Shown piece after piece: positions 1 to 64,000 of a DNA stretch of 64,000 nucleotides. Numbering within the stretch: position 1 is the first letter of the stretch; each line of letters begins with the position of its first letter. The position numbers and the translations under genes were made by a program. The notes under the pieces were generated by a model. That model was not told the DNA's origin, did no database searches, and worked only from the letters and a program-made list of their open reading frames with translations. The stretch spans positions 186,001 through 250,000 of the forward strand of contig NZ_FQYP01000009.1 in NCBI RefSeq assembly GCF_900141785.1, given 5' to 3'. The DNA is from Aquimarina spongiae (GTDB lineage: Bacteria; Bacteroidota; Bacteroidia; Flavobacteriales; Flavobacteriaceae).

Positions 1-2
1 CT

Positions 3-1094
3 TTTGTTCTTACTCATTTTCAGGTTGAAGGCGTTGATCATAAAGAAATCGCTCAACTTGTTTTTAACCAGGTCAAACAAGCTATTGGGTTAAAAGATGC
101 TGACATTACACTTGACTTTTTTTGGGAAAAACCCATACAACCAAAAGATCCATTTGCTGTATTAAAAACCACCGATCTATTTAAAGAAGAAACCATCAAG
201 ATAGGAAAATATCGGAATGATAAAACATCACATATTATCTGTATAGAAATGTCCGTGTTGCGTAATCACTATCTGCTAGTATACACCCTAGCTCATGAAT
301 TGGCCCACTATTTTCTTCAAGGGCAAAAACAACTCTTCTTTAATGATGAAAAGCTGACCGATATATTGGTCTTGGTAATGGGATTTGGAAACTTTTGGTG
401 TGAATTACACAGTAATAAAAACAGTACTAATGAAATCAAAACGGGATATTTATCTAAAGAAGAAGGCATTTACGCCCTTGCTTGGTTACAAGAGTATAAC
501 AAAGATTCGCAGTGGGAATTACACTTAAGTGATAAAGAATTATCTAAAACTTTCAAACAATATTTAACTGATATTCAAAAAGATCAAAGTAAAAAACTTT
601 TACCAGAACAACCTCCCAGATATCTATCAGCATCATTTGCGCTCTTTTTAATCAAAATACTAGATAACGAGATTATTGATTACAGTTTTGATGATGTTTT
701 TTTTAAAAATCTTACACTATACAATAATCAGGTTAAAAAAGGAAGGGCAATCCCTTTTAAGAAAAAAAGAACAAATATTGTCAAAAGCATTATAGAAGAA
801 ATCCGGTCATTTCAAGCAAAAAACGATTTAGAACTTTATTTGGTGCAACAGGCCATTGGTCATATAAGTCTCTACTTTAATAAACCGTTACAAGATTCTT
901 TTTACAACAAAATTACGACTCATTGGAAAGAGAATGTCCAGTTTAGAAATCAAGATTTAGAGCTAATTCGAGATGCTTTTAACAAAAACTCATATTTAGA
1001 ACCCGAATTGATGTATACCAAACGAAAAGAGTTAGCAGTAATAATCTTGCCATTATTACAATCAGAATTTAATCTGGATGAAATATCTAACTAA
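3..1094 (+). CDS. HExxH-motif protein, 5' end outside the window
   Basis: The reading frame is open from the first bases of the window, so the gene begins upstream; the first internal Met (base 249) is not the likely start. The visible 363 residues carry a zinc-protease-like motif (HELAH, bases 294-308) followed about 20 residues later by D-E-K-L-T-D, whose Glu could be the third metal ligand of a gluzincin. The region after that is helical and charged, with no signal peptide or membrane segment in the visible part. I do not recognise the family with confidence; an intracellular metallopeptidase-like protein is the best description. It ends in ordinary sequence and is followed by decayed DNA, so it may be the last intact gene of a neighbouring unit. 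Confidence 0.7.
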   Translation, partial: FVLTHFQVEGVDHKEIAQLVFNQVKQAIGLKDADITLDFFWEKPIQPKDPFAVLKTTDLFKEETIKIGKYRNDKTSHIICIEMSVLRNHYLLVYTLAHELAHYFLQGQKQLFFNDEKLTDILVLVMGFGNFWCELHSNKNSTNEIKTGYLSKEEGIYALAWLQEYNKDSQWELHLSDKELSKTFKQYLTDIQKDQSKKLLPEQPPRYLSASFALFLIKILDNEIIDYSFDDVFFKNLTLYNNQVKKGRAIPFKKKRTNIVKSIIEEIRSFQAKNDLELYLVQQAIGHISLYFNKPLQDSFYNKITTHWKENVQFRNQDLELIRDAFNKNSYLEPELMYTKRKELAVIILPLLQSEFNLDEISN

Positions 1095-1320
1095 TTGATA
1101 CAAATTAATAACCATGAGTTTAATCAAAGGTAAAAACGAATTTAAAAGTAAAGTAAAAGATAACATATAAACCTCAAAATTGAGATTTGATTTCCCTTTA
1201 AACTTGTACAGTTTTCATTATCCGTTTAGGGTTAGAGTTAAAAATTAAAAATTGAGCACTCTACTGAATCCTCCGAAAAAAATATCATTAATTTGCAATT
1301 ATTTCAAAGTAGTAGTTTTA

Positions 1321-1587
1321 ATGTTGAAGTTAGTTGCAAGCTTTTATCTTATCTTTTTTCTTTTTATCTCTAATTTTCCTCAAAAAAGGGGAAAATACCG
1401 TTACCCCGAACAAAACAATAGAACGTTTAACCAAACAGCAAAGTGATACATACGATATAGGCGATTATAAGAACTTCAAATTATACACCGTTCTATTTTA
1501 ACCATTACCGAAGCTAATCAGCTCATAACCTACGAAATTGATGCTATAACGAGATTAGGTGTTTATTATAAAAAAATTGATCCTTAA
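1321..1587 (+). pseudogene. Frameshifted small secreted protein remnant
   Basis: An ATG at 1321 opens a hydrophobic signal-peptide-like stretch (MLKLVASFYLIFFLFIS). Protein-like sequence then continues in a second frame from about 1385 (ENTVTPNKTIERLTKQQ, then DTYDIGDYKNFKLYTV) and in a third from about 1497 (LTITEANQLITYEIDAITR) to a stop at 1587. Read together, the three pieces give a plausible protein of about 85 residues; no single frame does. Two indels in a formerly functional gene is the simplest reading. The family is unknown. A sequencing error is a less likely alternative because two would be needed. Confidence 0.5.
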
Positions 1588-1659
1588 GGATAACCGTAAC
1601 TATTGAATTGATAAATTATTGATATTGTTTGTCAATAAAATTCATTAAACCAATAAATT

Positions 1660-1770
1660 ATGAGTTCAGAAATAAATACCGAAGTACTTGAAAGACTAAT
1701 TGGACAGGAGGTAGTGGCAGATATTCCGAATGATGACGATACAGATACAATAACAATAATGGGAAATTAG
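1660..1770 (+). CDS. Small ORF of 36 codons, possibly a remnant
   Basis: ATG at 1660 follows an AT-rich leader and gives MSSEINTEVLERLIGQEVVA followed by an acidic tail (IPNDDDTDT). The first 30 residues look protein-like, but the last few codons overlap, in another frame, the histidine-kinase fragment that follows. It could be a real small acidic protein or the N-terminus of a gene truncated by the same rearrangement. No family is recognised. Confidence 0.3.
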   Translation: MSSEINTEVLERLIGQEVVADIPNDDDTDTITIMGN

Positions 1771-1987
1771 AATTAACTCTAACTGATGAATGTTCAGTAT
1801 CAAAAATACGGGGGAACGCTTAAAAATATCAGAAGACCAATTATTTCAGAGATTTGTGAAATCAGGAGGAAATATAGAATCTACCGGTCTAGGATTGTCT
1901 TTAGTACAGCGTATAGTGCAATACTATAACTTCTCTATACAATATAGGAATATTGATCCATGGCATATTATAACTATAGGATTCTAA
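1755..1987 (+). pseudogene. C-terminal remnant of a sensor histidine kinase
   Basis: From 1790 the frame encodes a typical end of a HATPase_c domain: KNTGE (G1-box-like), QLFQRFVKSG (F-box-like), STGLGLSLVQRIV (G2 box) and a short beta-rich tail. The stretch just upstream (NGKLELTLTDE, 1761-1787) fits the preceding beta strand of the same fold but lies in a different frame, so there is a frameshift near 1787. The dimerisation/phospho-acceptor helices, N box and all sensory parts are missing. It cannot encode a working kinase and is best read as debris. Confidence 0.75.
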
Positions 1988-2019
1988 AATATTTACGAAT
2001 TAAGGTGATTTAAGAAATA

Positions 2020-2844
2020 TTATTTGTAATTGTTGACATAATCAATTGGGATCAAACTGATTTTGGATCGAATTTCGCTTCTTAGTTGAATAAGTTCAGG
2101 GAACTTGTAAAAAAAGAGAATCTTCTTAAGTTTAATTTTTCCAAATTTCGACGGTTTATCACTTAGAACAAAAAATGTCCAAGACTCGGCAATATCTTCT
2201 TCTGGGCTTTCTGAGGCATAATCTGATAAGAATTGGTTTTTGTTATGAAAATAAAAACGCTGTAATCTTCTAACTTTTCTATTTTCATTTTTAATGTTGT
2301 CGATCTTATCCCATTCTTTTAGAAAATCAGCATTCCAAAAAGTACTTACAAACTCCCCTAGGTAGCTGTTTTTTTTGGCATAACCTTCCGAGGTAAGATA
2401 GCCTTTTTCATCATCTTGATAGTCATCATCGGTTATTTCTACCTGTTCAGGATTAAGAGTTAGCAAATGACCAAATTCGTGAATCAATGTGTGGGTATAA
2501 TCTTGTATGTATGTAGAATCTTTAATTTCAAATTTAAAGTCTATGGTATCGATTGCAACACTCCACTTGGTGTTGATGTTATTTAGAGGAGCTATTTCGC
2601 CCAATACTTCTTCGGCACCATCAGTAAAAAGTATCAAACGAGTTACATATCTCTTTAGTAATTTGGAGGGGAGTAGATTATTTAGGTAGTTCCAATATTT
2701 AATAGCAAGAGAATCAGACTGTTTTTTACCGAGTTGAAGGGTTCCATTCGATATCTCCCAACTTTCACCTATAATTTCGGCTTGATTTTGAGCAGACAAG
2801 GAGTAACATAGAATTGTAAAGAGGAGTAAAATTAATTTATTCAA
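2020..2844 (-). CDS. Secreted HExxH metalloprotease-like protein
   Basis: The 274-residue protein starts with a Sec signal peptide ending ...SLSAQ, so it is exported to the periplasm or beyond. The central motif HEFGH (near residue 122) is a zinc-binding HExxH signature, followed by Glu/Asp-rich sequence (EQVEITDDDYQDDEKGY) and, about 90 residues later, ESPEEDIAESW, where a Glu could complete the site as in gluzincins. There is no T9SS tail or lipobox. It lies alone between decayed DNA on both sides. The protease role is inferred only from the motif; the exact family is not recognised. Confidence 0.7.
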   Translation of the reverse strand: MNKLILLLFTILCYSLSAQNQAEIIGESWEISNGTLQLGKKQSDSLAIKYWNYLNNLLPSKLLKRYVTRLILFTDGAEEVLGEIAPLNNINTKWSVAIDTIDFKFEIKDSTYIQDYTHTLIHEFGHLLTLNPEQVEITDDDYQDDEKGYLTSEGYAKKNSYLGEFVSTFWNADFLKEWDKIDNIKNENRKVRRLQRFYFHNKNQFLSDYASESPEEDIAESWTFFVLSDKPSKFGKIKLKKILFFYKFPELIQLRSEIRSKISLIPIDYVNNYK

Positions 2845-3069
2845 TATTATTTAGGAGTTTTCTATTATTACTAAAGATAATTAATGAAAGTGAATTTACA
2901 AGACGCCTGGTTATACAATTCATTAGTATGAAAACAATGTTAAACTTTTTGTAGTGATTTTTTTGTTAGGGCTATTTATAAATTTATCTTGAGGATAATG
3001 ATCAAAAAGGATTAAACAAGAAGTTAGTTATAACAGGTTTTTATCATTACTAAAATCTTATAAAAATAA

Positions 3070-3174
3070 ATGATCGGATCCCTATTAGACAGACCAAGCA
3101 AAACCCCGATAATATATTATGGAGGCAAACGGACCATGACCAAATTAATAACATTTTGGGTAGTATTAACTTAG
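3070..3174 (+). pseudogene. Possible N-terminal stub of an adenine DNA methyltransferase
   Basis: The ORF contains KTPIIYYGGKRTMTKLI, close to the SAM-binding FxGxK-like opening of Dam/D12 methyltransferases, which usually reads tPl-Y-GGK. The rest of that family (PF.GG, DPPY) is absent. An overlapping longer open frame on the same strand (3054-3275) makes the assignment uncertain; only one of the two can have been coding at a given point. Confidence 0.3.
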
Positions 3175-3309
3175 AAAACATTCTATTAAGATCCAAAGCT
3201 TTAAAATTTAGATTGCTAGATCAGGACGAATTGGTTAAAAAACAATTCGATAATGAATCTTACTTAAAAATATGATATAATAGTTCGTATTAATTCATCA
3301 AGTACCACG

Positions 3310-3331
3310 AAATGCAAGCAAAATGCAAGCA
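3310..3331. repeat. Tandem direct repeat, two 11-bp units
   Basis: AAATGCAAGCA occurs twice without spacer at 3310-3320 and 3321-3331. It lies about 70 bp beyond the 3' end of the tRNA-Asn gene, where recombinase binding (arm) sites or attachment scars are often found. The function is inferred from position only. Confidence 0.6.
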
Positions 3332-3361
3332 AATTTTGATGAAAACAGGCTGAAAACAAAA

Positions 3362-3390
3362 AAGAGTTACGAAATAACATCGTAACTCTT
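3362..3390 (-). terminator. Rho-independent terminator of tRNA-Asn
   Basis: Perfect 10-bp inverted repeat AAGAGTTACG / CGTAACTCTT with a 9-nt loop. On the minus strand it lies just after the tRNA and is followed by a T-rich tract (TTTTTTGTTTTC), as expected of an intrinsic terminator. Confidence 0.8.
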
Positions 3391-3401
3391 TAAGTATTAA
3401 G

Positions 3402-3475
3402 CTCCCCCTCTTGGGCTCGAACCAAGGACCCTTTGATTAACAGTCAAATGCTCTAACCAACTGAGCTAAGGAGGA
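3402..3475 (-). tRNA. tRNA-Asn(GTT)
   Basis: The reverse complement folds as a 74-nt tRNA. The acceptor stem TCCTCCT pairs with AGGGGGA (one G-U), with G as discriminator. The D arm contains AGCTCAGTTGGTTAGAGC, the anticodon loop reads CTGTTAA with anticodon GTT, and the T arm is CTTGG-TTCGAGC-CCAAG. The CCA end is not encoded. A TATCTTTG box lies about 12 bp upstream and a strong terminator follows. Confidence 0.95.
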
Positions 3476-3486
3476 ATTTATGTTTG

Positions 3487-3494
3487 CAAAGATA
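3487..3494 (-). promoter_or_regulatory. -7 promoter box of tRNA-Asn
   Basis: TATCTTTG on the minus strand matches the Bacteroidota TAnnTTTG -7 element and sits 12 bp before the first tRNA base, a normal distance for a tRNA transcript. Confidence 0.6.
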
Positions 3495-3566
3495 CTTAGT
3501 ATTTCTCTTTTGCGAGTGCAAATATATACTAATTTTTGATTCTCAAAAAGATTTTTTTAATTTTTA

Positions 3567-4889
3567 TTATTTTCCTGTGATCGCTCTATAGATATCATTT
3601 CCGTTTGCAAATAATAATAAGGCGATAAGAATAATAAAACCAACAAGTTGGGCGTACTCCATAAATTTATCATTTGGTTTTCTTCCTGCAATAATTTCAT
3701 ACAGTAAAAACATCACATGTCCACCATCCAATGCAGGAATCGGTAAGATGTTCATAAAAGCCAAAATAATAGAAATAAAAGCGGTAGTACCCCAAAAGGC
3801 TTTCCAGTTCCAGGCATCAGGGAAAAGATTTCCGATAGCTCCAAAACCACCTACCTGACTAGCTCCTTTTTTCGTAAATACATATTTAAACTGAGCGATA
3901 TAGTCGTGCAGCGTCCAATATCCGAAATCAAAACCTGCGGAGATACTTTCTGTAAAGGAGTATTGTCTTTTCTGGATTTCAAAATTTGCTTTGGGATATA
4001 CCCCAACCACACCATCTTCGTTTGGAGTCACCATTATGGTTTGTTCTGCTCCGTTTCTTAGATAGGTTATCTTTAATGCCGAATTAGTAGTATCTGCTCT
4101 TTTCAATCGATTAAAATCGTTCCAATAGACTACGTTTTGATCATTTAGGCTTAGGATGCGATCTCCTTTTAATAATCCTGCTTTATGCGCCGGAGTATCT
4201 GCTACCACACTATCTAATACAGGCTCTGCAATAGGAGAGAATGGGCGTAGTACTCCAGATTCAAACATGGTTGTTCCGATATCTTCTGGAATAGACAATG
4301 TTTCTTTTTGTCCATTTTGGTGCATTACGGTGATGTTTTCTACATCTCTCATAAACAGATAATGGTTGATCTGGATCACATCTTCCAGCGTTTCGCCATT
4401 TACTTCCATCACGCGATCCCCATCTTTGAATCCTAACTCTTTAAACGAATCTGCTACGGCAAATCCTTGTGGTAAGTCATCAAATCCTACATGATTGGTA
4501 CCCCATGTAAAAATGATGGCCATATAGATCAAAAATCCAAGGATGATATTTACAGTAACTCCACCTAGCATAATGATCAATCGTTGCCAAGCCGGTTTGG
4601 ATCTAAACTCCCAAGGTTGAGGTGGTCCAGCCATTTGCTCTTTGTCCATACTCTCATCGATCATCCCGGCAATCTTTACATATCCTCCCAAAGGCAACCA
4701 ACCGATACCATAAACGGTCTCACCAATTTTTTTCTTGAAGAGCGCAAATTTCACATCAAAAAAGAGGAAAAATTTCTCTACTCGGGTTTTAAATAATTTG
4801 GCAGGTATAAAATGCCCTAGCTCGTGCAAAACGATTAGGATCGATAAACTCAGTAGTAACTGAATGGCTTTTACAAAAAATGGACTCAT
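3567..4889 (-). CDS. rseP: RseP-type site-2 zinc protease (M50)
   Basis: This is an inner-membrane intramembrane protease that in other bacteria cleaves anti-sigma factors and leftover signal peptides. The 440 residues show HELGH at 22-26 inside the first membrane helix, a G-x-x-PLGGYVK loop, PDZ-like segments (about residues 130-300, with GDRVMEVNG and GDRILSLN), and the second metal-ligand motif LDGGH near 388 in the third membrane region, then a last helix. Length is normal. A TACTTTTG promoter box lies about 30 bp upstream. It is monocistronic, between tRNA-Asn and the divergent SCO1 gene. Which anti-sigma factor it cuts cannot be told from this window. Confidence 0.93.
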   Translation of the reverse strand: MSPFFVKAIQLLLSLSILIVLHELGHFIPAKLFKTRVEKFFLFFDVKFALFKKKIGETVYGIGWLPLGGYVKIAGMIDESMDKEQMAGPPQPWEFRSKPAWQRLIIMLGGVTVNIILGFLIYMAIIFTWGTNHVGFDDLPQGFAVADSFKELGFKDGDRVMEVNGETLEDVIQINHYLFMRDVENITVMHQNGQKETLSIPEDIGTTMFESGVLRPFSPIAEPVLDSVVADTPAHKAGLLKGDRILSLNDQNVVYWNDFNRLKRADTTNSALKITYLRNGAEQTIMVTPNEDGVVGVYPKANFEIQKRQYSFTESISAGFDFGYWTLHDYIAQFKYVFTKKGASQVGGFGAIGNLFPDAWNWKAFWGTTAFISIILAFMNILPIPALDGGHVMFLLYEIIAGRKPNDKFMEYAQLVGFIILIALLLFANGNDIYRAITGK

Positions 4890-4915
4890 TAGGTCGTATT
4901 CAAAATTTAATCACG

Positions 4916-4923
4916 CAAAAGTA
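4916..4923 (-). promoter_or_regulatory. -7 promoter box of rseP
   Basis: TACTTTTG on the minus strand matches TAnnTTTG, 26 bp upstream of the rseP start. No clear -33 TTG is seen at the expected distance. Confidence 0.55.
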
Positions 4924-5020
4924 ACCTTTTAAGAGGTATATAAAAAAAAACTACCCTCGATATCACCAGATTTAGTATTTTTTTAATGAAAAAGAGACTA
5001 CAAATACAGGATAATCCTCG

Positions 5021-5028
5021 TATTTTTG
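5021..5028 (+). promoter_or_regulatory. -7 promoter box of the SCO1-like gene
   Basis: TATTTTTG matches TAnnTTTG exactly. It lies downstream of the first possible start (4986) and 11 bp upstream of the ATG at 5040, so it argues for the later start and a very short leader. Confidence 0.55.
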
Positions 5029-5039
5029 CAGCCAGAAAA

Positions 5040-5723
5040 ATGAGTATGCTTCAGTTTTTTTCAAAGTATAAGTTTTTTGCCGTAGTACTCTTCATACTAT
5101 CTGCAATTATCATTAGTATCATTTATACCATTCTTAAACCCAAAAGAATCCTGCAGGTATATGCTCCAGAGATGGTGAATACCGAACTGGTAGATAGTAC
5201 GGTGCAATATGTACGTAAATATCATAAGATTGCCGATTTCAAATTGACCAATCAAAACGGAAAAACAATTACTCAGGAGGATTATAAAGATCGTATTTAT
5301 GTAGCTGATTTTTTCTTTACCACCTGCCAAACTATTTGTCCAATTATGACCGGGCATATGAAAGAGATTCAGGATCGACTTAAAGATGATCAGGAAGTAT
5401 TGTTATTATCGCATAGTGTCACTCCCAAAATTGACAGCGTAGCTCGATTAAAAAAATACGCTATCGAAAAAGGAGTAGACGATAGCAAATGGAACCTGGT
5501 AACAGGAGATAAAAAACAGATCTACGACCTGGCTCGCAAATCGTATTTGGCGGCCAAATCAGATGGCGATGGTGGTCCTTATGATATGGTACATACCGAG
5601 AATTTTGTATTGGTAGATAAAAAGAAACGCATACGAGGGTTTTATGATGGTACCAATCCTGAAGAAATTGATCGCTTGATCGAAGATATTGAGGTATTAA
5701 AGCAAGAAAACCCCTCAGAATAG
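5040..5723 (+). CDS. SCO1/SenC family copper chaperone-like protein
   Basis: SCO proteins are membrane-anchored thioredoxin-fold proteins that deliver copper to the CuA site of cytochrome c oxidase or act as thiol reductants. With the ATG at 5040 the protein has 227 residues: an N-terminal membrane anchor (about 10-32), then the thioredoxin fold with the copper-binding C96xxxC100 (FFTTCQTICPIM) and the conserved partner His185 (MVHTENFVLVD). All three metal ligands are present. A longer start at 4986 is possible, but a promoter box lies between the two starts. It stands alone between divergent rseP and the feo genes; no oxidase genes are in view. Confidence 0.9.
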   Translation: MSMLQFFSKYKFFAVVLFILSAIIISIIYTILKPKRILQVYAPEMVNTELVDSTVQYVRKYHKIADFKLTNQNGKTITQEDYKDRIYVADFFFTTCQTICPIMTGHMKEIQDRLKDDQEVLLLSHSVTPKIDSVARLKKYAIEKGVDDSKWNLVTGDKKQIYDLARKSYLAAKSDGDGGPYDMVHTENFVLVDKKKRIRGFYDGTNPEEIDRLIEDIEVLKQENPSE

Positions 5724-5758
5724 GCCACTTTCTCCCCTTTATTTTGAAGAATTTAGCA

Positions 5759-5787
5759 TTTGCACTAGGTTTTTTTCCGTACTTTTG
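5759..5787 (+). promoter_or_regulatory. Promoter of the feo operon
   Basis: TTTG (5759-5762) and TACTTTTG (5780-5787) are separated by 17 bp, matching the Bacteroidota -33/-7 arrangement. The feoA start is 30 bp downstream. I do not see an obvious Fur-box palindrome. Confidence 0.65.
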
Positions 5788-5816
5788 CCTAGTTTAAAAT
5801 TAATCTAAATAAGCTT

Positions 5817-6044
5817 TTGAAGACTACTATTGCCCATCTTAAGAAAGGTCAGCGAGCCTTGATTAAGGAGATTCCCACCGATGTGATACCGTTAAAATTA
5901 TTAGAAATGGGATGTCTTCCAGGTAACGAGGTACAGTTACTACAAACGGCTCCTTTTAGTTGTCCAATGTATCTCAATATCAATGGCAGTCACCTTGCAA
6001 TCCGCAGAGAAGTGGCGGCAGAAATCGAAGTTCAAATTTTATAA
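5817..6044 (+). CDS. feoA: FeoA family ferrous iron transport protein
   Basis: FeoA is a small cytoplasmic SH3-like protein needed for Fe(II) uptake through FeoB. This 75-residue protein has the usual layout: LKKGQRALIKEI, LKLLEMGCLPGNEVQLL (the conserved L-x-x-M-G-x-x-P-G-x-x-V core), then an I-N-G-S-H-L-A-I-R-R-E end typical of FeoA. Translation appears to start at TTG (5817), as no in-frame ATG lies nearby upstream. feoB begins 16 bp after its stop, so the two are one operon. Confidence 0.93.
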   Translation: MKTTIAHLKKGQRALIKEIPTDVIPLKLLEMGCLPGNEVQLLQTAPFSCPMYLNINGSHLAIRREVAAEIEVQIL

Positions 6045-6059
6045 AGGTAGTTTCTTTTT

Positions 6060-8156
6060 ATGGCTAAGCAGATTAAAGTTTCACTAATAGGAAACCCAAA
6101 TACAGGAAAAACTTCGGTTTTTAATTTACTTACAGGACTCAATCAACAGGTAGGAAATTATCCCGGGATAACGGTAGAAAAAAAAGAAGGGATTTGTAAA
6201 CTTTCCAGAGGAGTAAAAGCCCATATTCTGGACTTACCGGGTACTTATAGCTTGAATGCATCGTCGCTAGACGAAAATGTAGTGATTGAGTTGTTACTCA
6301 ACAAAAAGGATAAAGATTTTCCAGATGTGGCCGTAGTGGTTACCGATGTCGAAAACCTAAAAAGAAACCTATTACTGTTTACACAGATCAAAGATTTGGA
6401 AATTCCCACCATTTTGGTAATCAATATGGCCGATCGTATGCAGCGAAGAGGAATTTCTCTGGATATCCCAAGACTGGAAAAAGAATTGAATACCAAAATA
6501 GCTTTGGTAAGTGCCAGAAAAAAGCAAGGAATCGATGAGCTCAAAAAGATGATCGAATCCTATGCATCTTTGCCCAAATCCCCTTGTGTAGATGCGCTTA
6601 CTTTTGCGCCAGATTATTTTGAAAGATTACAACAAGCGTTCCCTAACCAGTCTTTGTACAAACTTTGGTTGGTGATTACTCAGGATGTCAATTTCAGAAA
6701 AGTAGATAAACAAGAATTGGATATCTCTCCGGATTTTCAGATTAAATCTGAAAGTGAACTCAAACGACTACAGCAAAAAGAAACGATCAAACGTTACCAG
6801 TTTATCAATAATGTACTCAAACAAGGAGTTACTGTAGACGAAAAAGCGGCCACCGGACTTAGAGAACGATTAGACAGAATACTTACTCATAAATTCTGGG
6901 GCTATTTTATTTTCTTCGGTATTCTATTATTGATTTTTCAAGCCATTTATGACTGGTCGTCTTATCCCATGGATTTGATTGATGAAGCTTTTGCATGGCT
7001 TAGTGAGGCTACCAAATCCGCATTACCAGCAGGACCATTTGTGGATCTGATTACCGATGGGATCATACCTGGGTTAGGAGGAATCGTGATTTTTATTCCG
7101 CAGATTGCGTTTTTGTTTCTATTTATCTCGATTCTCGAAGAAAGCGGTTACATGAGTCGGGTGGTGTTTTTGATGGATAGAGGAATGCGCAAATTTGGAT
7201 TAAGCGGAAAAAGTGTAGTGCCCTTAGTATCGGGAACGGCATGTGCAATTCCTGCAGTAATGGCTACCCGAAATATAGAAAGTTGGAAAGAGCGACTCAT
7301 AACGATCTTGGTAGTGCCGTTTACCACTTGTTCTGCCAGATTACCTGTGTATTTAATCATTATCGCATTAGTAATCCCAGACGAAAAAGTAGGATGGATT
7401 TTTGGATATCAAAGTCTTACCTTGATGTTCCTTTATTTTTTAGGTTTTGGTGCTGCTGTAGGAGCAGCCTGGATACTGAATAAAGTGCTCAAAATAAAAA
7501 GCAAATCGTATTTCGTGATCGAAATGCCAGGGTACAAAGTGCCATTGTTTAAAAATGTAATGATCAATGTGATCGAAAAAACCAAAGCATTTGTATTTGG
7601 TGCAGGAAAAATCATCTTGGCGATCTCGATTATTTTGTGGGTATTGGCAAGCTTTGGTCCAAATGATAAATTTGATCAAGCCGAAGAGATTGTTACTGCT
7701 ACTCATAGTGATCTTTCTGGAGAAGAACTTGAAAATGAAATCGTGTCTTACAAATTAGAGCATTCGTTTATTGGGTATGCCGGAAAAGGGATAGAACCTA
7801 TCGTTGCTCCTTTGGGATATGACTGGAAAATAGGAATTGGAATCATAAGTTCTTTTGCTGCTAGAGAAGTGTTTGTAGGTACGTTGGCTACGATCTACAG
7901 CGTAGGGAGCGATGAAGAAGAAACCATCAAAAACCGAATGGCAGCCGAAGTACATGAAAAAACAGGAAGACCCGTATTTAATTTTGCAAGTGGAATATCC
8001 CTGTTACTGTTTTATGCTTTTGCCATGCAATGTATGAGTACGTTGGCTATCGTAAAAAGAGAAACCAACGGTTGGAGATGGCCTACTATTCAGCTGTTTT
8101 TTATGAGCGGATTGGCCTATGTGGTAGCATTGATTGCGTATCAAATTTTAAAATAA
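6060..8156 (+). CDS. feoB: FeoB ferrous iron transporter
   Basis: FeoB is the GTP-dependent inner-membrane Fe(II) permease. The 698-residue protein has an N-terminal G domain with GNPNTGKTS (P-loop, residues 11-19), DLPGTYSL (G3, near 60) and NMAD (G4, near 122), then a helical GDI-like spacer. The membrane domain starts near residue 275 and includes two Gate-type segments (SGTACAIPAVMATR with TTCSARLPVY, and SSFAAREVFVG). Length is normal. It follows feoA by 16 bp and precedes a Cys-rich small membrane protein. Confidence 0.96.
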   Translation: MAKQIKVSLIGNPNTGKTSVFNLLTGLNQQVGNYPGITVEKKEGICKLSRGVKAHILDLPGTYSLNASSLDENVVIELLLNKKDKDFPDVAVVVTDVENLKRNLLLFTQIKDLEIPTILVINMADRMQRRGISLDIPRLEKELNTKIALVSARKKQGIDELKKMIESYASLPKSPCVDALTFAPDYFERLQQAFPNQSLYKLWLVITQDVNFRKVDKQELDISPDFQIKSESELKRLQQKETIKRYQFINNVLKQGVTVDEKAATGLRERLDRILTHKFWGYFIFFGILLLIFQAIYDWSSYPMDLIDEAFAWLSEATKSALPAGPFVDLITDGIIPGLGGIVIFIPQIAFLFLFISILEESGYMSRVVFLMDRGMRKFGLSGKSVVPLVSGTACAIPAVMATRNIESWKERLITILVVPFTTCSARLPVYLIIIALVIPDEKVGWIFGYQSLTLMFLYFLGFGAAVGAAWILNKVLKIKSKSYFVIEMPGYKVPLFKNVMINVIEKTKAFVFGAGKIILAISIILWVLASFGPNDKFDQAEEIVTATHSDLSGEELENEIVSYKLEHSFIGYAGKGIEPIVAPLGYDWKIGIGIISSFAAREVFVGTLATIYSVGSDEEETIKNRMAAEVHEKTGRPVFNFASGISLLLFYAFAMQCMSTLAIVKRETNGWRWPTIQLFFMSGLAYVVALIAYQILK

Positions 8157-8195
8157 ATCACTTAAGGTTTCGTATCTTTATACGACCTATTTTGT

Positions 8196-8348
8196 ATGAA
8201 TATTATAATCCAAAACATATTAGTACTTCTGGTATTTGCGGTCGCAGTAGGATTTTTGATCAAAAAATTCTTTTGGAAACCTTCCTGGTCCTCAGCAAAG
8301 AAAAAGGACAAAGGAGCATGTGGTGATGGAGGTTGTGGCTGCCATTAA
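8196..8348 (+). CDS. FeoB-associated Cys-rich membrane protein
   Basis: A 50-residue protein: one membrane helix (residues about 5-22), a basic stretch (WKPSWSSAKKKDK), and a C-terminal CGDGGCGCH tail with three Cys and a final His that could bind iron. It starts 40 bp after feoB, which fits the small FeoB-associated Cys-rich family (Pfam FeoB_associated). The role is probably an accessory to Fe(II) uptake or a metal-relay tail, inferred by position. Its stop overlaps by 4 bp the stop of the convergent permease gene. Confidence 0.85.
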   Translation: MNIIIQNILVLLVFAVAVGFLIKKFFWKPSWSSAKKKDKGACGDGGCGCH

Positions 8349-9271
8349 GTTTTAGACTTTCTTTTCCAAGGTAAAGGACCACTGCTAATCAAGTAGACTC
8401 CCATAAAAATAAGAATACAACAAAGTAATTTTGAGATGGTAATATCTCCTTGGTACTGGCTATCTATTACCAAATACGAAACCAGCGCAACCAAAATCAT
8501 AGCCACTGCAGGTTGCACATAAATATAACTGCTGGATACCGTTGGTTTTACATACTGTAATGCAAACATATTGAGTAAATAGGCAAGAAAGGTGGGCCCA
8601 ACGACAACATAGATTAGCGATATCCAATTGGTAAATTCAAAAGCAGCAAAGTCAGTGTTTAATAAGGGAGAAATGCACAACGGAAACATGAATATAAACC
8701 CAAATAAAAAGGTCCAAATGATCACGGTAACGGGTTTGTATTTAGACATCATGGGTTTTACAATGACTAGATAAAAAGCAAAAGCCAAGGCGTTGATGGC
8801 AATAAAAATATTTCCTTTAATCGAACCGGTCCCTAACCCAGAATTTCCTAAGTAGATAAGCAATATGGCTCCTAGTCCTCCAATAGTAATCCCGAGCACA
8901 CGTCTAGAGGTAAAAGGTTCTTTTAGTAAAAACCGGCTTATAATCACCGTGTAAATAGGCATGGCAGTAATTATTATAGCAGCATCTACTGGAGAGGTAA
9001 GGCTTAAACCATTCATCGAGAAGTACTGATTGGTAGCTACTCCCAAAAAACCACATAGCGCAAGTCTGGGAATATCTTTTCGATCTACAGATTCTTTGAT
9101 AAATGTTTTCAGAATAAAAAATAAAAGTCCAGCTCCTGCTATACGAAGAAATACCAATGCAGAGGCTTCCATTTTATTAGGCATCAACCCTTTGGCGATT
9201 AAATAATTGGCACCATAAACAATATTTACACTTAATAAGGCAATATGAGCCTTTCCAGTATTAGAAATCAT
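8345..9271 (-). CDS. EamA/DMT-family permease
   Basis: The 308-residue inner-membrane protein has ten hydrophobic helices in two repeated halves (about residues 8-145 and 155-300), the EamA pattern of drug/metabolite exporters. The motifs VNIVYGANYLIAKG and FLRIAGAGLLFF in the first half are typical. The substrate (amino acid, nucleotide or other metabolite) cannot be read from sequence. It is convergent with, and overlaps by 4 bp, the Cys-rich Feo protein gene. Confidence 0.9.
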   Translation of the reverse strand: MISNTGKAHIALLSVNIVYGANYLIAKGLMPNKMEASALVFLRIAGAGLLFFILKTFIKESVDRKDIPRLALCGFLGVATNQYFSMNGLSLTSPVDAAIIITAMPIYTVIISRFLLKEPFTSRRVLGITIGGLGAILLIYLGNSGLGTGSIKGNIFIAINALAFAFYLVIVKPMMSKYKPVTVIIWTFLFGFIFMFPLCISPLLNTDFAAFEFTNWISLIYVVVGPTFLAYLLNMFALQYVKPTVSSSYIYVQPAVAMILVALVSYLVIDSQYQGDITISKLLCCILIFMGVYLISSGPLPWKRKSKT

Positions 9272-9316
9272 AGGGTGCGAATAATAAATGGGTTGGCAAC
9301 ATTATTGTTTAGCTGT

Positions 9317-9736
9317 TTATTTGATGATCAATTCCAGATAATAGTTTTCTTCGGGGATAGGTTGTTGATTGACGGGATATGGACTAATTGTATATCCATA
9401 AACCGTTTTGTCCCCCTTGGTCATTACTAACTCTTGTTTTTTAGGGTTAATGTTCGTCTTGCCAAAAATCAATTCCTTCGTTTCTAGTAGCTTTTCATTT
9501 TCATAGATTTCAATCTGCACTTTTGCCTGCCCTTCCCACATACAAGATACTCCTGTTGGACATCTTGAATCTTCAATAACTTTTACAAATTTGATGCTCT
9601 TTGAGTCGAATTCGATCGTAGATCCTAACTTCAGTTTACTAATGATTTTTGGAGATTCGGTGTTAGTCGAATCTTGTGCGGATAACGATACCTGAAATAG
9701 TAGGATTATTAACGGAAAAATAATGGATTTGATCAT
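9317..9736 (-). CDS. Small secreted protein of unknown function
   Basis: 139 residues beginning with a signal peptide cut after ...VSLSAQ. The mature part is beta-rich with a conserved-looking core DSRCPTGVSCMWEGQAKV, whose two Cys may form a disulfide, and a C-terminal strand pair ending YYLELIIK. Proteins of this type, with a short RCP-G-x-x-C-x-W motif, are known to me as hypothetical exported proteins in Flavobacteriia. It follows the EamA gene's start by 45 bp on the same strand and may be transcribed with it. Confidence 0.75.
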   Translation of the reverse strand: MIKSIIFPLIILLFQVSLSAQDSTNTESPKIISKLKLGSTIEFDSKSIKFVKVIEDSRCPTGVSCMWEGQAKVQIEIYENEKLLETKELIFGKTNINPKKQELVMTKGDKTVYGYTISPYPVNQQPIPEENYYLELIIK

Positions 9737-9745
9737 AACAGCTAC

Positions 9746-9755
9746 AACACGTGTT
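9746..9755. promoter_or_regulatory. 10-bp perfect palindrome in a divergent intergenic region
   Basis: AACACGTGTT lies between the divergent secreted-protein gene and the carotenoid operon, about 85 bp before the desaturase start. Its position suits an operator, but no regulator is encoded nearby, and a palindrome this short can be chance. Confidence 0.3.
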
Positions 9756-9833
9756 AAAGATATATAAAAAATGAAATGCCTATGCGGTAAAAGATCCTAA
9801 TATTACGGAATTTTGAGTGATCGTCATAAATTT

Positions 9834-11315
9834 ATGGAAAGAGAAAAAGCGATAATAATAGGTGCTGGCATTGCTGGTTTGGCAACAGCAATTCGACTGC
9901 AAAGTGCAAATTTTGATGTCGAGGTTTTCGAAACCAATCCAAGTGCAGGAGGTAAATTGGCAGAAATTCGAGAAAAAGGTTATCGTTTTGATTGTGGTCC
10001 TTCTTTGTTTACAATGCCTCAGTTTATAGAAGAATTATTTACGATATCCAGCAAACCCATGTCGGCATATTTCTCTTATGTAAAAAAAGAGACAGTTTGT
10101 AACTACTTCTATGAGGATGATACCCGATTTACGGCACATGCCGATATTGATAAATTTGCAATGTCTGCCGCCGAAGCTTTTGAGGTCGAAGCTCAAACTA
10201 TCAAAGATTATTTTGATAGTAGTAAAAAGAAATTTGATCTAACATCATCTTTATTTCTTGAGAAATCTCTCCATAAATTAAACACCTATTTGTCATCAGA
10301 TACGATAAAAGCAATAACCAATGTTGGACAGCTGGATATAGGTGCAACGCTGCATAAAGTGAATTCAAAAAAATTTAAGGATCGCCGATTGGTTCAGTTT
10401 TTTGATCGTTTTGCCACCTACAATGGGTCTAATCCATATAAAACTCCCGGAATCATGTCTATGATCCCGCATTTGGAACAATACTATGGTACCTTTTTTC
10501 CAGAAGGAGGAATGTATAGCATAGCTCATAGTCTATATCGTCTGGCCCAAGACTTGGGAGTGGTCTTTAATTTCAATGCAAAGGTCACGCAAATAGCTGT
10601 TGCAAATAATAGTGCAGAAGGAGTTTTTGTTGGGGAGAAACGTATTGATGCTGATGTAGTAGTTTCTAATATGGATATAGTTCCTACATATCGAAAGTTA
10701 CTTCCTGATTGTAAAGCTCCTGAAAAAACATTACAACAACCACGATCGAGTTCGGCATTAATATTTTATTGGGGAATCAAAGGAACATTTCCAGAATTGG
10801 ATCTTCACAATATATTTTTTAGCGAAAATTACAAAGAAGAGTTCGATTGTATTTTCACGAGGAAAGAAGTTGGTAACGACCCAACTATATACATTAATAT
10901 TACCTCAAAAAATGAGCCCAATGATGCACCAGAGGGGTGCGAAAATTGGTTTGTAATGATTAATGTTCCTGGCAATCAGGGACAAGATTGGGATGGTATC
11001 ATCACAACGGCCAAAAAAAACATTTTGCAAAAACTCTCCAGAATTTTGCAAAGAGATATTGAGCAAATCATCGAGACCGAGTCTATTTTGGATCCACGTA
11101 CTATCGAAGAAAGAACACAGTCCTATCAAGGATCTTTGTATGGCTCGTCTAGTAATAATAAATATGCAGCTTTTTTAAGGCACCCTAACTTTTCTCAACA
11201 GATCAAGAAACTGTATTTCTGTGGTGGTAGCGTGCACCCAGGAGGAGGGATTCCCTTGTGCTTGTTATCCGGGAAGATAGTTGCAGAGCTCATTTCAAAA
11301 GACACTAAAAAATAA
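9834..11315 (+). CDS. Carotenoid desaturase of the CrtI/CrtD type
   Basis: FAD-dependent carotenoid dehydrogenases introduce double bonds into phytoene (CrtI) or at C3-C4 of hydrated carotenoids (CrtD). The protein has the N-terminal dinucleotide fold AIIIGAGIAGLATAIRL with a downstream acidic residue (VEVFETN), PSAGGK, the FDCGPSLFTMP segment and a C-terminal FAD-contact region (YFCGGSVHPGGGIPLCLLSG). I prefer the ATG at 9834 (493 residues) over the TTG at 9813 because it places the FAD motif at the usual distance. The CruF-type and cyclase genes follow immediately, and no phytoene synthase is present. That neighbourhood leaves open whether this is CrtI or a CrtD-like paralogue. Confidence 0.88.
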   Translation: MEREKAIIIGAGIAGLATAIRLQSANFDVEVFETNPSAGGKLAEIREKGYRFDCGPSLFTMPQFIEELFTISSKPMSAYFSYVKKETVCNYFYEDDTRFTAHADIDKFAMSAAEAFEVEAQTIKDYFDSSKKKFDLTSSLFLEKSLHKLNTYLSSDTIKAITNVGQLDIGATLHKVNSKKFKDRRLVQFFDRFATYNGSNPYKTPGIMSMIPHLEQYYGTFFPEGGMYSIAHSLYRLAQDLGVVFNFNAKVTQIAVANNSAEGVFVGEKRIDADVVVSNMDIVPTYRKLLPDCKAPEKTLQQPRSSSALIFYWGIKGTFPELDLHNIFFSENYKEEFDCIFTRKEVGNDPTIYINITSKNEPNDAPEGCENWFVMINVPGNQGQDWDGIITTAKKNILQKLSRILQRDIEQIIETESILDPRTIEERTQSYQGSLYGSSSNNKYAAFLRHPNFSQQIKKLYFCGGSVHPGGGIPLCLLSGKIVAELISKDTKK

Positions 11316-11321
11316 TAGAAA

Positions 11322-11948
11322 ATGGCCCCCAAAAGAAAGCTCATATATTCCATTGTTGTTGTTTGGTTGTTTACTATCTCCGGGATTTTAGGAATTCTTA
11401 TGGGGTATGAATCCTGGTTTTTATCCCTAACCTGGCTGCATTTGCTGATATACCTCTTTTTAATTCTTTGGAATGCTGATTTCAATCGGAAATTGATATA
11501 TGCATTGTGTATTCCTTTTGGTATTGGTATGATTGCCGAAATAATTGGTGTCAATACCGGATTGATTTTCGGAACATACGAGTATGGTAAGAACCTAGGC
11601 CCAAAAGTGTATGGTGTACCTTGGATGATTGGGGTGAATTGGGCTATCTTAACGTTTTGTTGTGCCGCTTTAGCAAAGAAAATTGTTGATCCTATTTTGG
11701 TTTCGTCAGCATTGGGAGCAATAATTATGGTATTGCTGGATGTGGTCATGGAGTTCTCAGCACCTAGATTTGATTTTTGGGAATTTGAAGGAGGAATTGC
11801 TCCATTTCAAAATTATGTGGGTTGGTTGGTAACGGCATGTATTGTTCAGTTCTTATTTCAAAAAATGGTGAACATGTTTCGTTTCACGATCTCGGTACAT
11901 ATTTTTATTGCTATATTGGTCTTCTTTTCCATTTTCATATTGTTCTGA
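11322..11948 (+). CDS. cruF: CruF-type carotenoid biosynthesis membrane protein
   Basis: The 208-residue integral membrane protein has about six hydrophobic helices and the motif run GVNTGLIFGTYEYG, LGPKVYGVPWMIGVNWAIL and DVVMEFSAPRFDFWEF, which I recognise from the carotenoid 1',2'-hydratase (CruF, DUF422/PF04240) family. These enzymes add water to the psi end of acyclic or monocyclic carotenoids. The gene lies 6 bp after the desaturase, and its stop TGA is directly followed by the ATG of the cyclase, so all three genes are translationally coupled. The presence of a hydratase predicts a carotenoid with a 1'-hydroxy end such as saproxanthin or myxol (inference). Confidence 0.8.
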   Translation: MAPKRKLIYSIVVVWLFTISGILGILMGYESWFLSLTWLHLLIYLFLILWNADFNRKLIYALCIPFGIGMIAEIIGVNTGLIFGTYEYGKNLGPKVYGVPWMIGVNWAILTFCCAALAKKIVDPILVSSALGAIIMVLLDVVMEFSAPRFDFWEFEGGIAPFQNYVGWLVTACIVQFLFQKMVNMFRFTISVHIFIAILVFFSIFILF

Positions 11949-13088
11949 ATGCAAAAATATGATTACATCATTACGGGTATGGGAGCGTCTGGCCTTATGT
12001 TTGCCTATAGGTTAGTATCTGACCCTTACTTCGATGATCATTCCATATTACTGATCGATAAAGTTTCCAAAGATCAAAATGATCGTACCTGGTGTTATTG
12101 GGACCTCACGGATGGAGATTGGGATGCTATATTGCACAAAAGGTGGGATAATATCTATTTCGGAAGTACTACCTACAAAGAACACACAGCTATTTTGCCG
12201 TATCAATACAAAATGATTCAAGGGAAGGATTTCTATGATTTTATCTTAAAAAAAATAGCTTCAAAAACCAATGTAAGCATTGCCAAAGAGACCCTTGTTG
12301 CATTGAATGAAAAAGGATCTTATGCAGAAGTTGTTACAGATCAGACCACCTATCAGGCAGGTAAAGTATTCAATAGCGTTATTCTATCCGATGCGTATAA
12401 AAAGCAACAGCAGTTTCCTTTGTTGAATCAACATTTTTTGGGCTGGTTTATTAAAACCGAAACAGATATTTTTGATGATCAGGAAGCCACTTTTATGGAC
12501 TTTACTGTGGATCAAAAAGGGAATACCCGGTTTATGTATGTGCTGCCCACTTCAAAACGAGAAGCCCTTTTTGAATACACCCTGTTTTCTGAAGATTTGT
12601 TAGAAGAAAAAGAGTACGAAGAAGCTATTGTAAGCTATTTGGAAAGTAAAGGAATCAAGAACTATCAAATTGTAGAAAAAGAAAAGGGATGCATCCCGAT
12701 GACTTCGTATGAATTCAAAAAATTCAATAGTACCAATATCATCCACATGGGTACAGCAGGGGGATGGACCAAAGCAAGTACTGGATATACCTTTGCGATT
12801 TCTTCGAAAAAAACAAAACGATTGGTAGCATACATTAAAGGCAATACAGATCTATCAAAATTTGAAAAAAGAACTCGATTTTGGTATTACGATTTATTGT
12901 TTTTGGATGTGTTGTACAAAAATAACGACTTCGGACACCGATTGTTCTCCATATTATTTAGGAAAAATGACAGTCGTAAAATTCTAAAATTTTTGGATGA
13001 GGAAACTACCCTTTGGGAAGAAATTAAAATTACAACCAGCTTGCCAAATTTATTGTTTTTGAAAGCCTTATGGAGAAGACTGTTTTAA
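11949..13088 (+). CDS. crtY: Lycopene cyclase family protein
   Basis: CrtY-type cyclases close the beta ring on lycopene ends using a bound flavin. The 379-residue protein begins with a dinucleotide-binding fold (YDYIITGMGASGLMFAYRL, acidic D at LLIDK), then DRTWCYW, a typical cyclase segment, and GTAGGWTKASTGYTF near residue 275, the conserved G-x-x-G-x-x-x-P/A-S-T-G-Y motif. It starts right after the cruF stop and ends 4 bp from a convergent gene. Combined with CruF, it would act on one end of the molecule while the other is hydrated. Confidence 0.9.
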   Translation: MQKYDYIITGMGASGLMFAYRLVSDPYFDDHSILLIDKVSKDQNDRTWCYWDLTDGDWDAILHKRWDNIYFGSTTYKEHTAILPYQYKMIQGKDFYDFILKKIASKTNVSIAKETLVALNEKGSYAEVVTDQTTYQAGKVFNSVILSDAYKKQQQFPLLNQHFLGWFIKTETDIFDDQEATFMDFTVDQKGNTRFMYVLPTSKREALFEYTLFSEDLLEEKEYEEAIVSYLESKGIKNYQIVEKEKGCIPMTSYEFKKFNSTNIIHMGTAGGWTKASTGYTFAISSKKTKRLVAYIKGNTDLSKFEKRTRFWYYDLLFLDVLYKNNDFGHRLFSILFRKNDSRKILKFLDEETTLWEEIKITTSLPNLLFLKALWRRLF

Positions 13089-13091
13089 CAT

Positions 13092-13823
13092 CTAACTAAT
13101 ACCACGTTCTTTTTTGATGGAGTCATACGCTTTTTGAACCTCTCTGAATTTTTCTTCGGCACCTTTCTTATACACTTCATCCATATGCTGTAATTTGTCG
13201 GGATGATACTTTTTGGCCATGGTTCTGTAGGCTTTTTTTACTTCAGAGTCAGTTGCTGTTTTTTCGATTTCAAGAATCTTATACGCATGATCTCCTGTTT
13301 TGAAAAACATGGCTTTGATACTTTCAAAATCCCGAACATTGATTCTTAAGAAACCAGCTATTTTTTGTATTTCCGAAGCTTCAGAAGAGCTTATACTACC
13401 ATCGGCATTGGCTATACCAAATAAAAAATGAAGAATTTGTAATCGCGAAGGATAGCGAGTATGCTGATTAATATACATGCATATTCGCGGAGCAGACACC
13501 TCCCTTTTTTTAATGATTTCATTAAATGTTCTAAAGGTGGCATTGGCTCGTTCTTTCCCATAGGCACTTACAAAATAGAGGCGCACATAATCCAATTCGG
13601 TTTGATTGACCCTTCCGTCTGCCTTGATCACGATAGAGGACAGGGATAAAAGATTCAACTCGAAATCGGCGGGGGTGACTTTAGGTTGATCAGAAAAAAC
13701 CGTTTTGAAATCACCTTTACCAATAGAGGTCGTATCCAAAAGGCTTCCTAATATAAATCCAAGAACGGCTCCGGGAAACCTAAAAAATATATACCCTAAT
13801 AAGGTGGCAAGCCATTTGATCAT
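13092..13823 (-). CDS. TerB-like / DnaJ-domain membrane protein (DjlA-like)
   Basis: 243 residues: an N-terminal hydrophobic segment (about 4-30), a helical TerB-like domain (about 55-150, with NLLSLSSIVIKADGRVNQTE and FGIANADGSISSSEA), and a C-terminal J domain (about 175-243) with the essential HPD (KKYHPDKL). The J domain would stimulate DnaK ATPase at the membrane, as in DjlA. Its gene ends 4 bp from crtY in the opposite direction and stands alone. Confidence 0.88.
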   Translation of the reverse strand: MIKWLATLLGYIFFRFPGAVLGFILGSLLDTTSIGKGDFKTVFSDQPKVTPADFELNLLSLSSIVIKADGRVNQTELDYVRLYFVSAYGKERANATFRTFNEIIKKREVSAPRICMYINQHTRYPSRLQILHFLFGIANADGSISSSEASEIQKIAGFLRINVRDFESIKAMFFKTGDHAYKILEIEKTATDSEVKKAYRTMAKKYHPDKLQHMDEVYKKGAEEKFREVQKAYDSIKKERGIS

Positions 13824-13997
13824 TCCGTTGCAATTTTTGAGCGGTAAAGATAATCCTAATTATCTAAAACCTGATTTATTCTATTACAATATTGGTCAAC
13901 ACTTATGATTTTTTGTTACTCATTATCAAGGAATATTGTTGGGGAATTGATCAATTACCGACTACATGTCAGGTAACCGTATGTGGTACATAATTTG

Positions 13998-14005
13998 TAC
14001 CTTTG
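13998..14005 (+). promoter_or_regulatory. -7 promoter box of the bacilliredoxin gene
   Basis: TACCTTTG matches TAnnTTTG and lies 34 bp upstream of the ATG at 14039. It overlaps the alternative TTG start at 14003, which supports the ATG. Confidence 0.6.
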
Positions 14006-14038
14006 TATGAAAATGTAAACAAAAAAATAAAAAGAAAT

Positions 14039-14449
14039 ATGTATCCAGCAGATTTAGTAAAACCAATGCGCGAAGATTTGACCAATATTGGTTTTGAAGA
14101 ATTACACACAGTAGAGGCGGTAGAGACGGCAATGGCAAAAGAAGGGACAACATTGGTAGTTGTAAATTCTGTTTGTGGTTGTGCTGCAGCAAATGCGCGT
14201 CCGGGAGCAAAAGCTTCTTTAAATAATGATAAAAAACCAGATAATCTGGTGACTGTATTTGCGGGTGTAGATAGAGAAGCAACAGACAAAGCCAGAGGAT
14301 TTATGGTTCCATTTCCACCATCTTCTCCTTCTATGGCATTATTTAAAAATGGAGAATTGGTGCACATGTTAGAGCGTCACCATATCGAAGGAAGACCTGC
14401 AGAAATGATTGCAGAAAACTTAATGGACGCATACAACGAGCATTGCTAA
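14039..14449 (+). CDS. BrxA/BrxB family bacilliredoxin
   Basis: Bacilliredoxins of the YphP/YqiW family remove bacillithiol from mixed disulfides. The 136-residue protein has the family's CGC active site in NSVCGCAAANARPG (near residue 43) and the characteristic ending with ERHHIEGRPAEMIAENL and a C-terminal ...NEHC. The ATG at 14039 matches the usual MYP start; the upstream TTG lies within the promoter box. The gene is single and followed by a strong terminator. No bacillithiol synthesis genes are in view. Confidence 0.93.
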   Translation: MYPADLVKPMREDLTNIGFEELHTVEAVETAMAKEGTTLVVVNSVCGCAAANARPGAKASLNNDKKPDNLVTVFAGVDREATDKARGFMVPFPPSSPSMALFKNGELVHMLERHHIEGRPAEMIAENLMDAYNEHC

Positions 14450-14471
14450 AAATACCATACGAAATAGGATT

Positions 14472-14505
14472 AAAAACCGCTCTGTCATGCAGGGCGGTTT
14501 TTTTA
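14472..14505 (+). terminator. Rho-independent terminator after the bacilliredoxin gene
   Basis: AAACCGCTCTG pairs with CAGGGCGGTTT (one G-U pair), short loop, followed by TTTTATTTTTT. It lies 23 bp after the stop. Confidence 0.9.
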
Positions 14506-14623
14506 TTTTTTGGACACGGTAATTTAGTCTGTTAAACAGTTGCTCAACTAAAAATAATATCAGACATTGCACCGTCCTAACAGATACAAGTAATGGTCTT
14601 TAGGCATTCACACAATAATAAAA

Positions 14624-15364
14624 ATGGAATTGATCAAAAAGATACTGTCTTATCCGTTAAGCGTATTGTTTTACCTCTTTTTCGGGCTTACTTTGGTGGT
14701 GTTTCATCCACTACAATGGATTGCTGTTCGTATTGGCCCTAGAGCTCACCGAAGAATGGTAAACCTTATGAATTTATGCCTTTTAGGTTGTTTGATGATT
14801 TTGGGAGTAAGATTTAGCTATCGTAACAAGCAAAATCTACCCAAGGATAAAGAAAAAATCATTGTTTCGAATCATCAAAGCATGTTCGACATTCCTTTGA
14901 TCATTTGGTTTATGAGAGCTCACAAAACCAAGTTCATTTCTAAAATAGAATTGGGTAAAGGAATCCCTAGTATTTCATTTAACCTTCGTCATGGGGGTAA
15001 TGCATTGATCGACAGAAAAAATCCAAAACAATCGATTCCAGAATTAACGAGATTTGCCAAGTTTGTGGCAGAAAATAAATTTGCCGCGGTTATTTTTCCT
15101 GAAGGAACCCGCAGCAGAACTGGGAAACCAAAGAAATTTGCTGAGACTGGACTCAAAATATTATTTAAACATGCACCAGAGGCGTTGGTGGTTCCTGTAA
15201 CGATCAACAACAGTTGGAAACTGGTGCGATTTGGAAATTTCCCTATGGGAGTTGGCATTCACCTAACCCTGGATGTTCATGAACCCCTCCCAGTAGATCG
15301 CAAAAATGTTGCAGAGGTAATTGCAACTGCAGAAGAACGAGTAACCCAAGGAGTAAGAACATAA
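14624..15364 (+). CDS. plsC: 1-acyl-sn-glycerol-3-phosphate acyltransferase
   Basis: PlsC converts lysophosphatidate to phosphatidate at the inner membrane. The 246-residue protein has an N-terminal membrane helix (about 8-30), the acyltransferase HX4D motif as NHQSMFD (near residue 84) and FPEGTRSRTGKPKKF (near 159), plus VVPVTINNS. Length is normal. It is the first of three tightly spaced genes with an acyl-ACP desaturase 13 bp downstream, which suggests coupled membrane phospholipid synthesis. Confidence 0.93.
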   Translation: MELIKKILSYPLSVLFYLFFGLTLVVFHPLQWIAVRIGPRAHRRMVNLMNLCLLGCLMILGVRFSYRNKQNLPKDKEKIIVSNHQSMFDIPLIIWFMRAHKTKFISKIELGKGIPSISFNLRHGGNALIDRKNPKQSIPELTRFAKFVAENKFAAVIFPEGTRSRTGKPKKFAETGLKILFKHAPEALVVPVTINNSWKLVRFGNFPMGVGIHLTLDVHEPLPVDRKNVAEVIATAEERVTQGVRT

Positions 15365-15377
15365 TACACTTAATGTA

Positions 15378-16373
15378 ATGGCTTTAGACAATATTAGATT
15401 AGAAGTAATGCAACTGTTGGAAAAGAAGATAGATGCATTTATCGAAAAATTCCTGATCCCGATAGATCAGGTGTGGCAACCCACTGATTTTTTACCGGAT
15501 TCCCAAAATGAGGATACTTTTTTTGATGAGGTGAAAGAACTAAGAGAGTTGGCCAAAGAACTTCCTTATGATTTTTGGGTGGTACTGGTAGGAGATACCA
15601 TTACCGAAGAAGCATTACCAACCTACGAATCCTGGTTGATGGATGTAGAAGGGATCAATCAGCAAGAAGGAGGAAACGGATGGTCGAGATGGACGCGCTT
15701 TTGGACCAGCGAAGAGAATCGTCATGGGGATACCTTGAACAAATATTTGTATTTGTCAGGACGTGTGAACATGAGAGAAGTAGAACGCACCACGCAACAC
15801 TTGATCAATGATGGTTTTGATATCGGAACCGATCAGGATCCCTATAAGAATTTTGTATATACCAGTTTTCAGGAATTAGCAACATATATTTCGCACAACC
15901 GTGTGGCAAAAATGGCTAAACAATATTCGAACAAGTCTTTGGCAAAAATGTGTAAGATTATTGCCGGAGATGAAATGAGGCATTTTAACGCGTATAGCGA
16001 GTTTGTAAAGAATATTTTTGAAGTAGATCCGAGTCAGATGATGCTTGCTTTTAGTGACATGATGAAAAAGAAAATTGTCATGCCAGCACATTTTCTTAGA
16101 GAATCTGGAGAGAGCATAGGATCTGCTTTTGAAGAATTTTCTTATGCAGCTCAGCGATTGGGAGTATATACTTCTCAGGATTATATAGATATTATGCAAC
16201 GACTCATTGATAAGTGGGAGATCGATAAGTTATTAGATCTTACCGATGAAGCTGAGAGAGCTCGTGATTTTGTAATGAAATTACCAGCCAGAATGCAACG
16301 AATCAATGAACGATTGGTAATTCCACAAGATGTGTTTCAATTCAAATGGGTGGAACCTGCAGTGGTGAAGTAA
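15378..16373 (+). CDS. Acyl-ACP desaturase (soluble di-iron type)
   Basis: The soluble acyl-[acyl-carrier-protein] desaturases use a di-iron centre to insert a cis double bond into acyl-ACP. The 331-residue protein shows both ligand motifs: EENRHGD (about residue 113-119) and DEMRH (about residue 198-202), with the earlier Glu ligand probably in the W-x-x-E region. No membrane segments are seen, in keeping with the plant-type fold. It follows plsC by 13 bp and its stop directly abuts the next ATG, so the three genes form one operon. Confidence 0.92.
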   Translation: MALDNIRLEVMQLLEKKIDAFIEKFLIPIDQVWQPTDFLPDSQNEDTFFDEVKELRELAKELPYDFWVVLVGDTITEEALPTYESWLMDVEGINQQEGGNGWSRWTRFWTSEENRHGDTLNKYLYLSGRVNMREVERTTQHLINDGFDIGTDQDPYKNFVYTSFQELATYISHNRVAKMAKQYSNKSLAKMCKIIAGDEMRHFNAYSEFVKNIFEVDPSQMMLAFSDMMKKKIVMPAHFLRESGESIGSAFEEFSYAAQRLGVYTSQDYIDIMQRLIDKWEIDKLLDLTDEAERARDFVMKLPARMQRINERLVIPQDVFQFKWVEPAVVK

Positions 16374-17039
16374 ATGGCAGTCACAATGACTAATGAAGAA
16401 ATTGTTTCGAAAACCATCATTTTTGTAAAAGATACGCTCGCAGGAGCAGAGGGAGGACATGATTGGTTTCATATAGAAAGAGTGTATAAAAATGCGCTGT
16501 TGATTTCCAAAGAAGAAGATGTTGATACTTTTGTAGTTGCTTTAGGAGCATTGCTGCATGATATTGCCGATTCTAAGTTTCATAATGGAGATGAAACTAT
16601 TGGACCCAAAGTTGCAAGTGAGTTTCTTTTTGAATTAGGAGTTGCAGAAGATCTAGTAAACCATGTTGTAGCCATTATCGAAAACATTTCTTTTAAAGGT
16701 GGAAATACAACGCAAAAGTTCACTTCTCCAGAATTAGCCGTTGTGCAAGATGCAGACCGATTAGATGCCATTGGAGCGGTAGGAATTGCAAGGTGTTTTA
16801 ATTACGGCGGATTCAAGAACAGAGCCCTTTATGATCCAGAAATCGAGCCTAATTTGAATATGACCAAAGAAGAGTATAAAAACTCTACAGCACCTACTAT
16901 CAATCATTTTTATGAAAAGCTACTGTTGCTCAAAGATCGGATGAATACCAAGGCTGGAAAAAGAATAGCAGAACAACGCCATGCGTTTATGGAGCAATAC
17001 CTTTCTCAGTTCTATCAGGAATGGAAAGGCGAAGCCTAA
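16374..17039 (+). CDS. HD-domain phosphohydrolase
   Basis: The 221-residue protein has the HD-domain metal ligands: H-D-W-F-H near residue 33, LLHDIAD near 62 and QDADRLDAIG near 125. This is the layout of the YedJ/YpgQ type of small HD hydrolases acting on nucleotides or related phosphates. The start ATG immediately follows the stop of the desaturase; an internal ATG four codons in is also possible. The substrate is unknown, and a link to lipid synthesis is only by position. Confidence 0.88.
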   Translation: MAVTMTNEEIVSKTIIFVKDTLAGAEGGHDWFHIERVYKNALLISKEEDVDTFVVALGALLHDIADSKFHNGDETIGPKVASEFLFELGVAEDLVNHVVAIIENISFKGGNTTQKFTSPELAVVQDADRLDAIGAVGIARCFNYGGFKNRALYDPEIEPNLNMTKEEYKNSTAPTINHFYEKLLLLKDRMNTKAGKRIAEQRHAFMEQYLSQFYQEWKGEA

Positions 17040-17056
17040 AATACATTTCAAATACA

Positions 17057-17088
17057 AAAGCCGGAAGAACCAATATCTTCCGGCTTTT
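17057..17088 (+). terminator. Rho-independent terminator after the plsC operon
   Basis: AAAGCCGGAAGA pairs with TCTTCCGGCTTT around a short loop, then T-rich sequence. The A-rich left side lets it work for both directions, and it also lies beyond the end of the convergent secreted-protein gene. Confidence 0.88.
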
Positions 17089-17121
17089 TGCTTCAGTCTA
17101 ATATAGCGAAGTTGGTTAAGT

Positions 17122-20100
17122 TTATTGTTTAAAGACTTTTACACTTTTTTCTACTCCGTCTTTTTGGATTCTTAGAATATAGAACCCTTTAGAGAGTGCG
17201 TGTGCGTCTAGTTGTATGCCTTGTTCTGTGACTTCCACTTTAATCGGTTGTACAACGCCATTGTTTCCGATCAATTGTATGGAACGCACTTCTTTTTTTG
17301 ATGTAATTCCTTTCACAGTAAGGTGATCTCTGAAAGGAACAGGATATACTATGATCCCATCAAAATCCTGCAGGTCAACAACAGGAGGCGGGGTGCTTTC
17401 AGATTGCTTGTTGGCAACAAAGTTCCTGGCGGATGGGGCCAGGTATTTGAAACTTAATTCTGCCACTGAAGCCCATCGTTTCCCATCGACTTCAGAAAGT
17501 GCCCTAAAGTAAACATAACGACAACTAAAGTTATTGAGCTCTACGCTTTGTTTCAACGTAGATTTTTGAAAAGATCCCGTAGAGAGTTGTTGCCAGCTGG
17601 AGCCATCCCATCCAAATAAAATGTAATCTTTTACCATTCCTGTAGTGCCTTGCTGGCGACCTAAATAAGAGAATCCTACCAGTTCTCTTTGTTCTCCAAA
17701 ATCGATGGCAATAAAGTGAGGGTGTGAGCTGTTGTCGTCATACCAGTTGGTGTGCCAATAGGTATTAGGATCACCATCGGCAGCTCTTTGTTTGGCGTGA
17801 TCCGCATTTCCGGTTTCTTCACTATTGGTATCGTATACGGTACACCCTGTGCAATTATCCAGAACATTGGGAGGATTGGTATCGCCTATTACCACTTCGG
17901 TAGTATTGGAAAAATCAGAATAGCTATCACTGTCATAGGCTCTAACCCGGTAAGAATAGTTACCGTTTTCTAAGTTTTTATCCTCATAGGTTTGTACTCC
18001 TCTACTCACGAAATCAATACGCTCAAAACCGGATCCATCATTTCTCTGGATGGTAAATCCATTTTCGTTAGTAGAATTATCTTTCCAGTTCAAGGTAACG
18101 TCCTTTTCGGTAATTTGAGCAGTCAGATCGCTCGGTGGATTGATATCGTCGGGATTGGTTTGCTCATTATACAGATCAGACTCCCATATCCCGCGACCGT
18201 AGGTCGCCAAACGAAGTTTTCTAGTTGGATAGTGAATTTCAAGATCGGTCGTTTGTACTCCTGGTAAATTGGTAGAGAAAGGCACCCAAGAGCTTAAGTT
18301 ATCATTGGTATAATACACACCAGATTGCATACCTACATACAACCCGTTGGCAGAAGTATCATCAAACACCAGACATTGAGCAGAAATGTTAGGCAGATTT
18401 CCTCTGATATTGGTCCAGGAATTTCCTGCATTATTGGATACATATACTCTTGATCCTGTTGCGGCAATAGCTACACGTTCAGGATTATTAGGATCTACGG
18501 CTATAAAATTGACATCTCCTCTGAAATTGCTTACTTCTGTCCATGTTGGGGTGTTGCTTTGGCCGTTTTTGGTTCTCCATACGCGCCCTTCCTCAGCGAT
18601 ATAGATGTAGTTATTGTTTGAAGCAGCGATAGCCATTTCATCCAAATTGCCTGGTAGATTGATATTGCTGGTTATATTTCTCCAACTGCCTCTTCTTCCA
18701 CCGTCATTGCTTCGGTACAAATTTCGATAACCAACATAGATCATTTTATTGTCAATAGGGTCATTCATAAAAGGAGTAACCCATTCTCCGCTAAAATCTC
18801 CCGGCTTACTGATGCTACCGATACTGTTTCCTTTGTCGGTACTTTTGTATAAGTTTCCGAATTGGGTTGTACCATACACCACGTTACTGTTTTTATGATC
18901 TACAAAGCATTCCATCCCATCGGCTCCTAACCATTCTTTAAATTGCCGATTAGATCCGCTCATGATATTAGTACCATTGTCCTGGGCTCCTCCAACAATC
19001 ATATTGGGATCAGTAACGGAGTTTCCGATTCGGTAGTATTGTCGCACAGCTAGTCCTCCCTGGGTCAAATCAGTAGTATTATCGCCCCGATCGCGACTTC
19101 TAAAAACTCCACCATCGGTTCCTATGTATAAGGTTCCGTTGATATAGTCAATGACTTCAATATCGGCATGTACATAAGATCTGTCATTGGGCTGATTCCA
19201 GGCAGCAAGGGTAGTGAAGCTAGAACCTCCATTCAATGAACGAGAATAGTTCATACCACCCACATGTACTTCGTTTGCATTGGTGTCTGATACAGCAATC
19301 GCCATATCTCTGGATGCCTGTGTGAAATACACCTGATTTGTAGAAACTGTATTGTAGCTTGATCGTATACTAAAACTAGATCCTCCGTCCAATGATCTGT
19401 ACAAATACCCAAAGCTACTTCTTCTTTTTTGTACCAAATAGACGGCATTAGGATTGGCAGGAGTGACTGCCATTTTCATTCGTTCTGAAGAAACAATTCC
19501 ACTTGTTATTCTGCTGAAAGAACCTCCTCCATTAGTAGATCGATAAAAACTAGTCCCACAAGAGTAAACAACATTAGTATTTCCTGGTTTGAACTTTACA
19601 TCTTCTGCCCGGTCATTCAATACTCGACTAAAGGAACTTCCCCCATTAGTTGAGCGGTATAAAGATTTGGTCGTTCCGATAAAAATACGACTACCAGCGG
19701 GACTGATAAGAATCGTACGAGGTACTCCATTTACCTGATAAATCTCTGACCAGGAGTTTCCGGCATTTGTAGATTTCATAATTTGTCCGGCTCCGTTACC
19801 CAGGTATACCACATTGGTGTTGTTGGGATCAATAGCAATGGCCCAGATAGACATATTGACCATTTGATCACCTTTGGGTTCCCAACTTTGTCCTGCGTCT
19901 ACTGATTTCCAGATACCACCACCAGGAGATCCAGCATAAATGATTTGTTGGTTAGCAGGTTCGACTGCTATCGATACGATTCTTCCTAATCCGGGCGACC
20001 AACTTCTTGTACGTGTCCAGCTGAAAGGGCCAAGCTCTTGCCATCCGTTGTTTTTGGTGTTGTTTTTTAGATCAGGGCTAGCATTTTGGCTCCAGAGTTT

Positions 20101-20403
20101 TCGAAATTTATTGGACTCGTCTACCACTTTTCGATTGCTAATGATACGGCCATTGGCATTTTGATTTCTCTTGGCCCAATATAAGTTTCGCATATAAAGT
20201 TTATAACCGCTACCTTTTCCTTTGTCCCGGTTTTTGTAATATTTATTTCCTAAGCGTTCAAGTCTATTCACTTTGATATCTTCCTCCTGCATGAGTTCAA
20301 ATAATTCTTGAGAATACCCTTGATAGTTGATCGAATTGATCAAAAAAATGATCAGCAGAAGCACTTTTTTGTGCTCTAGAATTGGTGTTTTGAGTTGTGT
20401 CAT
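17122..20403 (-). CDS. T9SS-secreted Asp-box repeat protein with Fn3 and discoidin domains
   Basis: A 1093-residue exported protein if started at the ATG at 20403, which places the signal peptide (hydrophobic KVLLLIIFLINSI, cut near GYS) at the N-terminus; a start at 20466 would add 21 unlikely residues. Residues about 130-735 contain repeated Asp-box motifs (S-x-D/N-x-G-x-x-W/F) of a sortilin/sialidase-like beta-propeller. A fibronectin type III domain follows at about 754-845, an F5/8-type C (discoidin) carbohydrate- or surface-binding domain at about 856-986, and a T9SS type A tail at about 1018-1093. It could bind or degrade extracellular polymer; no catalytic residues can be named. It follows the M12-type protease gene on the same strand, with a hairpin between them. 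Confidence 0.85.
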   Translation of the reverse strand: MTQLKTPILEHKKVLLLIIFLINSINYQGYSQELFELMQEEDIKVNRLERLGNKYYKNRDKGKGSGYKLYMRNLYWAKRNQNANGRIISNRKVVDESNKFRKLWSQNASPDLKNNTKNNGWQELGPFSWTRTRSWSPGLGRIVSIAVEPANQQIIYAGSPGGGIWKSVDAGQSWEPKGDQMVNMSIWAIAIDPNNTNVVYLGNGAGQIMKSTNAGNSWSEIYQVNGVPRTILISPAGSRIFIGTTKSLYRSTNGGSSFSRVLNDRAEDVKFKPGNTNVVYSCGTSFYRSTNGGGSFSRITSGIVSSERMKMAVTPANPNAVYLVQKRRSSFGYLYRSLDGGSSFSIRSSYNTVSTNQVYFTQASRDMAIAVSDTNANEVHVGGMNYSRSLNGGSSFTTLAAWNQPNDRSYVHADIEVIDYINGTLYIGTDGGVFRSRDRGDNTTDLTQGGLAVRQYYRIGNSVTDPNMIVGGAQDNGTNIMSGSNRQFKEWLGADGMECFVDHKNSNVVYGTTQFGNLYKSTDKGNSIGSISKPGDFSGEWVTPFMNDPIDNKMIYVGYRNLYRSNDGGRRGSWRNITSNINLPGNLDEMAIAASNNNYIYIAEEGRVWRTKNGQSNTPTWTEVSNFRGDVNFIAVDPNNPERVAIAATGSRVYVSNNAGNSWTNIRGNLPNISAQCLVFDDTSANGLYVGMQSGVYYTNDNLSSWVPFSTNLPGVQTTDLEIHYPTRKLRLATYGRGIWESDLYNEQTNPDDINPPSDLTAQITEKDVTLNWKDNSTNENGFTIQRNDGSGFERIDFVSRGVQTYEDKNLENGNYSYRVRAYDSDSYSDFSNTTEVVIGDTNPPNVLDNCTGCTVYDTNSEETGNADHAKQRAADGDPNTYWHTNWYDDNSSHPHFIAIDFGEQRELVGFSYLGRQQGTTGMVKDYILFGWDGSSWQQLSTGSFQKSTLKQSVELNNFSCRYVYFRALSEVDGKRWASVAELSFKYLAPSARNFVANKQSESTPPPVVDLQDFDGIIVYPVPFRDHLTVKGITSKKEVRSIQLIGNNGVVQPIKVEVTEQGIQLDAHALSKGFYILRIQKDGVEKSVKVFKQ

Positions 20404-20429
20404 GTTGATGTGTGTTTGAAAGCAATACA

Positions 20430-20457
20430 AAGGGCATGTATTACCAAACATGCCCTT
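20430..20457 (-). terminator. Intercistronic hairpin between the two T9SS cargo genes
   Basis: AAGGGCATGT and ACATGCCCTT form a perfect 10-bp stem with an 8-nt loop. On the minus strand it is followed by TTTGTATTGCTTTC, a moderate T tract, so it may terminate or attenuate transcription from the protease gene. Confidence 0.55.
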
Positions 20458-20477
20458 GTAGTGCAATTATTGGTGAT

Positions 20478-22469
20478 TTAGTTTACGGTAATTTTCTTGG
20501 TAAATTGGTTATTGCCGTACATCACTTTTACGAAGTAAATTCCGCTAGCAAGTGATTGTAACGACAGGGTTTCTTTAATTCTTCGAACAGGAAAAACAGT
20601 GTTTATTTTTTTATGAAGCACATCGTTGCCCTGAAGGTTTTTGATGATTACCAGTGCATTGGGATGGTTTACATTTTGTACTTCTATATGAATGTATTCC
20701 TTGGCAGGATTTGGATAAATGATAATGTCATCCTGATCGTCGATGAAAGATACTGTTCCTGGTAACGAAGCCAAAGATCCCGCACATGCAGCAAGTTCTA
20801 TCCATTCGCTTCCATTCCATTCAAAAAGGTTACCTTGATAAACGACCTGATCCCCTGCACCGTAGTTGGTACCCTCAGACCATGGGGCTATGCCAAAACA
20901 AGGATCATTGTTATTCTCACAAGAACCCAAGCTATCCCAACCGTTGTTATCGTTTCTTCTAAACAGATTGCCTTGATAGACAACCAAATCCCCTGGGTTA
21001 TATGTGGTATTCGAGGACCACTGTGGTACTTCAAAACAGGGATCATCACTACATTGCCCTAAGTCATTCCAGCTGTTGTTTGCTGTTCTCTCAAATAGTC
21101 GACCTTGGTATGTTACTTTATCTCCGGCAGTGTAATTGACATTGCCAGACCATTCTTCGACCCCAGCACAGCTTACTTCATCACTGCCTCCACCTTCGCA
21201 AGTGCCTACGCAACTGGCTCTGCTTATAGTTCTACGGATGACATTACCAGGTTGTGATCCAAAGCCTTTGTTGAGGTTCGTGCCAACACTCGTTAAATGA
21301 CAATAACTCATGATTGTTCCTCCGTTTGATGGTACTCCAGGTCGACTACAACTTCCCTCGGTGTTGTAACAACCATCGATAGCGGTGTTGTTACCATTCC
21401 ATACACAAGAGTGCGTATGATTTGATCCAAAATTATGACCTAGTTCGTGTGCGATTACAGATACGGTCCAGGAATATCTAGGAACGTTATCATAGCTTCG
21501 ATTAATCCCAGATAACCCATAGCGATACGATCCGCATAAAGCATTTAACCAGGCTACTCCCCCAGAATAGTTGTAGGTTACGAAATGACCTAGATCGCCA
21601 TTAAATCCATTTTGGTTGCGGTAACTGCGGTAATTATCAAGATTATTAAAAGGTGCTACAGAAGTCCAAGCTCTGATCCCTGAGATTTTCAGGTTGACGT
21701 CCTCATTGTTATACAGAATGGCTACTTGATTAAAGATAGATTGGATGTAATTGGAAGCCCCTTGGGATCCTCCTTTGTCCCGAACAATATCATTGGCAAT
21801 ATCAAAGAAAATCTCTGGACATTTGGTGCGATTAGCTGATGGTTCTTGTTTTGTGTGATCATCCTCTGGGGATTTGTTTTGAACATCTTTAGTTTGACAA
21901 GCAAAGTCATTCAAATGACTAATATCTTTGTCTTCGTAAAGAATATGCGCTATACTATCATCCAATTTTCCAAGAACTAAATTCCCAACTTCATCTTCTA
22001 AACTAATGATTCCAGAAATTTCACCATTACTAATGGTTATTGCGGCAATAGAATTTGGACTGTTCTTTACAATACCTCGATAATGAACAAGTGTTGTATT
22101 AGGTTTAATGACTTTACCTGATGGCATTTCTATTATAGAAAAATCATCTGTAGTTAGTTCTACCTTCACCAATTCTAGAAGCATAGAAGAATGTTTGCTG
22201 GGTAAAGAAAAGTGAATAGCATCTGGTGTTGATTGTTCAAAGCTTTTCATGGCCTCAGACTTCAACGTAAGGATGGAAAATTTTTTGAATTCTTTGGGTA
22301 GTTTGGTTTTCGTTTTTCCAGTGGTTACTTCAAAAAGAGAAATTTCTTTGAACTCCTTACCAAGAGCTTTGGCGTGAAGGACTTGTTGATTTGGTTTGTG
22401 TTTTTGTGTTTGGGCAAAAAAAGGGATTGTCAAAAATGAAATGACAAGAAATGTAAAAATACGTTTCAT
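20478..22469 (-). CDS. T9SS-secreted M12-type metalloprotease with three chitin-binding-like repeats
   Basis: The 663-residue protein has a signal peptide (FLVISFLTIPFFAQ), an N-terminal propeptide-like region (about 25-215) and a metalloprotease domain. The domain carries the full metzincin site H341-E-L-G-H345-x-x-G-x-x-H351 (HELGHNFGSNH) and a Met-turn IMSYCH about 45 residues later, as in M12B/reprolysin-like enzymes. Then come three repeats of about 45 residues (bases about 20790-21178) with W-S-x-x-x-x-Y-x-x-G-D-x-V-x-Y-x-G-x-L-F, the CBM5/12 chitin-binding pattern. A T9SS type A tail with IIYPNPAKEYIHIEV ends the protein. It is probably released or surface-bound and digests protein in an insoluble matrix. 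It lies upstream of the Asp-box protein gene. Confidence 0.92.
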   Translation of the reverse strand: MKRIFTFLVISFLTIPFFAQTQKHKPNQQVLHAKALGKEFKEISLFEVTTGKTKTKLPKEFKKFSILTLKSEAMKSFEQSTPDAIHFSLPSKHSSMLLELVKVELTTDDFSIIEMPSGKVIKPNTTLVHYRGIVKNSPNSIAAITISNGEISGIISLEDEVGNLVLGKLDDSIAHILYEDKDISHLNDFACQTKDVQNKSPEDDHTKQEPSANRTKCPEIFFDIANDIVRDKGGSQGASNYIQSIFNQVAILYNNEDVNLKISGIRAWTSVAPFNNLDNYRSYRNQNGFNGDLGHFVTYNYSGGVAWLNALCGSYRYGLSGINRSYDNVPRYSWTVSVIAHELGHNFGSNHTHSCVWNGNNTAIDGCYNTEGSCSRPGVPSNGGTIMSYCHLTSVGTNLNKGFGSQPGNVIRRTISRASCVGTCEGGGSDEVSCAGVEEWSGNVNYTAGDKVTYQGRLFERTANNSWNDLGQCSDDPCFEVPQWSSNTTYNPGDLVVYQGNLFRRNDNNGWDSLGSCENNNDPCFGIAPWSEGTNYGAGDQVVYQGNLFEWNGSEWIELAACAGSLASLPGTVSFIDDQDDIIIYPNPAKEYIHIEVQNVNHPNALVIIKNLQGNDVLHKKINTVFPVRRIKETLSLQSLASGIYFVKVMYGNNQFTKKITVN
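20790..21178 (-). repeat. Three tandem CBM5/12-like modules within the protease gene
   Basis: Each unit reads about C-x(4)-W-S-x(3)-Y-x-x-G-D-x-V-x-Y-x-G-x-L-F-x(6-8)-W-x-x-L-x-x-C. The first two end W-N/D-x-L-G-x-C and the third W-I-E-L-A-A-C. The repeats are similar enough in sequence to be recent duplications, but not identical. Confidence 0.8.
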
Positions 22470-22930
22470 GTGTTTAGGTTTTAAGATTATTTAGTAATTG
22501 GTTGTTAGTAGTTGATACCAACAGGGGTTATTGCTCAAGAAACAGTGTGAACCGATTCTTAAATCAATACTTTTGGGAAAGAACAATGTCTTTACCTATT
22601 TGTAGGGGAAGAAATAGCTATTGAAATTCTACGGAAAAAAATCCGTGAGTATAGATCGTAAATTCAAGTAATAGTGTTAGTACATAACAATTACCTGGTG
22701 CATGAATGCAATAAGAATTCGAAATATCGAGTGCTTAAGAAGTCATTTTTTGGGGTACTGAATTCCTTTTCATTGTTGTTGTTTTGGTTGGGAAATGAAT
22801 TATTTGTGTTTCGTTAAATTGGTTGCCCAAAAATACAAAATTTTCATACTATCGTCCAATAGAAAATAAAGAAAATATAAAATGAATATTGTATATGTTT
22901 ATAAATCAAAAGTATAGATAGATAATTGTT
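22470..22930. other. Intergenic region upstream of the M12-type protease
   Basis: No gene is visible. The only exact minus-strand TAnnTTTG box for the protease is TATTTTTG at 22828-22835, about 360 bp before the start. That would give a long untranslated leader, unless a weaker unseen promoter lies closer. Confidence 0.5.
22828..22835 (-). promoter_or_regulatory. Candidate -7 box for the protease/Asp-box unit
   Basis: TATTTTTG on the minus strand matches the consensus. It is the only exact match in the 460-bp upstream region, but its distance from the gene makes it uncertain. Confidence 0.35.
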
Positions 22931-24004
22931 CTAGAATAATTTCAATTGTCCATCTTTATGATGAGCGTGCAATTCACAATTCAATTGAATTCTTTCGTTT
23001 TTTGGGAAATACTTTTTTCGTGCTAATGCAAAAAGTTGATGGATTTGATCTGCTATTTTACCGCTGCCAGACATCCTTCTTCCAAATTGACTGTCGTTTA
23101 AATTTCCTTCATGACACTGCATGATTTGATGTAAAATCTTGTCTTTTCGATCAGGTAAAGTGTTCTCCAGCCATGAAGTAAATATCTGACCAATGGCTCC
23201 ATTGAGCCGAACAACCGTATATCCAACGCTCTTTGCACCTCTTTTTGCGATTTCGCGGGTAAGCGGTAGAATTTCATGGCTGTTGATCGAAGGAATTATA
23301 GGAGCCATCATGACATTGGTGGGAACTCCTATAGCAGTTAGTTTTTCAAGGGTTTCTAATCGTTTTTTTATGCTAGCTGTACGAGGCTCTAATATTCTTC
23401 GGGTTTCTTCTTGTAAAGAAGTGATAGATAAAAATACCACCACCAGGTTGTCTTTGGCAAGTTCAGCCAAGATATCCATATCTCTTTGGATAAGTGCATT
23501 TTTTGTAATGATACCTACAGGGTGTTTGTATTTCAGAAATAGTTGCAACAATTGTCTCGTGATCTTTAATTTTTTCTCGACAGGTTGATAGCAATCGGTG
23601 TTTCCAGAAAGGGAGATAGGGCAAGCGTCCCAGCGTTTGCTTTTTAATTTTTGCTCTAGAAGCTCTGGCGCATTTTTTTTTATTAGAATTTTACTTTCAA
23701 AATCGATTCCTGCTCCATATCCCCAATATTCATGACTGTTTCGTGCATAGCAATAAACGCACCCATGCTCACATCCTTGATAAGGATTCAATGAATAGGC
23801 CATGCCAACATCGGGACTGGTTACTTTGTTCACGATTGTTTTTGGAAAAGTTTCAATATAGGTTGTGGTAAACTTGTTTACAGGTTCTCCTTGAGTAATA
23901 CAGTAATTAAGAAAGTCATCTCGTATTTCATAGTGATTTTCTGAAAATCGATTGTGTACTTTTTCTTGAGCACCTCGTCCTTTGATATGTTTTTTTGGTT
24001 TCAT
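22931..24004 (-). CDS. PA0069-family radical SAM protein
   Basis: The 357-residue protein contains the radical SAM cluster motif C-x3-C-x2-C as CEHGCVYCYARNSHEYWG (near residue 82), preceded by GMAYSLNPYQGCEHGC, the signature of the PA0069/SplB-like family. Later motifs (SLSGNTDCYQPVEKK, GIITKNALIQRD, EPRTASIKKRLE) follow the same family. The reaction is unknown. It lies alone, divergent from the TIR gene, with 148 bp between. Confidence 0.9.
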   Translation of the reverse strand: MKPKKHIKGRGAQEKVHNRFSENHYEIRDDFLNYCITQGEPVNKFTTTYIETFPKTIVNKVTSPDVGMAYSLNPYQGCEHGCVYCYARNSHEYWGYGAGIDFESKILIKKNAPELLEQKLKSKRWDACPISLSGNTDCYQPVEKKLKITRQLLQLFLKYKHPVGIITKNALIQRDMDILAELAKDNLVVVFLSITSLQEETRRILEPRTASIKKRLETLEKLTAIGVPTNVMMAPIIPSINSHEILPLTREIAKRGAKSVGYTVVRLNGAIGQIFTSWLENTLPDRKDKILHQIMQCHEGNLNDSQFGRRMSGSGKIADQIHQLFALARKKYFPKNERIQLNCELHAHHKDGQLKLF

Positions 24005-24062
24005 AAGTATGGTTTTTTACGGTTTAAAAGTAAAACTTTTGTTGGAATTTTTCCTAGTAAAA

Positions 24063-24077
24063 TTGGAAATATTCCAA
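24063..24077. promoter_or_regulatory. Palindrome in the radical SAM/TIR divergent region
   Basis: TTGGAA-ATA-TTCCAA is a perfect 6-bp inverted repeat with 3-bp spacer, 10 bp upstream of the TIR gene's -7 box and overlapping its possible -33 TTG. It could be a repressor site; no regulator gene is next to it. Confidence 0.35.
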
Positions 24078-24087
24078 ATAAAGAAAG

Positions 24088-24095
24088 TAATTTTG
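24088..24095 (+). promoter_or_regulatory. -7 promoter box of the TIR gene
   Basis: TAATTTTG matches TAnnTTTG, 57 bp before the ATG at 24153. A TTG (24063-24065) lies 22 bp upstream of it. Confidence 0.55.
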
Positions 24096-24152
24096 TATAG
24101 AAGGTTTTTGATAAAAAAACGGATAGGTTTAGGTTTAAAAAAATAGTCAGTG

Positions 24153-25136
24153 ATGAAGAATAAAAGCTATGAGTATGATGTGGCACTCTCCTTTGCGGGA
24201 GAGAATAGGGTATATGTAGATGAAGTTGCAAATAGCCTGAAAGAGAAAGGAATCAAAGTGTTTTATGATGCTTTTGAAGAGGCAAGTCTGTGGGGTAAAA
24301 ATTTATATGAGTACCTCTCAGATATTTATCAAAATAAAGCGAGATATACGGTGATGTTTATTTCTAATTTTTATAACGAAAAACTATGGACCAATCATGA
24401 GAGGGTTTCGATGCAAGCACGTGCGTTTCAGGAGAGTCGAGAGTACATCTTACCGGCTAGGTTTGATGATACCGAAATTCCCGGCATTCTGAAAACAGTG
24501 GGCTATGTAAGTCTTCAGTCCAAAACTCCGGAGGAATTAGCCATTCTTATCGAAAAAAAAATAAAAAAGGATCAAACTTTTTTTAGGAGAAGATGGTCGA
24601 AACTCTCTACCATGATCAGTCCAAAGCCTTTTATCTTTTCAATAAAGATCGCCGACAAGTCAGGGATCCCGGTCAAGAATGCAAAAGTGGTATTGGTGGC
24701 GGGTAATTCCACTTATTTGGAGGGCAACTCAGACGAGAACGGAATTGCACATGTATTGATTAGAACCCGAAAACTATATACGGTTTTGATTGCTCATCCA
24801 GAGTATCCAGCGGTATTGTTCCCGAATATGAATCCCAAAGAGGATATTGAGGTTACTATTGAGAAAACAGAAGGATTTGGATCCTTAGTGATTAATAAAT
24901 CCGGCCAACTGCCAATGATGGCTGGAAAAATAGAACCGATTTTAACCAGCGATAAAAAGTATGCGTTATATGCGGACAACATTGCGATCGAAGGAGGAAT
25001 ACCGCAGCCCTGTGATTTTGAGTTAAATAAATCCTTAAGCCTTGAGGATAATGCAGGAAATATTATACATTTAACCTTTAGATTTTTTCAAGGAAGAATC
25101 GCTTTAGTAGATTACTGTGTACACAAACTATTCTAA
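24153..25136 (+). CDS. TIR-domain protein with a C-terminal regulatory-like domain
   Basis: The 327-residue protein opens with a bacterial TIR domain (about residues 6-140): YDVALSFAGENR (box 1), VFYDAFEEASLWGKNL, and ISNFY-x4-W79-x3-E83 (the WxxxE arrangement that holds the catalytic Glu in TIR NAD-cleaving enzymes). A Lys/Arg-rich linker (about 150-165) leads to a beta-sandwich-like part (about 168-235: GIPVKNAKVVLVAG, GNSDENGIAHVLI) resembling carboxypeptidase regulatory or Ig-like domains, then about 90 residues of unknown fold. There is no membrane segment, so it is probably cytoplasmic. It stands 13 bp upstream of an isoaspartyl peptidase gene, probably in one operon. NADase or signalling activity is inferred from the family. 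Confidence 0.85.
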   Translation: MKNKSYEYDVALSFAGENRVYVDEVANSLKEKGIKVFYDAFEEASLWGKNLYEYLSDIYQNKARYTVMFISNFYNEKLWTNHERVSMQARAFQESREYILPARFDDTEIPGILKTVGYVSLQSKTPEELAILIEKKIKKDQTFFRRRWSKLSTMISPKPFIFSIKIADKSGIPVKNAKVVLVAGNSTYLEGNSDENGIAHVLIRTRKLYTVLIAHPEYPAVLFPNMNPKEDIEVTIEKTEGFGSLVINKSGQLPMMAGKIEPILTSDKKYALYADNIAIEGGIPQPCDFELNKSLSLEDNAGNIIHLTFRFFQGRIALVDYCVHKLF

Positions 25137-25149
25137 CATTTAACTCATT

Positions 25150-26220
25150 ATGAAAAAGATCATCGTCTTATTAAGTTTGGCTATGCTTTGGGCTTGTAAA
25201 GAACAACCTAAGGAAACTGCCGAAACGTTAGTGGCTAATACTTCAGAAGTGAATACCAAGACCCCGGAAGAATCTTTTGGGCTTGTTATTCATGGAGGTG
25301 CGGGTACTATTCTGAAAAAAAATATGACCCCGGAAAAAGAAGCGGCATACAAAGCCAAATTGGAAGAGGCTATAAAAGTTGGGCACACCATTCTTAAAAA
25401 CGGAGGTACTAGTCTGGAAGCTATAGAAAAGACCATTAATGTTTTGGAAGATTCTCCGCTGTTTAATGCAGGAAAAGGAGCTGTGTTTACGGCTGACGGA
25501 ACTAACGAATTGGATGCGTCAATTATGGATGGAAGTACGCTTAATGCAGGGGCAGTAGCTGGGGTAAAGACCGTAAAAAATCCTATTAACCTGGCCAGAG
25601 AAGTAATGCAAAACTCACCGCATGTATTACTATCGGGTACTGGTGCTGAAGTCTTTGCCAAAGAAAGAGATTTAGAGATTGTGGACCCTTCTTATTTCTT
25701 TACGGAAAGTCGTATGAAAGCTTTGGAGCGTGTAAAAGAGAAAATGAAAGAAAAAGAAGCTAGTAAAACGACTGCTTTTTATGATCCGGTCATCAAAAAT
25801 TCAAAATATGGAACAGTAGGATGCGCTGCGTTGGATAAACATGGGAATCTGGCCGCAGGGACGTCTACGGGAGGTATGACCAACAAGAAATGGAATCGTA
25901 TAGGAGATTCTCCTATTATTGGAGCAGGAACCTACGCCAACAATGCGACTTGTGCAGTGTCTAGTACAGGTTGGGGAGAGTATTTTATTCGGGCTATGGT
26001 GGCTCATGATATCTCTGCATTGATGGAATATAAAGGATTATCTCTTGAAGAAGCCTCCAAAGAGGTAATTCAAAAGAAGCTTACCGAGCTTGGAGGAACC
26101 GGAGGTATCGTCGCGATAGATCATAAAGGTAATGTGTCTATGGAGTTTAATACCGAAGGAATGTATAGAGCTACAATGAATGCAAAAGGTGAACTCACTA
26201 TAGGTATTTATAAAAAGTAA
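25150..26220 (+). CDS. Isoaspartyl peptidase/L-asparaginase lipoprotein (plant type)
   Basis: These Ntn-hydrolases cleave isoaspartyl peptides and asparagine after self-processing. The 356-residue precursor has a lipoprotein signal (LAMLWAC16), so it is likely tethered in the periplasm. It shows GLVIHGGAG at the N-terminal alpha chain, NAGKGAVFTADGTNELDASIMDG, and the autocleavage site YGT222VG, whose Thr becomes the nucleophile. STGGMTNKKWNRIGDSPIIGAGTYA contains substrate-binding residues. All key residues are present. It follows the TIR gene by 13 bp and precedes a terminator. Confidence 0.93.
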   Translation: MKKIIVLLSLAMLWACKEQPKETAETLVANTSEVNTKTPEESFGLVIHGGAGTILKKNMTPEKEAAYKAKLEEAIKVGHTILKNGGTSLEAIEKTINVLEDSPLFNAGKGAVFTADGTNELDASIMDGSTLNAGAVAGVKTVKNPINLAREVMQNSPHVLLSGTGAEVFAKERDLEIVDPSYFFTESRMKALERVKEKMKEKEASKTTAFYDPVIKNSKYGTVGCAALDKHGNLAAGTSTGGMTNKKWNRIGDSPIIGAGTYANNATCAVSSTGWGEYFIRAMVAHDISALMEYKGLSLEEASKEVIQKKLTELGGTGGIVAIDHKGNVSMEFNTEGMYRATMNAKGELTIGIYKK

Positions 26221-26241
26221 TACGTATACAAACAAAGTTAT

Positions 26242-26268
26242 AAAGCCTCCAGAAATGGAGGCTTTTTT
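26242..26268 (+). terminator. Rho-independent terminator after the isoaspartyl peptidase gene
   Basis: AAAGCCTCC pairs with GGAGGCTTT over a 6-nt loop, followed by TTTTG. It ends the TIR/peptidase unit. Confidence 0.88.
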
Positions 26269-26386
26269 GTGTTCTTAACGATACATTTATGCCTTATAAT
26301 CACTGTTTTCAGGGTAAAATGGGTAAAAAAATCCTAGTACTTTTGAATAACAATTTAGAAGTAATTTGGGGACTAAAATTTGTTTC

Positions 26387-27316
26387 GTGAAAACAGTGTT
26401 GAACGGATTGATGTGCTTTTTGTTTATCGTTACCACTACCAATATGATAGCACAAAATATTACAGGAATATATAGGATGCCGTCGGGTAACCCAGAGGGA
26501 GGAAGTACCCTGGTTGCCTTGGAAAATGGGAAATACATTATTTTTTACTTTGGAGGAGCACAGATAGGGCGTTGGAAAAATGTTGGAGATCATAATGTGG
26601 TGTTTACTCCTCATCAGGAAGAAAGCAGTTTTCAAGTATATGGTAGAAAAGATAGTGACTTAAATAACAAAATTAGGATTGCTTTTTTCGGCTTTGAAAA
26701 TGGACCTACTCTCCTGGGGATAGATACATCAAGAAAGGATTCATTCAAAAAAGTTTTTAATGACGATGCCAATTGTTTTGGCCCACTTCATGTCGAAGTT
26801 TTTGATACAAATACCAAGAAAATTCGTTTTGCAGCACAACAGGAGTTAGGAGGTGTAGAAACTGTAGCTTTTGATATTAAAGCATACAATGATTTTATTG
26901 CTTACTACGTTGGGTCACCACCAGTCGATTCTTTTTATGCGGTGTTTAAGGAAAACAAATTATTTTTTGATGAAAACGAAGGTATAACAAGAAGTGATTT
27001 ACCTCAAGAAGGAGAAGATATTCAATATGCCAGGGAATTGGCAAATACTATAGATCACATTGAAAAAGTGAAATATTGTAATCCGCAATACCATCTTTTT
27101 CAAGATCCGATTCCATCGTTTTATGTGTTTAACGAAGAGAAAGGAGCTTATTTAGATCCCGATAGTTATCAAGAAGATCAGGAATTTATCCCAGATGAAT
27201 ATGATTATGACGATATGTCGATAATTTATGCTTACCGTAGATGTAATCCAAATATTGTAAACATATCTGCGATAGAGATTGATAAGGAATCGATTTTTAT
27301 TGAAAAATGTGATTAA
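26387..27316 (+). CDS. Secreted protein of unknown function
   Basis: With a GTG start at 26387 the protein has 309 residues and a normal signal peptide (GLMCFLFIVTTTNMIAQ); the TTG at 26366 would add seven residues before it. The mature part begins with a beta-rich segment (GIYRMPSGNPEGGSTLVAL, YFGGAQIGRWKNVG) and continues with acidic, Tyr-rich sequence near the C-terminus (DEYDYDDMS). I recognise no family or catalytic motif. It lies alone, with the macroglobulin gene 88 bp downstream. Confidence 0.75.
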   Translation: MKTVLNGLMCFLFIVTTTNMIAQNITGIYRMPSGNPEGGSTLVALENGKYIIFYFGGAQIGRWKNVGDHNVVFTPHQEESSFQVYGRKDSDLNNKIRIAFFGFENGPTLLGIDTSRKDSFKKVFNDDANCFGPLHVEVFDTNTKKIRFAAQQELGGVETVAFDIKAYNDFIAYYVGSPPVDSFYAVFKENKLFFDENEGITRSDLPQEGEDIQYARELANTIDHIEKVKYCNPQYHLFQDPIPSFYVFNEEKGAYLDPDSYQEDQEFIPDEYDYDDMSIIYAYRRCNPNIVNISAIEIDKESIFIEKCD

Positions 27317-27403
27317 GGTATTAGTTCTTAATTATAGAGATTGGGATACCATATAGAAAAACAAAAAACACTACATTTATAAAGTCAACTAAATCCAATC
27401 TGT

Positions 27404-30400
27404 ATGCAATATTCTAGAATTCTTTGGGGATTACTATTCGTAACACTTATTTTTTCCTGTAAGAAAAAGGATGAGGCCGAAATGGCAAGATCCAACGCCT
27501 CAGAACTTAGTAAATATCATGAGTATATTTCAGACATTTCTTCTGGAGTAATATCAGTACATGATCAGGTGTATGTCGTGCTACAAACCCCGATAGAAGG
27601 ATGGAGTGATAATCAAGAGTTACCGAGTGATTTATTGTCTGTATCTCCTAGAGTAAAAGGTAAAGTAATTGCTGTGAATAACAGAACAATATCCTTTCAG
27701 CCTGAAACTCAATTTAAAGAAGATACGCAATATACATTTACCCTTGATCTGGAAGACTTGGTTGAGGGTCTTAAAGATGGTCTTGATGATGAGTTTGTAT
27801 TTGGTGTTAAAACGCTGAAACAACAATTTTCTGTATTGACTAACAATTTACAGTCCTATAGTAAGGATTGGCAATATATTGACGGTACGTTGTCTTCTAG
27901 TGATCAAATGATTTTTGAGATTGCGAAGCAATTGGTAACGGCAACACAAAAAGGAAAAAAGGTATCTGTAAAATTTAGTGAGTCGGGTAGTAAAAGTCGA
28001 CAATTCAGTTTTAGAATAGATAGTATACAGCGTTTTGAAGATGATTCTGAAGTAGAGATAAAGTGGTCTGGAAAATCTTTGGATATTGATACCGAAGGAG
28101 AAGGTGTGCTGTCTATACCCGGTAAGAATAATTTTTCTGTAATCAGCGTATCGGTAGCCAATGTAGATGATCAATATATCGAGGTTAATTTCTCTGATCC
28201 GTTACGTAAAAATCAGGATTTCAGAGGATTGGTAACCGTAGGGAATGAAGGCAACTTACGATACGTGGTAAACGGAAATGTACTAAAAGCATATCCCAAA
28301 AAAGAATTAAAAGGGACACAATTGGTTACCATTCATGAAGGAATTAAAAGTACAGATGATTATCGTCTAAAAAACACCTACACAGAGAACATTTCATTTC
28401 AGCAACCCAAACCAGAAATTCGGTTGTTACAGAGTGGAGTGATTCTTCCAACCTCAGACAATCTGAAATTCAATTTCGAAGCAATTAACCTTCGTGCTGT
28501 AGAGGTGCAGGTGATCAAAGTATTTGAAGATAATGTATTACAGTTCCTTCAAAACAACAATTTGTCTGGCTCAAGTAACTTGAGAAGTGTGGCAAGACCA
28601 ATAGCAAAAAAACTGATCAACCTTCAGGAAAATGCTTCTTTGAATCTCAGTAAATGGAATGCCTTTGCAATCGATCTCAAAGATTTAATCACTCCGGATC
28701 CAGGAGCTATTTACCGAGTAGAGTTAAACTACAAAAAAGCATATTCTCTATATCGTTGCGATGGAGGAGCAGGAAATGATACTCCTATCGAAGAGCTTGC
28801 TGATAATTATGATGAAGAAGAAGCAGAGTCGAGTTTCTGGGATACGTCTCAATATTATTATGAAAGTTATTACGGGTACAATTGGAATGAGAGAGACAAT
28901 CCTTGCGACAATTCGTACTATAGAGATAGAAAGCTAAGCGCTAATATTCTGGCGTCCAATTTAGGAGTTGTGGTCAAAAAAGGATTGAACCATTCTTATG
29001 TGGTTAGTGTAAATGATATCGTAACCACCAATCCAGTATCCAATGCCAAGGTCACTTTCTATAACTATCAGCAGCAAGAGATGGGTGAGGCCACTACCGA
29101 TGCCGAAGGGATTACAGGTTTTGATGCTGATCGACCAGCGTACTTTGCAATTGCTAAGTCAGGAAAACAACAAACCTATGTAAAGCTGAACGATGGTAAT
29201 GCATTATCAGTAAGTAAATTCGATGTGGCAGGTGTTCGACTGCAAAAAGGAATCAAAGGGTATTTGTATGGTGAACGTGGCGTTTGGCGACCTGGAGATA
29301 CCTTGTTCTTATCGTTCATGCTCAATGATAATGCGAATAAACTCCCACAAGGACATCCTGTAAAATTCGAGTTGAAAGATCCTTATGGCAAGGTAACATA
29401 TCAAGAAACCAAAACTCAAGGAGTAAATAATTTCTATCGATTTACAGTTGCAACTTCAGATGATGCACCTACAGGAAATTGGCAGGCAAAAGTAAATGTT
29501 GGTGGGGCTAGCTTTAGCAAAACCTTGAAAATCGAAACGATCAAACCTAATCGATTAAAAATAAAAACAACCTTTGAAGATGAGATTCTTGGAGCGAATA
29601 AAGCCATAAAAGGTGATCTAGAAGTACTATGGTTGCACGGGGCTATTGCCAAAAACCTGCAGGCTGATATCAATACTCGATTCAGCCCAACAAAAACCAG
29701 TTTTACAACATTCCCAGGCTATATTTTTGATGATCCTACCAGAAGATTTGGGACCGAAGAGCAAGAGGTCTTTAATGGCAAAATTTCAGACCAAGGGAAA
29801 GCAAGTTTCAACCTTACACCTAATCTGGAGAATAAAGCTCCTGGAATGCTAAGAGCAGCATTTATTACCAAAGTGTATGAAAACGGAGGAGATTTTAGTA
29901 CTGATGTGATGACCAAAACCTATTCTCCGTATCAAACTTATGTAGGACTTAATACTCCCAAAGGAGATAAAGCCAGAGGGATGTTGCTTACCGATACCCA
30001 ACATAATTTTGAAGTGGTTACGGTAGACGAAAAAGGAAATCCGAAATCAGTAAATGATCTGGAGGTCTTTGTGTATAAAGTAAATTGGAGATGGTGGTGG
30101 GACACCTCTGAAGATAACTTGTCGTCGTATAACCGAGGTTCATATCGAGACGAAGTATTCAAAACCAAAGTGAATACCGGGAGTAATGGAAAAGCTAATT
30201 TCAATTTTGAACTGAAATATCCAGAATGGGGTAGATATCTGGTAAGAGTCATAGATCCTTCAGGAGGGCATGCTACCGGAAAAACCATTTATATTGACTG
30301 GCCAGGTTGGGCAGGAAAATCAAGAAAAAATGACCCTTCGGCGGCTACCATGTTATTGTTTTCTACTGATAAGAATACCTACAACGTAGGAGAAAAAGCC

Positions 30401-32932
30401 ACAGTTACCTTCCCGTCTAGCGAAGGTGGTCGTGCTTTGGTTACTGTAGAGAATGGTACAGAGGTATTATTATCCCAGTGGGTGACTCCTCAAAAGGACG
30501 AGACCAAGTTCGAAATCCCAATAGAAGAATTGTATACACCCAATGTATATATCCATATTACCTTATTACAACCACATTCTTCAACCAAAAATGACCTGCC
30601 TATACGATTGTATGGGGTGGTGCCGATATCTGTAGAAGATCCTAATACGAAGATCGAACCAAAATTGACCATGCCGGATGTGTTGCGACCTGAAGAGACG
30701 ATTACAGTAAAAGTGGGCGAAACCAAAGGGAAGGCAATGACCTATTCTATTGCTATAGTAGATGAAGGACTTTTAGATCTTACTCGTTTTAAAACACCGA
30801 ATCCATGGACTAGTTTTTATGCACGAGAAGCATTAGGAGTAAAAACCTGGGATATTTATGATGAGGTGATCGGTGCATATGGAGGTAGTATTAATCAGGT
30901 GTTTAGTATTGGTGGGGATGCCGAAGCCGGAGGAAGTAAATCCAAGAAGGCAAATCGCTTTAAGCCCATGGTGGTTTATGAAGGGCCGTTTGAATTAAAA
31001 CAAGGAGAAACTAGAGCGCATAAAATTAAAATTCCGAAGTATGTAGGTTCTGTGCGTACAATGGTTGTGGCATCTGATGCAGAAAAAGCGGCTTATGGAA
31101 GTACAGATAAAACAACACCAGTTCGCAAACCATTAATGGTACTAACTTCAATTCCTAGAAAAATTACTCCGGGAGAAAAAGTGACCATACCTGTTACTGT
31201 TTTTGCAATGGAAAAGAAAGTGAAAAATGTGACCGTAAGTTTGAAGCCAAACAAAGGGTTTACTGTTGTTGGAGAAGCACAACAACAACTCTCCTTTGCG
31301 CAACCCGACGAAAAAATGACTTATTTTGATATTGAGGTATTGGAAGGTGCATCGATTACCGATATTGAAGTTGTGGCTAGTGGTAATGGAGAGAAAGCCT
31401 CATATAGTGTACCTATAGATATTTTGAATCCAAATCCGATGACTACCGAAATCACTTCGGTGGTACTCGAACCTAATAGTGAACAAACGATCAATTTTGA
31501 CGCGTTTGGGATTGATGGAAGCAATGGTGCTACAATCGAGTTTTCTTCGTTGCCACCAATGAATTTTGAAGGTCGATTAAGCTATTTGATACGCTATCCG
31601 CATGGATGCGTTGAGCAAACTACCTCGGCCGCATTTCCGCAGTTGTATCTGGGAGATGTATTCAACCTTTCTTCAGAAAAGAAAGATAAAATTCAGAAAA
31701 ACATTGAAGCGGCTATTCGAAGATTAAAACGTTTTATACAACCCAATGGGGGGATGTCATATTGGCCAGGATATACGAATCCTAATGATTGGGGAACGAC
31801 CTATGCCGGTCATTTCTTGTTAGAGGCGAATAAGAAAGGGTATGTGCTGCCAATAGGATTCAAGAGTAACTGGATTAATTACCAACAACAGCAAGCCAAA
31901 CGATGGAGAAACGGAAACTATGATCTCGCCCAGGCGTACAGATTATATACCTTGGCATTGGCTGGAAGTCCAGATTTGTCATCAATGAATAGATTAAGAG
32001 AGTCCTCGAATTTGTCTAACAATGCCAAACTTAGATTAGCAGCGGCTTATGGATTGGCAGGACAAAAGAGCGCAGCTAACCAATTATTAAATTCGGCAAA
32101 TATCGATTATAGCGCAACAAAAAATAGCTATTACACTTATGGTTCTACCAATCGAAATAGAGCTATGGCTATCGAAACTTATGTATCGCTAGATCGTAAA
32201 GAAAAAGCACAAGAAGTAGCTGTTGCCCTAGCAAAGGAGTTATCTTCTAATAGCTGGATGAGTACACAAACCACGGCATATGCCTTGGTAGCTATGGCCA
32301 AATATGCGGATTATGTAGGTGGTAAAGGAGTAAACGTAGGATACAGTCTCAACGGAAAATCCAATACGGCAAATACAGAGAAAACATTGGCGACCTCAGG
32401 AGAGTTGAGCATTATCAAAAACAATACGCTGGTCCTGAAAAATAATAAAGACAATACCATCTTTGTGCAAATTGCAGCTAGTGGGATTTTACCGGTTGGA
32501 GAAGAGAAAGTAATTCAGAGTAATTTTAAGGCGATCGTAGATTATAAAAATAGAGATGGTAGAATCATTGATCCTACAAAATTGACCCAAGGGACCGATT
32601 TTGTTGCCGAAGTTACCATTACCAATACTACAGGATCTAAAGTGAAGGATATTGCGCTTACCGAACTATTCCCCTCAGGCTGGGAAGTGGTGAATACCCG
32701 ATTTACTGATTTTGGTTCTTTTAAAGCCAATAAAGTGACCCATACCGATATCAGAGATGATCGTGTTAATTTCTATTTTGATTTGAAACCGAGAGAGAGC
32801 AAAAAAGTGACCTTGTTGCTTAATGCTTCCTACTTAGGGAAATATTATTTGCCTGGGATCCAGTGTGAAGCCATGTACGACAATGACTATTTGGTGAGAA
32901 CAAAAGGAAGGTGGATTGAAGTAGTAAAATAA
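27404..32932 (+). CDS. Bacterial alpha-2-macroglobulin lipoprotein with thioester
   Basis: These very large periplasmic proteins trap proteases and are usually encoded next to penicillin-binding protein 1C. The 1842-residue protein has a lipobox (LIFSC19KK) and several macroglobulin-type beta domains: a bacterial N-terminal part with GIKGYLYGERGVWRPGDT in the middle, and VDEGLLDLTRF near residue 1120. The thioester motif GC1402VEQ is intact, followed by the alpha-helical thioester domain (RRLKRFIQPNGGMSYWPG) and a C-terminal receptor-type domain. With the thioester present it can bind targets covalently. pbpC lies about 4.3 kb downstream rather than adjacent, separated by a nucleotidase pair and a kinase. 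Confidence 0.93.
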   Translation: MQYSRILWGLLFVTLIFSCKKKDEAEMARSNASELSKYHEYISDISSGVISVHDQVYVVLQTPIEGWSDNQELPSDLLSVSPRVKGKVIAVNNRTISFQPETQFKEDTQYTFTLDLEDLVEGLKDGLDDEFVFGVKTLKQQFSVLTNNLQSYSKDWQYIDGTLSSSDQMIFEIAKQLVTATQKGKKVSVKFSESGSKSRQFSFRIDSIQRFEDDSEVEIKWSGKSLDIDTEGEGVLSIPGKNNFSVISVSVANVDDQYIEVNFSDPLRKNQDFRGLVTVGNEGNLRYVVNGNVLKAYPKKELKGTQLVTIHEGIKSTDDYRLKNTYTENISFQQPKPEIRLLQSGVILPTSDNLKFNFEAINLRAVEVQVIKVFEDNVLQFLQNNNLSGSSNLRSVARPIAKKLINLQENASLNLSKWNAFAIDLKDLITPDPGAIYRVELNYKKAYSLYRCDGGAGNDTPIEELADNYDEEEAESSFWDTSQYYYESYYGYNWNERDNPCDNSYYRDRKLSANILASNLGVVVKKGLNHSYVVSVNDIVTTNPVSNAKVTFYNYQQQEMGEATTDAEGITGFDADRPAYFAIAKSGKQQTYVKLNDGNALSVSKFDVAGVRLQKGIKGYLYGERGVWRPGDTLFLSFMLNDNANKLPQGHPVKFELKDPYGKVTYQETKTQGVNNFYRFTVATSDDAPTGNWQAKVNVGGASFSKTLKIETIKPNRLKIKTTFEDEILGANKAIKGDLEVLWLHGAIAKNLQADINTRFSPTKTSFTTFPGYIFDDPTRRFGTEEQEVFNGKISDQGKASFNLTPNLENKAPGMLRAAFITKVYENGGDFSTDVMTKTYSPYQTYVGLNTPKGDKARGMLLTDTQHNFEVVTVDEKGNPKSVNDLEVFVYKVNWRWWWDTSEDNLSSYNRGSYRDEVFKTKVNTGSNGKANFNFELKYPEWGRYLVRVIDPSGGHATGKTIYIDWPGWAGKSRKNDPSAATMLLFSTDKNTYNVGEKATVTFPSSEGGRALVTVENGTEVLLSQWVTPQKDETKFEIPIEELYTPNVYIHITLLQPHSSTKNDLPIRLYGVVPISVEDPNTKIEPKLTMPDVLRPEETITVKVGETKGKAMTYSIAIVDEGLLDLTRFKTPNPWTSFYAREALGVKTWDIYDEVIGAYGGSINQVFSIGGDAEAGGSKSKKANRFKPMVVYEGPFELKQGETRAHKIKIPKYVGSVRTMVVASDAEKAAYGSTDKTTPVRKPLMVLTSIPRKITPGEKVTIPVTVFAMEKKVKNVTVSLKPNKGFTVVGEAQQQLSFAQPDEKMTYFDIEVLEGASITDIEVVASGNGEKASYSVPIDILNPNPMTTEITSVVLEPNSEQTINFDAFGIDGSNGATIEFSSLPPMNFEGRLSYLIRYPHGCVEQTTSAAFPQLYLGDVFNLSSEKKDKIQKNIEAAIRRLKRFIQPNGGMSYWPGYTNPNDWGTTYAGHFLLEANKKGYVLPIGFKSNWINYQQQQAKRWRNGNYDLAQAYRLYTLALAGSPDLSSMNRLRESSNLSNNAKLRLAAAYGLAGQKSAANQLLNSANIDYSATKNSYYTYGSTNRNRAMAIETYVSLDRKEKAQEVAVALAKELSSNSWMSTQTTAYALVAMAKYADYVGGKGVNVGYSLNGKSNTANTEKTLATSGELSIIKNNTLVLKNNKDNTIFVQIAASGILPVGEEKVIQSNFKAIVDYKNRDGRIIDPTKLTQGTDFVAEVTITNTTGSKVKDIALTELFPSGWEVVNTRFTDFGSFKANKVTHTDIRDDRVNFYFDLKPRESKKVTLLLNASYLGKYYLPGIQCEAMYDNDYLVRTKGRWIEVVK

Positions 32933-33055
32933 ATACACTAGGATGAAATCCCTTATTTTAACTTAGCAAAATGTTAAATGATATGATGATCTTAGAATTA
33001 ACAGTGAGTTAAAACAATTTTGCGTACCATTGTGGAAATTATATGTGGTAAAAAC

Positions 33056-33820
33056 ATGAAATTTAGAGTCAGAATAATTTTGATGGTGCTTACCGGAACC
33101 TTGTTTTCGTGTAAACAACAACCATTTGTAGTAGAAAAGGTAACCTCTAGTCCTCAAAAAATTGATGCATCGATTGCCGACGATAAAGAAGTAGATGATT
33201 TTATTGCGCCATTTCGCAAGCATTTAAATGAAACACTGGATGCTCCACTTAGTTTTGCAACAAAGAACCTTACCAAAGGAGATGGTGAATTAGAAAGCAC
33301 CTTAGGAAATCTGGTAGCGGATATATCTTTAGAACAAACGGCTTCAATTTTTACCAAAAGACATAACAAGAATATCGATTTGGTATTGCTAAATCATGGT
33401 GGATTAAGAGCTCCAATCCTGAAAGGGAACGTTACAGCAAGGACTGCTTTCGAAGTAATGCCTTTTGAAAATGAACTGGTAGTTGCCGAATTGACTTCTG
33501 AAAAGACAAAAGAATTAATTTCCTATTTGACTGCAAGACTTCGTGCCCATCCGATAAGCAATCTGGAATTGAGTATTAATAAGGAAACCAAGCAAGCAGA
33601 AAAAGTACTAATCGATGGTAAACCTTTGGAAGAAGGAAGAACCTATTTGGTATTGACTACAGATTATTTGCAACAAGGTGGCGATCGTATGGATTTCTTT
33701 AAGGATCCGGTACATCTCTATAAAACAGATTATAAGCTTAGGAATGCTTTGATTGATTATTTCAAAAAGACAGATACACTTCATGTTTCACTAGATAAAA
33801 GAATGAGTTATGCAAAGTAG
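33056..33820 (+). CDS. 5'-nucleotidase C-terminal-domain lipoprotein
   Basis: The 254-residue protein starts at the ATG at 33056, giving a lipobox (TGTLFSC), and carries the substrate-binding domain of UshA-like 5'-nucleotidases: ESTLGNLVADISLE, LNHGGLRAPILKGNVTARTAFEVMPFENELV and the ending YLVLTTDYLQQGGDRMDFF. It lacks the metallophosphatase domain, which is encoded by the next gene overlapping by 11 bp. The two products probably form one periplasmic enzyme. Confidence 0.88.
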   Translation: MKFRVRIILMVLTGTLFSCKQQPFVVEKVTSSPQKIDASIADDKEVDDFIAPFRKHLNETLDAPLSFATKNLTKGDGELESTLGNLVADISLEQTASIFTKRHNKNIDLVLLNHGGLRAPILKGNVTARTAFEVMPFENELVVAELTSEKTKELISYLTARLRAHPISNLELSINKETKQAEKVLIDGKPLEEGRTYLVLTTDYLQQGGDRMDFFKDPVHLYKTDYKLRNALIDYFKKTDTLHVSLDKRMSYAK

Positions 33821-34727
33821 AAGAGTGTTTATTCAGCAGATGGCTTCGGCTACAGCCTTTGCAAGCCTGGGAGGGTTAAGTTTAACTTCGTGTACACAAC
33901 CCTTATCCAAAAAGATTACAGTATTGCACACCAATGATGTACATAGTCAAATAGATCCTCTTCCCGAGAACCATTACCGATATCCGGGATTAGGAGGTTT
34001 TGCACGACGAGCTTCAATTATCGAAGCAGTTCGAAAAGAGAATCCTAATACGATCTTGCTAGATGCTGGCGATATATTTCAAGGAACACCATACTTTAAT
34101 TATTATGGAGGTGAAATTGAGTTTAAACTCATGTCGAAGCTGAATTATGACCTGGCAACGATAGGAAATCACGATTTTGATAATGGAATAGATGGATTAT
34201 TTGGCCAGTTACCCAATGCCACTTTTGATTTTGTGTCGGCTAATTATGATTTCAAAAATACCGTTTTGGACAGTCATGTAAAACCTTATAAAGTATTAGT
34301 AAGAGATGGTATCCGAATTGGAGTTTTTGGACTTGGAGTTCAACTAGAAGGGTTGGTAAACAAAAACCTATACAAAGAAACAAAGTATTTGGATCCTGTA
34401 GAGATTGCCCAGGATATGACACAGGCACTAAAACAAGAAGAAAAGTGTGATATCGTTATCTGTTTATCGCATATTGGGTATGACTACAAAAAATCGCCAG
34501 ATCGGATATCAGACCTTAATTTGGCCAAAAAAACCAAGGATATTGATTTAATTATTGGAGGGCATACCCATACCTTATTACCAAAACCGACCGTAGTTGA
34601 CAATGCAGCTGGAGAAAAGGTTTTAATCAATCAATGTGGTAATAGTGGTGTTTATATGGGGCAAATTGATTTTTATTTGGATAACAAAGGGAATAAAACA
34701 TCAAAAGGGAGATCTATAGCAGTGTAA
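33810..34727 (+). CDS. Metallophosphatase part of a split 5'-nucleotidase, Tat signal
   Basis: The 305-residue protein begins with a twin-arginine-like signal (QSRRVFIQQMAS, then a hydrophobic run ending in LTSC, which could also be a lipobox). The metallophosphatase motifs are present: LHTNDVHSQ, LLDAGDIFQGTP, IGNHDFDNG, CLSHIGYD and IGGHTHT, the full set of di-metal ligands of the UshA type. It overlaps the preceding gene by 11 bp. The order (binding domain first, catalytic domain second) is the reverse of the single-chain enzyme. Expected activity is hydrolysis of nucleotides in the periplasm. Confidence 0.9.
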   Translation: MQSRRVFIQQMASATAFASLGGLSLTSCTQPLSKKITVLHTNDVHSQIDPLPENHYRYPGLGGFARRASIIEAVRKENPNTILLDAGDIFQGTPYFNYYGGEIEFKLMSKLNYDLATIGNHDFDNGIDGLFGQLPNATFDFVSANYDFKNTVLDSHVKPYKVLVRDGIRIGVFGLGVQLEGLVNKNLYKETKYLDPVEIAQDMTQALKQEEKCDIVICLSHIGYDYKKSPDRISDLNLAKKTKDIDLIIGGHTHTLLPKPTVVDNAAGEKVLINQCGNSGVYMGQIDFYLDNKGNKTSKGRSIAV

Positions 34728-34739
34728 TCTATAGCAATC

Positions 34740-36965
34740 TTAAGAGCCAGGTTGGTGCTTTCTTTTTACAAGATGTTTGAATATAGCATTACGTAAATCC
34801 ATTTTAAGTAACGGTTTATTAAGTAAATCATTCATACCTGCTTTTCTGCATTCTTCTTCTACTTCGCTTAATTCTGATGCAGTAAGGGCGATAATAGGGA
34901 TAATAGTATCAAACTCGCGAATTTTTAAAGTGGCTTGCATACCATCCAGCACAGGCATATTAATGTCCATTAGAATCAGGTCGAAATTTTCTTTTTTCAA
35001 AATTTCGAGCACTTCTTCTCCGTTTTCTACAATAGTTGATTTGCAACCAATTTGAGTAAGCAGTTTTTTGGTTACCATCTGATTGATTTTGTTGTCTTCG
35101 GCAATCAAGATGTGAGCAGAAATGGTGTGACTAACTTCCATATCTGCAGGCAGGCCAGGAGTACCGTTTAACTGATCGGCAATTTGTAAATCGACATCAA
35201 AGTAAAAGCGGGTTCCTTGTTTTTTGTTACTTTCAAATTGAATCCTGCTGTTCATTAATCCTAACAATCGTTTTACGATAGCCAATCCTAACCCTGTTCC
35301 TTGTTTGTTGCTGTAAATACTTCCGATTTGAGAGAATTCTTCAAAAATATATTCTTTCTGATCTTCTGGAATTCCTATTCCTGTATCTTCGACTTCAAAT
35401 CGAAGAGTAACCCTATCGGCAGAGGTAGTAATTGGTTTGACTCGAAGCCAGATCTTTCCATCAACAGTAAATTTTATCGCATTGTTGATCAGATTGATTA
35501 GGATTTCGGAGATTCTTAACGGATCAATCAACAACGAATTAGGGATGGAGTGATTGTATTCAAAAATCAACTCATTTCCTTTTTCTCCAGATTGAAATTC
35601 GAAGGACTGCAATATGTTTTTTGTTAGCGAAGCTAGATTGGTAGGGGTTTGTGTAAGATCTGTCTTTTCTGAATCTATTTTACTAATTTTTAAGACCTTG
35701 TTGACCAGGTTTAACAAATGGTCTGCAGAAAACTTTAAGGAATTGAGCAGCTTTTTGTCGTTGTCGGACTGTTTGTTGTTTTCTATCAACAGAGACGAAA
35801 TACCAATCACTCCATATAGCGGAGTTCTAAGTTCATGACTTACCGTAGAAATAAACTGTGACTTGATGTTACTCAATTTCTCGGCCTGAAGCTTGGCTTG
35901 ATTCAGTTCAGCATTTTTAGCTTCAAGAATTTCACTTGCTTTCTTCTTCGATATATATCCCCGGTAATAAAAGAAAACTACAAAAATGAGTAAAACAAGT
36001 GCTGCCAAAGAAATGGTAATAATAGTTTTATTACTTCGATCAATATTTTGTAGTAGTTCTTTTTCTCTTTCTGAAGCGCTTAATTTTCGTTCGTATTCAT
36101 CTACTTTGAACCTGATTTTTGCAATTTCTTCATTTTTCTTCCGAGCGTTTTTAAAAACTTCAAACTCATTCCTCTGCATACTATTTAGATCTTGTATGGC
36201 TTTGGGATAATCACCCATCGCCTGATACATCTCTGATCGATATTGATAAAAATAGCTTTTACCTTTCAGCCAGTACTTGTCTTCGGTCTCCAACAGGTCG
36301 AAGGTTTTATCATAGTTTTCTTCTGCACTTTCGAAATCTTTCTGATGTGCATAGTTTCTTGCGCGTATTAGGTACAGGGTGCTTCTACCGAGTTGAATAC
36401 TATCTGGGATGATAAGATCCAAACTATCAGCTTCTTTAAGGTAAGGAGCAGCTTCTTCGTACCTATCCAAATCCATAAAGGTCCAAATAAGGTTATGCAA
36501 GGGAATTTGATAATTGTTGGCTGGATTGATTCTTTTGCTGAGTTTTACTCCCTTTTTATAATAAATTAGAGCATTTTCATAATCTTCATTGTCATCATAG
36601 TAGATGTTTCCTAGGCTATGCAGTATATAAGGTAATAGTATTTTTGAAATAGTTTTTTCGCTATGGTCTAAAGCTTTTAAGAGATTAATTTTGGCATTGT
36701 CATAATCAATAATTTCATATTGAATAGTACCCATCATAAAATAAGAATGGGACAAGTAATGATTGTGATTGAGCTCGTTAGCATAGGTGACCGCCTTGAA
36801 GGTAAGTTCTAAGGCCTCATACATATTATTCTCCAACCTTAGTTCTTGAGATTGCTGGATAAGCACATCAAGACTATCTATTTTCTCATAACCTTTATCG
36901 TTTTGAGAAAGCAGAACCGCAGGCATAAGCCAGAGGAGAATGACGATGGTAACTTTTTTCAACAC
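34740..36965 (-). CDS. TPR-containing hybrid histidine kinase/response regulator
   Basis: The 741-residue protein has a signal peptide, a TPR-type helical periplasmic region (about residues 25-300, repeats such as LPYILHSLGNIYYDDNEDYE) and a membrane helix near 315-335. A coiled coil follows, then the phospho-acceptor box FISTVSHELRTPLYGVIG, the ATPase N box (NLINNAIKF), G boxes (DTGIGI, GTGLGLAIVKRLL), and a C-terminal receiver domain with LILMDINMPVLDG and the conserved TASELSE and NKPLLK. There is no DNA-binding domain, so it passes phosphate on or acts as a sensor for an unlinked regulator. It sits in the reverse direction between the nucleotidase pair and pbpC. Its input is unknown. Confidence 0.92.
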   Translation of the reverse strand: MLKKVTIVILLWLMPAVLLSQNDKGYEKIDSLDVLIQQSQELRLENNMYEALELTFKAVTYANELNHNHYLSHSYFMMGTIQYEIIDYDNAKINLLKALDHSEKTISKILLPYILHSLGNIYYDDNEDYENALIYYKKGVKLSKRINPANNYQIPLHNLIWTFMDLDRYEEAAPYLKEADSLDLIIPDSIQLGRSTLYLIRARNYAHQKDFESAEENYDKTFDLLETEDKYWLKGKSYFYQYRSEMYQAMGDYPKAIQDLNSMQRNEFEVFKNARKKNEEIAKIRFKVDEYERKLSASEREKELLQNIDRSNKTIITISLAALVLLIFVVFFYYRGYISKKKASEILEAKNAELNQAKLQAEKLSNIKSQFISTVSHELRTPLYGVIGISSLLIENNKQSDNDKKLLNSLKFSADHLLNLVNKVLKISKIDSEKTDLTQTPTNLASLTKNILQSFEFQSGEKGNELIFEYNHSIPNSLLIDPLRISEILINLINNAIKFTVDGKIWLRVKPITTSADRVTLRFEVEDTGIGIPEDQKEYIFEEFSQIGSIYSNKQGTGLGLAIVKRLLGLMNSRIQFESNKKQGTRFYFDVDLQIADQLNGTPGLPADMEVSHTISAHILIAEDNKINQMVTKKLLTQIGCKSTIVENGEEVLEILKKENFDLILMDINMPVLDGMQATLKIREFDTIIPIIALTASELSEVEEECRKAGMNDLLNKPLLKMDLRNAIFKHLVKRKHQPGS

Positions 36966-37265
36966 ACAACAATTTTAATAAAAATACACGGATTGCGTAG
37001 GGGTAATACCCATTATATCAATGACCGACCAATTGTATTTTTACGTTTGAGTCCCTTAATTTTCTCAACCGAACTGAAGAAAAAAAAGCATTTTCTTGTT
37101 TTAAGAGGTTCTTAAATTTAATGAAAATCTGGGATTTATTCGAATAATGATAGCGGTACTTTAATGAATTCTAATAGTTTTGAAGGATAAATACCTGCAT
37201 TTACGCTAATTTTATTTTCTAAACTTGAGAGGTTAGAAAGCGATTACCATAAACAAAGCATATTT
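36966..37265. other. Divergent intergenic region between hybrid kinase and pbpC
   Basis: 300 bp with no gene. I find no exact TAnnTTTG box facing either gene and no inverted repeat longer than a few bases; it presumably holds both promoters in weaker form. Confidence 0.4.
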
Positions 37266-39617
37266 GTGTTTCAGAGAATAAAGACATACATCAAAAACCA
37301 CCCTAAACGTATTGTATTAATAACCATTTTATTGGTGTGGTATTACTTTTCTCTTCCGTCCACATTGTTTAAAGATCCCACGGCAACGGTAGTAGAATCT
37401 GTAGATGGTGAGTTGGTTGGAGCCAAAATAGCAAAGGACGGACAATGGCGTTTTCCGGAAACAGACAGTGTACCTACAAAGTTTGCAAAGTGCATAATTG
37501 CTTTTGAAGACCAGCAGTTTTACAACCATCCCGGATTCAATCCTATTGCAATTGTAGATGCTATGATCGATAATAGTAAAGCAGGTAAAATTGTAAGAGG
37601 AGGAAGTACTTTAACACAACAGGTGATTCGACTATCCAGAAAGGGAAAAAAAAGAACATACTTTGAAAAACTAAAGGAACTCATTTTAGCTACTCGCTTA
37701 GAGTGGGGTAAATCAAAGTCCGACATCCTCAAACTATATGCTTCTCATGCTCCTTTTGGAGGAAACGTTGTTGGGGTCGATATGGCAGCATGGCGTTACT
37801 TTGGGTTGCCTGCGCATCAGCTTTCCTGGGCAGAAAGTGCAACCTTGGCTGTTTTACCCAACGCACCTTCATTGATTTATCCCGGAAAGAATCAAGAGCG
37901 ATTGCTGAAGAAAAGGAATCGATTATTAAAAACATTACTAGAACAGCAGACTATTGATTCATTGACCTATACGCTTTCCATTCAAGAAACTTTACCGCAA
38001 AGGCCATACAGGTTGCCACAGATTGCTCCACATTTGGTGGATAACATTGCAAAAAAACATAAAGGAGAAAGAGTGCAAACTACACTCCGATTAGCGCTTC
38101 AAAAACAAGTCAATGACATTGTAAAAAAACATTATGATCAGCTTCGTCAAAATGAGGTGTATAACATGGCGGTTTTGGTCTTGGATGTAGAAACCAGAAA
38201 TGTATTGAGTTATGTTGGGAACACTCCCACAGATAAGACGCATCAAAAAGATGTGGATATTATACAGGCCCCTCGAAGCACAGGGAGTACTTTAAAACCA
38301 TTATTGTACGCAGCGATGATGGATAAAGGAGAGTTGTTGCCAGAACAATTGGTATCCGATATCCCAACAGTAATAGCAGGGTATAATCCCAAAAACTTCG
38401 ATGAAACCTATAGTGGAGCCGTACCAGCAAATAGGGCATTGGCAAGATCGCTTAATGTGCCCGCAGTACGATTATTACAACAATATGGATTACAGCGTTT
38501 TCGAGATGAGTTGAATGCGTTTCAAATCAAAGATATTCAGTATAGTGCAGATCATTATGGGTTATCCTTGATAGTTGGAGGTGCAGAAGCTAACCTTTGG
38601 GATCTGTGTAAAACTTATGCAGGGATGGCAGGAACGCTGAACCATTTTTTGGAGTCTTCGAGTGAATATTTTACCAATGAATTTGCAGAACCTATCCTTG
38701 AAAAGAATAGTGAGGTTGATTTTGGGAAACCAATCAAAGAAAAATTGATTTTTGGAGCAGGAAGTATTTGGCTCACTTTTGAAGCCATGAAAGAGGTAAA
38801 CCGTCCCGAAGGAGATGATGCTTGGGAATTCTATGATTCTTCCAAAGAAATTGCTTGGAAAACAGGTACCAGTTATGGTAATCGCGATGCATGGGCGATA
38901 GGTGCTACTTCAAAATATGTGGTTGGAGTATGGATCGGAAATGCCGATGGAGAAGGTCGTCCAGAAGTTACTGGCCTAACTGCTGCAGCACCTGTGCTCT
39001 TTGATGTGTTTAATATTGTTCCGGATACAAAATGGTTTGCAACTCCATACGACGATTTGGTTACGACAACAGTATGTGCTCAAAGTGGTCATATAGCTGG
39101 AGAGCATTGTCCTAAAAAAACTATTAATGTTTCGCTTTCTGGAACCAAAACAGAACCTTGTACTTATCATCGATTAATTCATTTGGACAAAGAGCGGAGG
39201 TATCAGGTAAATTCCTCTTGCGAATCTGTAGATAATATGATTCATGAGTCGTGGTTTGTATTACCATCATTGCAAGCATACTATTTCAAAAATAACAATG
39301 CTGATTATCATGAATTACCTTCGTTTCTTCCTGGTTGTAGTACCGTAGATGAAGATCGAATGGATTTTATTTTTCCCAAAGCCAATAGCAGTGTCTACTT
39401 GCCTAAAGGTTTTGATGGTAAAACCAACGAAGTTGTTCTTAAAATTGCACATACCAATCCAGAGGCACAAGTATTCTGGTACGTCGATGAGCAGTTTGTT
39501 GGAGCAACCCGGCAATTTCATGAAATGCCAATCCTACCCGAGCCAGGGAAACATCTGATCACTATTCTGGATGAAAATGGAAATGAGTTAAAGCGGGTTT
39601 TGGAAGTGAAGGAATAG
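37266..39617 (+). CDS. pbpC: Penicillin-binding protein 1C
   Basis: PbpC combines peptidoglycan glycosyltransferase and transpeptidase-like domains anchored in the inner membrane. The 783-residue protein starts with GTG and has a membrane anchor (about 15-32), the GT51 site AFEDQQFYNHPG (near residue 80), the transpeptidase motifs S341TLK and K532TG, and a C-terminal PBP1C domain with conserved Cys. It is the partner expected for the macroglobulin gene upstream. Expression by its own promoter is likely, as the kinase gene is divergent. Confidence 0.94.
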   Translation: MFQRIKTYIKNHPKRIVLITILLVWYYFSLPSTLFKDPTATVVESVDGELVGAKIAKDGQWRFPETDSVPTKFAKCIIAFEDQQFYNHPGFNPIAIVDAMIDNSKAGKIVRGGSTLTQQVIRLSRKGKKRTYFEKLKELILATRLEWGKSKSDILKLYASHAPFGGNVVGVDMAAWRYFGLPAHQLSWAESATLAVLPNAPSLIYPGKNQERLLKKRNRLLKTLLEQQTIDSLTYTLSIQETLPQRPYRLPQIAPHLVDNIAKKHKGERVQTTLRLALQKQVNDIVKKHYDQLRQNEVYNMAVLVLDVETRNVLSYVGNTPTDKTHQKDVDIIQAPRSTGSTLKPLLYAAMMDKGELLPEQLVSDIPTVIAGYNPKNFDETYSGAVPANRALARSLNVPAVRLLQQYGLQRFRDELNAFQIKDIQYSADHYGLSLIVGGAEANLWDLCKTYAGMAGTLNHFLESSSEYFTNEFAEPILEKNSEVDFGKPIKEKLIFGAGSIWLTFEAMKEVNRPEGDDAWEFYDSSKEIAWKTGTSYGNRDAWAIGATSKYVVGVWIGNADGEGRPEVTGLTAAAPVLFDVFNIVPDTKWFATPYDDLVTTTVCAQSGHIAGEHCPKKTINVSLSGTKTEPCTYHRLIHLDKERRYQVNSSCESVDNMIHESWFVLPSLQAYYFKNNNADYHELPSFLPGCSTVDEDRMDFIFPKANSSVYLPKGFDGKTNEVVLKIAHTNPEAQVFWYVDEQFVGATRQFHEMPILPEPGKHLITILDENGNELKRVLEVKE

Positions 39618-39653
39618 TGCGTTATTTCTATATTGGTATTCTTATTTTCTTAA

Positions 39654-39673
39654 TTTAGTCATAAATGACTAAA
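39654..39673. promoter_or_regulatory. Candidate operator of the TetR-type regulator
   Basis: TTTAGTCAT-AA-ATGACTAAA is a perfect 9-bp inverted repeat with a 2-bp spacer, 29 bp upstream of the TATATTTG box. Length and position are those of a TetR-family operator, so autoregulation and control of the whole downstream operon are likely. Confidence 0.7.
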
Positions 39674-39702
39674 AATATTGTTAACTATATAAAATTTATT
39701 TC

Positions 39703-39710
39703 TATATTTG
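39703..39710 (+). promoter_or_regulatory. -7 box of the acyl-CoA operon
   Basis: TATATTTG matches TAnnTTTG. A TTG at 39678-39680 lies 22 bp upstream. The box overlaps a possible TTG start at 39708, which moves the probable start to the GTG at 39726. Confidence 0.65.
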
Positions 39711-39725
39711 AGTAAAAAGGAATAC

Positions 39726-40379
39726 GTGGAAACGAAACAAAGGATACTCAGTCAGGCGCTTAAGGCCTTCAATAAATCGGGATACGGTGCAGTAAATCTA
39801 TTCGAACTTGCAAAATCTTTGGAGATGAGCAGAGGTAATATGACTTATCATTTCAAGGATAAAGAAGCCTTGTTGAAAGCATTGATGGACCAATTATGGG
39901 AAAAGCTAACTAGTGGGCGAGTGGCAAAGGGGATTCCTTCATTTCAGAACTTGCATCACGATGCACAATTGTATTATAAGCTGCAAAAAGAATACTCTTT
40001 TATATTTCATGATAACCAGGTGTTGAAACACAAACTGATTGCACCAAAAATGAAATCCCTTTGTGATAAAACGGTAAAGGATATCGAAACAGCAATTGCA
40101 TTTTCTATCCAGTTAGGAAATATGCAAACAGAACCAGTACCTGGGGTGTACAAAAACCTGGCATTAACATCTTGGATGATGATGTTTTTTTGGTCATCAC
40201 AGCAAATGATTCGAGGAGATAAAACGAAAGAAGATGGAGAGAAGGTAATTTGGAGTTTGTTACTGCCTCATCTTACGGAAAAGGGATTGGCTTCCTTCAA
40301 AAAATTCTTTGGAGATGCTTATTTGGATAGTTTGGGCGAAGGATTTGATCAAACTATGGAATCGTATATCAACTTTTAA
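39726..40379 (+). CDS. TetR-family transcriptional regulator
   Basis: The 218-residue protein has an N-terminal helix-turn-helix (KQRILSQALKAFNKSGYGAV, then LFELAKSLEMSRGNMTYHF-K-D-K-E) typical of TetR regulators, and a helical ligand-binding C-terminal part with little family similarity. I chose the GTG at 39726 because the earlier TTG at 39708 lies inside the -7 box. It is first in the acyl-CoA operon, 9 bp upstream of the ligase, and a perfect palindrome lies upstream. The expected role is repression relieved by an acyl-CoA or substrate, as with AtuR/LiuR-like regulators (inference). Confidence 0.9.
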   Translation: METKQRILSQALKAFNKSGYGAVNLFELAKSLEMSRGNMTYHFKDKEALLKALMDQLWEKLTSGRVAKGIPSFQNLHHDAQLYYKLQKEYSFIFHDNQVLKHKLIAPKMKSLCDKTVKDIETAIAFSIQLGNMQTEPVPGVYKNLALTSWMMMFFWSSQQMIRGDKTKEDGEKVIWSLLLPHLTEKGLASFKKFFGDAYLDSLGEGFDQTMESYINF

Positions 40380-40388
40380 ACTTCAGAT

Positions 40389-42077
40389 ATGGCTAGCATC
40401 GGTATTCCAGATCATGATTCACTCCCAGAGTATTTTTATCATTGGGTGCAGGAAAAGCCTGATGCTCCATTCTTAAAACAACCAAAAGGAACACATTGGA
40501 AAATAGTAACCTTTGGTGAAGCCTACGAGCAGGCTTCAAAAATGGCAAATGCTTTGATCTCTATAGGTTTAAAAAAAGGAGATCATGTAGCCATTTATTC
40601 CAAAAACTGTTATCATTGGATTCTGGCAGATTTGGCCATAATGATGTGTGGGATGGTTTCGGTACCCTTATATCACAACCTTTCTGCAAACCAACTTTCT
40701 ACAGTACTACAGTTGGCTGATGCAAAAGCAGTTTTTATAGGTAAGCTTGATCAATGGTTAGCTCATCCAGAGCATGTACCTAATGATGTTCAAATTATAC
40801 GTTTTCCGTATTATCAAGGCAATGCAGAAGTAACTGAAGGTGTTTTGTGGGACGATTTGGTGAATAGTAATGAACTATTACCAGAAGTTCATGTTCCGGA
40901 TCCAGAAGAACTATGGACCATTTTGTTTACCTCTGGCACTACAGGTACACCAAAAGGAGTAATGCATATCCATAATACTCCGGTGCAGATTATTAAGGAC
41001 GACAGTAAGAATGATTGGGTAGGGATCGCTAAGCATCCAACACCTAATTTATTATCGTATTTGCCGCTAAATCATGTTGCCGAAAAAATAGGAGTATATG
41101 CTGTAGCACTAATGCTTGGTGGAACTGTTTCTTTTGGAGAGAGCATCGATACTTTTGCCAAAAATTTACAAGATACACAACCTACGATCTTTTTTGCAGT
41201 GCCCAGAATTTGGACCAAATTTTATCTTGCAGTTGCCAACAAAATGTCATTAAAAAAACAGAAGCTGCTGTTTAGCATTCCGATCATCTCTGGGATTCTG
41301 AAAAGGAAAATACGATATGGTTTAGGATTGTCGAAAGCCAAAATAGTGGCTACAGGATCTGCGATTACACCCACCTATCTCAAAGTATGGTATGCCGGTC
41401 TGGGGATTCATCTTATCGAAGCCTATGGGATGACCGAAGTTTGTGGTTCGATTACCAATACGCCCATGCTAGATGCACCTAAAGATTCCGTGGGAAAACC
41501 CATCCCAGGTTGTGAGATAAAAATCGCAAAGGATACACAAGAGGTATTAATGAAATCCCCTTATATGATGAAAGGGTACTACAAAGATCCAGAAATGACA
41601 GCAAAAGTGCTAAAGAATGGATGGCTCCATAGCGGTGATAAAGGGAGTTTTGATGAGAATGGTTTCCTAAAAATCATAGGTAGAGTTTCTGATGCTTTTA
41701 AAACAAGCAAAGGAAAATACATTACACCCAATCCTCTCGAAGAAGAAATAGAGAAAAATGTATTAATAGAACAAGTATGTATTGCTGGTTTAGGCATTCC
41801 CCAACCCATTGCGATTGTGAATCTTTCTGAAGTTGCACATGCAACTCCAAAAGAAGAAGTTGAGGTAGCACTGGATCAAACACTTTCCAAATTGAATGAT
41901 ACTTTGGCAAATTATACAAGAGTATCCACCATTGTTATCGATCAGAATACCTGGAATATGGAAAATGCATTCCTTACACCAACATTAAAAATCAGAAGAG
42001 GAGAGATCGATAGGCGATATAGCAAGTACTTTTTGGAGTGGCATGATCGTAATGAAAATATAGTTTGGTATGAGTAA
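40389..42077 (+). CDS. AMP-dependent acyl-CoA ligase
   Basis: Activates a carboxylic acid to acyl-CoA via acyl-AMP. The 562-residue protein shows the AMP-binding loop LFTSGTTGTPKGVMH (near residue 180), the IEAYGMTEVCG motif and the C-terminal hinge motif LHSGDKGSFDENGFLKIIGRVSD with FKTSKGKYI. Size and motifs fit long-chain/very-long-chain ligases (FadD15-like). It overlaps the SDR gene by 8 bp. The substrate cannot be read directly, but it is likely the entry enzyme of the pathway encoded downstream. Confidence 0.93.
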   Translation: MASIGIPDHDSLPEYFYHWVQEKPDAPFLKQPKGTHWKIVTFGEAYEQASKMANALISIGLKKGDHVAIYSKNCYHWILADLAIMMCGMVSVPLYHNLSANQLSTVLQLADAKAVFIGKLDQWLAHPEHVPNDVQIIRFPYYQGNAEVTEGVLWDDLVNSNELLPEVHVPDPEELWTILFTSGTTGTPKGVMHIHNTPVQIIKDDSKNDWVGIAKHPTPNLLSYLPLNHVAEKIGVYAVALMLGGTVSFGESIDTFAKNLQDTQPTIFFAVPRIWTKFYLAVANKMSLKKQKLLFSIPIISGILKRKIRYGLGLSKAKIVATGSAITPTYLKVWYAGLGIHLIEAYGMTEVCGSITNTPMLDAPKDSVGKPIPGCEIKIAKDTQEVLMKSPYMMKGYYKDPEMTAKVLKNGWLHSGDKGSFDENGFLKIIGRVSDAFKTSKGKYITPNPLEEEIEKNVLIEQVCIAGLGIPQPIAIVNLSEVAHATPKEEVEVALDQTLSKLNDTLANYTRVSTIVIDQNTWNMENAFLTPTLKIRRGEIDRRYSKYFLEWHDRNENIVWYE

Positions 42078-42864
42078 AATGGCGCTGATATCAGGAGGTT
42101 CTAGTGGCATCGGGTATTCCCTATCCAGATATTTTGCAAAGGCAGGATACACCCTTCTTTGGGTTTCTCTTTTGCCAGAAGAAATTGAAGTGTCGAAGAA
42201 AAAACTATTGCAAGAAATCGAAGGATGCACGATACATACTCTTGTTGAAGATTTGTCAATAACAAATGCAGCACATAAAGTGCATCAATGGGTTACTAAA
42301 AACGAATGGAGTATTGATGTACTAGTGAATAATGCAGGATTTGGTACCTATGGATATTTGAGCAATACACCTCTAGAAAAAGAACTCAAGATGGTTCATC
42401 TCCATGTGGTATGTGTGTATGAAATGACCAAGTTGTTTCTGAAAGATATGACTAACAAAAACAAGGGGACTATTATCAACATTAGTTCGAATAGTTCTTT
42501 CCAACCAACTCCCAAATTAAGCACTTATGGAGCCACAAAAGCATTTGTTACCCATTTCAGTCGAAGTTTAAATGAAGAATTGAAAATGCAGCAATCGAAG
42601 GTAAAAGTAATTTGTGTATGTCCCGCGGCCATCGAGAATACCAACTTCAAGAAATCAGGGAATATGGAAAAGGTAAGAACGTTTCAAGGTATCGCTGCAA
42701 CAACAGTAGAAGAGGTAGCCAGTGATATCTGGAAAGGGTTTAGTGGCGGAAAAGATTTTATCATAAGTGGTAGAAAGATGAGAATGTTATACCGAATCTC
42801 TGGATTACTTCCCTATAGATTTCAACAGTTTTTAGTCAGAAAAGAAATTAAAGAAATAGCATAA
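42070..42864 (+). CDS. Short-chain dehydrogenase/reductase
   Basis: The 264-residue protein has the SDR cofactor motif LISGGSSGIG, NNAG (about residue 93), and an intact catalytic S-x-Y-x-x-x-K (SSNSSF, then TYGATKAF). The lack of an acidic residue after beta-2 (LLWVSLLPEE) suggests NADP use. It overlaps the ligase stop by 8 bp and its TAATG end shares a base with the carboxylase start, so translation is coupled. It could oxidise a hydroxyacyl intermediate or an alcohol substrate. Confidence 0.9.
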   Translation: MSKMALISGGSSGIGYSLSRYFAKAGYTLLWVSLLPEEIEVSKKKLLQEIEGCTIHTLVEDLSITNAAHKVHQWVTKNEWSIDVLVNNAGFGTYGYLSNTPLEKELKMVHLHVVCVYEMTKLFLKDMTNKNKGTIINISSNSSFQPTPKLSTYGATKAFVTHFSRSLNEELKMQQSKVKVICVCPAAIENTNFKKSGNMEKVRTFQGIAATTVEEVASDIWKGFSGGKDFIISGRKMRMLYRISGLLPYRFQQFLVRKEIKEIA

Positions 42865-44465
42865 TGAGGCCCTTATCATCTACAATTAATACGACAAGTG
42901 AAGCTTTCCGGAAAAATAAGAAAGCCATGCTCGATTTGGTTGCCAAATTAGAGGAACATCTTAAAGAAAGTCGATTTCAAGGGAAGGAAAAATCCATTGA
43001 TAAAGCCAGGAGCAGAGGCAAATTACTCGCACGAGAACGAATCGAATTGTTGTTGGACAAAGACAGTCCTTTTTTAGAACTATTACCACTAGCGGGTATG
43101 CAAAATAAGAATGGTTTTGGGGCTGGTGGAACCAACGTTTCAGGAATCGGGTTGGTACAAGGTAAATTGTGCATGATCAATGCCAATGTAGGAACGCGTA
43201 AAGGAGGATCTGTAGACTATGCAACGGTTTTTAAGGGTTTCCGCATCGCAAAAATTACCAGAGAATGTAGATTGCCTTCTATCAATTTGGTAGAAAGTGG
43301 CGGGGCTAACCTCCCGGACCAGGCCAAAATATTCAATTATGGAGGTGAAGCCTTCAAAGAGATTACCAGACGATCTGAAATGGGCATTCCAACAATATCT
43401 GTAGTATTTGGTAATGCTACGGCAGGGGGAGCGTATGTGCCAGGGATGTCCGACTATGCCATTTTTCAAAAGCAAGCTGCAAAAGTATTCTTGGCGGGAC
43501 CTCCACTAGTAAAAATGGCAACCAATGAAATTGCAACCGACGAGGAACTAGGTGGTGCCGAAATGCACAGTAGAGTATCTGGAGTTTCAGATTATCTGGC
43601 CGAAGATGAAAAGGACGCTATCCGAATCGCCAGAGAGATTATGGAATTTATACCAGCATCCAATCCTCATATGATCCCAGAATTGCCCATCAAAGCACCG
43701 CTTTTTGATGCCGACGAGATTTTAGGTGTAGTCCCAGAAGATAGTAAAACACCATTTGATGTAAGAGAATTGATCATGCGAATTACAGATGGATCCGAAT
43801 TTGCAGAGTTCAAATCTGAGTATGGAAATACAATGGTCTGCGGGTGGACAAAAATTCATGGATACCCCGTGGGGATTTTAGGAAACAACGGTGTTATTTT
43901 TTCAGAATCCGCCAACAAAGCAGCACAATTTATACAACTATCCAATCAAAAAAACATACCCTTATTGTTTTTGCAGAACACCACTGGATATATGGTGGGT
44001 AAAGCTTATGAAGAAGGAGGAATCATAAAAAATGGAGCTAAGCTGATTAATGCAGTTTCTAATAGCAAAGTGCCATCTATTACCTTAATGATCGGGTCTT
44101 CATTTGGAGCAGGTAATTATGGAATGAACGGTAGATCCTATGAGCCTAATTTTCTCTTTTCTTATCCCAATGCAAAAATAGGAGTCATGGGTTCCCAACA
44201 ATTAGCTGGGGTAATGCGGATCATTCAAAAAGCATCGGCAAAAGCCAAAGGAATACCCTATGACGAAGAGCAAGCTAAAATGATCGAAAATATGTTAATC
44301 GCCGAAGCCGAAGCAAAATCTTCTGCGTGGCATTCTACCTCAGAATTATGGGATGATGGGATTATTAATCCTAAAGAAACACGCAATTATTTAGGGTTTT
44401 CACTAGCGGTTTTATACAACCAAGAAATAAAAGGGTCAAATAGTTATGGTGTCTGGAGGCATTAA
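42864..44465 (+). CDS. Acyl-CoA carboxylase, beta (carboxyltransferase) subunit
   Basis: This subunit transfers CO2 from carboxybiotin to an acyl-CoA. The 533-residue protein has both crotonase-like halves with VESGGANLPDQ, NATAGGAYVPGMSDY, LAGPPLVKMATNE, the GGAEMHSRVSG segment and, in the second half, GSSFGAGNYGMNGR and GVMGSQQLAGVM. The ATDEELGGAEMH run and the SDY motif resemble methylcrotonyl-/geranyl-CoA carboxylases more than propionyl-CoA carboxylase. Start and the SDR stop overlap by 1 bp. The alpha subunit gene follows. Confidence 0.93.
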   Translation: MRPLSSTINTTSEAFRKNKKAMLDLVAKLEEHLKESRFQGKEKSIDKARSRGKLLARERIELLLDKDSPFLELLPLAGMQNKNGFGAGGTNVSGIGLVQGKLCMINANVGTRKGGSVDYATVFKGFRIAKITRECRLPSINLVESGGANLPDQAKIFNYGGEAFKEITRRSEMGIPTISVVFGNATAGGAYVPGMSDYAIFQKQAAKVFLAGPPLVKMATNEIATDEELGGAEMHSRVSGVSDYLAEDEKDAIRIAREIMEFIPASNPHMIPELPIKAPLFDADEILGVVPEDSKTPFDVRELIMRITDGSEFAEFKSEYGNTMVCGWTKIHGYPVGILGNNGVIFSESANKAAQFIQLSNQKNIPLLFLQNTTGYMVGKAYEEGGIIKNGAKLINAVSNSKVPSITLMIGSSFGAGNYGMNGRSYEPNFLFSYPNAKIGVMGSQQLAGVMRIIQKASAKAKGIPYDEEQAKMIENMLIAEAEAKSSAWHSTSELWDDGIINPKETRNYLGFSLAVLYNQEIKGSNSYGVWRH

Positions 44466-44486
44466 GAAAAAAGGAACATATTGTAT

Positions 44487-46466
44487 ATGAAAAGTATAAA
44501 CACCATATTGATTGCTAATCGGGGAGAAATCGCTTCAAGAGTGATACGTACCTGCAAAAAAATGGGAATTACTAGTGTAGCGGTCTATGCTGATGCCGAT
44601 AAAAATGCCCCATTCGTTAGACAAGCAGATTTAGCAGTACATATCGGAGCTTCAGAACCGTCACAATCCTATCTCGATCAAGATAAAATAATTGCTGCTG
44701 CAAAACGTACAGGTGCCGATGCTATCCATCCGGGTTATGGTTTTTTGTCTGAAAATGCAGATTTTGCCAGATTATGTAAAGCTGAAGGAATCATTTTTAT
44801 CGGTCCCAACCCAGAGGCTATAGCAGCAATGGGATCAAAATCCAAGGCCAAAGCAATGATGAAACGGGCAGGGGTGCCTGTTGTACCCGGTTATGATGGT
44901 GAAGATCAATCCGAAGCTACATTAAAGACCGAAGCTTTAAAAATAGGATTTCCAGTATTACTGAAAGCCACCGCAGGAGGTGGAGGTAAAGGGATGAGAA
45001 TTGTTCATGAAGAAAAAGAAATAACGACAGCCATTGCTTCGGCAAAAAGAGAAGCCAAAAATGCCTTTGGAGATGATGAATTGCTTATCGAAAAATACAT
45101 TGCCTCTGGAAGACATATCGAATTTCAGATTTTTGGAGATCAGCATAAGCATGTCATTCATTTACTGGAAAGAGAATGTTCAATCCAAAGACGTTATCAA
45201 AAAGTGATTGAAGAAAGCCCTTCTCCGATAATGACAGAAGCTCTGCGGAAGTCTATGGGTGATGCCGCGGTACTTGCAGCCCAAGCTATGGATTATGATA
45301 ATGCGGGAACTGTAGAATTTATTTATGACGATACTTCTGGAGCATTCTACTTTTTGGAGATCAATACCAGATTACAAGTAGAACACCCTGTTACCGAGGC
45401 TATAACCGGGTTGGATATGGTGCAAATGCAAATCCAATCTGCACAAGGCACTCCTTTGCAAATCACTCAAGAAGAGGTGGTAGGAAATGGCTATGCTATT
45501 GAAGCGCGGTTGTACGCAGAAGATGCAGCAAATAATTACGCACCTGTAACCGGGAAAATTCACAATTACCAATTCCCAGATGTAGATGGATTACGGGTGG
45601 AGTCTGCTATTGAGTCAGGCTCAGAAATATCAATATTCTATGATCCAATGATCGCGAAGATCATTGTAAAAGATAGTAATAGGATCAATGCGCATACTAA
45701 ATTGCTGTATGTGCTTCAGCAATTTATATGTCAGGGTATTGTAACCAATTTACCTTTCCTGAAAACGCTGTTGCAACATGAAGATTTTCAGAAAGGAAAT
45801 TACAATACGCATTTCGTTCAGGAAAAGATTGACCTTTCTCAAATCAATAAAATATCAGATCAACAGATACAGGAAGTGGCTATAGTCGCAACGCTATATG
45901 ATTGGAATAAGCGAGAACAATCGAGGAAGACACTTCGAAGTCTTCCTTCTGGATGGAGGAATAATTGTTACCAATATCAAAAGGAAGTTTTTCATATTGG
46001 TGAACAGGTTGTTCAATTGCAGTATCAGTATGTAGAAGATGGTTTTGTATTTCTTTTTGAAGACAAGGAAAGAAAGGTAGCGATGATAGGTATTGATGAA
46101 ACCACCTTGTGCATAGATATAGATGGATTGCAAAAAACGTATGCTGTTGCGAAGGTTGGAGAGGATTATTTTGTGCATTCGCCTACCATAGGTAATGTGA
46201 AAATTACTCAAGAAGATCGATTCCCGATCAAAGAAAAGGAAAAGGTAAGCGGAGGGTATGAATCCCCAATTCCGTCTCAAGTGGTTAAAATTAATATCCA
46301 ATCAGGAGATGCTATCAAAGAAGGTGATCCACTTATCGTTTTGTCTTCAATGAAAATGGAAAACGTTTTGGTAGCTAATCAGGATGGTAAAGTAGAAGAG
46401 ATATATGTAGCCGAAGGACAGAATGTAGAAGCTGGATTTTTATTACTGAAAATTAATGAAGAATAA
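44487..46466 (+). CDS. Acyl-CoA carboxylase, biotin-containing alpha subunit
   Basis: The 659-residue protein (ATG at 44487; TTG at 44481 also open) has a biotin carboxylase domain (ILIANRGEIASRVIRTC at the N-terminus, ATP-grasp loop KATAGGGGKGMRI, ERECSIQRRYQKVIEE, FLEINTRLQVEHPVTE), a middle BT-like region, and a C-terminal biotinyl domain with M-K623-M, the Lys carrying biotin 36 residues before the end. This is the full-length form of MCC/GCC-type alpha subunits and pairs with the preceding beta subunit. Confidence 0.95.
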   Translation: MKSINTILIANRGEIASRVIRTCKKMGITSVAVYADADKNAPFVRQADLAVHIGASEPSQSYLDQDKIIAAAKRTGADAIHPGYGFLSENADFARLCKAEGIIFIGPNPEAIAAMGSKSKAKAMMKRAGVPVVPGYDGEDQSEATLKTEALKIGFPVLLKATAGGGGKGMRIVHEEKEITTAIASAKREAKNAFGDDELLIEKYIASGRHIEFQIFGDQHKHVIHLLERECSIQRRYQKVIEESPSPIMTEALRKSMGDAAVLAAQAMDYDNAGTVEFIYDDTSGAFYFLEINTRLQVEHPVTEAITGLDMVQMQIQSAQGTPLQITQEEVVGNGYAIEARLYAEDAANNYAPVTGKIHNYQFPDVDGLRVESAIESGSEISIFYDPMIAKIIVKDSNRINAHTKLLYVLQQFICQGIVTNLPFLKTLLQHEDFQKGNYNTHFVQEKIDLSQINKISDQQIQEVAIVATLYDWNKREQSRKTLRSLPSGWRNNCYQYQKEVFHIGEQVVQLQYQYVEDGFVFLFEDKERKVAMIGIDETTLCIDIDGLQKTYAVAKVGEDYFVHSPTIGNVKITQEDRFPIKEKEKVSGGYESPIPSQVVKINIQSGDAIKEGDPLIVLSSMKMENVLVANQDGKVEEIYVAEGQNVEAGFLLLKINEE

Positions 46467-46468
46467 TC

Positions 46469-47287
46469 ATGGATTTTTTTGAAAAGGAACTCTTAGAAAA
46501 GGCATTAGCGCAAAAATTCGCATTTATCTTGGTAACGGTTGAAGATCATGTAATGACGTTAACACTAAATCGACCGGAAAAGAAGAATGCATTACATCCA
46601 CATATGATTCACGAAATTGCCTTTGCGCTGCAATATGCCAACCAAACCAAAGAGATATGGGTGGTTATGATTCGCGCTGCTGGTGATGTCTTTTGCTCGG
46701 GTGCGGATTTGAAGGCTTTTATGGGCATGGTGGGTGAGTTTGATTCCTCAATCCCCGAAGCCAAGGGAGAAGTGCTTTTAGGAGAGCTTTTTGGTAAAAC
46801 TCATAAACCCATAATTACTTTGGTAGAAGGCAGGGTAATGGCCGGAGGTTTCTTTTTTCTTACCGGGGCACACTATGTGGTATGTAACCCAGAAGTCACA
46901 TTGGATTTGCCAGAAGTAAAGAGAGGATTATTTCCCTTCCAAGTAATGGCTTCGTTGCTAGAGGTAATGCCAAAGCGCATCGTCATAGATTGGTGCATAA
47001 GAGGATATAATCTAGGCGTACAAGAAGCCAAAAACTATGGCTTGATTACTCATATAGCAAATCAAGAATCTGCAGTTCAGATTGCGAATAGCATCATTAA
47101 TGATATCAAAGAAAATTCTCCAACTGCAATTCGGCATGGTTTGGAAGCCTTGGATGCTATTACACAACACGAATCCAAGCATCAGTATTTGATGGAAATG
47201 CTACAGAAAACTATAGGTTCCAAAGATGGTCAGGAGGGGTTATTAGCCTTTAGACAAAAAAGAAAACCCGAATGGACCGGAGAATAA
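46469..47287 (+). CDS. Enoyl-CoA hydratase/isomerase family protein
   Basis: The 272-residue crotonase-fold protein contains LNRPEKKNALHPHMI, CSGADLKAF (oxyanion-hole strand), VEGRVMAGGFFFLTGAHYVV and DLPEVKRGLFPFQVM, whose Glu is at the catalytic position of hydratases. In the Pseudomonas atu and liu clusters a member of this family hydrates the carboxylated glutaconyl-CoA product, and the position right after the carboxylase genes fits that use. The exact substrate is unproved. It begins 2 bp after the alpha-subunit stop. Confidence 0.9.
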   Translation: MDFFEKELLEKALAQKFAFILVTVEDHVMTLTLNRPEKKNALHPHMIHEIAFALQYANQTKEIWVVMIRAAGDVFCSGADLKAFMGMVGEFDSSIPEAKGEVLLGELFGKTHKPIITLVEGRVMAGGFFFLTGAHYVVCNPEVTLDLPEVKRGLFPFQVMASLLEVMPKRIVIDWCIRGYNLGVQEAKNYGLITHIANQESAVQIANSIINDIKENSPTAIRHGLEALDAITQHESKHQYLMEMLQKTIGSKDGQEGLLAFRQKRKPEWTGE

Positions 47288-47309
47288 GGTATAACGAAAT
47301 GAAAAAGAT

Positions 47310-48179
47310 ATGGCTTTACAAAAATTGATTCTTTCTGCGGCACTAACAGGTGCAGCGACCAACAGGTCTCATTGCCCTCACATTCCTTATACTCCCGAAG
47401 AGTTGGGATTGGAGGCCAAAAGAGCAGTTGATGCTGGAGCAGCGATAGTACACATCCATGCACGAGAAGATAATGGACTACCTAGTTGGAGAACTGAAGT
47501 ATTTGAAGAAATCACTACCGAAGTACGCAAACATTGCCCGGATGTAATTATCAACTATTCTACTGGGGCCATCGGATTGTCTATCGAAGATCGATTAAAA
47601 CATTTGCCAGCTACTCAGCCTGATATGGCTGCTTTTAATATGGGCAGTATGAACTACGCTATATTCTCCAAACGAAATAAGCAGTTTATCTGGAATGGTG
47701 TGTTCGAAAATTCATTCGATGATATGATCAAAGTGGTCACTACTATGAACGAGCATAATATCTGTCCGGAGATGGAATGTTTTGATACCGGGCATATTCG
47801 AAATGCAGAACCGCTTCGCGAAATGGGTTTGTTGCCAGATAATGCATGCTATAGTTTGGTTATGGGAGTTATGGGAGGAATTCCTGCAACCCCAGAGAAT
47901 TTAATACATCAAATCAAGCAGATTCCTGAGGGTGCTTTTTGGCAATCTATCGTGATTAGCCGCAAGCAATGGCAACTCTCTGCTATTGCAGCTGCTATGG
48001 GCGGGAATTTCAGAGTGGGATTAGAAGATAATTTTTATTTACCCAATGGAGAGATGGCCAAATCGAATGGAGAATTGGTAGAAGCAGGAGCCACGTTGGC
48101 CCAAATGATCGGTCGAGAGATCGCCAGTATCGAAGAGGCCAGAGAACTATTGAACATTCCGAAAAAAATCAACTCATAA
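47310..48179 (+). CDS. BKACE-family (beta-keto acid cleavage) enzyme
   Basis: BKACE proteins (3-keto-5-aminohexanoate cleavage enzyme, Kce-like, DUF849) are zinc TIM barrels that condense a beta-keto acid with acetyl-CoA to give acetoacetate plus the shortened acyl-CoA. The 289-residue protein has the Zn ligands H48-I-H50 (VHIHARED), INYSTG, ECFDTGHI and the third ligand in VGLEDNFYL. All three are intact. It starts 22 bp after the hydratase. Its presence in a carboxylase operon is unusual and is discussed as a finding. Confidence 0.93.
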   Translation: MALQKLILSAALTGAATNRSHCPHIPYTPEELGLEAKRAVDAGAAIVHIHAREDNGLPSWRTEVFEEITTEVRKHCPDVIINYSTGAIGLSIEDRLKHLPATQPDMAAFNMGSMNYAIFSKRNKQFIWNGVFENSFDDMIKVVTTMNEHNICPEMECFDTGHIRNAEPLREMGLLPDNACYSLVMGVMGGIPATPENLIHQIKQIPEGAFWQSIVISRKQWQLSAIAAAMGGNFRVGLEDNFYLPNGEMAKSNGELVEAGATLAQMIGREIASIEEARELLNIPKKINS

Positions 48180-48181
48180 TT

Positions 48182-48988
48182 ATGCTTAGATCAGACACAT
48201 TCAACGCTAAAATCGTATTGGTAACCGGAGGAAGATCAGGCATTGGTTTTCAGATTGCAAAGGACTTTTTACAACTGGGTGCTAAGGTGATTATTTGTTC
48301 TCGTAAAGAAGAACAGCTACAAAAGGCAGCCGAAGAATTATCAAACTTTGGAGAAGTTACTCATCAGGCTTGTGATATTCGAAAAACCGAAGAGATACAA
48401 CAATTGGCCAAAATGATTAAAGAAAAATATGGTCGATTGGATATCCTGATCAATAATGCAGGAGGGCAGTTTCCCGCACTGGCAGAATATATTAATGACA
48501 AAGGGTGGAATGCGGTAATCAACAATAACCTGAATGGAACGTTCTCTATGATTCGAGAAATGGCAAATACATTTTTTATTCCTCAAAAAAGTGGAGTGAT
48601 CATTAATATTATCGTAGATGTATTTCGTGGATTTCCAGGAATGGCGCATACAGGAGCAGCTAGAGCCGGAGTTGAGAATTTGACCAAAACGCTAGCTATG
48701 GAATGGAGCGATTTTAATATCAGAATCAATTGTGTGGCTCCAGGAATTATAGAATCCAGTGGTTTGGATACTTATCCAAAACAGATACAAGATATGTTTG
48801 AAGAGGCGCAAAAAGCCATCCCTTTAAAACGTTTCGGAAAGGTGGAGGATGTGTCGAATGCTGTGACCTTTTTATCGAGCCCTATGGCTGAATACATTAC
48901 CGGAATCTCATTATATGTAGATGGTGCGCAGCATCTCAATTTTGATAAGATGGGATTAGCAAATGTTTTAAAATCATTTATCTCATAA
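48182..48988 (+). CDS. SDR family protein, PECR/AtuG-like, with altered catalytic residues
   Basis: The 268-residue Rossmann protein has the cofactor site VTGGRSGIG, CSRKEEQ (Arg for NADP), INNAGGQFPA, and CVAPG, like peroxisomal trans-2-enoyl-CoA reductase (PECR). At the place of the usual Y-x-x-x-K it reads H-T-G-A-A-R-A-G, with no Tyr and with Arg for Lys, a replacement also known in PECR. It may therefore reduce an enoyl-CoA rather than oxidise a hydroxyl. It starts 2 bp after the BKACE stop. Confidence 0.88.
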   Translation: MLRSDTFNAKIVLVTGGRSGIGFQIAKDFLQLGAKVIICSRKEEQLQKAAEELSNFGEVTHQACDIRKTEEIQQLAKMIKEKYGRLDILINNAGGQFPALAEYINDKGWNAVINNNLNGTFSMIREMANTFFIPQKSGVIINIIVDVFRGFPGMAHTGAARAGVENLTKTLAMEWSDFNIRINCVAPGIIESSGLDTYPKQIQDMFEEAQKAIPLKRFGKVEDVSNAVTFLSSPMAEYITGISLYVDGAQHLNFDKMGLANVLKSFIS

Positions 48989-48991
48989 CCG

Positions 48992-50770
48992 ATGGAATCA
49001 AAAGTAACCATGATCAAAGGGGGAGAGTTTTTAATCAAGGGAGCCGAACCTGAAACGGTTTTTACTCCAGAGGAGTATTCCGAAGAGCGTCAGATGCTAC
49101 GAGAAGCGATTCGTGACTTCATAAATAAGGAAATAGAGCCTTTAAAAGAAGCATTCGATAGCAAAGAAGGAACAAAATTAGCTCCAGAAAAGCTGGAGAA
49201 ATTAGGTGAACTGGGTTTTTTGGCCATTTCGGTACCTGAAGAATCTGGAGGTATGGGATGTGATATCAAAACCGATCTAGCGGCTTCAGAAGTAATGTCT
49301 GATAGCTATTCTTTTTCTCAAACACTTGGTGTACAAAGAGGATTAGGGGTCAATACCATTTTGTTTTATGGTACAGATCAGCAAAAAGCCAAATATCTAG
49401 ACGGTATTCTAACCGGAAAATTAAAATGCTCGTATTGCTTAACAGAGCCTAATGCCGGGTCTGATGCGAACTCGGGAAAAACACATGCTACTCTTAGTGA
49501 TGACCAAAAACATTATATCCTTAACGGACAGAAAATGTGGATCACGAATGCTGGTTTTGCAGATGTATTTTCGGTATTCTGCAAAATCGAAGACGACGAA
49601 AATCTATCTTGCTTACTGGTAGAAAAAGATTGGGGAGTACAATTGGGAGTCGAGGAAAACAAGTTAGGGATTCATGGATCTTCTACGAGGCAGGTCTTCT
49701 TTGAAAATGTAAAAGTACCTGTAGAGAATTTATTAGGAGAACGCAATAAAGGCTTCAAAATCGCCATGAATGCGCTTAATATGGGGCGGTTAATGATTGG
49801 GGTCGCAGGATCGGCTATATCCAAAAGAGCATTTCATCTTGGGGTGCAGTACGCCAATCAACGTGTTCAGTTTAAGCAAACTATCGCTTCTTTTGGTGCT
49901 ATCCAGGAAAAAATAGCCAAAATGGGAATCAATATCTATGCTTTAGAATCCGGTTGGAATCGATTGGGAGGAGATATGGATGTGCTTTATAGCCAGTTTA
50001 TAGATACCGGAACGCCACCACTAAAGGCTAAACAACAAGTTGCGCAGGAGTTTGCAGCAGAATGTGCCATTATAAAAGTCTTTGGATCCGAAATCGAACA
50101 GTTTGTGGTAGACGAAGCCCTTCAAATTCATGGAGGAATGGGCTTTTCTGGAGAAAGTGAAATCTCTATGCATTATAGAAATATACGAGGTAATCGGATT
50201 TATGAAGGGACCAATGAGATCAATCGATTAGTAATCCCTGGAACGATACTTAAATATGCTTTAAAAGGAAAGTTGCCATTGATGCAAGCAGCCATGCAGG
50301 CATTTCAAGAGGTGCAATCTGGAAACAATACTCCTATTGATCCAGACTTACCATTGAAAGAATTTGCCGTCGGTTTTCTCGAACATTGTAAAAAATCAAT
50401 CTTACTGATCAGTGGATTGGCGATGCAAAAGTTTCAACAAGAAATTCAGGAAGAACAAGAAGTGTTGTCCCGACTTGCCGATATGATTATTCAGATCTAT
50501 ATGATGGAGTCGGTGTTACTTAGAACACTTAAGGGTAATGGACAACATCAGGAAATTAAGGAAGCAATATCTGTTGTTTTTATGAACGAAGCTACGGATA
50601 AGATTAAGATAGCGCTCAAAGAAGTTGCCTATAAAGCTGCTGATAAAGAAATGGTTCAAAAAACCATAGCAGCTACAGATCAATTAATGCAATTACCGGT
50701 TGTTGATATTATTGTCCTACGTAGAAAAATTGCATCTCATTTTATTCAGGAAAATCAATATAAAATCTAA
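48992..50770 (+). CDS. Acyl-CoA dehydrogenase with C-terminal extension
   Basis: FAD-dependent desaturation of acyl-CoA. The 592-residue protein has the standard dehydrogenase core (about 25-420: YCLTEPNAGSDANSGKTHA, WITNAG, GIHGSSTRQV, then GGMGFSGESE near residue 382 and RIYEGTNEINRL) followed by a helical extension of about 180 residues, as in VLCAD-like enzymes common in Bacteroidota. The catalytic base is probably in the EGTNEI region. It begins 3 bp after the SDR stop and precedes a second, SCP2-fused dehydrogenase. Confidence 0.93.
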   Translation: MESKVTMIKGGEFLIKGAEPETVFTPEEYSEERQMLREAIRDFINKEIEPLKEAFDSKEGTKLAPEKLEKLGELGFLAISVPEESGGMGCDIKTDLAASEVMSDSYSFSQTLGVQRGLGVNTILFYGTDQQKAKYLDGILTGKLKCSYCLTEPNAGSDANSGKTHATLSDDQKHYILNGQKMWITNAGFADVFSVFCKIEDDENLSCLLVEKDWGVQLGVEENKLGIHGSSTRQVFFENVKVPVENLLGERNKGFKIAMNALNMGRLMIGVAGSAISKRAFHLGVQYANQRVQFKQTIASFGAIQEKIAKMGINIYALESGWNRLGGDMDVLYSQFIDTGTPPLKAKQQVAQEFAAECAIIKVFGSEIEQFVVDEALQIHGGMGFSGESEISMHYRNIRGNRIYEGTNEINRLVIPGTILKYALKGKLPLMQAAMQAFQEVQSGNNTPIDPDLPLKEFAVGFLEHCKKSILLISGLAMQKFQQEIQEEQEVLSRLADMIIQIYMMESVLLRTLKGNGQHQEIKEAISVVFMNEATDKIKIALKEVAYKAADKEMVQKTIAATDQLMQLPVVDIIVLRRKIASHFIQENQYKI

Positions 50771-50781
50771 ACCATTACGTC

Positions 50782-52281
50782 ATGAACAGTTATTATTTTG
50801 ATGAAGGACATACTTTGTTTCGGGAGAGTCTGAAAGCGTTTCTACAGAAAGAAGTAGTGCCAAATATCGATCAATGGGAAGAGGATCGTCGTATTCCCAG
50901 AGAAGTATGGCAAAAAATGGGAGACATGGGTTTTTTAGGATTATCCTATCCCGAAGAGTTTGGGGGTGCAAATCTTGATTTCTTTTATGATGTGATCTTT
51001 TGTGAAGAGATTGCAAAGGTATTTTCAGGAGGATTTGCGATTACCCAGGCGGTGGTACAATACATGTCGGGACCTTATATTTTGAAATATGGGTCACAAC
51101 GATTAAAAGAAAAATACCTTCCTGGAATCATTTCGGGAGAAAAAATCAGCTGTATAGGGATCTCAGAACCTACTGCAGGCTCTGATGTGGCTAATATTAA
51201 AACCACTGCAATTTTGCAAGGAGATCACTATGTAGTAAATGGTTCTAAAACCTTTATTACAAATGCTGTATATGGAGATTTTGTGGTCTGTGTAGTTAAA
51301 ACCGACCCCAAAGCTGGTCCCGAAGGGGTAAGTTTATTGATTGTGGATTTGGATAGAGAAGGAGTAAGTAAAACAAAGCTCAAAAAACTGGGATGGCATG
51401 CCTCTGATACCGCAGAATTGGCCTTTGATAATGTGAAAATTCCTAAAGAAAACCTGATTGGAGAAGAGGGACAAGGGTTTTATTATTTGATGGGAGGCTT
51501 ACAAGTAGAGCGACTGGTAGGTGCGATAATGGGATATGGTGCTTGCGAAGCTGCAATGCAATATACCCTTCAATATATGTCAGAAAGATCTGCTTTTGGA
51601 AGGCCGATTAATAAGTTTCAAGTACTACGACATCGAATGGCGCAATTGGCTTCAGAAATCGAATCCTGTAAGCAGTTTGTGTTGTACTGTTCGCGGTTAA
51701 ATAACGATAAGAAATACGCTGTAAAAGAATGTTCCATGGCTAAGCTTTTGGCTACTGAGTTATCTGATAAAACCATGACCCAATGTTTGCAATCTTTTGG
51801 GGGTTACGGATATATGGAAGAGTTTAAGATTGCAAGAATGTTTCGGGATAGTAGAATCGGAACAATTGGCGGAGGGACCTCAGAGATTATGCGGGAGATT
51901 ATTGCAAAAATGGTGATCGACGACGTATCTTACAAACAAGCAGAAAAGAATGATTCAATTAATAATACCAATACTAATATTATGAGTAATATAGACAGTA
52001 TCCTGCAAACGATTCAGGAAAGAGCAGCAAAGGCAGATAGCCTAAAAAATACCTTAAAGTTCAACTTTGGAGATGAACAGTTATATATCGATGGTACGGG
52101 AGACACAAACGTGGTCACTGCAGAAGATAAAGATGCAGATTGCCAGGTAGATGTAGGATTTGATGATTTTATGTCGTTGATCAAAGGAGAACTTAACCCG
52201 ATGGCGGCTGTTATGGGTGGAAAAATAAAGATTAAAGGAGATATGGGAGTGGCCATGAAGCTTCAATCCTTGTTCTCATAA
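50782..52281 (+). CDS. Acyl-CoA dehydrogenase fused to an SCP2 sterol-carrier domain
   Basis: Residues about 5-385 are a complete acyl-CoA dehydrogenase (CIGISEPTAGSDVANIKT, FITNAVYG, GWHASDTAELAF, FGGYGYMEE, IGGGTSEIMREI). A short Asn/Thr-rich linker (about 388-400) leads to a second domain (401-499) with FNFGDEQLYIDG, DCQVDVGFDDFMSLIKGELNP and GGKIKIKGDMGVAMKLQ, which is a full SCP2 lipid-binding domain. An in-frame ATG at residue 401 (base 51982) could also give SCP2 alone. SCP2 domains bind sterols, branched or long acyl chains, so the fusion hints at a bulky hydrophobic substrate. Confidence 0.93.
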   Translation: MNSYYFDEGHTLFRESLKAFLQKEVVPNIDQWEEDRRIPREVWQKMGDMGFLGLSYPEEFGGANLDFFYDVIFCEEIAKVFSGGFAITQAVVQYMSGPYILKYGSQRLKEKYLPGIISGEKISCIGISEPTAGSDVANIKTTAILQGDHYVVNGSKTFITNAVYGDFVVCVVKTDPKAGPEGVSLLIVDLDREGVSKTKLKKLGWHASDTAELAFDNVKIPKENLIGEEGQGFYYLMGGLQVERLVGAIMGYGACEAAMQYTLQYMSERSAFGRPINKFQVLRHRMAQLASEIESCKQFVLYCSRLNNDKKYAVKECSMAKLLATELSDKTMTQCLQSFGGYGYMEEFKIARMFRDSRIGTIGGGTSEIMREIIAKMVIDDVSYKQAEKNDSINNTNTNIMSNIDSILQTIQERAAKADSLKNTLKFNFGDEQLYIDGTGDTNVVTAEDKDADCQVDVGFDDFMSLIKGELNPMAAVMGGKIKIKGDMGVAMKLQSLFS

Positions 52282-52300
52282 TGTTTTAGCATCGCGAATC

Positions 52301-53722
52301 ATGGTTACTTCATTTAATGAAACCGATATCGCTGTAATTGATGCTATTTATGATCAACAAAAAGCGAATTACAGGCAAGTAGGAAAGACAACAGCACGAG
52401 AGCGAATTCGAAAGCTAAAAGCGTTTGAAAAGGCAATTTTACGTTTTCGAGTGGACTTACAAGAGGCTATGAAAAAAGATTTTCATAAGCCTGCTGCTGA
52501 GGTGGATCTTACTGAGATTTATCCAGTACTTTCTGAAATACGATTTGCGATCAAACATCTAAAAGATTGGATGCGTCCCAAAAAAGTTCCGCATCCAACA
52601 CCTATGATAGGCTCATCCTCCTGGGTGCGGTATGAACCTAAGGGAATGAGCCTGATTATAGCACCCTGGAACTACCCGATGCAATTGCTCTTTGCTCCTT
52701 TGGTCTCTGCTATCGCAGCAGGGAATGTGGTGATGCTTAAACCTTCAGAGTTTACTTCGCATACGGTAGAAGTGATGAAGCAAATCATTGCAAATTGTTT
52801 TGAAGAACATGAAATCGCCATTGTAGAAGGAGGTGTTGAGGTGTCAAAAGCGTTGTTAGCCAAAAAGTTCCATCATATTTTCTTTACCGGAGCACCCGAA
52901 ATTGGTAAAATTATAATGGCTACTGCTTCCAAACATCTTTGTAGCGTTACATTAGAGTTAGGGGGCAAATCTCCTACTATTATTGATGAAACGGTTAATA
53001 TTAAAACGATCGTTTCAAGAGTTGCTTGGGCAAAATATGTAAATGCAGGGCAGGTATGCATCGCTCCGGATTATGTGTTGATACATGAAAGCAAGAAAGC
53101 AGAATTTATACAGCATCTTTGCGCCCAAATTCAAAAGCAATACGGGAAAGACGCCATAGATTCTCCAGATTATTTACGTATCATTAATCAAAAGCATTTT
53201 TTGCGATTGAAAGGGTATCTCGAAAAAGCAGTACTTGGTGGTGCAAAGGTAATTTACGGAGGAACAATGGATGAAACCCAAAATTATATAGAACCGACTA
53301 TTATCACTGATATGTCTGTGGATTCTGATGTGTTGAAGCACGAAATTTTTGGCCCGATTCTTCCTATACTTTCTTATCGTGATAAAGAAGAAGTAATTGA
53401 TTTTGTAAATCGTAAAGAAAAGCCTTTGGCTCTTTATATTTACAGCAGCAACAAAAAGAATATCAACTATTTTGTCGAAAATACTACTGCAGGAGCGACC
53501 TGTGTCAATATGTCTTCTGTACATGTAGGTAATCCTAATTTACCATTTGGAGGAGTAAATAATAGTGGTATTGGTAAATCCAGAGGACATTATGGATTTA
53601 TCGAATTTACCAACGAACGCGCAATGTTCAAGCAACGGTTACCTAGCGCAATCGAATTGATGACACCTCCTTATACAGCGTTTAAACAAAAATTGATTGA
53701 TTTGACGATTAAGTATTTCTAG
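52301..53722 (+). CDS. Aldehyde dehydrogenase (class 3 / fatty aldehyde type)
   Basis: NAD(P)-dependent oxidation of an aldehyde to the acid. The 473-residue protein has PWNYPMQLL, the NAD-binding FTGAPEIGKIIM, catalytic Glu in LELGGKSPTII and the nucleophile Cys in AGQVCIAPDYVL, followed by EIFGPILPI. There is no N-terminal extension, and the C-terminal hydrophobic end is like class 3 (fatty or coniferyl aldehyde) enzymes. It starts 20 bp after the SCP2-fused gene and ends the operon. It would feed the acid to the ligase at the start of the operon. Confidence 0.94.
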   Translation: MVTSFNETDIAVIDAIYDQQKANYRQVGKTTARERIRKLKAFEKAILRFRVDLQEAMKKDFHKPAAEVDLTEIYPVLSEIRFAIKHLKDWMRPKKVPHPTPMIGSSSWVRYEPKGMSLIIAPWNYPMQLLFAPLVSAIAAGNVVMLKPSEFTSHTVEVMKQIIANCFEEHEIAIVEGGVEVSKALLAKKFHHIFFTGAPEIGKIIMATASKHLCSVTLELGGKSPTIIDETVNIKTIVSRVAWAKYVNAGQVCIAPDYVLIHESKKAEFIQHLCAQIQKQYGKDAIDSPDYLRIINQKHFLRLKGYLEKAVLGGAKVIYGGTMDETQNYIEPTIITDMSVDSDVLKHEIFGPILPILSYRDKEEVIDFVNRKEKPLALYIYSSNKKNINYFVENTTAGATCVNMSSVHVGNPNLPFGGVNNSGIGKSRGHYGFIEFTNERAMFKQRLPSAIELMTPPYTAFKQKLIDLTIKYF

Positions 53723-53734
53723 AAGTAATTTAGG

Positions 53735-54259
53735 TTATCGCAATGGAAATCCTTTGGCAGCCCACCAAGGATGTATTTCAATCACCAATCGACCTGCTTT
53801 AACCATTGGATCCATATTGGCAAGACTATCCGCCATTTTTTGAGTAGGCGTATTATAGATGGTGATTCCTCTAATATCTCCGTCATCTCCAAAAGGTCCT
53901 GAAATATCTGCGTATCCTTCTTTATACATTCTACCCAAATGCTGTAAATGTAATTTTTGTAAACTATCTGCAACTTCTTTGGTTTGAGAACGGTTTGGGC
54001 CTCTTTTTAAGAAAGCAATGAAATATTGTTGCATAATAGTAGTGTCGCCTGTTTCCTGATCCACATAATCAAAGAGTTGATATCCTTGTTTTTCTAGCTT
54101 TTCTTTGATGGATTTTACAGAAGGTTTTTCTACAATTTCTTCAGTGGTTTTGACCGGATCAGAAATAGCTTCCTTTTGTTTTTGACACCCTGTGGTAACA
54201 AGCAAAATCAAAAGACCGATAATTAGGGCAATGTTGGATAGTTGTTTATTGGATTTCAT
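53735..54259 (-). CDS. YCII-domain lipoprotein
   Basis: Start at 54259 gives 174 residues with a lipobox (VTTGC); the next upstream Met (54310) lies before the gene's promoter box, so it is not used. The C-terminal half (about 75-174) has the YciI/YCII pattern: YFIAFLKRGPNR, LQHLGRMYKEGYADISGPFGDD, DIRGITIY and AGRLVIEIHPWW. YCII proteins are small dimeric beta-alpha folds of unclear function. The gene converges with the aldehyde dehydrogenase. Confidence 0.85.
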   Translation of the reverse strand: MKSNKQLSNIALIIGLLILLVTTGCQKQKEAISDPVKTTEEIVEKPSVKSIKEKLEKQGYQLFDYVDQETGDTTIMQQYFIAFLKRGPNRSQTKEVADSLQKLHLQHLGRMYKEGYADISGPFGDDGDIRGITIYNTPTQKMADSLANMDPMVKAGRLVIEIHPWWAAKGFPLR

Positions 54260-54275
54260 AAGGTGGATAATATAA

Positions 54276-54311
54276 AATGCACTTCCAAAGATAAACATTT
54301 GAAAGTGCATT
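54276..54311 (-). terminator. Hairpin that ends the first barrel gene and contains the YCII gene promoter
   Basis: AATGCACTTCCAAA pairs with TTTGAAAGTGCATT over an 8-nt loop (one internal mismatch). On the minus strand the stem is followed by TTATATTATCC. The gene's TATCTTTG -7 box lies within it, so terminator and promoter share the same DNA. Confidence 0.65.
54286..54293 (-). promoter_or_regulatory. -7 promoter box of the YCII lipoprotein gene
   Basis: TATCTTTG on the minus strand, 27 bp before the start at 54259, exact TAnnTTTG match. Confidence 0.6.
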
Positions 54312-54343
54312 GCTTAAATCTACCTTAACCAATTAACGTCAGA

Positions 54344-55249
54344 TCAATTGGTTTTGTAAACAAGTCCTAATGAAAAGGACGAAGCTTTATTGTAATTCTG
54401 GCCTTCCATAGTTACTGCATAACCGGTAGAGATTCCAAAATTGTTCTTGTATACGGGTACATAGAGATCCAAATATAAGTTTGCAAAATCTACCTCAGTT
54501 TCTGGTAAAGCTGCTGCACCACCTGCTGCGATAAATTCTGGTGATCCGATATCAAATCCACTTAAGGAATTTTGCACTCCCACTTTGGCATGCGCATAAA
54601 ACCATTTGTTATAGTATCCTAATTTTGCACTATATATCATAGCGTTAGGGACTTCAAAGTCCGAGCTGTTTCTTAAACTATACGCTGCTTGTAATTCTAC
54701 AAATACATTGGCGGATGCGGTAAATTGCACAAAGCCACATCCTTCATAGGCAGTTGCACCATTACCCAGCGCTAATATCCCTGCAGCTTCGTATCCACCT
54801 ACTGGCAATGTTACTCCTGTTGCTCCACCAACAGCTAGTTTTGAGGCATTATTAAATTTGGTTTCCAAGATTTTAGCTTTCAAAAATACACTGAGGTCCT
54901 GTACACCTTCTACCTGGCTCTCACCAATGATAGGATCATCTATACCCATTTCATTACTGGTAGATACATAAGGTACAGTTACTGTAGTTGAAAGCCAATT
55001 TGAAAAACCATATTCTCCATAGATACTTATGATCGATGAAGTGATTTCTCCCATGTTCATAGGATTGGATTCGGTCAAGGTTTCTCCTCTATAGAAATTA
55101 TCAAATGCTTTATAGGAATAGGAAGAAGCAATGGTTAGGTCATTTTGTTTCGGAAAAAACCCGTTGATAAGGGTTTGTGCCGATAGTGATGATATAGATA
55201 GATATACTAATATAATCATCATTTTGGGGTTGTTCATAGTAATTGTCAT
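54344..55249 (-). CDS. Outer-membrane beta-barrel-type protein, copy 1
   Basis: 301 residues with a signal peptide (ILVYLSISSLSAQ) and a body of alternating hydrophobic/polar strands with many Gly, Tyr and Ser, e.g. YGFSNWLSTTVTVPY, VGGATGVTLPVGGYE and FSLGLVYKTN, ending in the aromatic-rich last strand typical of outer-membrane barrels. About half its positions, by eye, match the next gene, so it is a tandem duplicate. The ligand is unknown; a channel for small hydrophobic molecules is possible given the neighbouring operon (inference). Confidence 0.75.
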   Translation of the reverse strand: MTITMNNPKMMIILVYLSISSLSAQTLINGFFPKQNDLTIASSYSYKAFDNFYRGETLTESNPMNMGEITSSIISIYGEYGFSNWLSTTVTVPYVSTSNEMGIDDPIIGESQVEGVQDLSVFLKAKILETKFNNASKLAVGGATGVTLPVGGYEAAGILALGNGATAYEGCGFVQFTASANVFVELQAAYSLRNSSDFEVPNAMIYSAKLGYYNKWFYAHAKVGVQNSLSGFDIGSPEFIAAGGAAALPETEVDFANLYLDLYVPVYKNNFGISTGYAVTMEGQNYNKASSFSLGLVYKTN

Positions 55250-55443
55250 ATCATAGGCAGTTGTTTATTTACGTTGGTAAGATTGAGGAAATATTGTTAA
55301 AAATTTTAAGATTGGGATAGGTAAATTAGAAAATAATCCTATAAAAAGCAAATATCATCGATAAAATGCATTTTTGCATTGAGAAACATTCATTTGTAAG
55401 ACAGGTTGATTTTTGAACTGTTTTTGTAATACGAGCATAAAAA

Positions 55444-55472
55444 ATCGCCTTCAGAAATACCCTGAAGGCGAT
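55444..55472 (-). terminator. Rho-independent terminator after the second barrel gene
   Basis: ATCGCCTTCAG pairs with CTGAAGGCGAT; the minus strand continues with TTTTTATGCTC. It lies 22 bp after the stop of the gene at 55494 and separates the two paralogues. Confidence 0.88.
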
Positions 55473-55493
55473 CAAATATACGATTGAGATATC

Positions 55494-56408
55494 TTACCTG
55501 GCCGTATATACTAGTCCAAAGGCCAGTCCTGATTCTTTACTGTGATTTCTACCACTTATAGTAGCTCCATAACTTGCAGATACGCCAAGAGTCTGTTGGT
55601 ATACAGGCACATAAAAATCGAAAGATAGATTGGTGAAATCTACTTCGGTTTCAGGTAGAATTGCCGCACCACCCGCTTCACCAAACTCTGCAGTTCCTAT
55701 ATCCAGGCCAGACATAGAGTCTTGTATATCCAATTTGGCATGCACATACAATAGCTCATTATGAAAACCAATTTTTGCACTATACATCATGGCGTTTGGG
55801 ATGTCGAAATCATCACTGCTTCTTTGGCTGTACCCCAATTGTACTTCACTGAATATGTTGAAGGGTAATGAGTATTGAACAATTGCCGAACCATTGATGG
55901 TAGTGGCTTGATTTCCCAAAGAAAGTACCCCAGCTCCTTCGTAATCTCCTACAGGAAGAGTCACTCCAGTAGCACCACCCAAAGTTATTCTAGAATTGTT
56001 CTGAAATTGTTTTTCCAAAATCCTTGCTTTCATAAAAACTCCAAGATCTTGAATACCATCTACTTTTGCAACCTGCTGAACAGGGTCTATAGCTCCATCT
56101 TCACTTTCAACCTGTATGTAGGGTAAAGTAACGGTAGATGACAACCAGTTTGAAATGGCGTACTGCCCATAAAAGGAAACGATTGATGATGAAATCTCAC
56201 CCAGTCCGGCCGGATTTCCATCAGATAATGACGAACCTCTGTAAAACTGATCATAGCTTTTGTAAGAATAACTTGGGGCAACGGTAATGGTGTTTTTTTC
56301 GGGATAAAAACCGTTGACAGGGATCTGCGCAGAAACATTACAAAAAAAGCATAAGAGGATCGTGACCCCTATTAGGGATCTTGTGAAATTGTGTAACATA
56401 ATTTTCAA
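55494..56408 (-). CDS. Outer-membrane beta-barrel-type protein, copy 2
   Basis: 304 residues with a signal peptide (VTILLCFFCNVSAQ). The body matches the gene at 54344 along its length (NGFYPEKN..., YSYKSYDQFYRG, GGATGVTLPVGDYEGAG, AGGAAILPETEVDF). Both end in the same aromatic strand pattern (FGLVYTAR). Function is unknown. Each copy has its own terminator hairpin, so they need not be co-transcribed. Confidence 0.75.
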   Translation of the reverse strand: MKIMLHNFTRSLIGVTILLCFFCNVSAQIPVNGFYPEKNTITVAPSYSYKSYDQFYRGSSLSDGNPAGLGEISSSIVSFYGQYAISNWLSSTVTLPYIQVESEDGAIDPVQQVAKVDGIQDLGVFMKARILEKQFQNNSRITLGGATGVTLPVGDYEGAGVLSLGNQATTINGSAIVQYSLPFNIFSEVQLGYSQRSSDDFDIPNAMMYSAKIGFHNELLYVHAKLDIQDSMSGLDIGTAEFGEAGGAAILPETEVDFTNLSFDFYVPVYQQTLGVSASYGATISGRNHSKESGLAFGLVYTAR

Positions 56409-56525
56409 TTTTGGTTAATAATTGGCCTGCTTAGACGGAGGGTAATTACTTACCTTACATGATCATATGTTATCTTTTGATTAACCAAATTAAAAGGAGA
56501 ATTAAGCCGTTTTTGAGTTACGATT

Positions 56526-56993
56526 TTACCATAAAATGAATGGATTTTTGCTTAATTGAGAGTTGTAGTACCTGTTTTCTCCTGTTACTTCTTTTCCGAG
56601 CCAATTGGGTTTTAAAAAAGGTTCATTTTCTTCTTCTAATTCGATTTCTGCAAGAATCAATCCTTGATTTTGTCCAAAAAACTCGTCTACCTCGATAGTG
56701 TGTTTGCCTGATTTTATTTCGTAGCGAGTTTTTTCGATCATTCCCTGTTCACAAAGGTGGAGAAGTGCTTCCGCATCTTCGATAGAAATCGGTTTTTCCC
56801 ATTCAAATCGAGACGTACCTGTAGCGTTCCCAATACCTTTTACAGTAATGAATGCCTGTTGGCCTTTGATACGGATTCGTACTGTTCGTTCGGGATGCGT
56901 ATTCAGAAACGCTTGTACGATTCGGTATTGCTTGGTTGATTCTTTTTTGAATTCTTCAGAGGTTACCAGGAATTTTCGTTCTATTTCTGTCAT
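56526..56993 (-). CDS. CYTH-domain protein (triphosphate tunnel metalloenzyme)
   Basis: The 155-residue protein opens with the E-x-E-x-K signature (TEIERKFLV) and continues with RIRIKGQQAFITVKG, RFEWEKPI and EVDEFFGQNQGLILAEIELE, giving the pattern of charged residues lining the tunnel. Members are often tripolyphosphatases, sometimes adenylate cyclases. It is single-domain and probably cytoplasmic, about 90 bp beyond the end of the DUF2911 gene. Confidence 0.92.
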   Translation of the reverse strand: MTEIERKFLVTSEEFKKESTKQYRIVQAFLNTHPERTVRIRIKGQQAFITVKGIGNATGTSRFEWEKPISIEDAEALLHLCEQGMIEKTRYEIKSGKHTIEVDEFFGQNQGLILAEIELEEENEPFLKPNWLGKEVTGENRYYNSQLSKNPFILW

Positions 56994-57010
56994 GTTGTTG
57001 TAATAAATAA

Positions 57011-57037
57011 TCCCTGAATCGATAATCGATACAGGGA
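57011..57037 (-). terminator. Terminator-like hairpin after the DUF2911 gene
   Basis: TCCCTG and CAGGGA flank a self-complementary ATCGAT pair. On the minus strand it is followed by TTATTTATTA. It lies 44 bp beyond the stop of the DUF2911 gene. Confidence 0.6.
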
Positions 57038-57080
57038 AATTTACTCTAAGGTATTACATTTTGAGATATTATTGCCGGAA

Positions 57081-57914
57081 TTACTTCGACCATTCCTGAA
57101 TCAATTTTCGGTTCAGTCGGATAAGATCTTCGTTTTTTGCCTTTTCCGAAAGAACTAAGGATCTTTTGGCAGCGACCAGAGCTTCTTTTTTCCTTCCCAA
57201 ATCTCCCAATATTAAAGCTTCTCGATATACCTGAAAGAATAGTGCTTTCTCACTTTTCGTGACTTTTTGGATATACTGCAGAGCTTGTTCCAAATCTGTA
57301 TTTGCTTCATGCAAATATAATGCGGCCAGAAAGTAATCGAAATCTGATGGCCCTGATAGTACTTTTTTGATATTAGCCATAGTTTTTTCATGCACTTCTA
57401 CTTTGATTGATAAGGAAGCTCTTACATTCCCCCAGGCAAATACCAAATCTGCACTATCCAGCTCAATCTGGTCCAGATACATCAAGAATGATTCTACGGT
57501 ATTTTGTTGGTTGGTTACGTTTGCCTTTAACTGTAATACGGGGGTTCTAGAGGTATAGGTATTCCAGTTTCCAGTATCATAAGTGTACAAGTAGATATCC
57601 CAATAGGTATTGTTTGGTTTGGAGAGTATGGCGTATGTTCCTTTTTTTAATGGGCTCCCTTGTATGGTAATATCATCACTCACGGTGATCTTTGTAGCAG
57701 CATTGGCGCCCGTTCTCCAAAAAGTACCGTAAGGAAGTAAGCCTTCTGCACCAAAAAGAGTTCTTCCTCGTTGACTGGGTCTGGAGTATTCTAATTCTAT
57801 ATCGGTGATCCCAATGGTCTGTATGGTTTTTGAAGACGGACTTAATGCGGGAATGGTAAGCTGTGCTTGAACGGCGCACACCGATAGCACGCAAATTACA
57901 AATGTTTTGAACAT
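57081..57914 (-). CDS. Secreted DUF2911-domain protein
   Basis: 277 residues with a signal peptide (VCAVQA). The N-terminal half holds the DUF2911 signature YSRPSQRGRTLFGAEGLLPYGTFWRTGANAAT in parts, with LKKGTYAI and YWDIYLY. The C-terminal part (about 180-277) is a TPR-like helical tail (EQALQYIQKVTKSEKALF, AKRSLVLSEKAK). The function of DUF2911 is not known to me. It follows the AraC-type gene by 20 bp on the same strand, so it may be in one unit. Confidence 0.88.
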   Translation of the reverse strand: MFKTFVICVLSVCAVQAQLTIPALSPSSKTIQTIGITDIELEYSRPSQRGRTLFGAEGLLPYGTFWRTGANAATKITVSDDITIQGSPLKKGTYAILSKPNNTYWDIYLYTYDTGNWNTYTSRTPVLQLKANVTNQQNTVESFLMYLDQIELDSADLVFAWGNVRASLSIKVEVHEKTMANIKKVLSGPSDFDYFLAALYLHEANTDLEQALQYIQKVTKSEKALFFQVYREALILGDLGRKKEALVAAKRSLVLSEKAKNEDLIRLNRKLIQEWSK

Positions 57915-57934
57915 GATGTTTTGATTTTGAAAGA

Positions 57935-59035
57935 TTATAAGTTTGAGAAATACTCTTTGGGAGTAGCTCCCATCAAATCCTTAAAGGATTTGTTGAATGT
58001 GGTTTTGGAATTAAAACCGGCCTCTTGCGCAAGCCCAAAAAAGGTCATATGCTTGGCTTTTTCGGTTTGGGATAAAGCGATAAATTCTTTGATTCGATAG
58101 TAGTTAATGTATTCAAAGAAATTCATGCCAATACGCTCATTGAGCAGACGTGCCATTTCGGGATTACTCACCCCAAGCATTTCTGCTAATTCTGATTTTA
58201 GCAGTTTTCTGCTCAAGTAGGGTTTTTTGTCTTCCATGAGTTGTTCTAATTGCTTTTTTAGCGTATCCAACTGTTGGTTAGAAAACTTAGATTGTGCATA
58301 TTTCTTAGAAGAGACAAAAGCATCGATTTTAAACAGCTGTGGTTCTTTTATACTGTAAAAAGCAATAAAAAGAGTCATGATAGCAATGCTTATCCATATT
58401 ATTTGCCAGTTTACTTTGGTGAAAAAAGAATATCCTACTGCCCAGTTCAAGAACATAGTAAACCAACAGAGTAAACATATCCCTATAGCTACCAAAAAGC
58501 TGAAAAAGAATCTGGATTGAACACTATAACTTAATTCTTGTTGAATATCTTTTTTAAACTGTAAAAAGATCCGAAGGCTGAGTACCCAATAGGTAATATT
58601 AAAGCATAACCCAATTGCTATAAATGCTAAGGTAACCTTTGAGGTAAGTCCGCTGGCTGCTCTTTCTTGTAGTACCTCGTCTGAAGGCAAAATAAAATAG
58701 ATGGTTGCCAAGGTATTATATACCAGTGCAGGCAAGTAATGGATAAGCTCTTTCTTTGAAAATGGTTTTTTAATCAAGCTGGACCGGGTAAACAGATAGA
58801 TCGTGGCTCCAAATAATAAGGTGGCAAATTCTGAAAAAATCACCCAGCGATAGTTATCAGTAAAGAAGCCTGAAATATAGAATACCCTACCTGTTAACCC
58901 GATGGCTAAAACGAAGACTAATATCACGATGTACTTATTTACATTCCTGTTTTTTTTGGAAAAGAAATAAATAAAGATCAGAAACAAACTCTGAAAATAC
59001 GCGAAATATACCAGCTGATTAAGTAGTGCTTGCAT
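57935..59035 (-). CDS. Membrane-anchored AraC-family regulator
   Basis: The 366-residue protein has about seven membrane helices in residues 5-235 (starting LVYFAYFQSLFLIFIYFFS). A C-terminal AraC-type DNA-binding domain (about 265-366) follows, with SKLLKSELAEMLGVSNPE-type first HTH (actual: RKLLKSELAEMLGVSNPEMA), GMNFFEYINYYRIKEF and GLAQEAGFNSKTTFNKSF. Such one-component membrane regulators, common in Bacteroidota, sense an extracellular signal directly. The DUF2911 gene downstream and the secreted protein gene upstream are candidate targets. Confidence 0.93.
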   Translation of the reverse strand: MQALLNQLVYFAYFQSLFLIFIYFFSKKNRNVNKYIVILVFVLAIGLTGRVFYISGFFTDNYRWVIFSEFATLLFGATIYLFTRSSLIKKPFSKKELIHYLPALVYNTLATIYFILPSDEVLQERAASGLTSKVTLAFIAIGLCFNITYWVLSLRIFLQFKKDIQQELSYSVQSRFFFSFLVAIGICLLCWFTMFLNWAVGYSFFTKVNWQIIWISIAIMTLFIAFYSIKEPQLFKIDAFVSSKKYAQSKFSNQQLDTLKKQLEQLMEDKKPYLSRKLLKSELAEMLGVSNPEMARLLNERIGMNFFEYINYYRIKEFIALSQTEKAKHMTFFGLAQEAGFNSKTTFNKSFKDLMGATPKEYFSNL

Positions 59036-59066
59036 GGGTCTACTATCAAATTTTTGATTGAATATA

Positions 59067-59762
59067 CTAGTTTATCACAAATTGATTTACATGCAATACA
59101 CTTTCATTCTTATATATACCCTTATCCTTCATAAAGGTTTCGAATTCTTTTTTGCTTTCCCATTCTGTTACCACTAACAAATCAGGATTATAATAATACC
59201 CTGCAGGTGATTTCCCATTGGTTAGCTTCAAAACTGTTTTTCCTCCCGTGGCAGTAGATTTTTTAAACCATTGTTTGGTAAAGGCATCAAAAGAAGAATT
59301 GTCTTTTTTCCAATAGGCAGTTACTACATTATACTTGTTTTTATCCATGCTAAACGAAAGATCTTCGGGCATTTCATAATACACTAAATTAAAAATGGAC
59401 CAAATTGTTCTTCGTTGCTCATGAAAATCGGGAACAACCGTTTCAATTTCTGAGATAAACTGTTCTCGGTTGTTTAGATCGCTCCACTGACCGAATATAA
59501 AACTGGTAGGTTGGATGTTTCCTTGTGTGGTTTCTACAATTCTAAAACCGGGTAGAGGTTTGTAGGATCGTTTGAAGGCCACTGGGAAAGCTGTTTTTCT
59601 ATATTTTTCAAAAGCCTTTTCGGTTTCCGGTTTTGTAGTTAACATAAGGATATCCAATATTTGTCCTTTCTTAAGGTTGACAGACTTAATATTGGCCTGA
59701 GCAAAAAGAGAAGAGTTACCTATAAAGATAACTAGTAATGTGATAATTTTTAACAGTTTCAT
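59067..59762 (-). CDS. Secreted protein, possibly a double dimeric alpha-beta barrel
   Basis: 231 residues with a signal peptide (GNSSLFAQ). Two similar segments (about 25-120 and 140-231) each end with F-x-x-x-W-(S/E)-(D/S) and a strand, e.g. FIFGQWSDLNNREQF and LVVTEWESKKEFETF, which resembles a duplicated dimeric alpha-beta barrel (ABM-like). The function is unknown. A TACATTTG promoter box lies about 33 bp upstream of the start. Confidence 0.65.
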   Translation of the reverse strand: MKLLKIITLLVIFIGNSSLFAQANIKSVNLKKGQILDILMLTTKPETEKAFEKYRKTAFPVAFKRSYKPLPGFRIVETTQGNIQPTSFIFGQWSDLNNREQFISEIETVVPDFHEQRRTIWSIFNLVYYEMPEDLSFSMDKNKYNVVTAYWKKDNSSFDAFTKQWFKKSTATGGKTVLKLTNGKSPAGYYYNPDLLVVTEWESKKEFETFMKDKGIYKNESVLHVNQFVIN

Positions 59763-59794
59763 GATTTTTGATTTTTGAGATTATTAATTTCAAA

Positions 59795-59802
59795 CAAATG
59801 TA
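59795..59802 (-). promoter_or_regulatory. -7 box upstream of the secreted barrel-like gene
   Basis: TACATTTG on the minus strand matches TAnnTTTG; it is 33 bp before the start at 59762 and probably serves the AraC and DUF2911 genes too. Confidence 0.55.
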
Positions 59803-59870
59803 GAAACTGCTTTCAGATTCCAGTAAATAAGGGCGCTCCAAAAGATACGGATACGGTAAACGCACTACTT

Positions 59871-60536
59871 TTACTCTTGTTTTTGTGCGATTTCTTTGAT
59901 ATGATCAGAAATAATGATGCGATCGGCAAATTCATGATTAGCTAACCAAATCATCGCTAGAACGATCGTTTCAGGAACGATAGTTTGGTACTTCTTAAGC
60001 CCTCCAATCAGTAGGGGATTGATCACCTTCATCAATTGTTTGAAAAAATATTCCCCAGGACGTTTTTCAGTTCTTTGACCTCCAATAAGTGAGGGTTGTA
60101 AGAGATGTGTTTTAGGAATTTGACATTGCAACACGTCTCTTTCCATTTCTCCTTTTGTACGATTATAAAATACACTACTGTTTGGATTCGCACCCAATGC
60201 AGATACCACAATATAGGTAGGGATGTTGTTCGCTTTGCAAAGCTGGGCGACACTTACCGGGATGCCATAGTCAATTTTATGATAGAGATTTTTGTCTGGA
60301 GTTTTGGCCTTGGTGGTCCCGATACAACAAAACACTTCGTCGGCTATAAATTTATCCTGATGATCAGACAGAATAAGTAGATCTACAATATGTTCTTCCA
60401 CTTTTGGGTGCGAAATTCCGGTCGCTTTTCTGGAGAAAAGAATAATCTTGGAATACCTCGGATCTTCGATGAGGAGTTGCAGTAAAATTCCTCCCGTAAG
60501 ACCTGTAGCACCCAGTATTATTGCTGTTTTTGGCAT
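59871..60536 (-). CDS. NAD(P)-binding protein (atypical SDR, NmrA/HTATIP2-like)
   Basis: With the start at 60536 the protein has 221 residues and a normal N-terminal Rossmann motif (AIILGATGLTGGILLQLL), FSRKATG (NADP-type basic residue), and the VSALGANPNSSVFYNRTKGEME segment with a Y-N-R-T-K signature. The upstream Met (60599) would add 21 unlikely residues. It is divergent from dinB. Substrate unknown. Confidence 0.85.
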   Translation of the reverse strand: MPKTAIILGATGLTGGILLQLLIEDPRYSKIILFSRKATGISHPKVEEHIVDLLILSDHQDKFIADEVFCCIGTTKAKTPDKNLYHKIDYGIPVSVAQLCKANNIPTYIVVSALGANPNSSVFYNRTKGEMERDVLQCQIPKTHLLQPSLIGGQRTEKRPGEYFFKQLMKVINPLLIGGLKKYQTIVPETIVLAMIWLANHEFADRIIISDHIKEIAQKQE

Positions 60537-60609
60537 TACTTTGTGATTTTGAAAAAATGTATTTTTTGAATACTCTAAAGATATTACAATTCGGATCAAC
60601 GATAACCAC

Positions 60610-60617
60610 TATTTTTG
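60610..60617 (+). promoter_or_regulatory. -7 promoter box of dinB
   Basis: TATTTTTG, exact match, only 5 bp before the GTG at 60622. This implies a nearly leaderless transcript or a slightly later start (TTG 60631 or GTG 60634). Confidence 0.55.
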
Positions 60618-60621
60618 TATT

Positions 60622-61728
60622 GTGGAAGAATTGGTTGCACATAGAAAGATTATTCATGTAGATATGGATGCGTTTTATGCTTCGGTAGAGCAAATGGATA
60701 ACCCAGAGTTAAAGGGGAAGCCTTTGGCTGTGGGAGGTGGCTCAAAACGAGGGGTAGTTAGTGCGGCCAGTTATGAAGCTCGAGTCTTTGGTGTGCGTTC
60801 TGCTATGGCTGGATTTAAAGCCAGGAAATTATGCCCGGATCTTATTTTTGTGAAACCGCGGTTTGATCGATACAAAGAAATATCGGTCAAAATCCGAAAG
60901 ATATTTTTCGAGTATACGGATCTGGTAGAGCCATTATCTCTGGATGAAGCCTATCTGGATGTGACTCAAAACAAAAAAGGAAATCCCAGTGCTTCTCTTC
61001 TTGCACAAGAAATACGACAGCGAATCTTTGATGAAGTAGGTCTCACGGCATCTGCGGGTATCTCTATTAATAAGTTTATAGCCAAAGTAGCTAGCGACTA
61101 CAATAAACCCAATGGTCAAAAGACAGTAAATCCAGAAGAAGTTATAGAATTTTTGGAAAACCTGGATGTGAAAAAGTTTTACGGAGTAGGGAAGGTTACC
61201 CAGGCGAAGATGTACCAAATGGGAATTTATACGGGGAAAGACTTGAAATCAAAATCAGAAGAGTTTCTTACTCAACATTTTGGCAAGTCTGGAGGTCACT
61301 ATTACCGTATCGTAAGAGGAATTCATCTTAGCGAAGTAAAACCTAATAGGGAACGCAAATCCTTGGCAGCCGAAAGGACTTTTAGCGAAAATATATCTTC
61401 GGAAATTTATATGTTAGAGCGCTTAGAGAGCATCGCCGAAGAGTTGCAACGGCGATTGCAACGAAGTAAGGTGGCAGGTAGGACGGTGACTTTAAAAATC
61501 AAGTATAGCGACTTTACCTTGCAAACCCGAAGCAAAACCTTGCCTTATTATGTAAGTGACGCTGCCATTTTACTGGAAACAGCAAAAGAACTACTGTATC
61601 AGGAAAAAATGAAAAACTCTGTCCGTCTGCTCGGGATTTCTTTATCTAATTTGAATACCGGAAAAGACAAACCCAAAAAGAAAGAAGAAAAAGAGTTTGA
61701 AGTGATTCAGTTGAAGTTTGATTTTTAG
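60622..61728 (+). CDS. dinB: DNA polymerase IV
   Basis: Y-family translesion polymerase. The protein (368 residues from GTG 60622) has IIHVDMDAFYASVEQ with the first catalytic Asp pair, AVGGGSKRGVVSAASYEAR, LSLDEAYLDVT (second catalytic site), the helix-hairpin-helix-like VKKFYGVGKVTQAK, and the little-finger domain. The exact start is uncertain because the promoter box ends just before 60622. It converges with the methionine aminotransferase gene, stop to stop. No LexA-box palindrome was recognised. Confidence 0.93.
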   Translation: MEELVAHRKIIHVDMDAFYASVEQMDNPELKGKPLAVGGGSKRGVVSAASYEARVFGVRSAMAGFKARKLCPDLIFVKPRFDRYKEISVKIRKIFFEYTDLVEPLSLDEAYLDVTQNKKGNPSASLLAQEIRQRIFDEVGLTASAGISINKFIAKVASDYNKPNGQKTVNPEEVIEFLENLDVKKFYGVGKVTQAKMYQMGIYTGKDLKSKSEEFLTQHFGKSGGHYYRIVRGIHLSEVKPNRERKSLAAERTFSENISSEIYMLERLESIAEELQRRLQRSKVAGRTVTLKIKYSDFTLQTRSKTLPYYVSDAAILLETAKELLYQEKMKNSVRLLGISLSNLNTGKDKPKKKEEKEFEVIQLKFDF

Positions 61729-61729
61729 T

Positions 61730-62875
61730 TTAAACCTCACATAAAATCTCCGCAGCCCTTTTCAAAGTATCCTCAGTCTTCGCAAAACAAAAACGGAGCA
61801 CGTGATCATCTTTTTGGTCTAGATTAAATACAGAAACGGGTATGGAAGCGATACCATGTTCTTTCGTAAGTCGTTCTGCAAAATCCACATCGGCTTCGTT
61901 GGTGATGTCAGAATAATCCAATAGCTGAAAATAAGTGCCTGAAGCAGGAGTATACGAAAATCGTGAATCCTTGATGAGTGATAAAAACAAATCCCGTTTT
62001 TGCTGATAAAAATCGGACAATGACAAGTAATTCTCTGGTGTCTTTAAATACTCTGCAAGCGCAAATTGTATGGGATGATTGCTACAAAACACATTGAATT
62101 GATGCACTTTTCGAAACTCTTGCATCAAAACAGTAGGAGCCAGACAATATCCCATTTTCCAACCGGTAGTATGAAAGGTTTTTCCAAAGGATGCAGTTAT
62201 AAAAGCTCGCTCTGCTAATCCGGGATATTTGCTTGCGCTTTCATGTTTCTGTTGGTCGAATATGATATGTTCGTAAACTTCGTCGCTCAGCAAAATAATA
62301 TCAGTTCCTTTCAATAACTTCTCCAGTTGTAACATATCATTTTTGGAGAGTACAGTACCACTTGGATTATGAGGAGTGTTGATTATTACCATCTTTGTCT
62401 TCTTCGTTATTTTTGAAGCCACTTCCTCCCAGTTTATTGTAAAATCAGGAGCTGACAGCTGAACTGGAATGACCGTTCCTCCAAATAATTCGATAGAAGG
62501 TTCGTAAGAATCATAGGCAGGTTTAAAGATAATTACTTCATCTCCAGGAGCTACAAAAGCAGAGATGATCGTGAAAATCGCCTGGGTAGCACCAGAGGTG
62601 ATGGTAACTTCACTTTCTGGATGATAATCGTAACCGTATAAGGCGCTTGTTTTTTCAGCAATGATCGATCTCAAAGATGGTAAACCCGGCATGGGAGCAT
62701 ATTGGTTATATCCTTTTTGCATGGCCTGTGATACGAGTTCGATTAATTTGGGATGGGCCTCAAAATTGGGAAAACCCTGAGAAAGATTAATGGCGTTATA
62801 TGAATTTGCCATCTGACTCATCACCGTAAAAATTGTTGTAGAAACGTTTGGAAGTTTGGAATTGATATTTTGCAT
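61730..62875 (-). CDS. PLP-dependent methionine aminotransferase
   Basis: The 381-residue class I aminotransferase has NLSQGFPNF (substrate loop), TSGATQAIF, NTPHNPSGTVLSK, LSDEVYEHIIFD and the Schiff-base Lys in ASFGKTFHTTGWKMG. The sequence is like the YbdL/methionine aminotransferase group, which serves methionine salvage with glutamine or glutamate as donors. It converges with dinB, with a 1-bp gap. Confidence 0.92.
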   Translation of the reverse strand: MQNINSKLPNVSTTIFTVMSQMANSYNAINLSQGFPNFEAHPKLIELVSQAMQKGYNQYAPMPGLPSLRSIIAEKTSALYGYDYHPESEVTITSGATQAIFTIISAFVAPGDEVIIFKPAYDSYEPSIELFGGTVIPVQLSAPDFTINWEEVASKITKKTKMVIINTPHNPSGTVLSKNDMLQLEKLLKGTDIILLSDEVYEHIIFDQQKHESASKYPGLAERAFITASFGKTFHTTGWKMGYCLAPTVLMQEFRKVHQFNVFCSNHPIQFALAEYLKTPENYLSLSDFYQQKRDLFLSLIKDSRFSYTPASGTYFQLLDYSDITNEADVDFAERLTKEHGIASIPVSVFNLDQKDDHVLRFCFAKTEDTLKRAAEILCEV

Positions 62876-63021
62876 GCCTTAAAATTATAATATTTACAAA
62901 AAACAGCTTCTTTTTTGTTTAAAGTTTAGTATAAATTTCAAACGATTTCGTTGGAAACCGTAAACAAAGAAAAAAAGCTACTTTATATTCATTATAAATA
63001 AGCAAATACCCTTGGCAAAGC

Positions 63022-63052
63022 TTGGCTAAAATAAGCCTGAGCCCTATTTTTG
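63022..63052 (+). promoter_or_regulatory. Promoter of the succinate dehydrogenase operon
   Basis: TTG (63022-63024) and TATTTTTG (63045-63052) are 20 bp apart, a good Bacteroidota -33/-7 pair, 28 bp before the sdhC start. Confidence 0.65.
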
Positions 63053-63080
63053 TTGCTCAACTATTTAAACGTTATACATA

Positions 63081-63746
63081 ATGGGTGGATTGATAAAATC
63101 TTCAATAGCTAGAAAAGTTGCCATGGCACTTTCGGGACTTTTCTTAGTTTTCTTTTTATTACAGCACTTTACTATCAATTTTACTTCAATTTTTAGCGCA
63201 GATACATTCAACGAATTATCACATTTCATGGGAACAAACCCCGTGGTACAATTCGCATTGCAACCTGTTTTGATTTTTGGAGTGGTTTTTCACTTTGTGA
63301 TGGGATTTGTGCTAGAAATCAAAAATAAAAACGCGAGAGCGGTAAAGTATGCAAAATATAACGGAGGCGCTAATGCTTCCTGGATGTCTAGAAATATGAT
63401 TTATTCTGGATTAGTAATCTTGGCATTTTTAGGATTGCACTTCTATGATTTTTGGATTCCTGAAATGGTTCATAAATATGTAGAATTTGCTCCTGAAGAT
63501 CCAACAAGATACTATCATGAGTTATTAGAAAAATTTGTAAGCCCGGTTAGAACGGGATTATATGTAGTTTCGTTTGTGTTTTTAGCATTACACTTATGGC
63601 ACGGATTTGCTTCATCTTTCCAATCTGTTGGGTTTAACAACAAATATTCTGTTGGGTTGACCAAATTTGCCAAAGCTTTTGCGATAGTGATTCCATTAGG
63701 ATTTATCATTATTTCATTAGTACTTCATTTTAATCACAATCACTAA
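63081..63746 (+). CDS. sdhC: Succinate dehydrogenase cytochrome b subunit
   Basis: The membrane anchor of succinate dehydrogenase/fumarate reductase. The 221-residue protein has five membrane helices and the haem-type His residues in [28 protein letters not shown] and [15 protein letters not shown], the di-haem b558 pattern. Length is normal for the single-subunit anchor. sdhA follows 13 bp downstream. Confidence 0.95.
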
Positions 63747-63759
63747 AAACACCACGAGT

Positions 63760-64000
63760 ATGTCAATTTTAGATTCTAAAATACCTGAAGGGCCACTGGC
63801 AGATAAGTGGACAAAACATAAAAATACGATCAACCTGGTTAACCCTGCCAATAAACGTAATATCGATGTTATTGTAGTAGGTACAGGATTAGCAGGAGGT
63901 AGTGCTGCTGCAACCTTAGCAGAACTAGGATACAATGTAAAAACATTTTGCTATCAGGATTCACCTCGTAGAGCACACTCTATTGCTGCACAAGGAGGAA
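63760..64000 (+). CDS. sdhA: Succinate dehydrogenase flavoprotein subunit, 3' end outside the window
   Basis: The first 80 residues are visible from the ATG at 63760: [17 protein letters not shown], the FAD-binding [23 protein letters not shown], and [14 protein letters not shown], whose [11 protein letters not shown] holds the FAD-attachment His. It lies 13 bp after sdhC and continues beyond the window. Confidence 0.95.

Follow-up and report, generated by a model that had tools for sequence, protein, structure and literature searches.

The gene at positions 47310–48179 of the window (the whole 64,000-nucleotide stretch of Aquimarina DNA that was analyzed) encodes a genuine beta-keto acid cleavage enzyme (BKACE) that is full length and has its metal ligands and catalytic glutamate intact. 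The enzyme is a BKACE of an uncharacterized subfamily set in an atu-like pathway, a new combination of known kinds of components. It is probably dedicated to this pathway, which would serve beta-methyl-branched, and probably isoprenoid, acyl chains. The predicted activity is one in which the product of this gene may use a beta-keto acid together with acetyl-CoA. A limited literature search found no paper linking geranyl-CoA carboxylase with 3-keto-5-aminohexanoate, and such papers may exist. The observation of the earlier note, a BKACE inside a carboxylase pathway, is confirmed, and its interpretation is partly supported.

The BKACE gene and its operon

The only Pfam match of the 289-residue protein is to PF05853 (321.7 bits against a gathering threshold of 24.8; E = 4.7e-96), which spans residues 5–282 of 289 and profile positions 1–273 of 274. 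No HMGL-like (DRE-TIM) domain was found in the Pfam search. The AlphaFold2 model, with a pLDDT of 91.9, matches the solved BKACEs 8rio, 3lot, and 2y7f with Z of about 40 and an rmsd of 1.7–2.0 Å over 271–288 residues. HMG-CoA lyase (3mp5) matches the same model with a Z of 16.3, a score no better than those of unrelated TIM barrels. The gene is the only one for a BKACE in the 5.35 Mb Aquimarina genome and is the seventh of eleven in a one-strand unit at 39708–53722, where neighboring genes are separated by 2 to 22 bases or overlap slightly. The genes of this operon are as follows.

39708–40379, + strand: TetR-family regulator (PF00440, PF13972)
40389–42077, + strand: AMP-forming acyl-CoA ligase (PF00501, 243 bits)
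42070–42864, + strand: SDR1, a short-chain dehydrogenase (PF00106)
42864–44465, + strand: carboxyltransferase beta subunit of the geranyl-CoA carboxylase (GCC) type (best PDB match GCC beta, 5ikl)
44481–46466, + strand: biotin carboxylase/biotin carrier alpha subunit (best PDB match MCC alpha, 3u9s)
46469–47287, + strand: crotonase-family enoyl-CoA hydratase (PF00378, 130 bits)
47310–48179, + strand: BKACE-family enzyme, 289 residues, ATG start (PF05853, AlphaFold2 model, tree)
48182–48988, + strand: SDR2, resembling enoyl/2,4-dienoyl-CoA reductases and the citronellol-catabolism dehydrogenase 6lln
48992–50770, + strand: acyl-CoA dehydrogenase, FadE-Bacillus/VLCAD-like (NF058590, 616 bits, above cut-off)
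50782–52281, + strand: acyl-CoA dehydrogenase with a C-terminal SCP-2 sterol/lipid-transfer domain at residues 406–498 (PF02036, 64.6 bits)
52301–53722, + strand: aldehyde dehydrogenase (PF00171, 317 bits)

The hydratase scores below the cut-off of the AtuE model NF004227 (92.8 against 426 bits), and AtuA (PF07287) has no match in the Aquimarina genome; the control genomes were silent as well. A CoA-transferase for acetoacetate is present, and no thioesterase appears among the Pfam and NCBIfam matches of the window's operon. The region upstream, at 27404–39617, encodes a bacterial alpha-2-macroglobulin of 1842 residues near a PBP1C-type transglycosylase/transpeptidase; the genes that separate the two are for a TPR hybrid histidine kinase and a split 5'-nucleotidase/phosphoesterase pair.

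Eighty related loci were retrieved using patterns from the Aquimarina BKACE, so that the sampling leans to close kin. Every one is from Bacteroidota, and the closest hits are Aquimarina species with 89–93% identity. The carboxylase, hydratase, and BKACE genes remain clustered across these loci. In 43 loci the sequence extends 7 kb or more upstream and 3 kb or more downstream; the carboxyltransferase is present in 37 of these, the alpha subunit in 38, the hydratase in 35, SDR2 in 33, and an acyl-CoA dehydrogenase in 37. The placement of the BKACE in a carboxylase operon, as the earlier note had it, is thus borne out by its neighbors, the enoyl-CoA hydratase on one side and an SDR on the other, and by the linkage in 37 of 43 loci. 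In the window the hydratase gene is followed immediately by the BKACE gene, as it is at most loci that have both. An SCP2-like C-terminus on an acyl-CoA dehydrogenase occurs in the window and at 40 related loci, five of which show it weakly. In several Chitinophagales and Saprospiraceae (L017, L022, L024, L066, and L075), the operons are broken by genes for small 23S rRNA intervening-sequence-type proteins (PF05635 for the L017 copy) and similar short inserts that separate pathway genes.

Active site and subfamily of the BKACE

The positions of the active-site residues were read from alignments, and their codons in the window are given below.

47451–47459, + strand: metal-ligand motif H48-I49-H50 (His46 and His48 of Kce), conserved in 81/81
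47775–47777, + strand: catalytic Glu156 (the base Glu171 of PdBKACE15, Glu143 of Kce), conserved in 81/81
48024–48026, + strand: Glu239, third metal ligand (Glu230 of Kce), conserved in 81/81
47631–47657, + strand: signature residues Ala108 and Tyr116, invariant in the family and kept in a sister clade of 55–61% identity
47853–47855, + strand: signature residue Ser182, Gln or Asn in most other BKACEs

The HIH and glutamate ligands that had been called intact are therefore present without exception, as are Arg235, Asp240, and Asn110 (81/81 in the family alignment). The glutamate corresponding to Glu156 is essential in PdBKACE15, where the E171L variant is inactive (PMC11961710).

Set against 25 other sequences of the family and the four solved BKACEs, the group has a signature of its own, composed of Ala108, Tyr116, Ser182, and Gln212. 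Ala108 is replaced by Thr or Ser in the other BKACEs compared, with one exception. Tyr116 is Phe in nearly all of them, and Gln212 is mostly Ala, Ser, Thr, or Cys. Ala16 occupies the position of Glu14 in Kce and is Leu in most of the sister clade, which retains the remaining signature residues. The small side chains in this signature suggest a pocket that is larger and less polar than in other BKACEs. The changes at Ala108, Tyr116, and Ser182 could also mean an altered chemistry.

Phe158 is found at the position of Tyr145 in Kce in 81/81 sequences. A preprint states that every BKACE has Tyr at this position (PMC12871164). This statement fails for many members of the family (L111, L093–L118), and Phe is common among the 25 further BKACEs, including the lysine-type Kce of Acetoanaerobium and the BKACEs encoded beside protocatechuate/maleylacetate genes. 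Phe158 was therefore not counted as telling or family-defining, and the idea that loss of a catalytic tyrosine signals new chemistry was dropped. The same distribution bears on a BsfD-like divergent acyl transfer, in which C-acetylation would be followed by decarboxylation to a 1,3-diketone: BsfD also has Phe here, as do the lysine-type and protocatechuate/maleylacetate-context enzymes, and the operon has no evident use for a diketone, which makes this chemistry very unlikely.

In the phylogenetic tree, the group forms one clade with support of 100/100 on a long stem. The nearest clade is that of 3lot and PdBKACE15, joined weakly (85/69); the Kce proteins and the BKACEs with aromatic-degradation neighbors form clades to which the group does not belong. 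The cut-offs of three NCBIfam models were missed: that of the lysine-fermentation KCE (NF052387, 274.9 against 382 bits), that of the 3,5-dioxohexanoate enzyme (NF053538, 220.2 against 430 bits), and that of the 3-oxoadipate enzyme (NF053568, 198.4 against 350 bits). By its own clade and these three scores, the protein falls into no BKACE subgroup with a known, unrelated function; membership in such a subgroup is what the earlier note had named as speaking against its reading. Longer BKACEs of 455–519 residues, apparently fused, occur in one other Bacteroidota family (L093–L099) and probably represent the ammonia-lyase/Kce fusion known from lysine fermentation.

Carboxylase type, co-occurrence, and the lyase homologue

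The beta subunit of GCC has an active-site Gly without an insertion, whereas that of MCC has a Phe preceded by a three-residue insertion (PMC4673880). When aligned with 5ikl (GCC) and 3u9r (MCC), the operon carboxyltransferase has Gly160 and lacks the three-residue insertion. The Gly/Phe column was located from the alignment, and the residue numbers in PMC4673880 differ slightly from the chain indices. The GCC signature is present in 54 of 54 operon homologues. A carboxyltransferase paralogue on contig 18 of the same genome (L092) agrees with MCC at both points, having the Phe as well as the insertion. These marks place the operon carboxylase with the geranyl-type enzymes, with predicted activity on geranyl-CoA, and the leucine-type enzyme of the genome is a separate one. 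A search of 43 operon genomes with this MCC-type paralogue as the query identified an MCC-type carboxyltransferase in 40, together with propionyl-type matches, and returned the operon-type carboxyltransferase at 39–44% identity in 43 of 43.

These findings weigh on the possibility that the unit is a leucine/isovalerate (liu) operon with a stray BKACE. The gene content is similar and MCC alpha is the nearest match of the alpha subunit, but the carboxyltransferase is GCC-type at 54 of 54 loci, a separate MCC-type paralogue exists, the SCP2-fused and VLCAD-like dehydrogenases suggest long chains, and acetoacetate as the keto acid would make the BKACE reaction a null one; a liu operon is accordingly given very little credence.

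Co-occurrence was evaluated in 149 genomes from one Bacteroidota order. Of these, 41 have a BKACE of this kind and 58 an operon-type carboxyltransferase; both genes are present in 39, the BKACE alone in 2, the carboxylase alone in 19, and neither in 89. The Fisher p of about 5e-19 is indicative only, because the genomes are taken as independent and many are incomplete metagenome-assembled genomes, in which the absence of a gene is weak evidence. The BKACE is almost never found without the geranyl-type carboxylase, which is present in 39 of 41 genomes with the BKACE and in 19 of the other 108. The 19 genomes with the carboxylase and without the BKACE stand against a dedicated role. At ten loci that have the carboxylase cluster and no BKACE, no consistent substitute is found beside the carboxylase; some of the genomes with a geranyl-type carboxyltransferase and no BKACE (L133–L142) have just the pair of carboxylase genes, separated by a small hypothetical gene. 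In Chitinophagaceae-type genomes (L125–L132), the sister BKACE, 55–61% identical, is usually beside a hydratase gene and often beside SDR2, mostly away from carboxylase genes.

A single HMG-CoA lyase homologue is encoded in the Aquimarina genome, standing alone on contig 16 (L090), and scores 198.6 bits against NF004283, below the cut-off of 246 bits. Of the 43 operon genomes, 40 have a homologue, with E values no higher than 2.5e-50. None is encoded in the operon at any of the 80 related loci, which rules out a lyase hidden in the operons of relatives. In the order sample, the lyase homologue is found in 39 of 41 genomes with the BKACE and in 100 of 108 without it (p = 0.73); there is thus no correlation of the kind expected if the BKACE stood in where a lyase is missing. 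Since the lyase is equally common without the BKACE, these numbers permit a coupling of the two and mean that the lyase step is available. In three operon genomes (G018, G024, and G027), which are possibly incomplete, no MCC-type carboxyltransferase was found and the lyase is present, a weak hint that the lyase serves this operon. A location outside the operon is unsurprising, because in Pseudomonas, too, the lyase step of the atu pathway has been ascribed to an enzyme from another operon, LiuE from liu (PMC4097962).

Candidate route, alternatives, and known systems

The genes of the operon can be arranged in a candidate sequence of reactions, which is judged somewhat more likely than not. The aldehyde dehydrogenase and the ligase would provide an acyl-CoA, from which the acyl-CoA dehydrogenases would form a 3-methyl-2-enoyl-CoA. 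The geranyl-type carboxylase would add CO2 onto the methyl branch, and the hydratase would then give 3-hydroxy-3-carboxymethyl-acyl-CoA, HOOC-CH2-C(OH)(R)-CH2-CO-SCoA. HMG-CoA lyase catalyzes the retro-aldol cleavage of HMG-CoA to acetyl-CoA and free acetoacetate. By analogy, the homologue encoded elsewhere in the genome would split the hydrated product, releasing R-CO-CH2-COOH as a free beta-keto acid along with acetyl-CoA. The BKACE, by a Zn/Glu retro-Claisen acyl transfer, would convert R-CO-CH2-COOH and acetyl-CoA to R-CO-SCoA and acetoacetate. The R-CO-SCoA would be two carbons shorter and already activated, and the CoA-transferase could activate the acetoacetate. For a prenyl chain, R-CO-SCoA would be a 4-enoyl-CoA, which one dehydrogenase step would take to a 2,4-dienoyl-CoA that SDR2 may reduce. 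An FMN/OYE-type reductase is encoded in two related clusters (L065 and L130).

Because the products of the lyase are the co-substrates of the BKACE, the BKACE can be placed immediately after the lyase in the route and would need no lyase chemistry. The earlier note saw a conflict because it placed both enzymes at the same step, as competitors for one cut. Of the two explanations that it offered, a pathway that makes a beta-keto acid is the better supported, and another activity for the BKACE is the less supported and keeps a smaller share of the probability. As for the substrate, a branched and perhaps long chain that comes from an alcohol or aldehyde, for example, a prenol or phytol derivative, is indicated by the geranyl-type pocket of the carboxylase, by the VLCAD-like and SCP2-fused dehydrogenases, and by the aldehyde dehydrogenase.

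The BKACE might have normal activity on a keto acid from another source, such as hydrolysis of a 3-oxoacyl-CoA thioester or an oxidized side product, with the link to the carboxylase being one at the level of the pathway. The intact catalytic set agrees with this, the two SDRs of the operon could make ketones, and the BKACE-hydratase(-SDR2) unit of the Chitinophagaceae-type genomes is often away from the carboxylase genes. The near restriction of the BKACE to genomes with the geranyl-type carboxylase (39 of 41) and the lack of a thioesterase in the window's operon argue against it, and such a source is judged unlikely.

A still less probable alternative is that the BKACE replaces the lyase, with a Zn-assisted retro-aldol cleavage of 3-hydroxy-3-carboxymethyl-acyl-CoA via Glu156, perhaps followed by acyl transfer in the same site. 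The intermediate after retro-aldol cleavage would correspond to the normal BKACE ternary complex, and the absence of an operon lyase, the position directly after the hydratase, and the family-specific active-site residues would all suit such a reaction. It would be new to the fold and would make the BKACE a nonhomologous substitute for HMG-CoA lyase, with one enzyme freeing both acetoacetate and the chain-shortened acyl-CoA. Against it, a lyase homologue is nearly always encoded elsewhere in the genome, HMG-CoA lyase is only a generic TIM-barrel match to the model, and the Tyr-to-Phe change, a possible hint of new chemistry, is common in other BKACEs. We know of no DUF849 enzyme that makes a lyase-type cut.

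If the route through a lyase and then the BKACE is correct, the atu-type pathway gains an ending: a single step that consumes no ATP would both reactivate and shorten the free beta-keto acid, with the acetyl-CoA from the same lyase cut as co-substrate. This would bear directly on a long-standing question about the atu lyase, whose released fragment is acetate in EC 4.1.3.26 as written but could instead be acetyl-CoA. The BKACE family, several groups of which have no assigned substrate, would gain a subfamily that is recognizable by sequence and that likely acts on a bulky hydrophobic compound. A capacity for degradation of isoprenoids or branched lipids is suggested for Aquimarina, Gelidibacter, Saprospiraceae, Chitinophagales, and Crocinitomicaceae.

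The operon shares with the Pseudomonas atu system the geranyl-type carboxylase pair, a hydratase, a ligase, acyl-CoA dehydrogenases, and an SDR related to the citronellol-catabolism dehydrogenase. It differs in having the BKACE and the SCP2-fused and VLCAD-like dehydrogenases, and in a hydratase below the AtuE cut-off. The logic of carboxylase and hydratase is that of the liu pathway; unlike in liu, the operon is without a lyase and the carboxyltransferase is not of the MCC type. The BKACE resembles Kce in fold (Z of 39–40), in the HxH...E metal site, and in the equivalents of Glu143, Arg226, and Asp231, at about 37% identity over the structural alignment; Glu14, Thr106, Gln170, and Phe114 of Kce are replaced by Ala16, Ala108, Ser182, and Tyr116. 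PdBKACE15 of Paracoccus denitrificans (8rio, 8rip, and 9hnf) shares the fold (Z of 40.5) and the catalytic Glu171, and its substrates include the hydrophobic keto acids beta-ketohexanoate and beta-ketopentanoate (PMC11961710). It is 33–34% identical, has Tyr173 in place of Phe158 and a longer loop after the Ala108–Tyr116 region, and, unlike the Aquimarina enzyme, has a genetic context of aromatic degradation. In the oxidative deoxyribonate pathway, which differs from the Aquimarina operon in its polar substrate and in having no carboxylase, a BKACE encoded in a catabolic operon converts a free keto acid and acetyl-CoA to an acyl-CoA and acetoacetate (PMC6365646).
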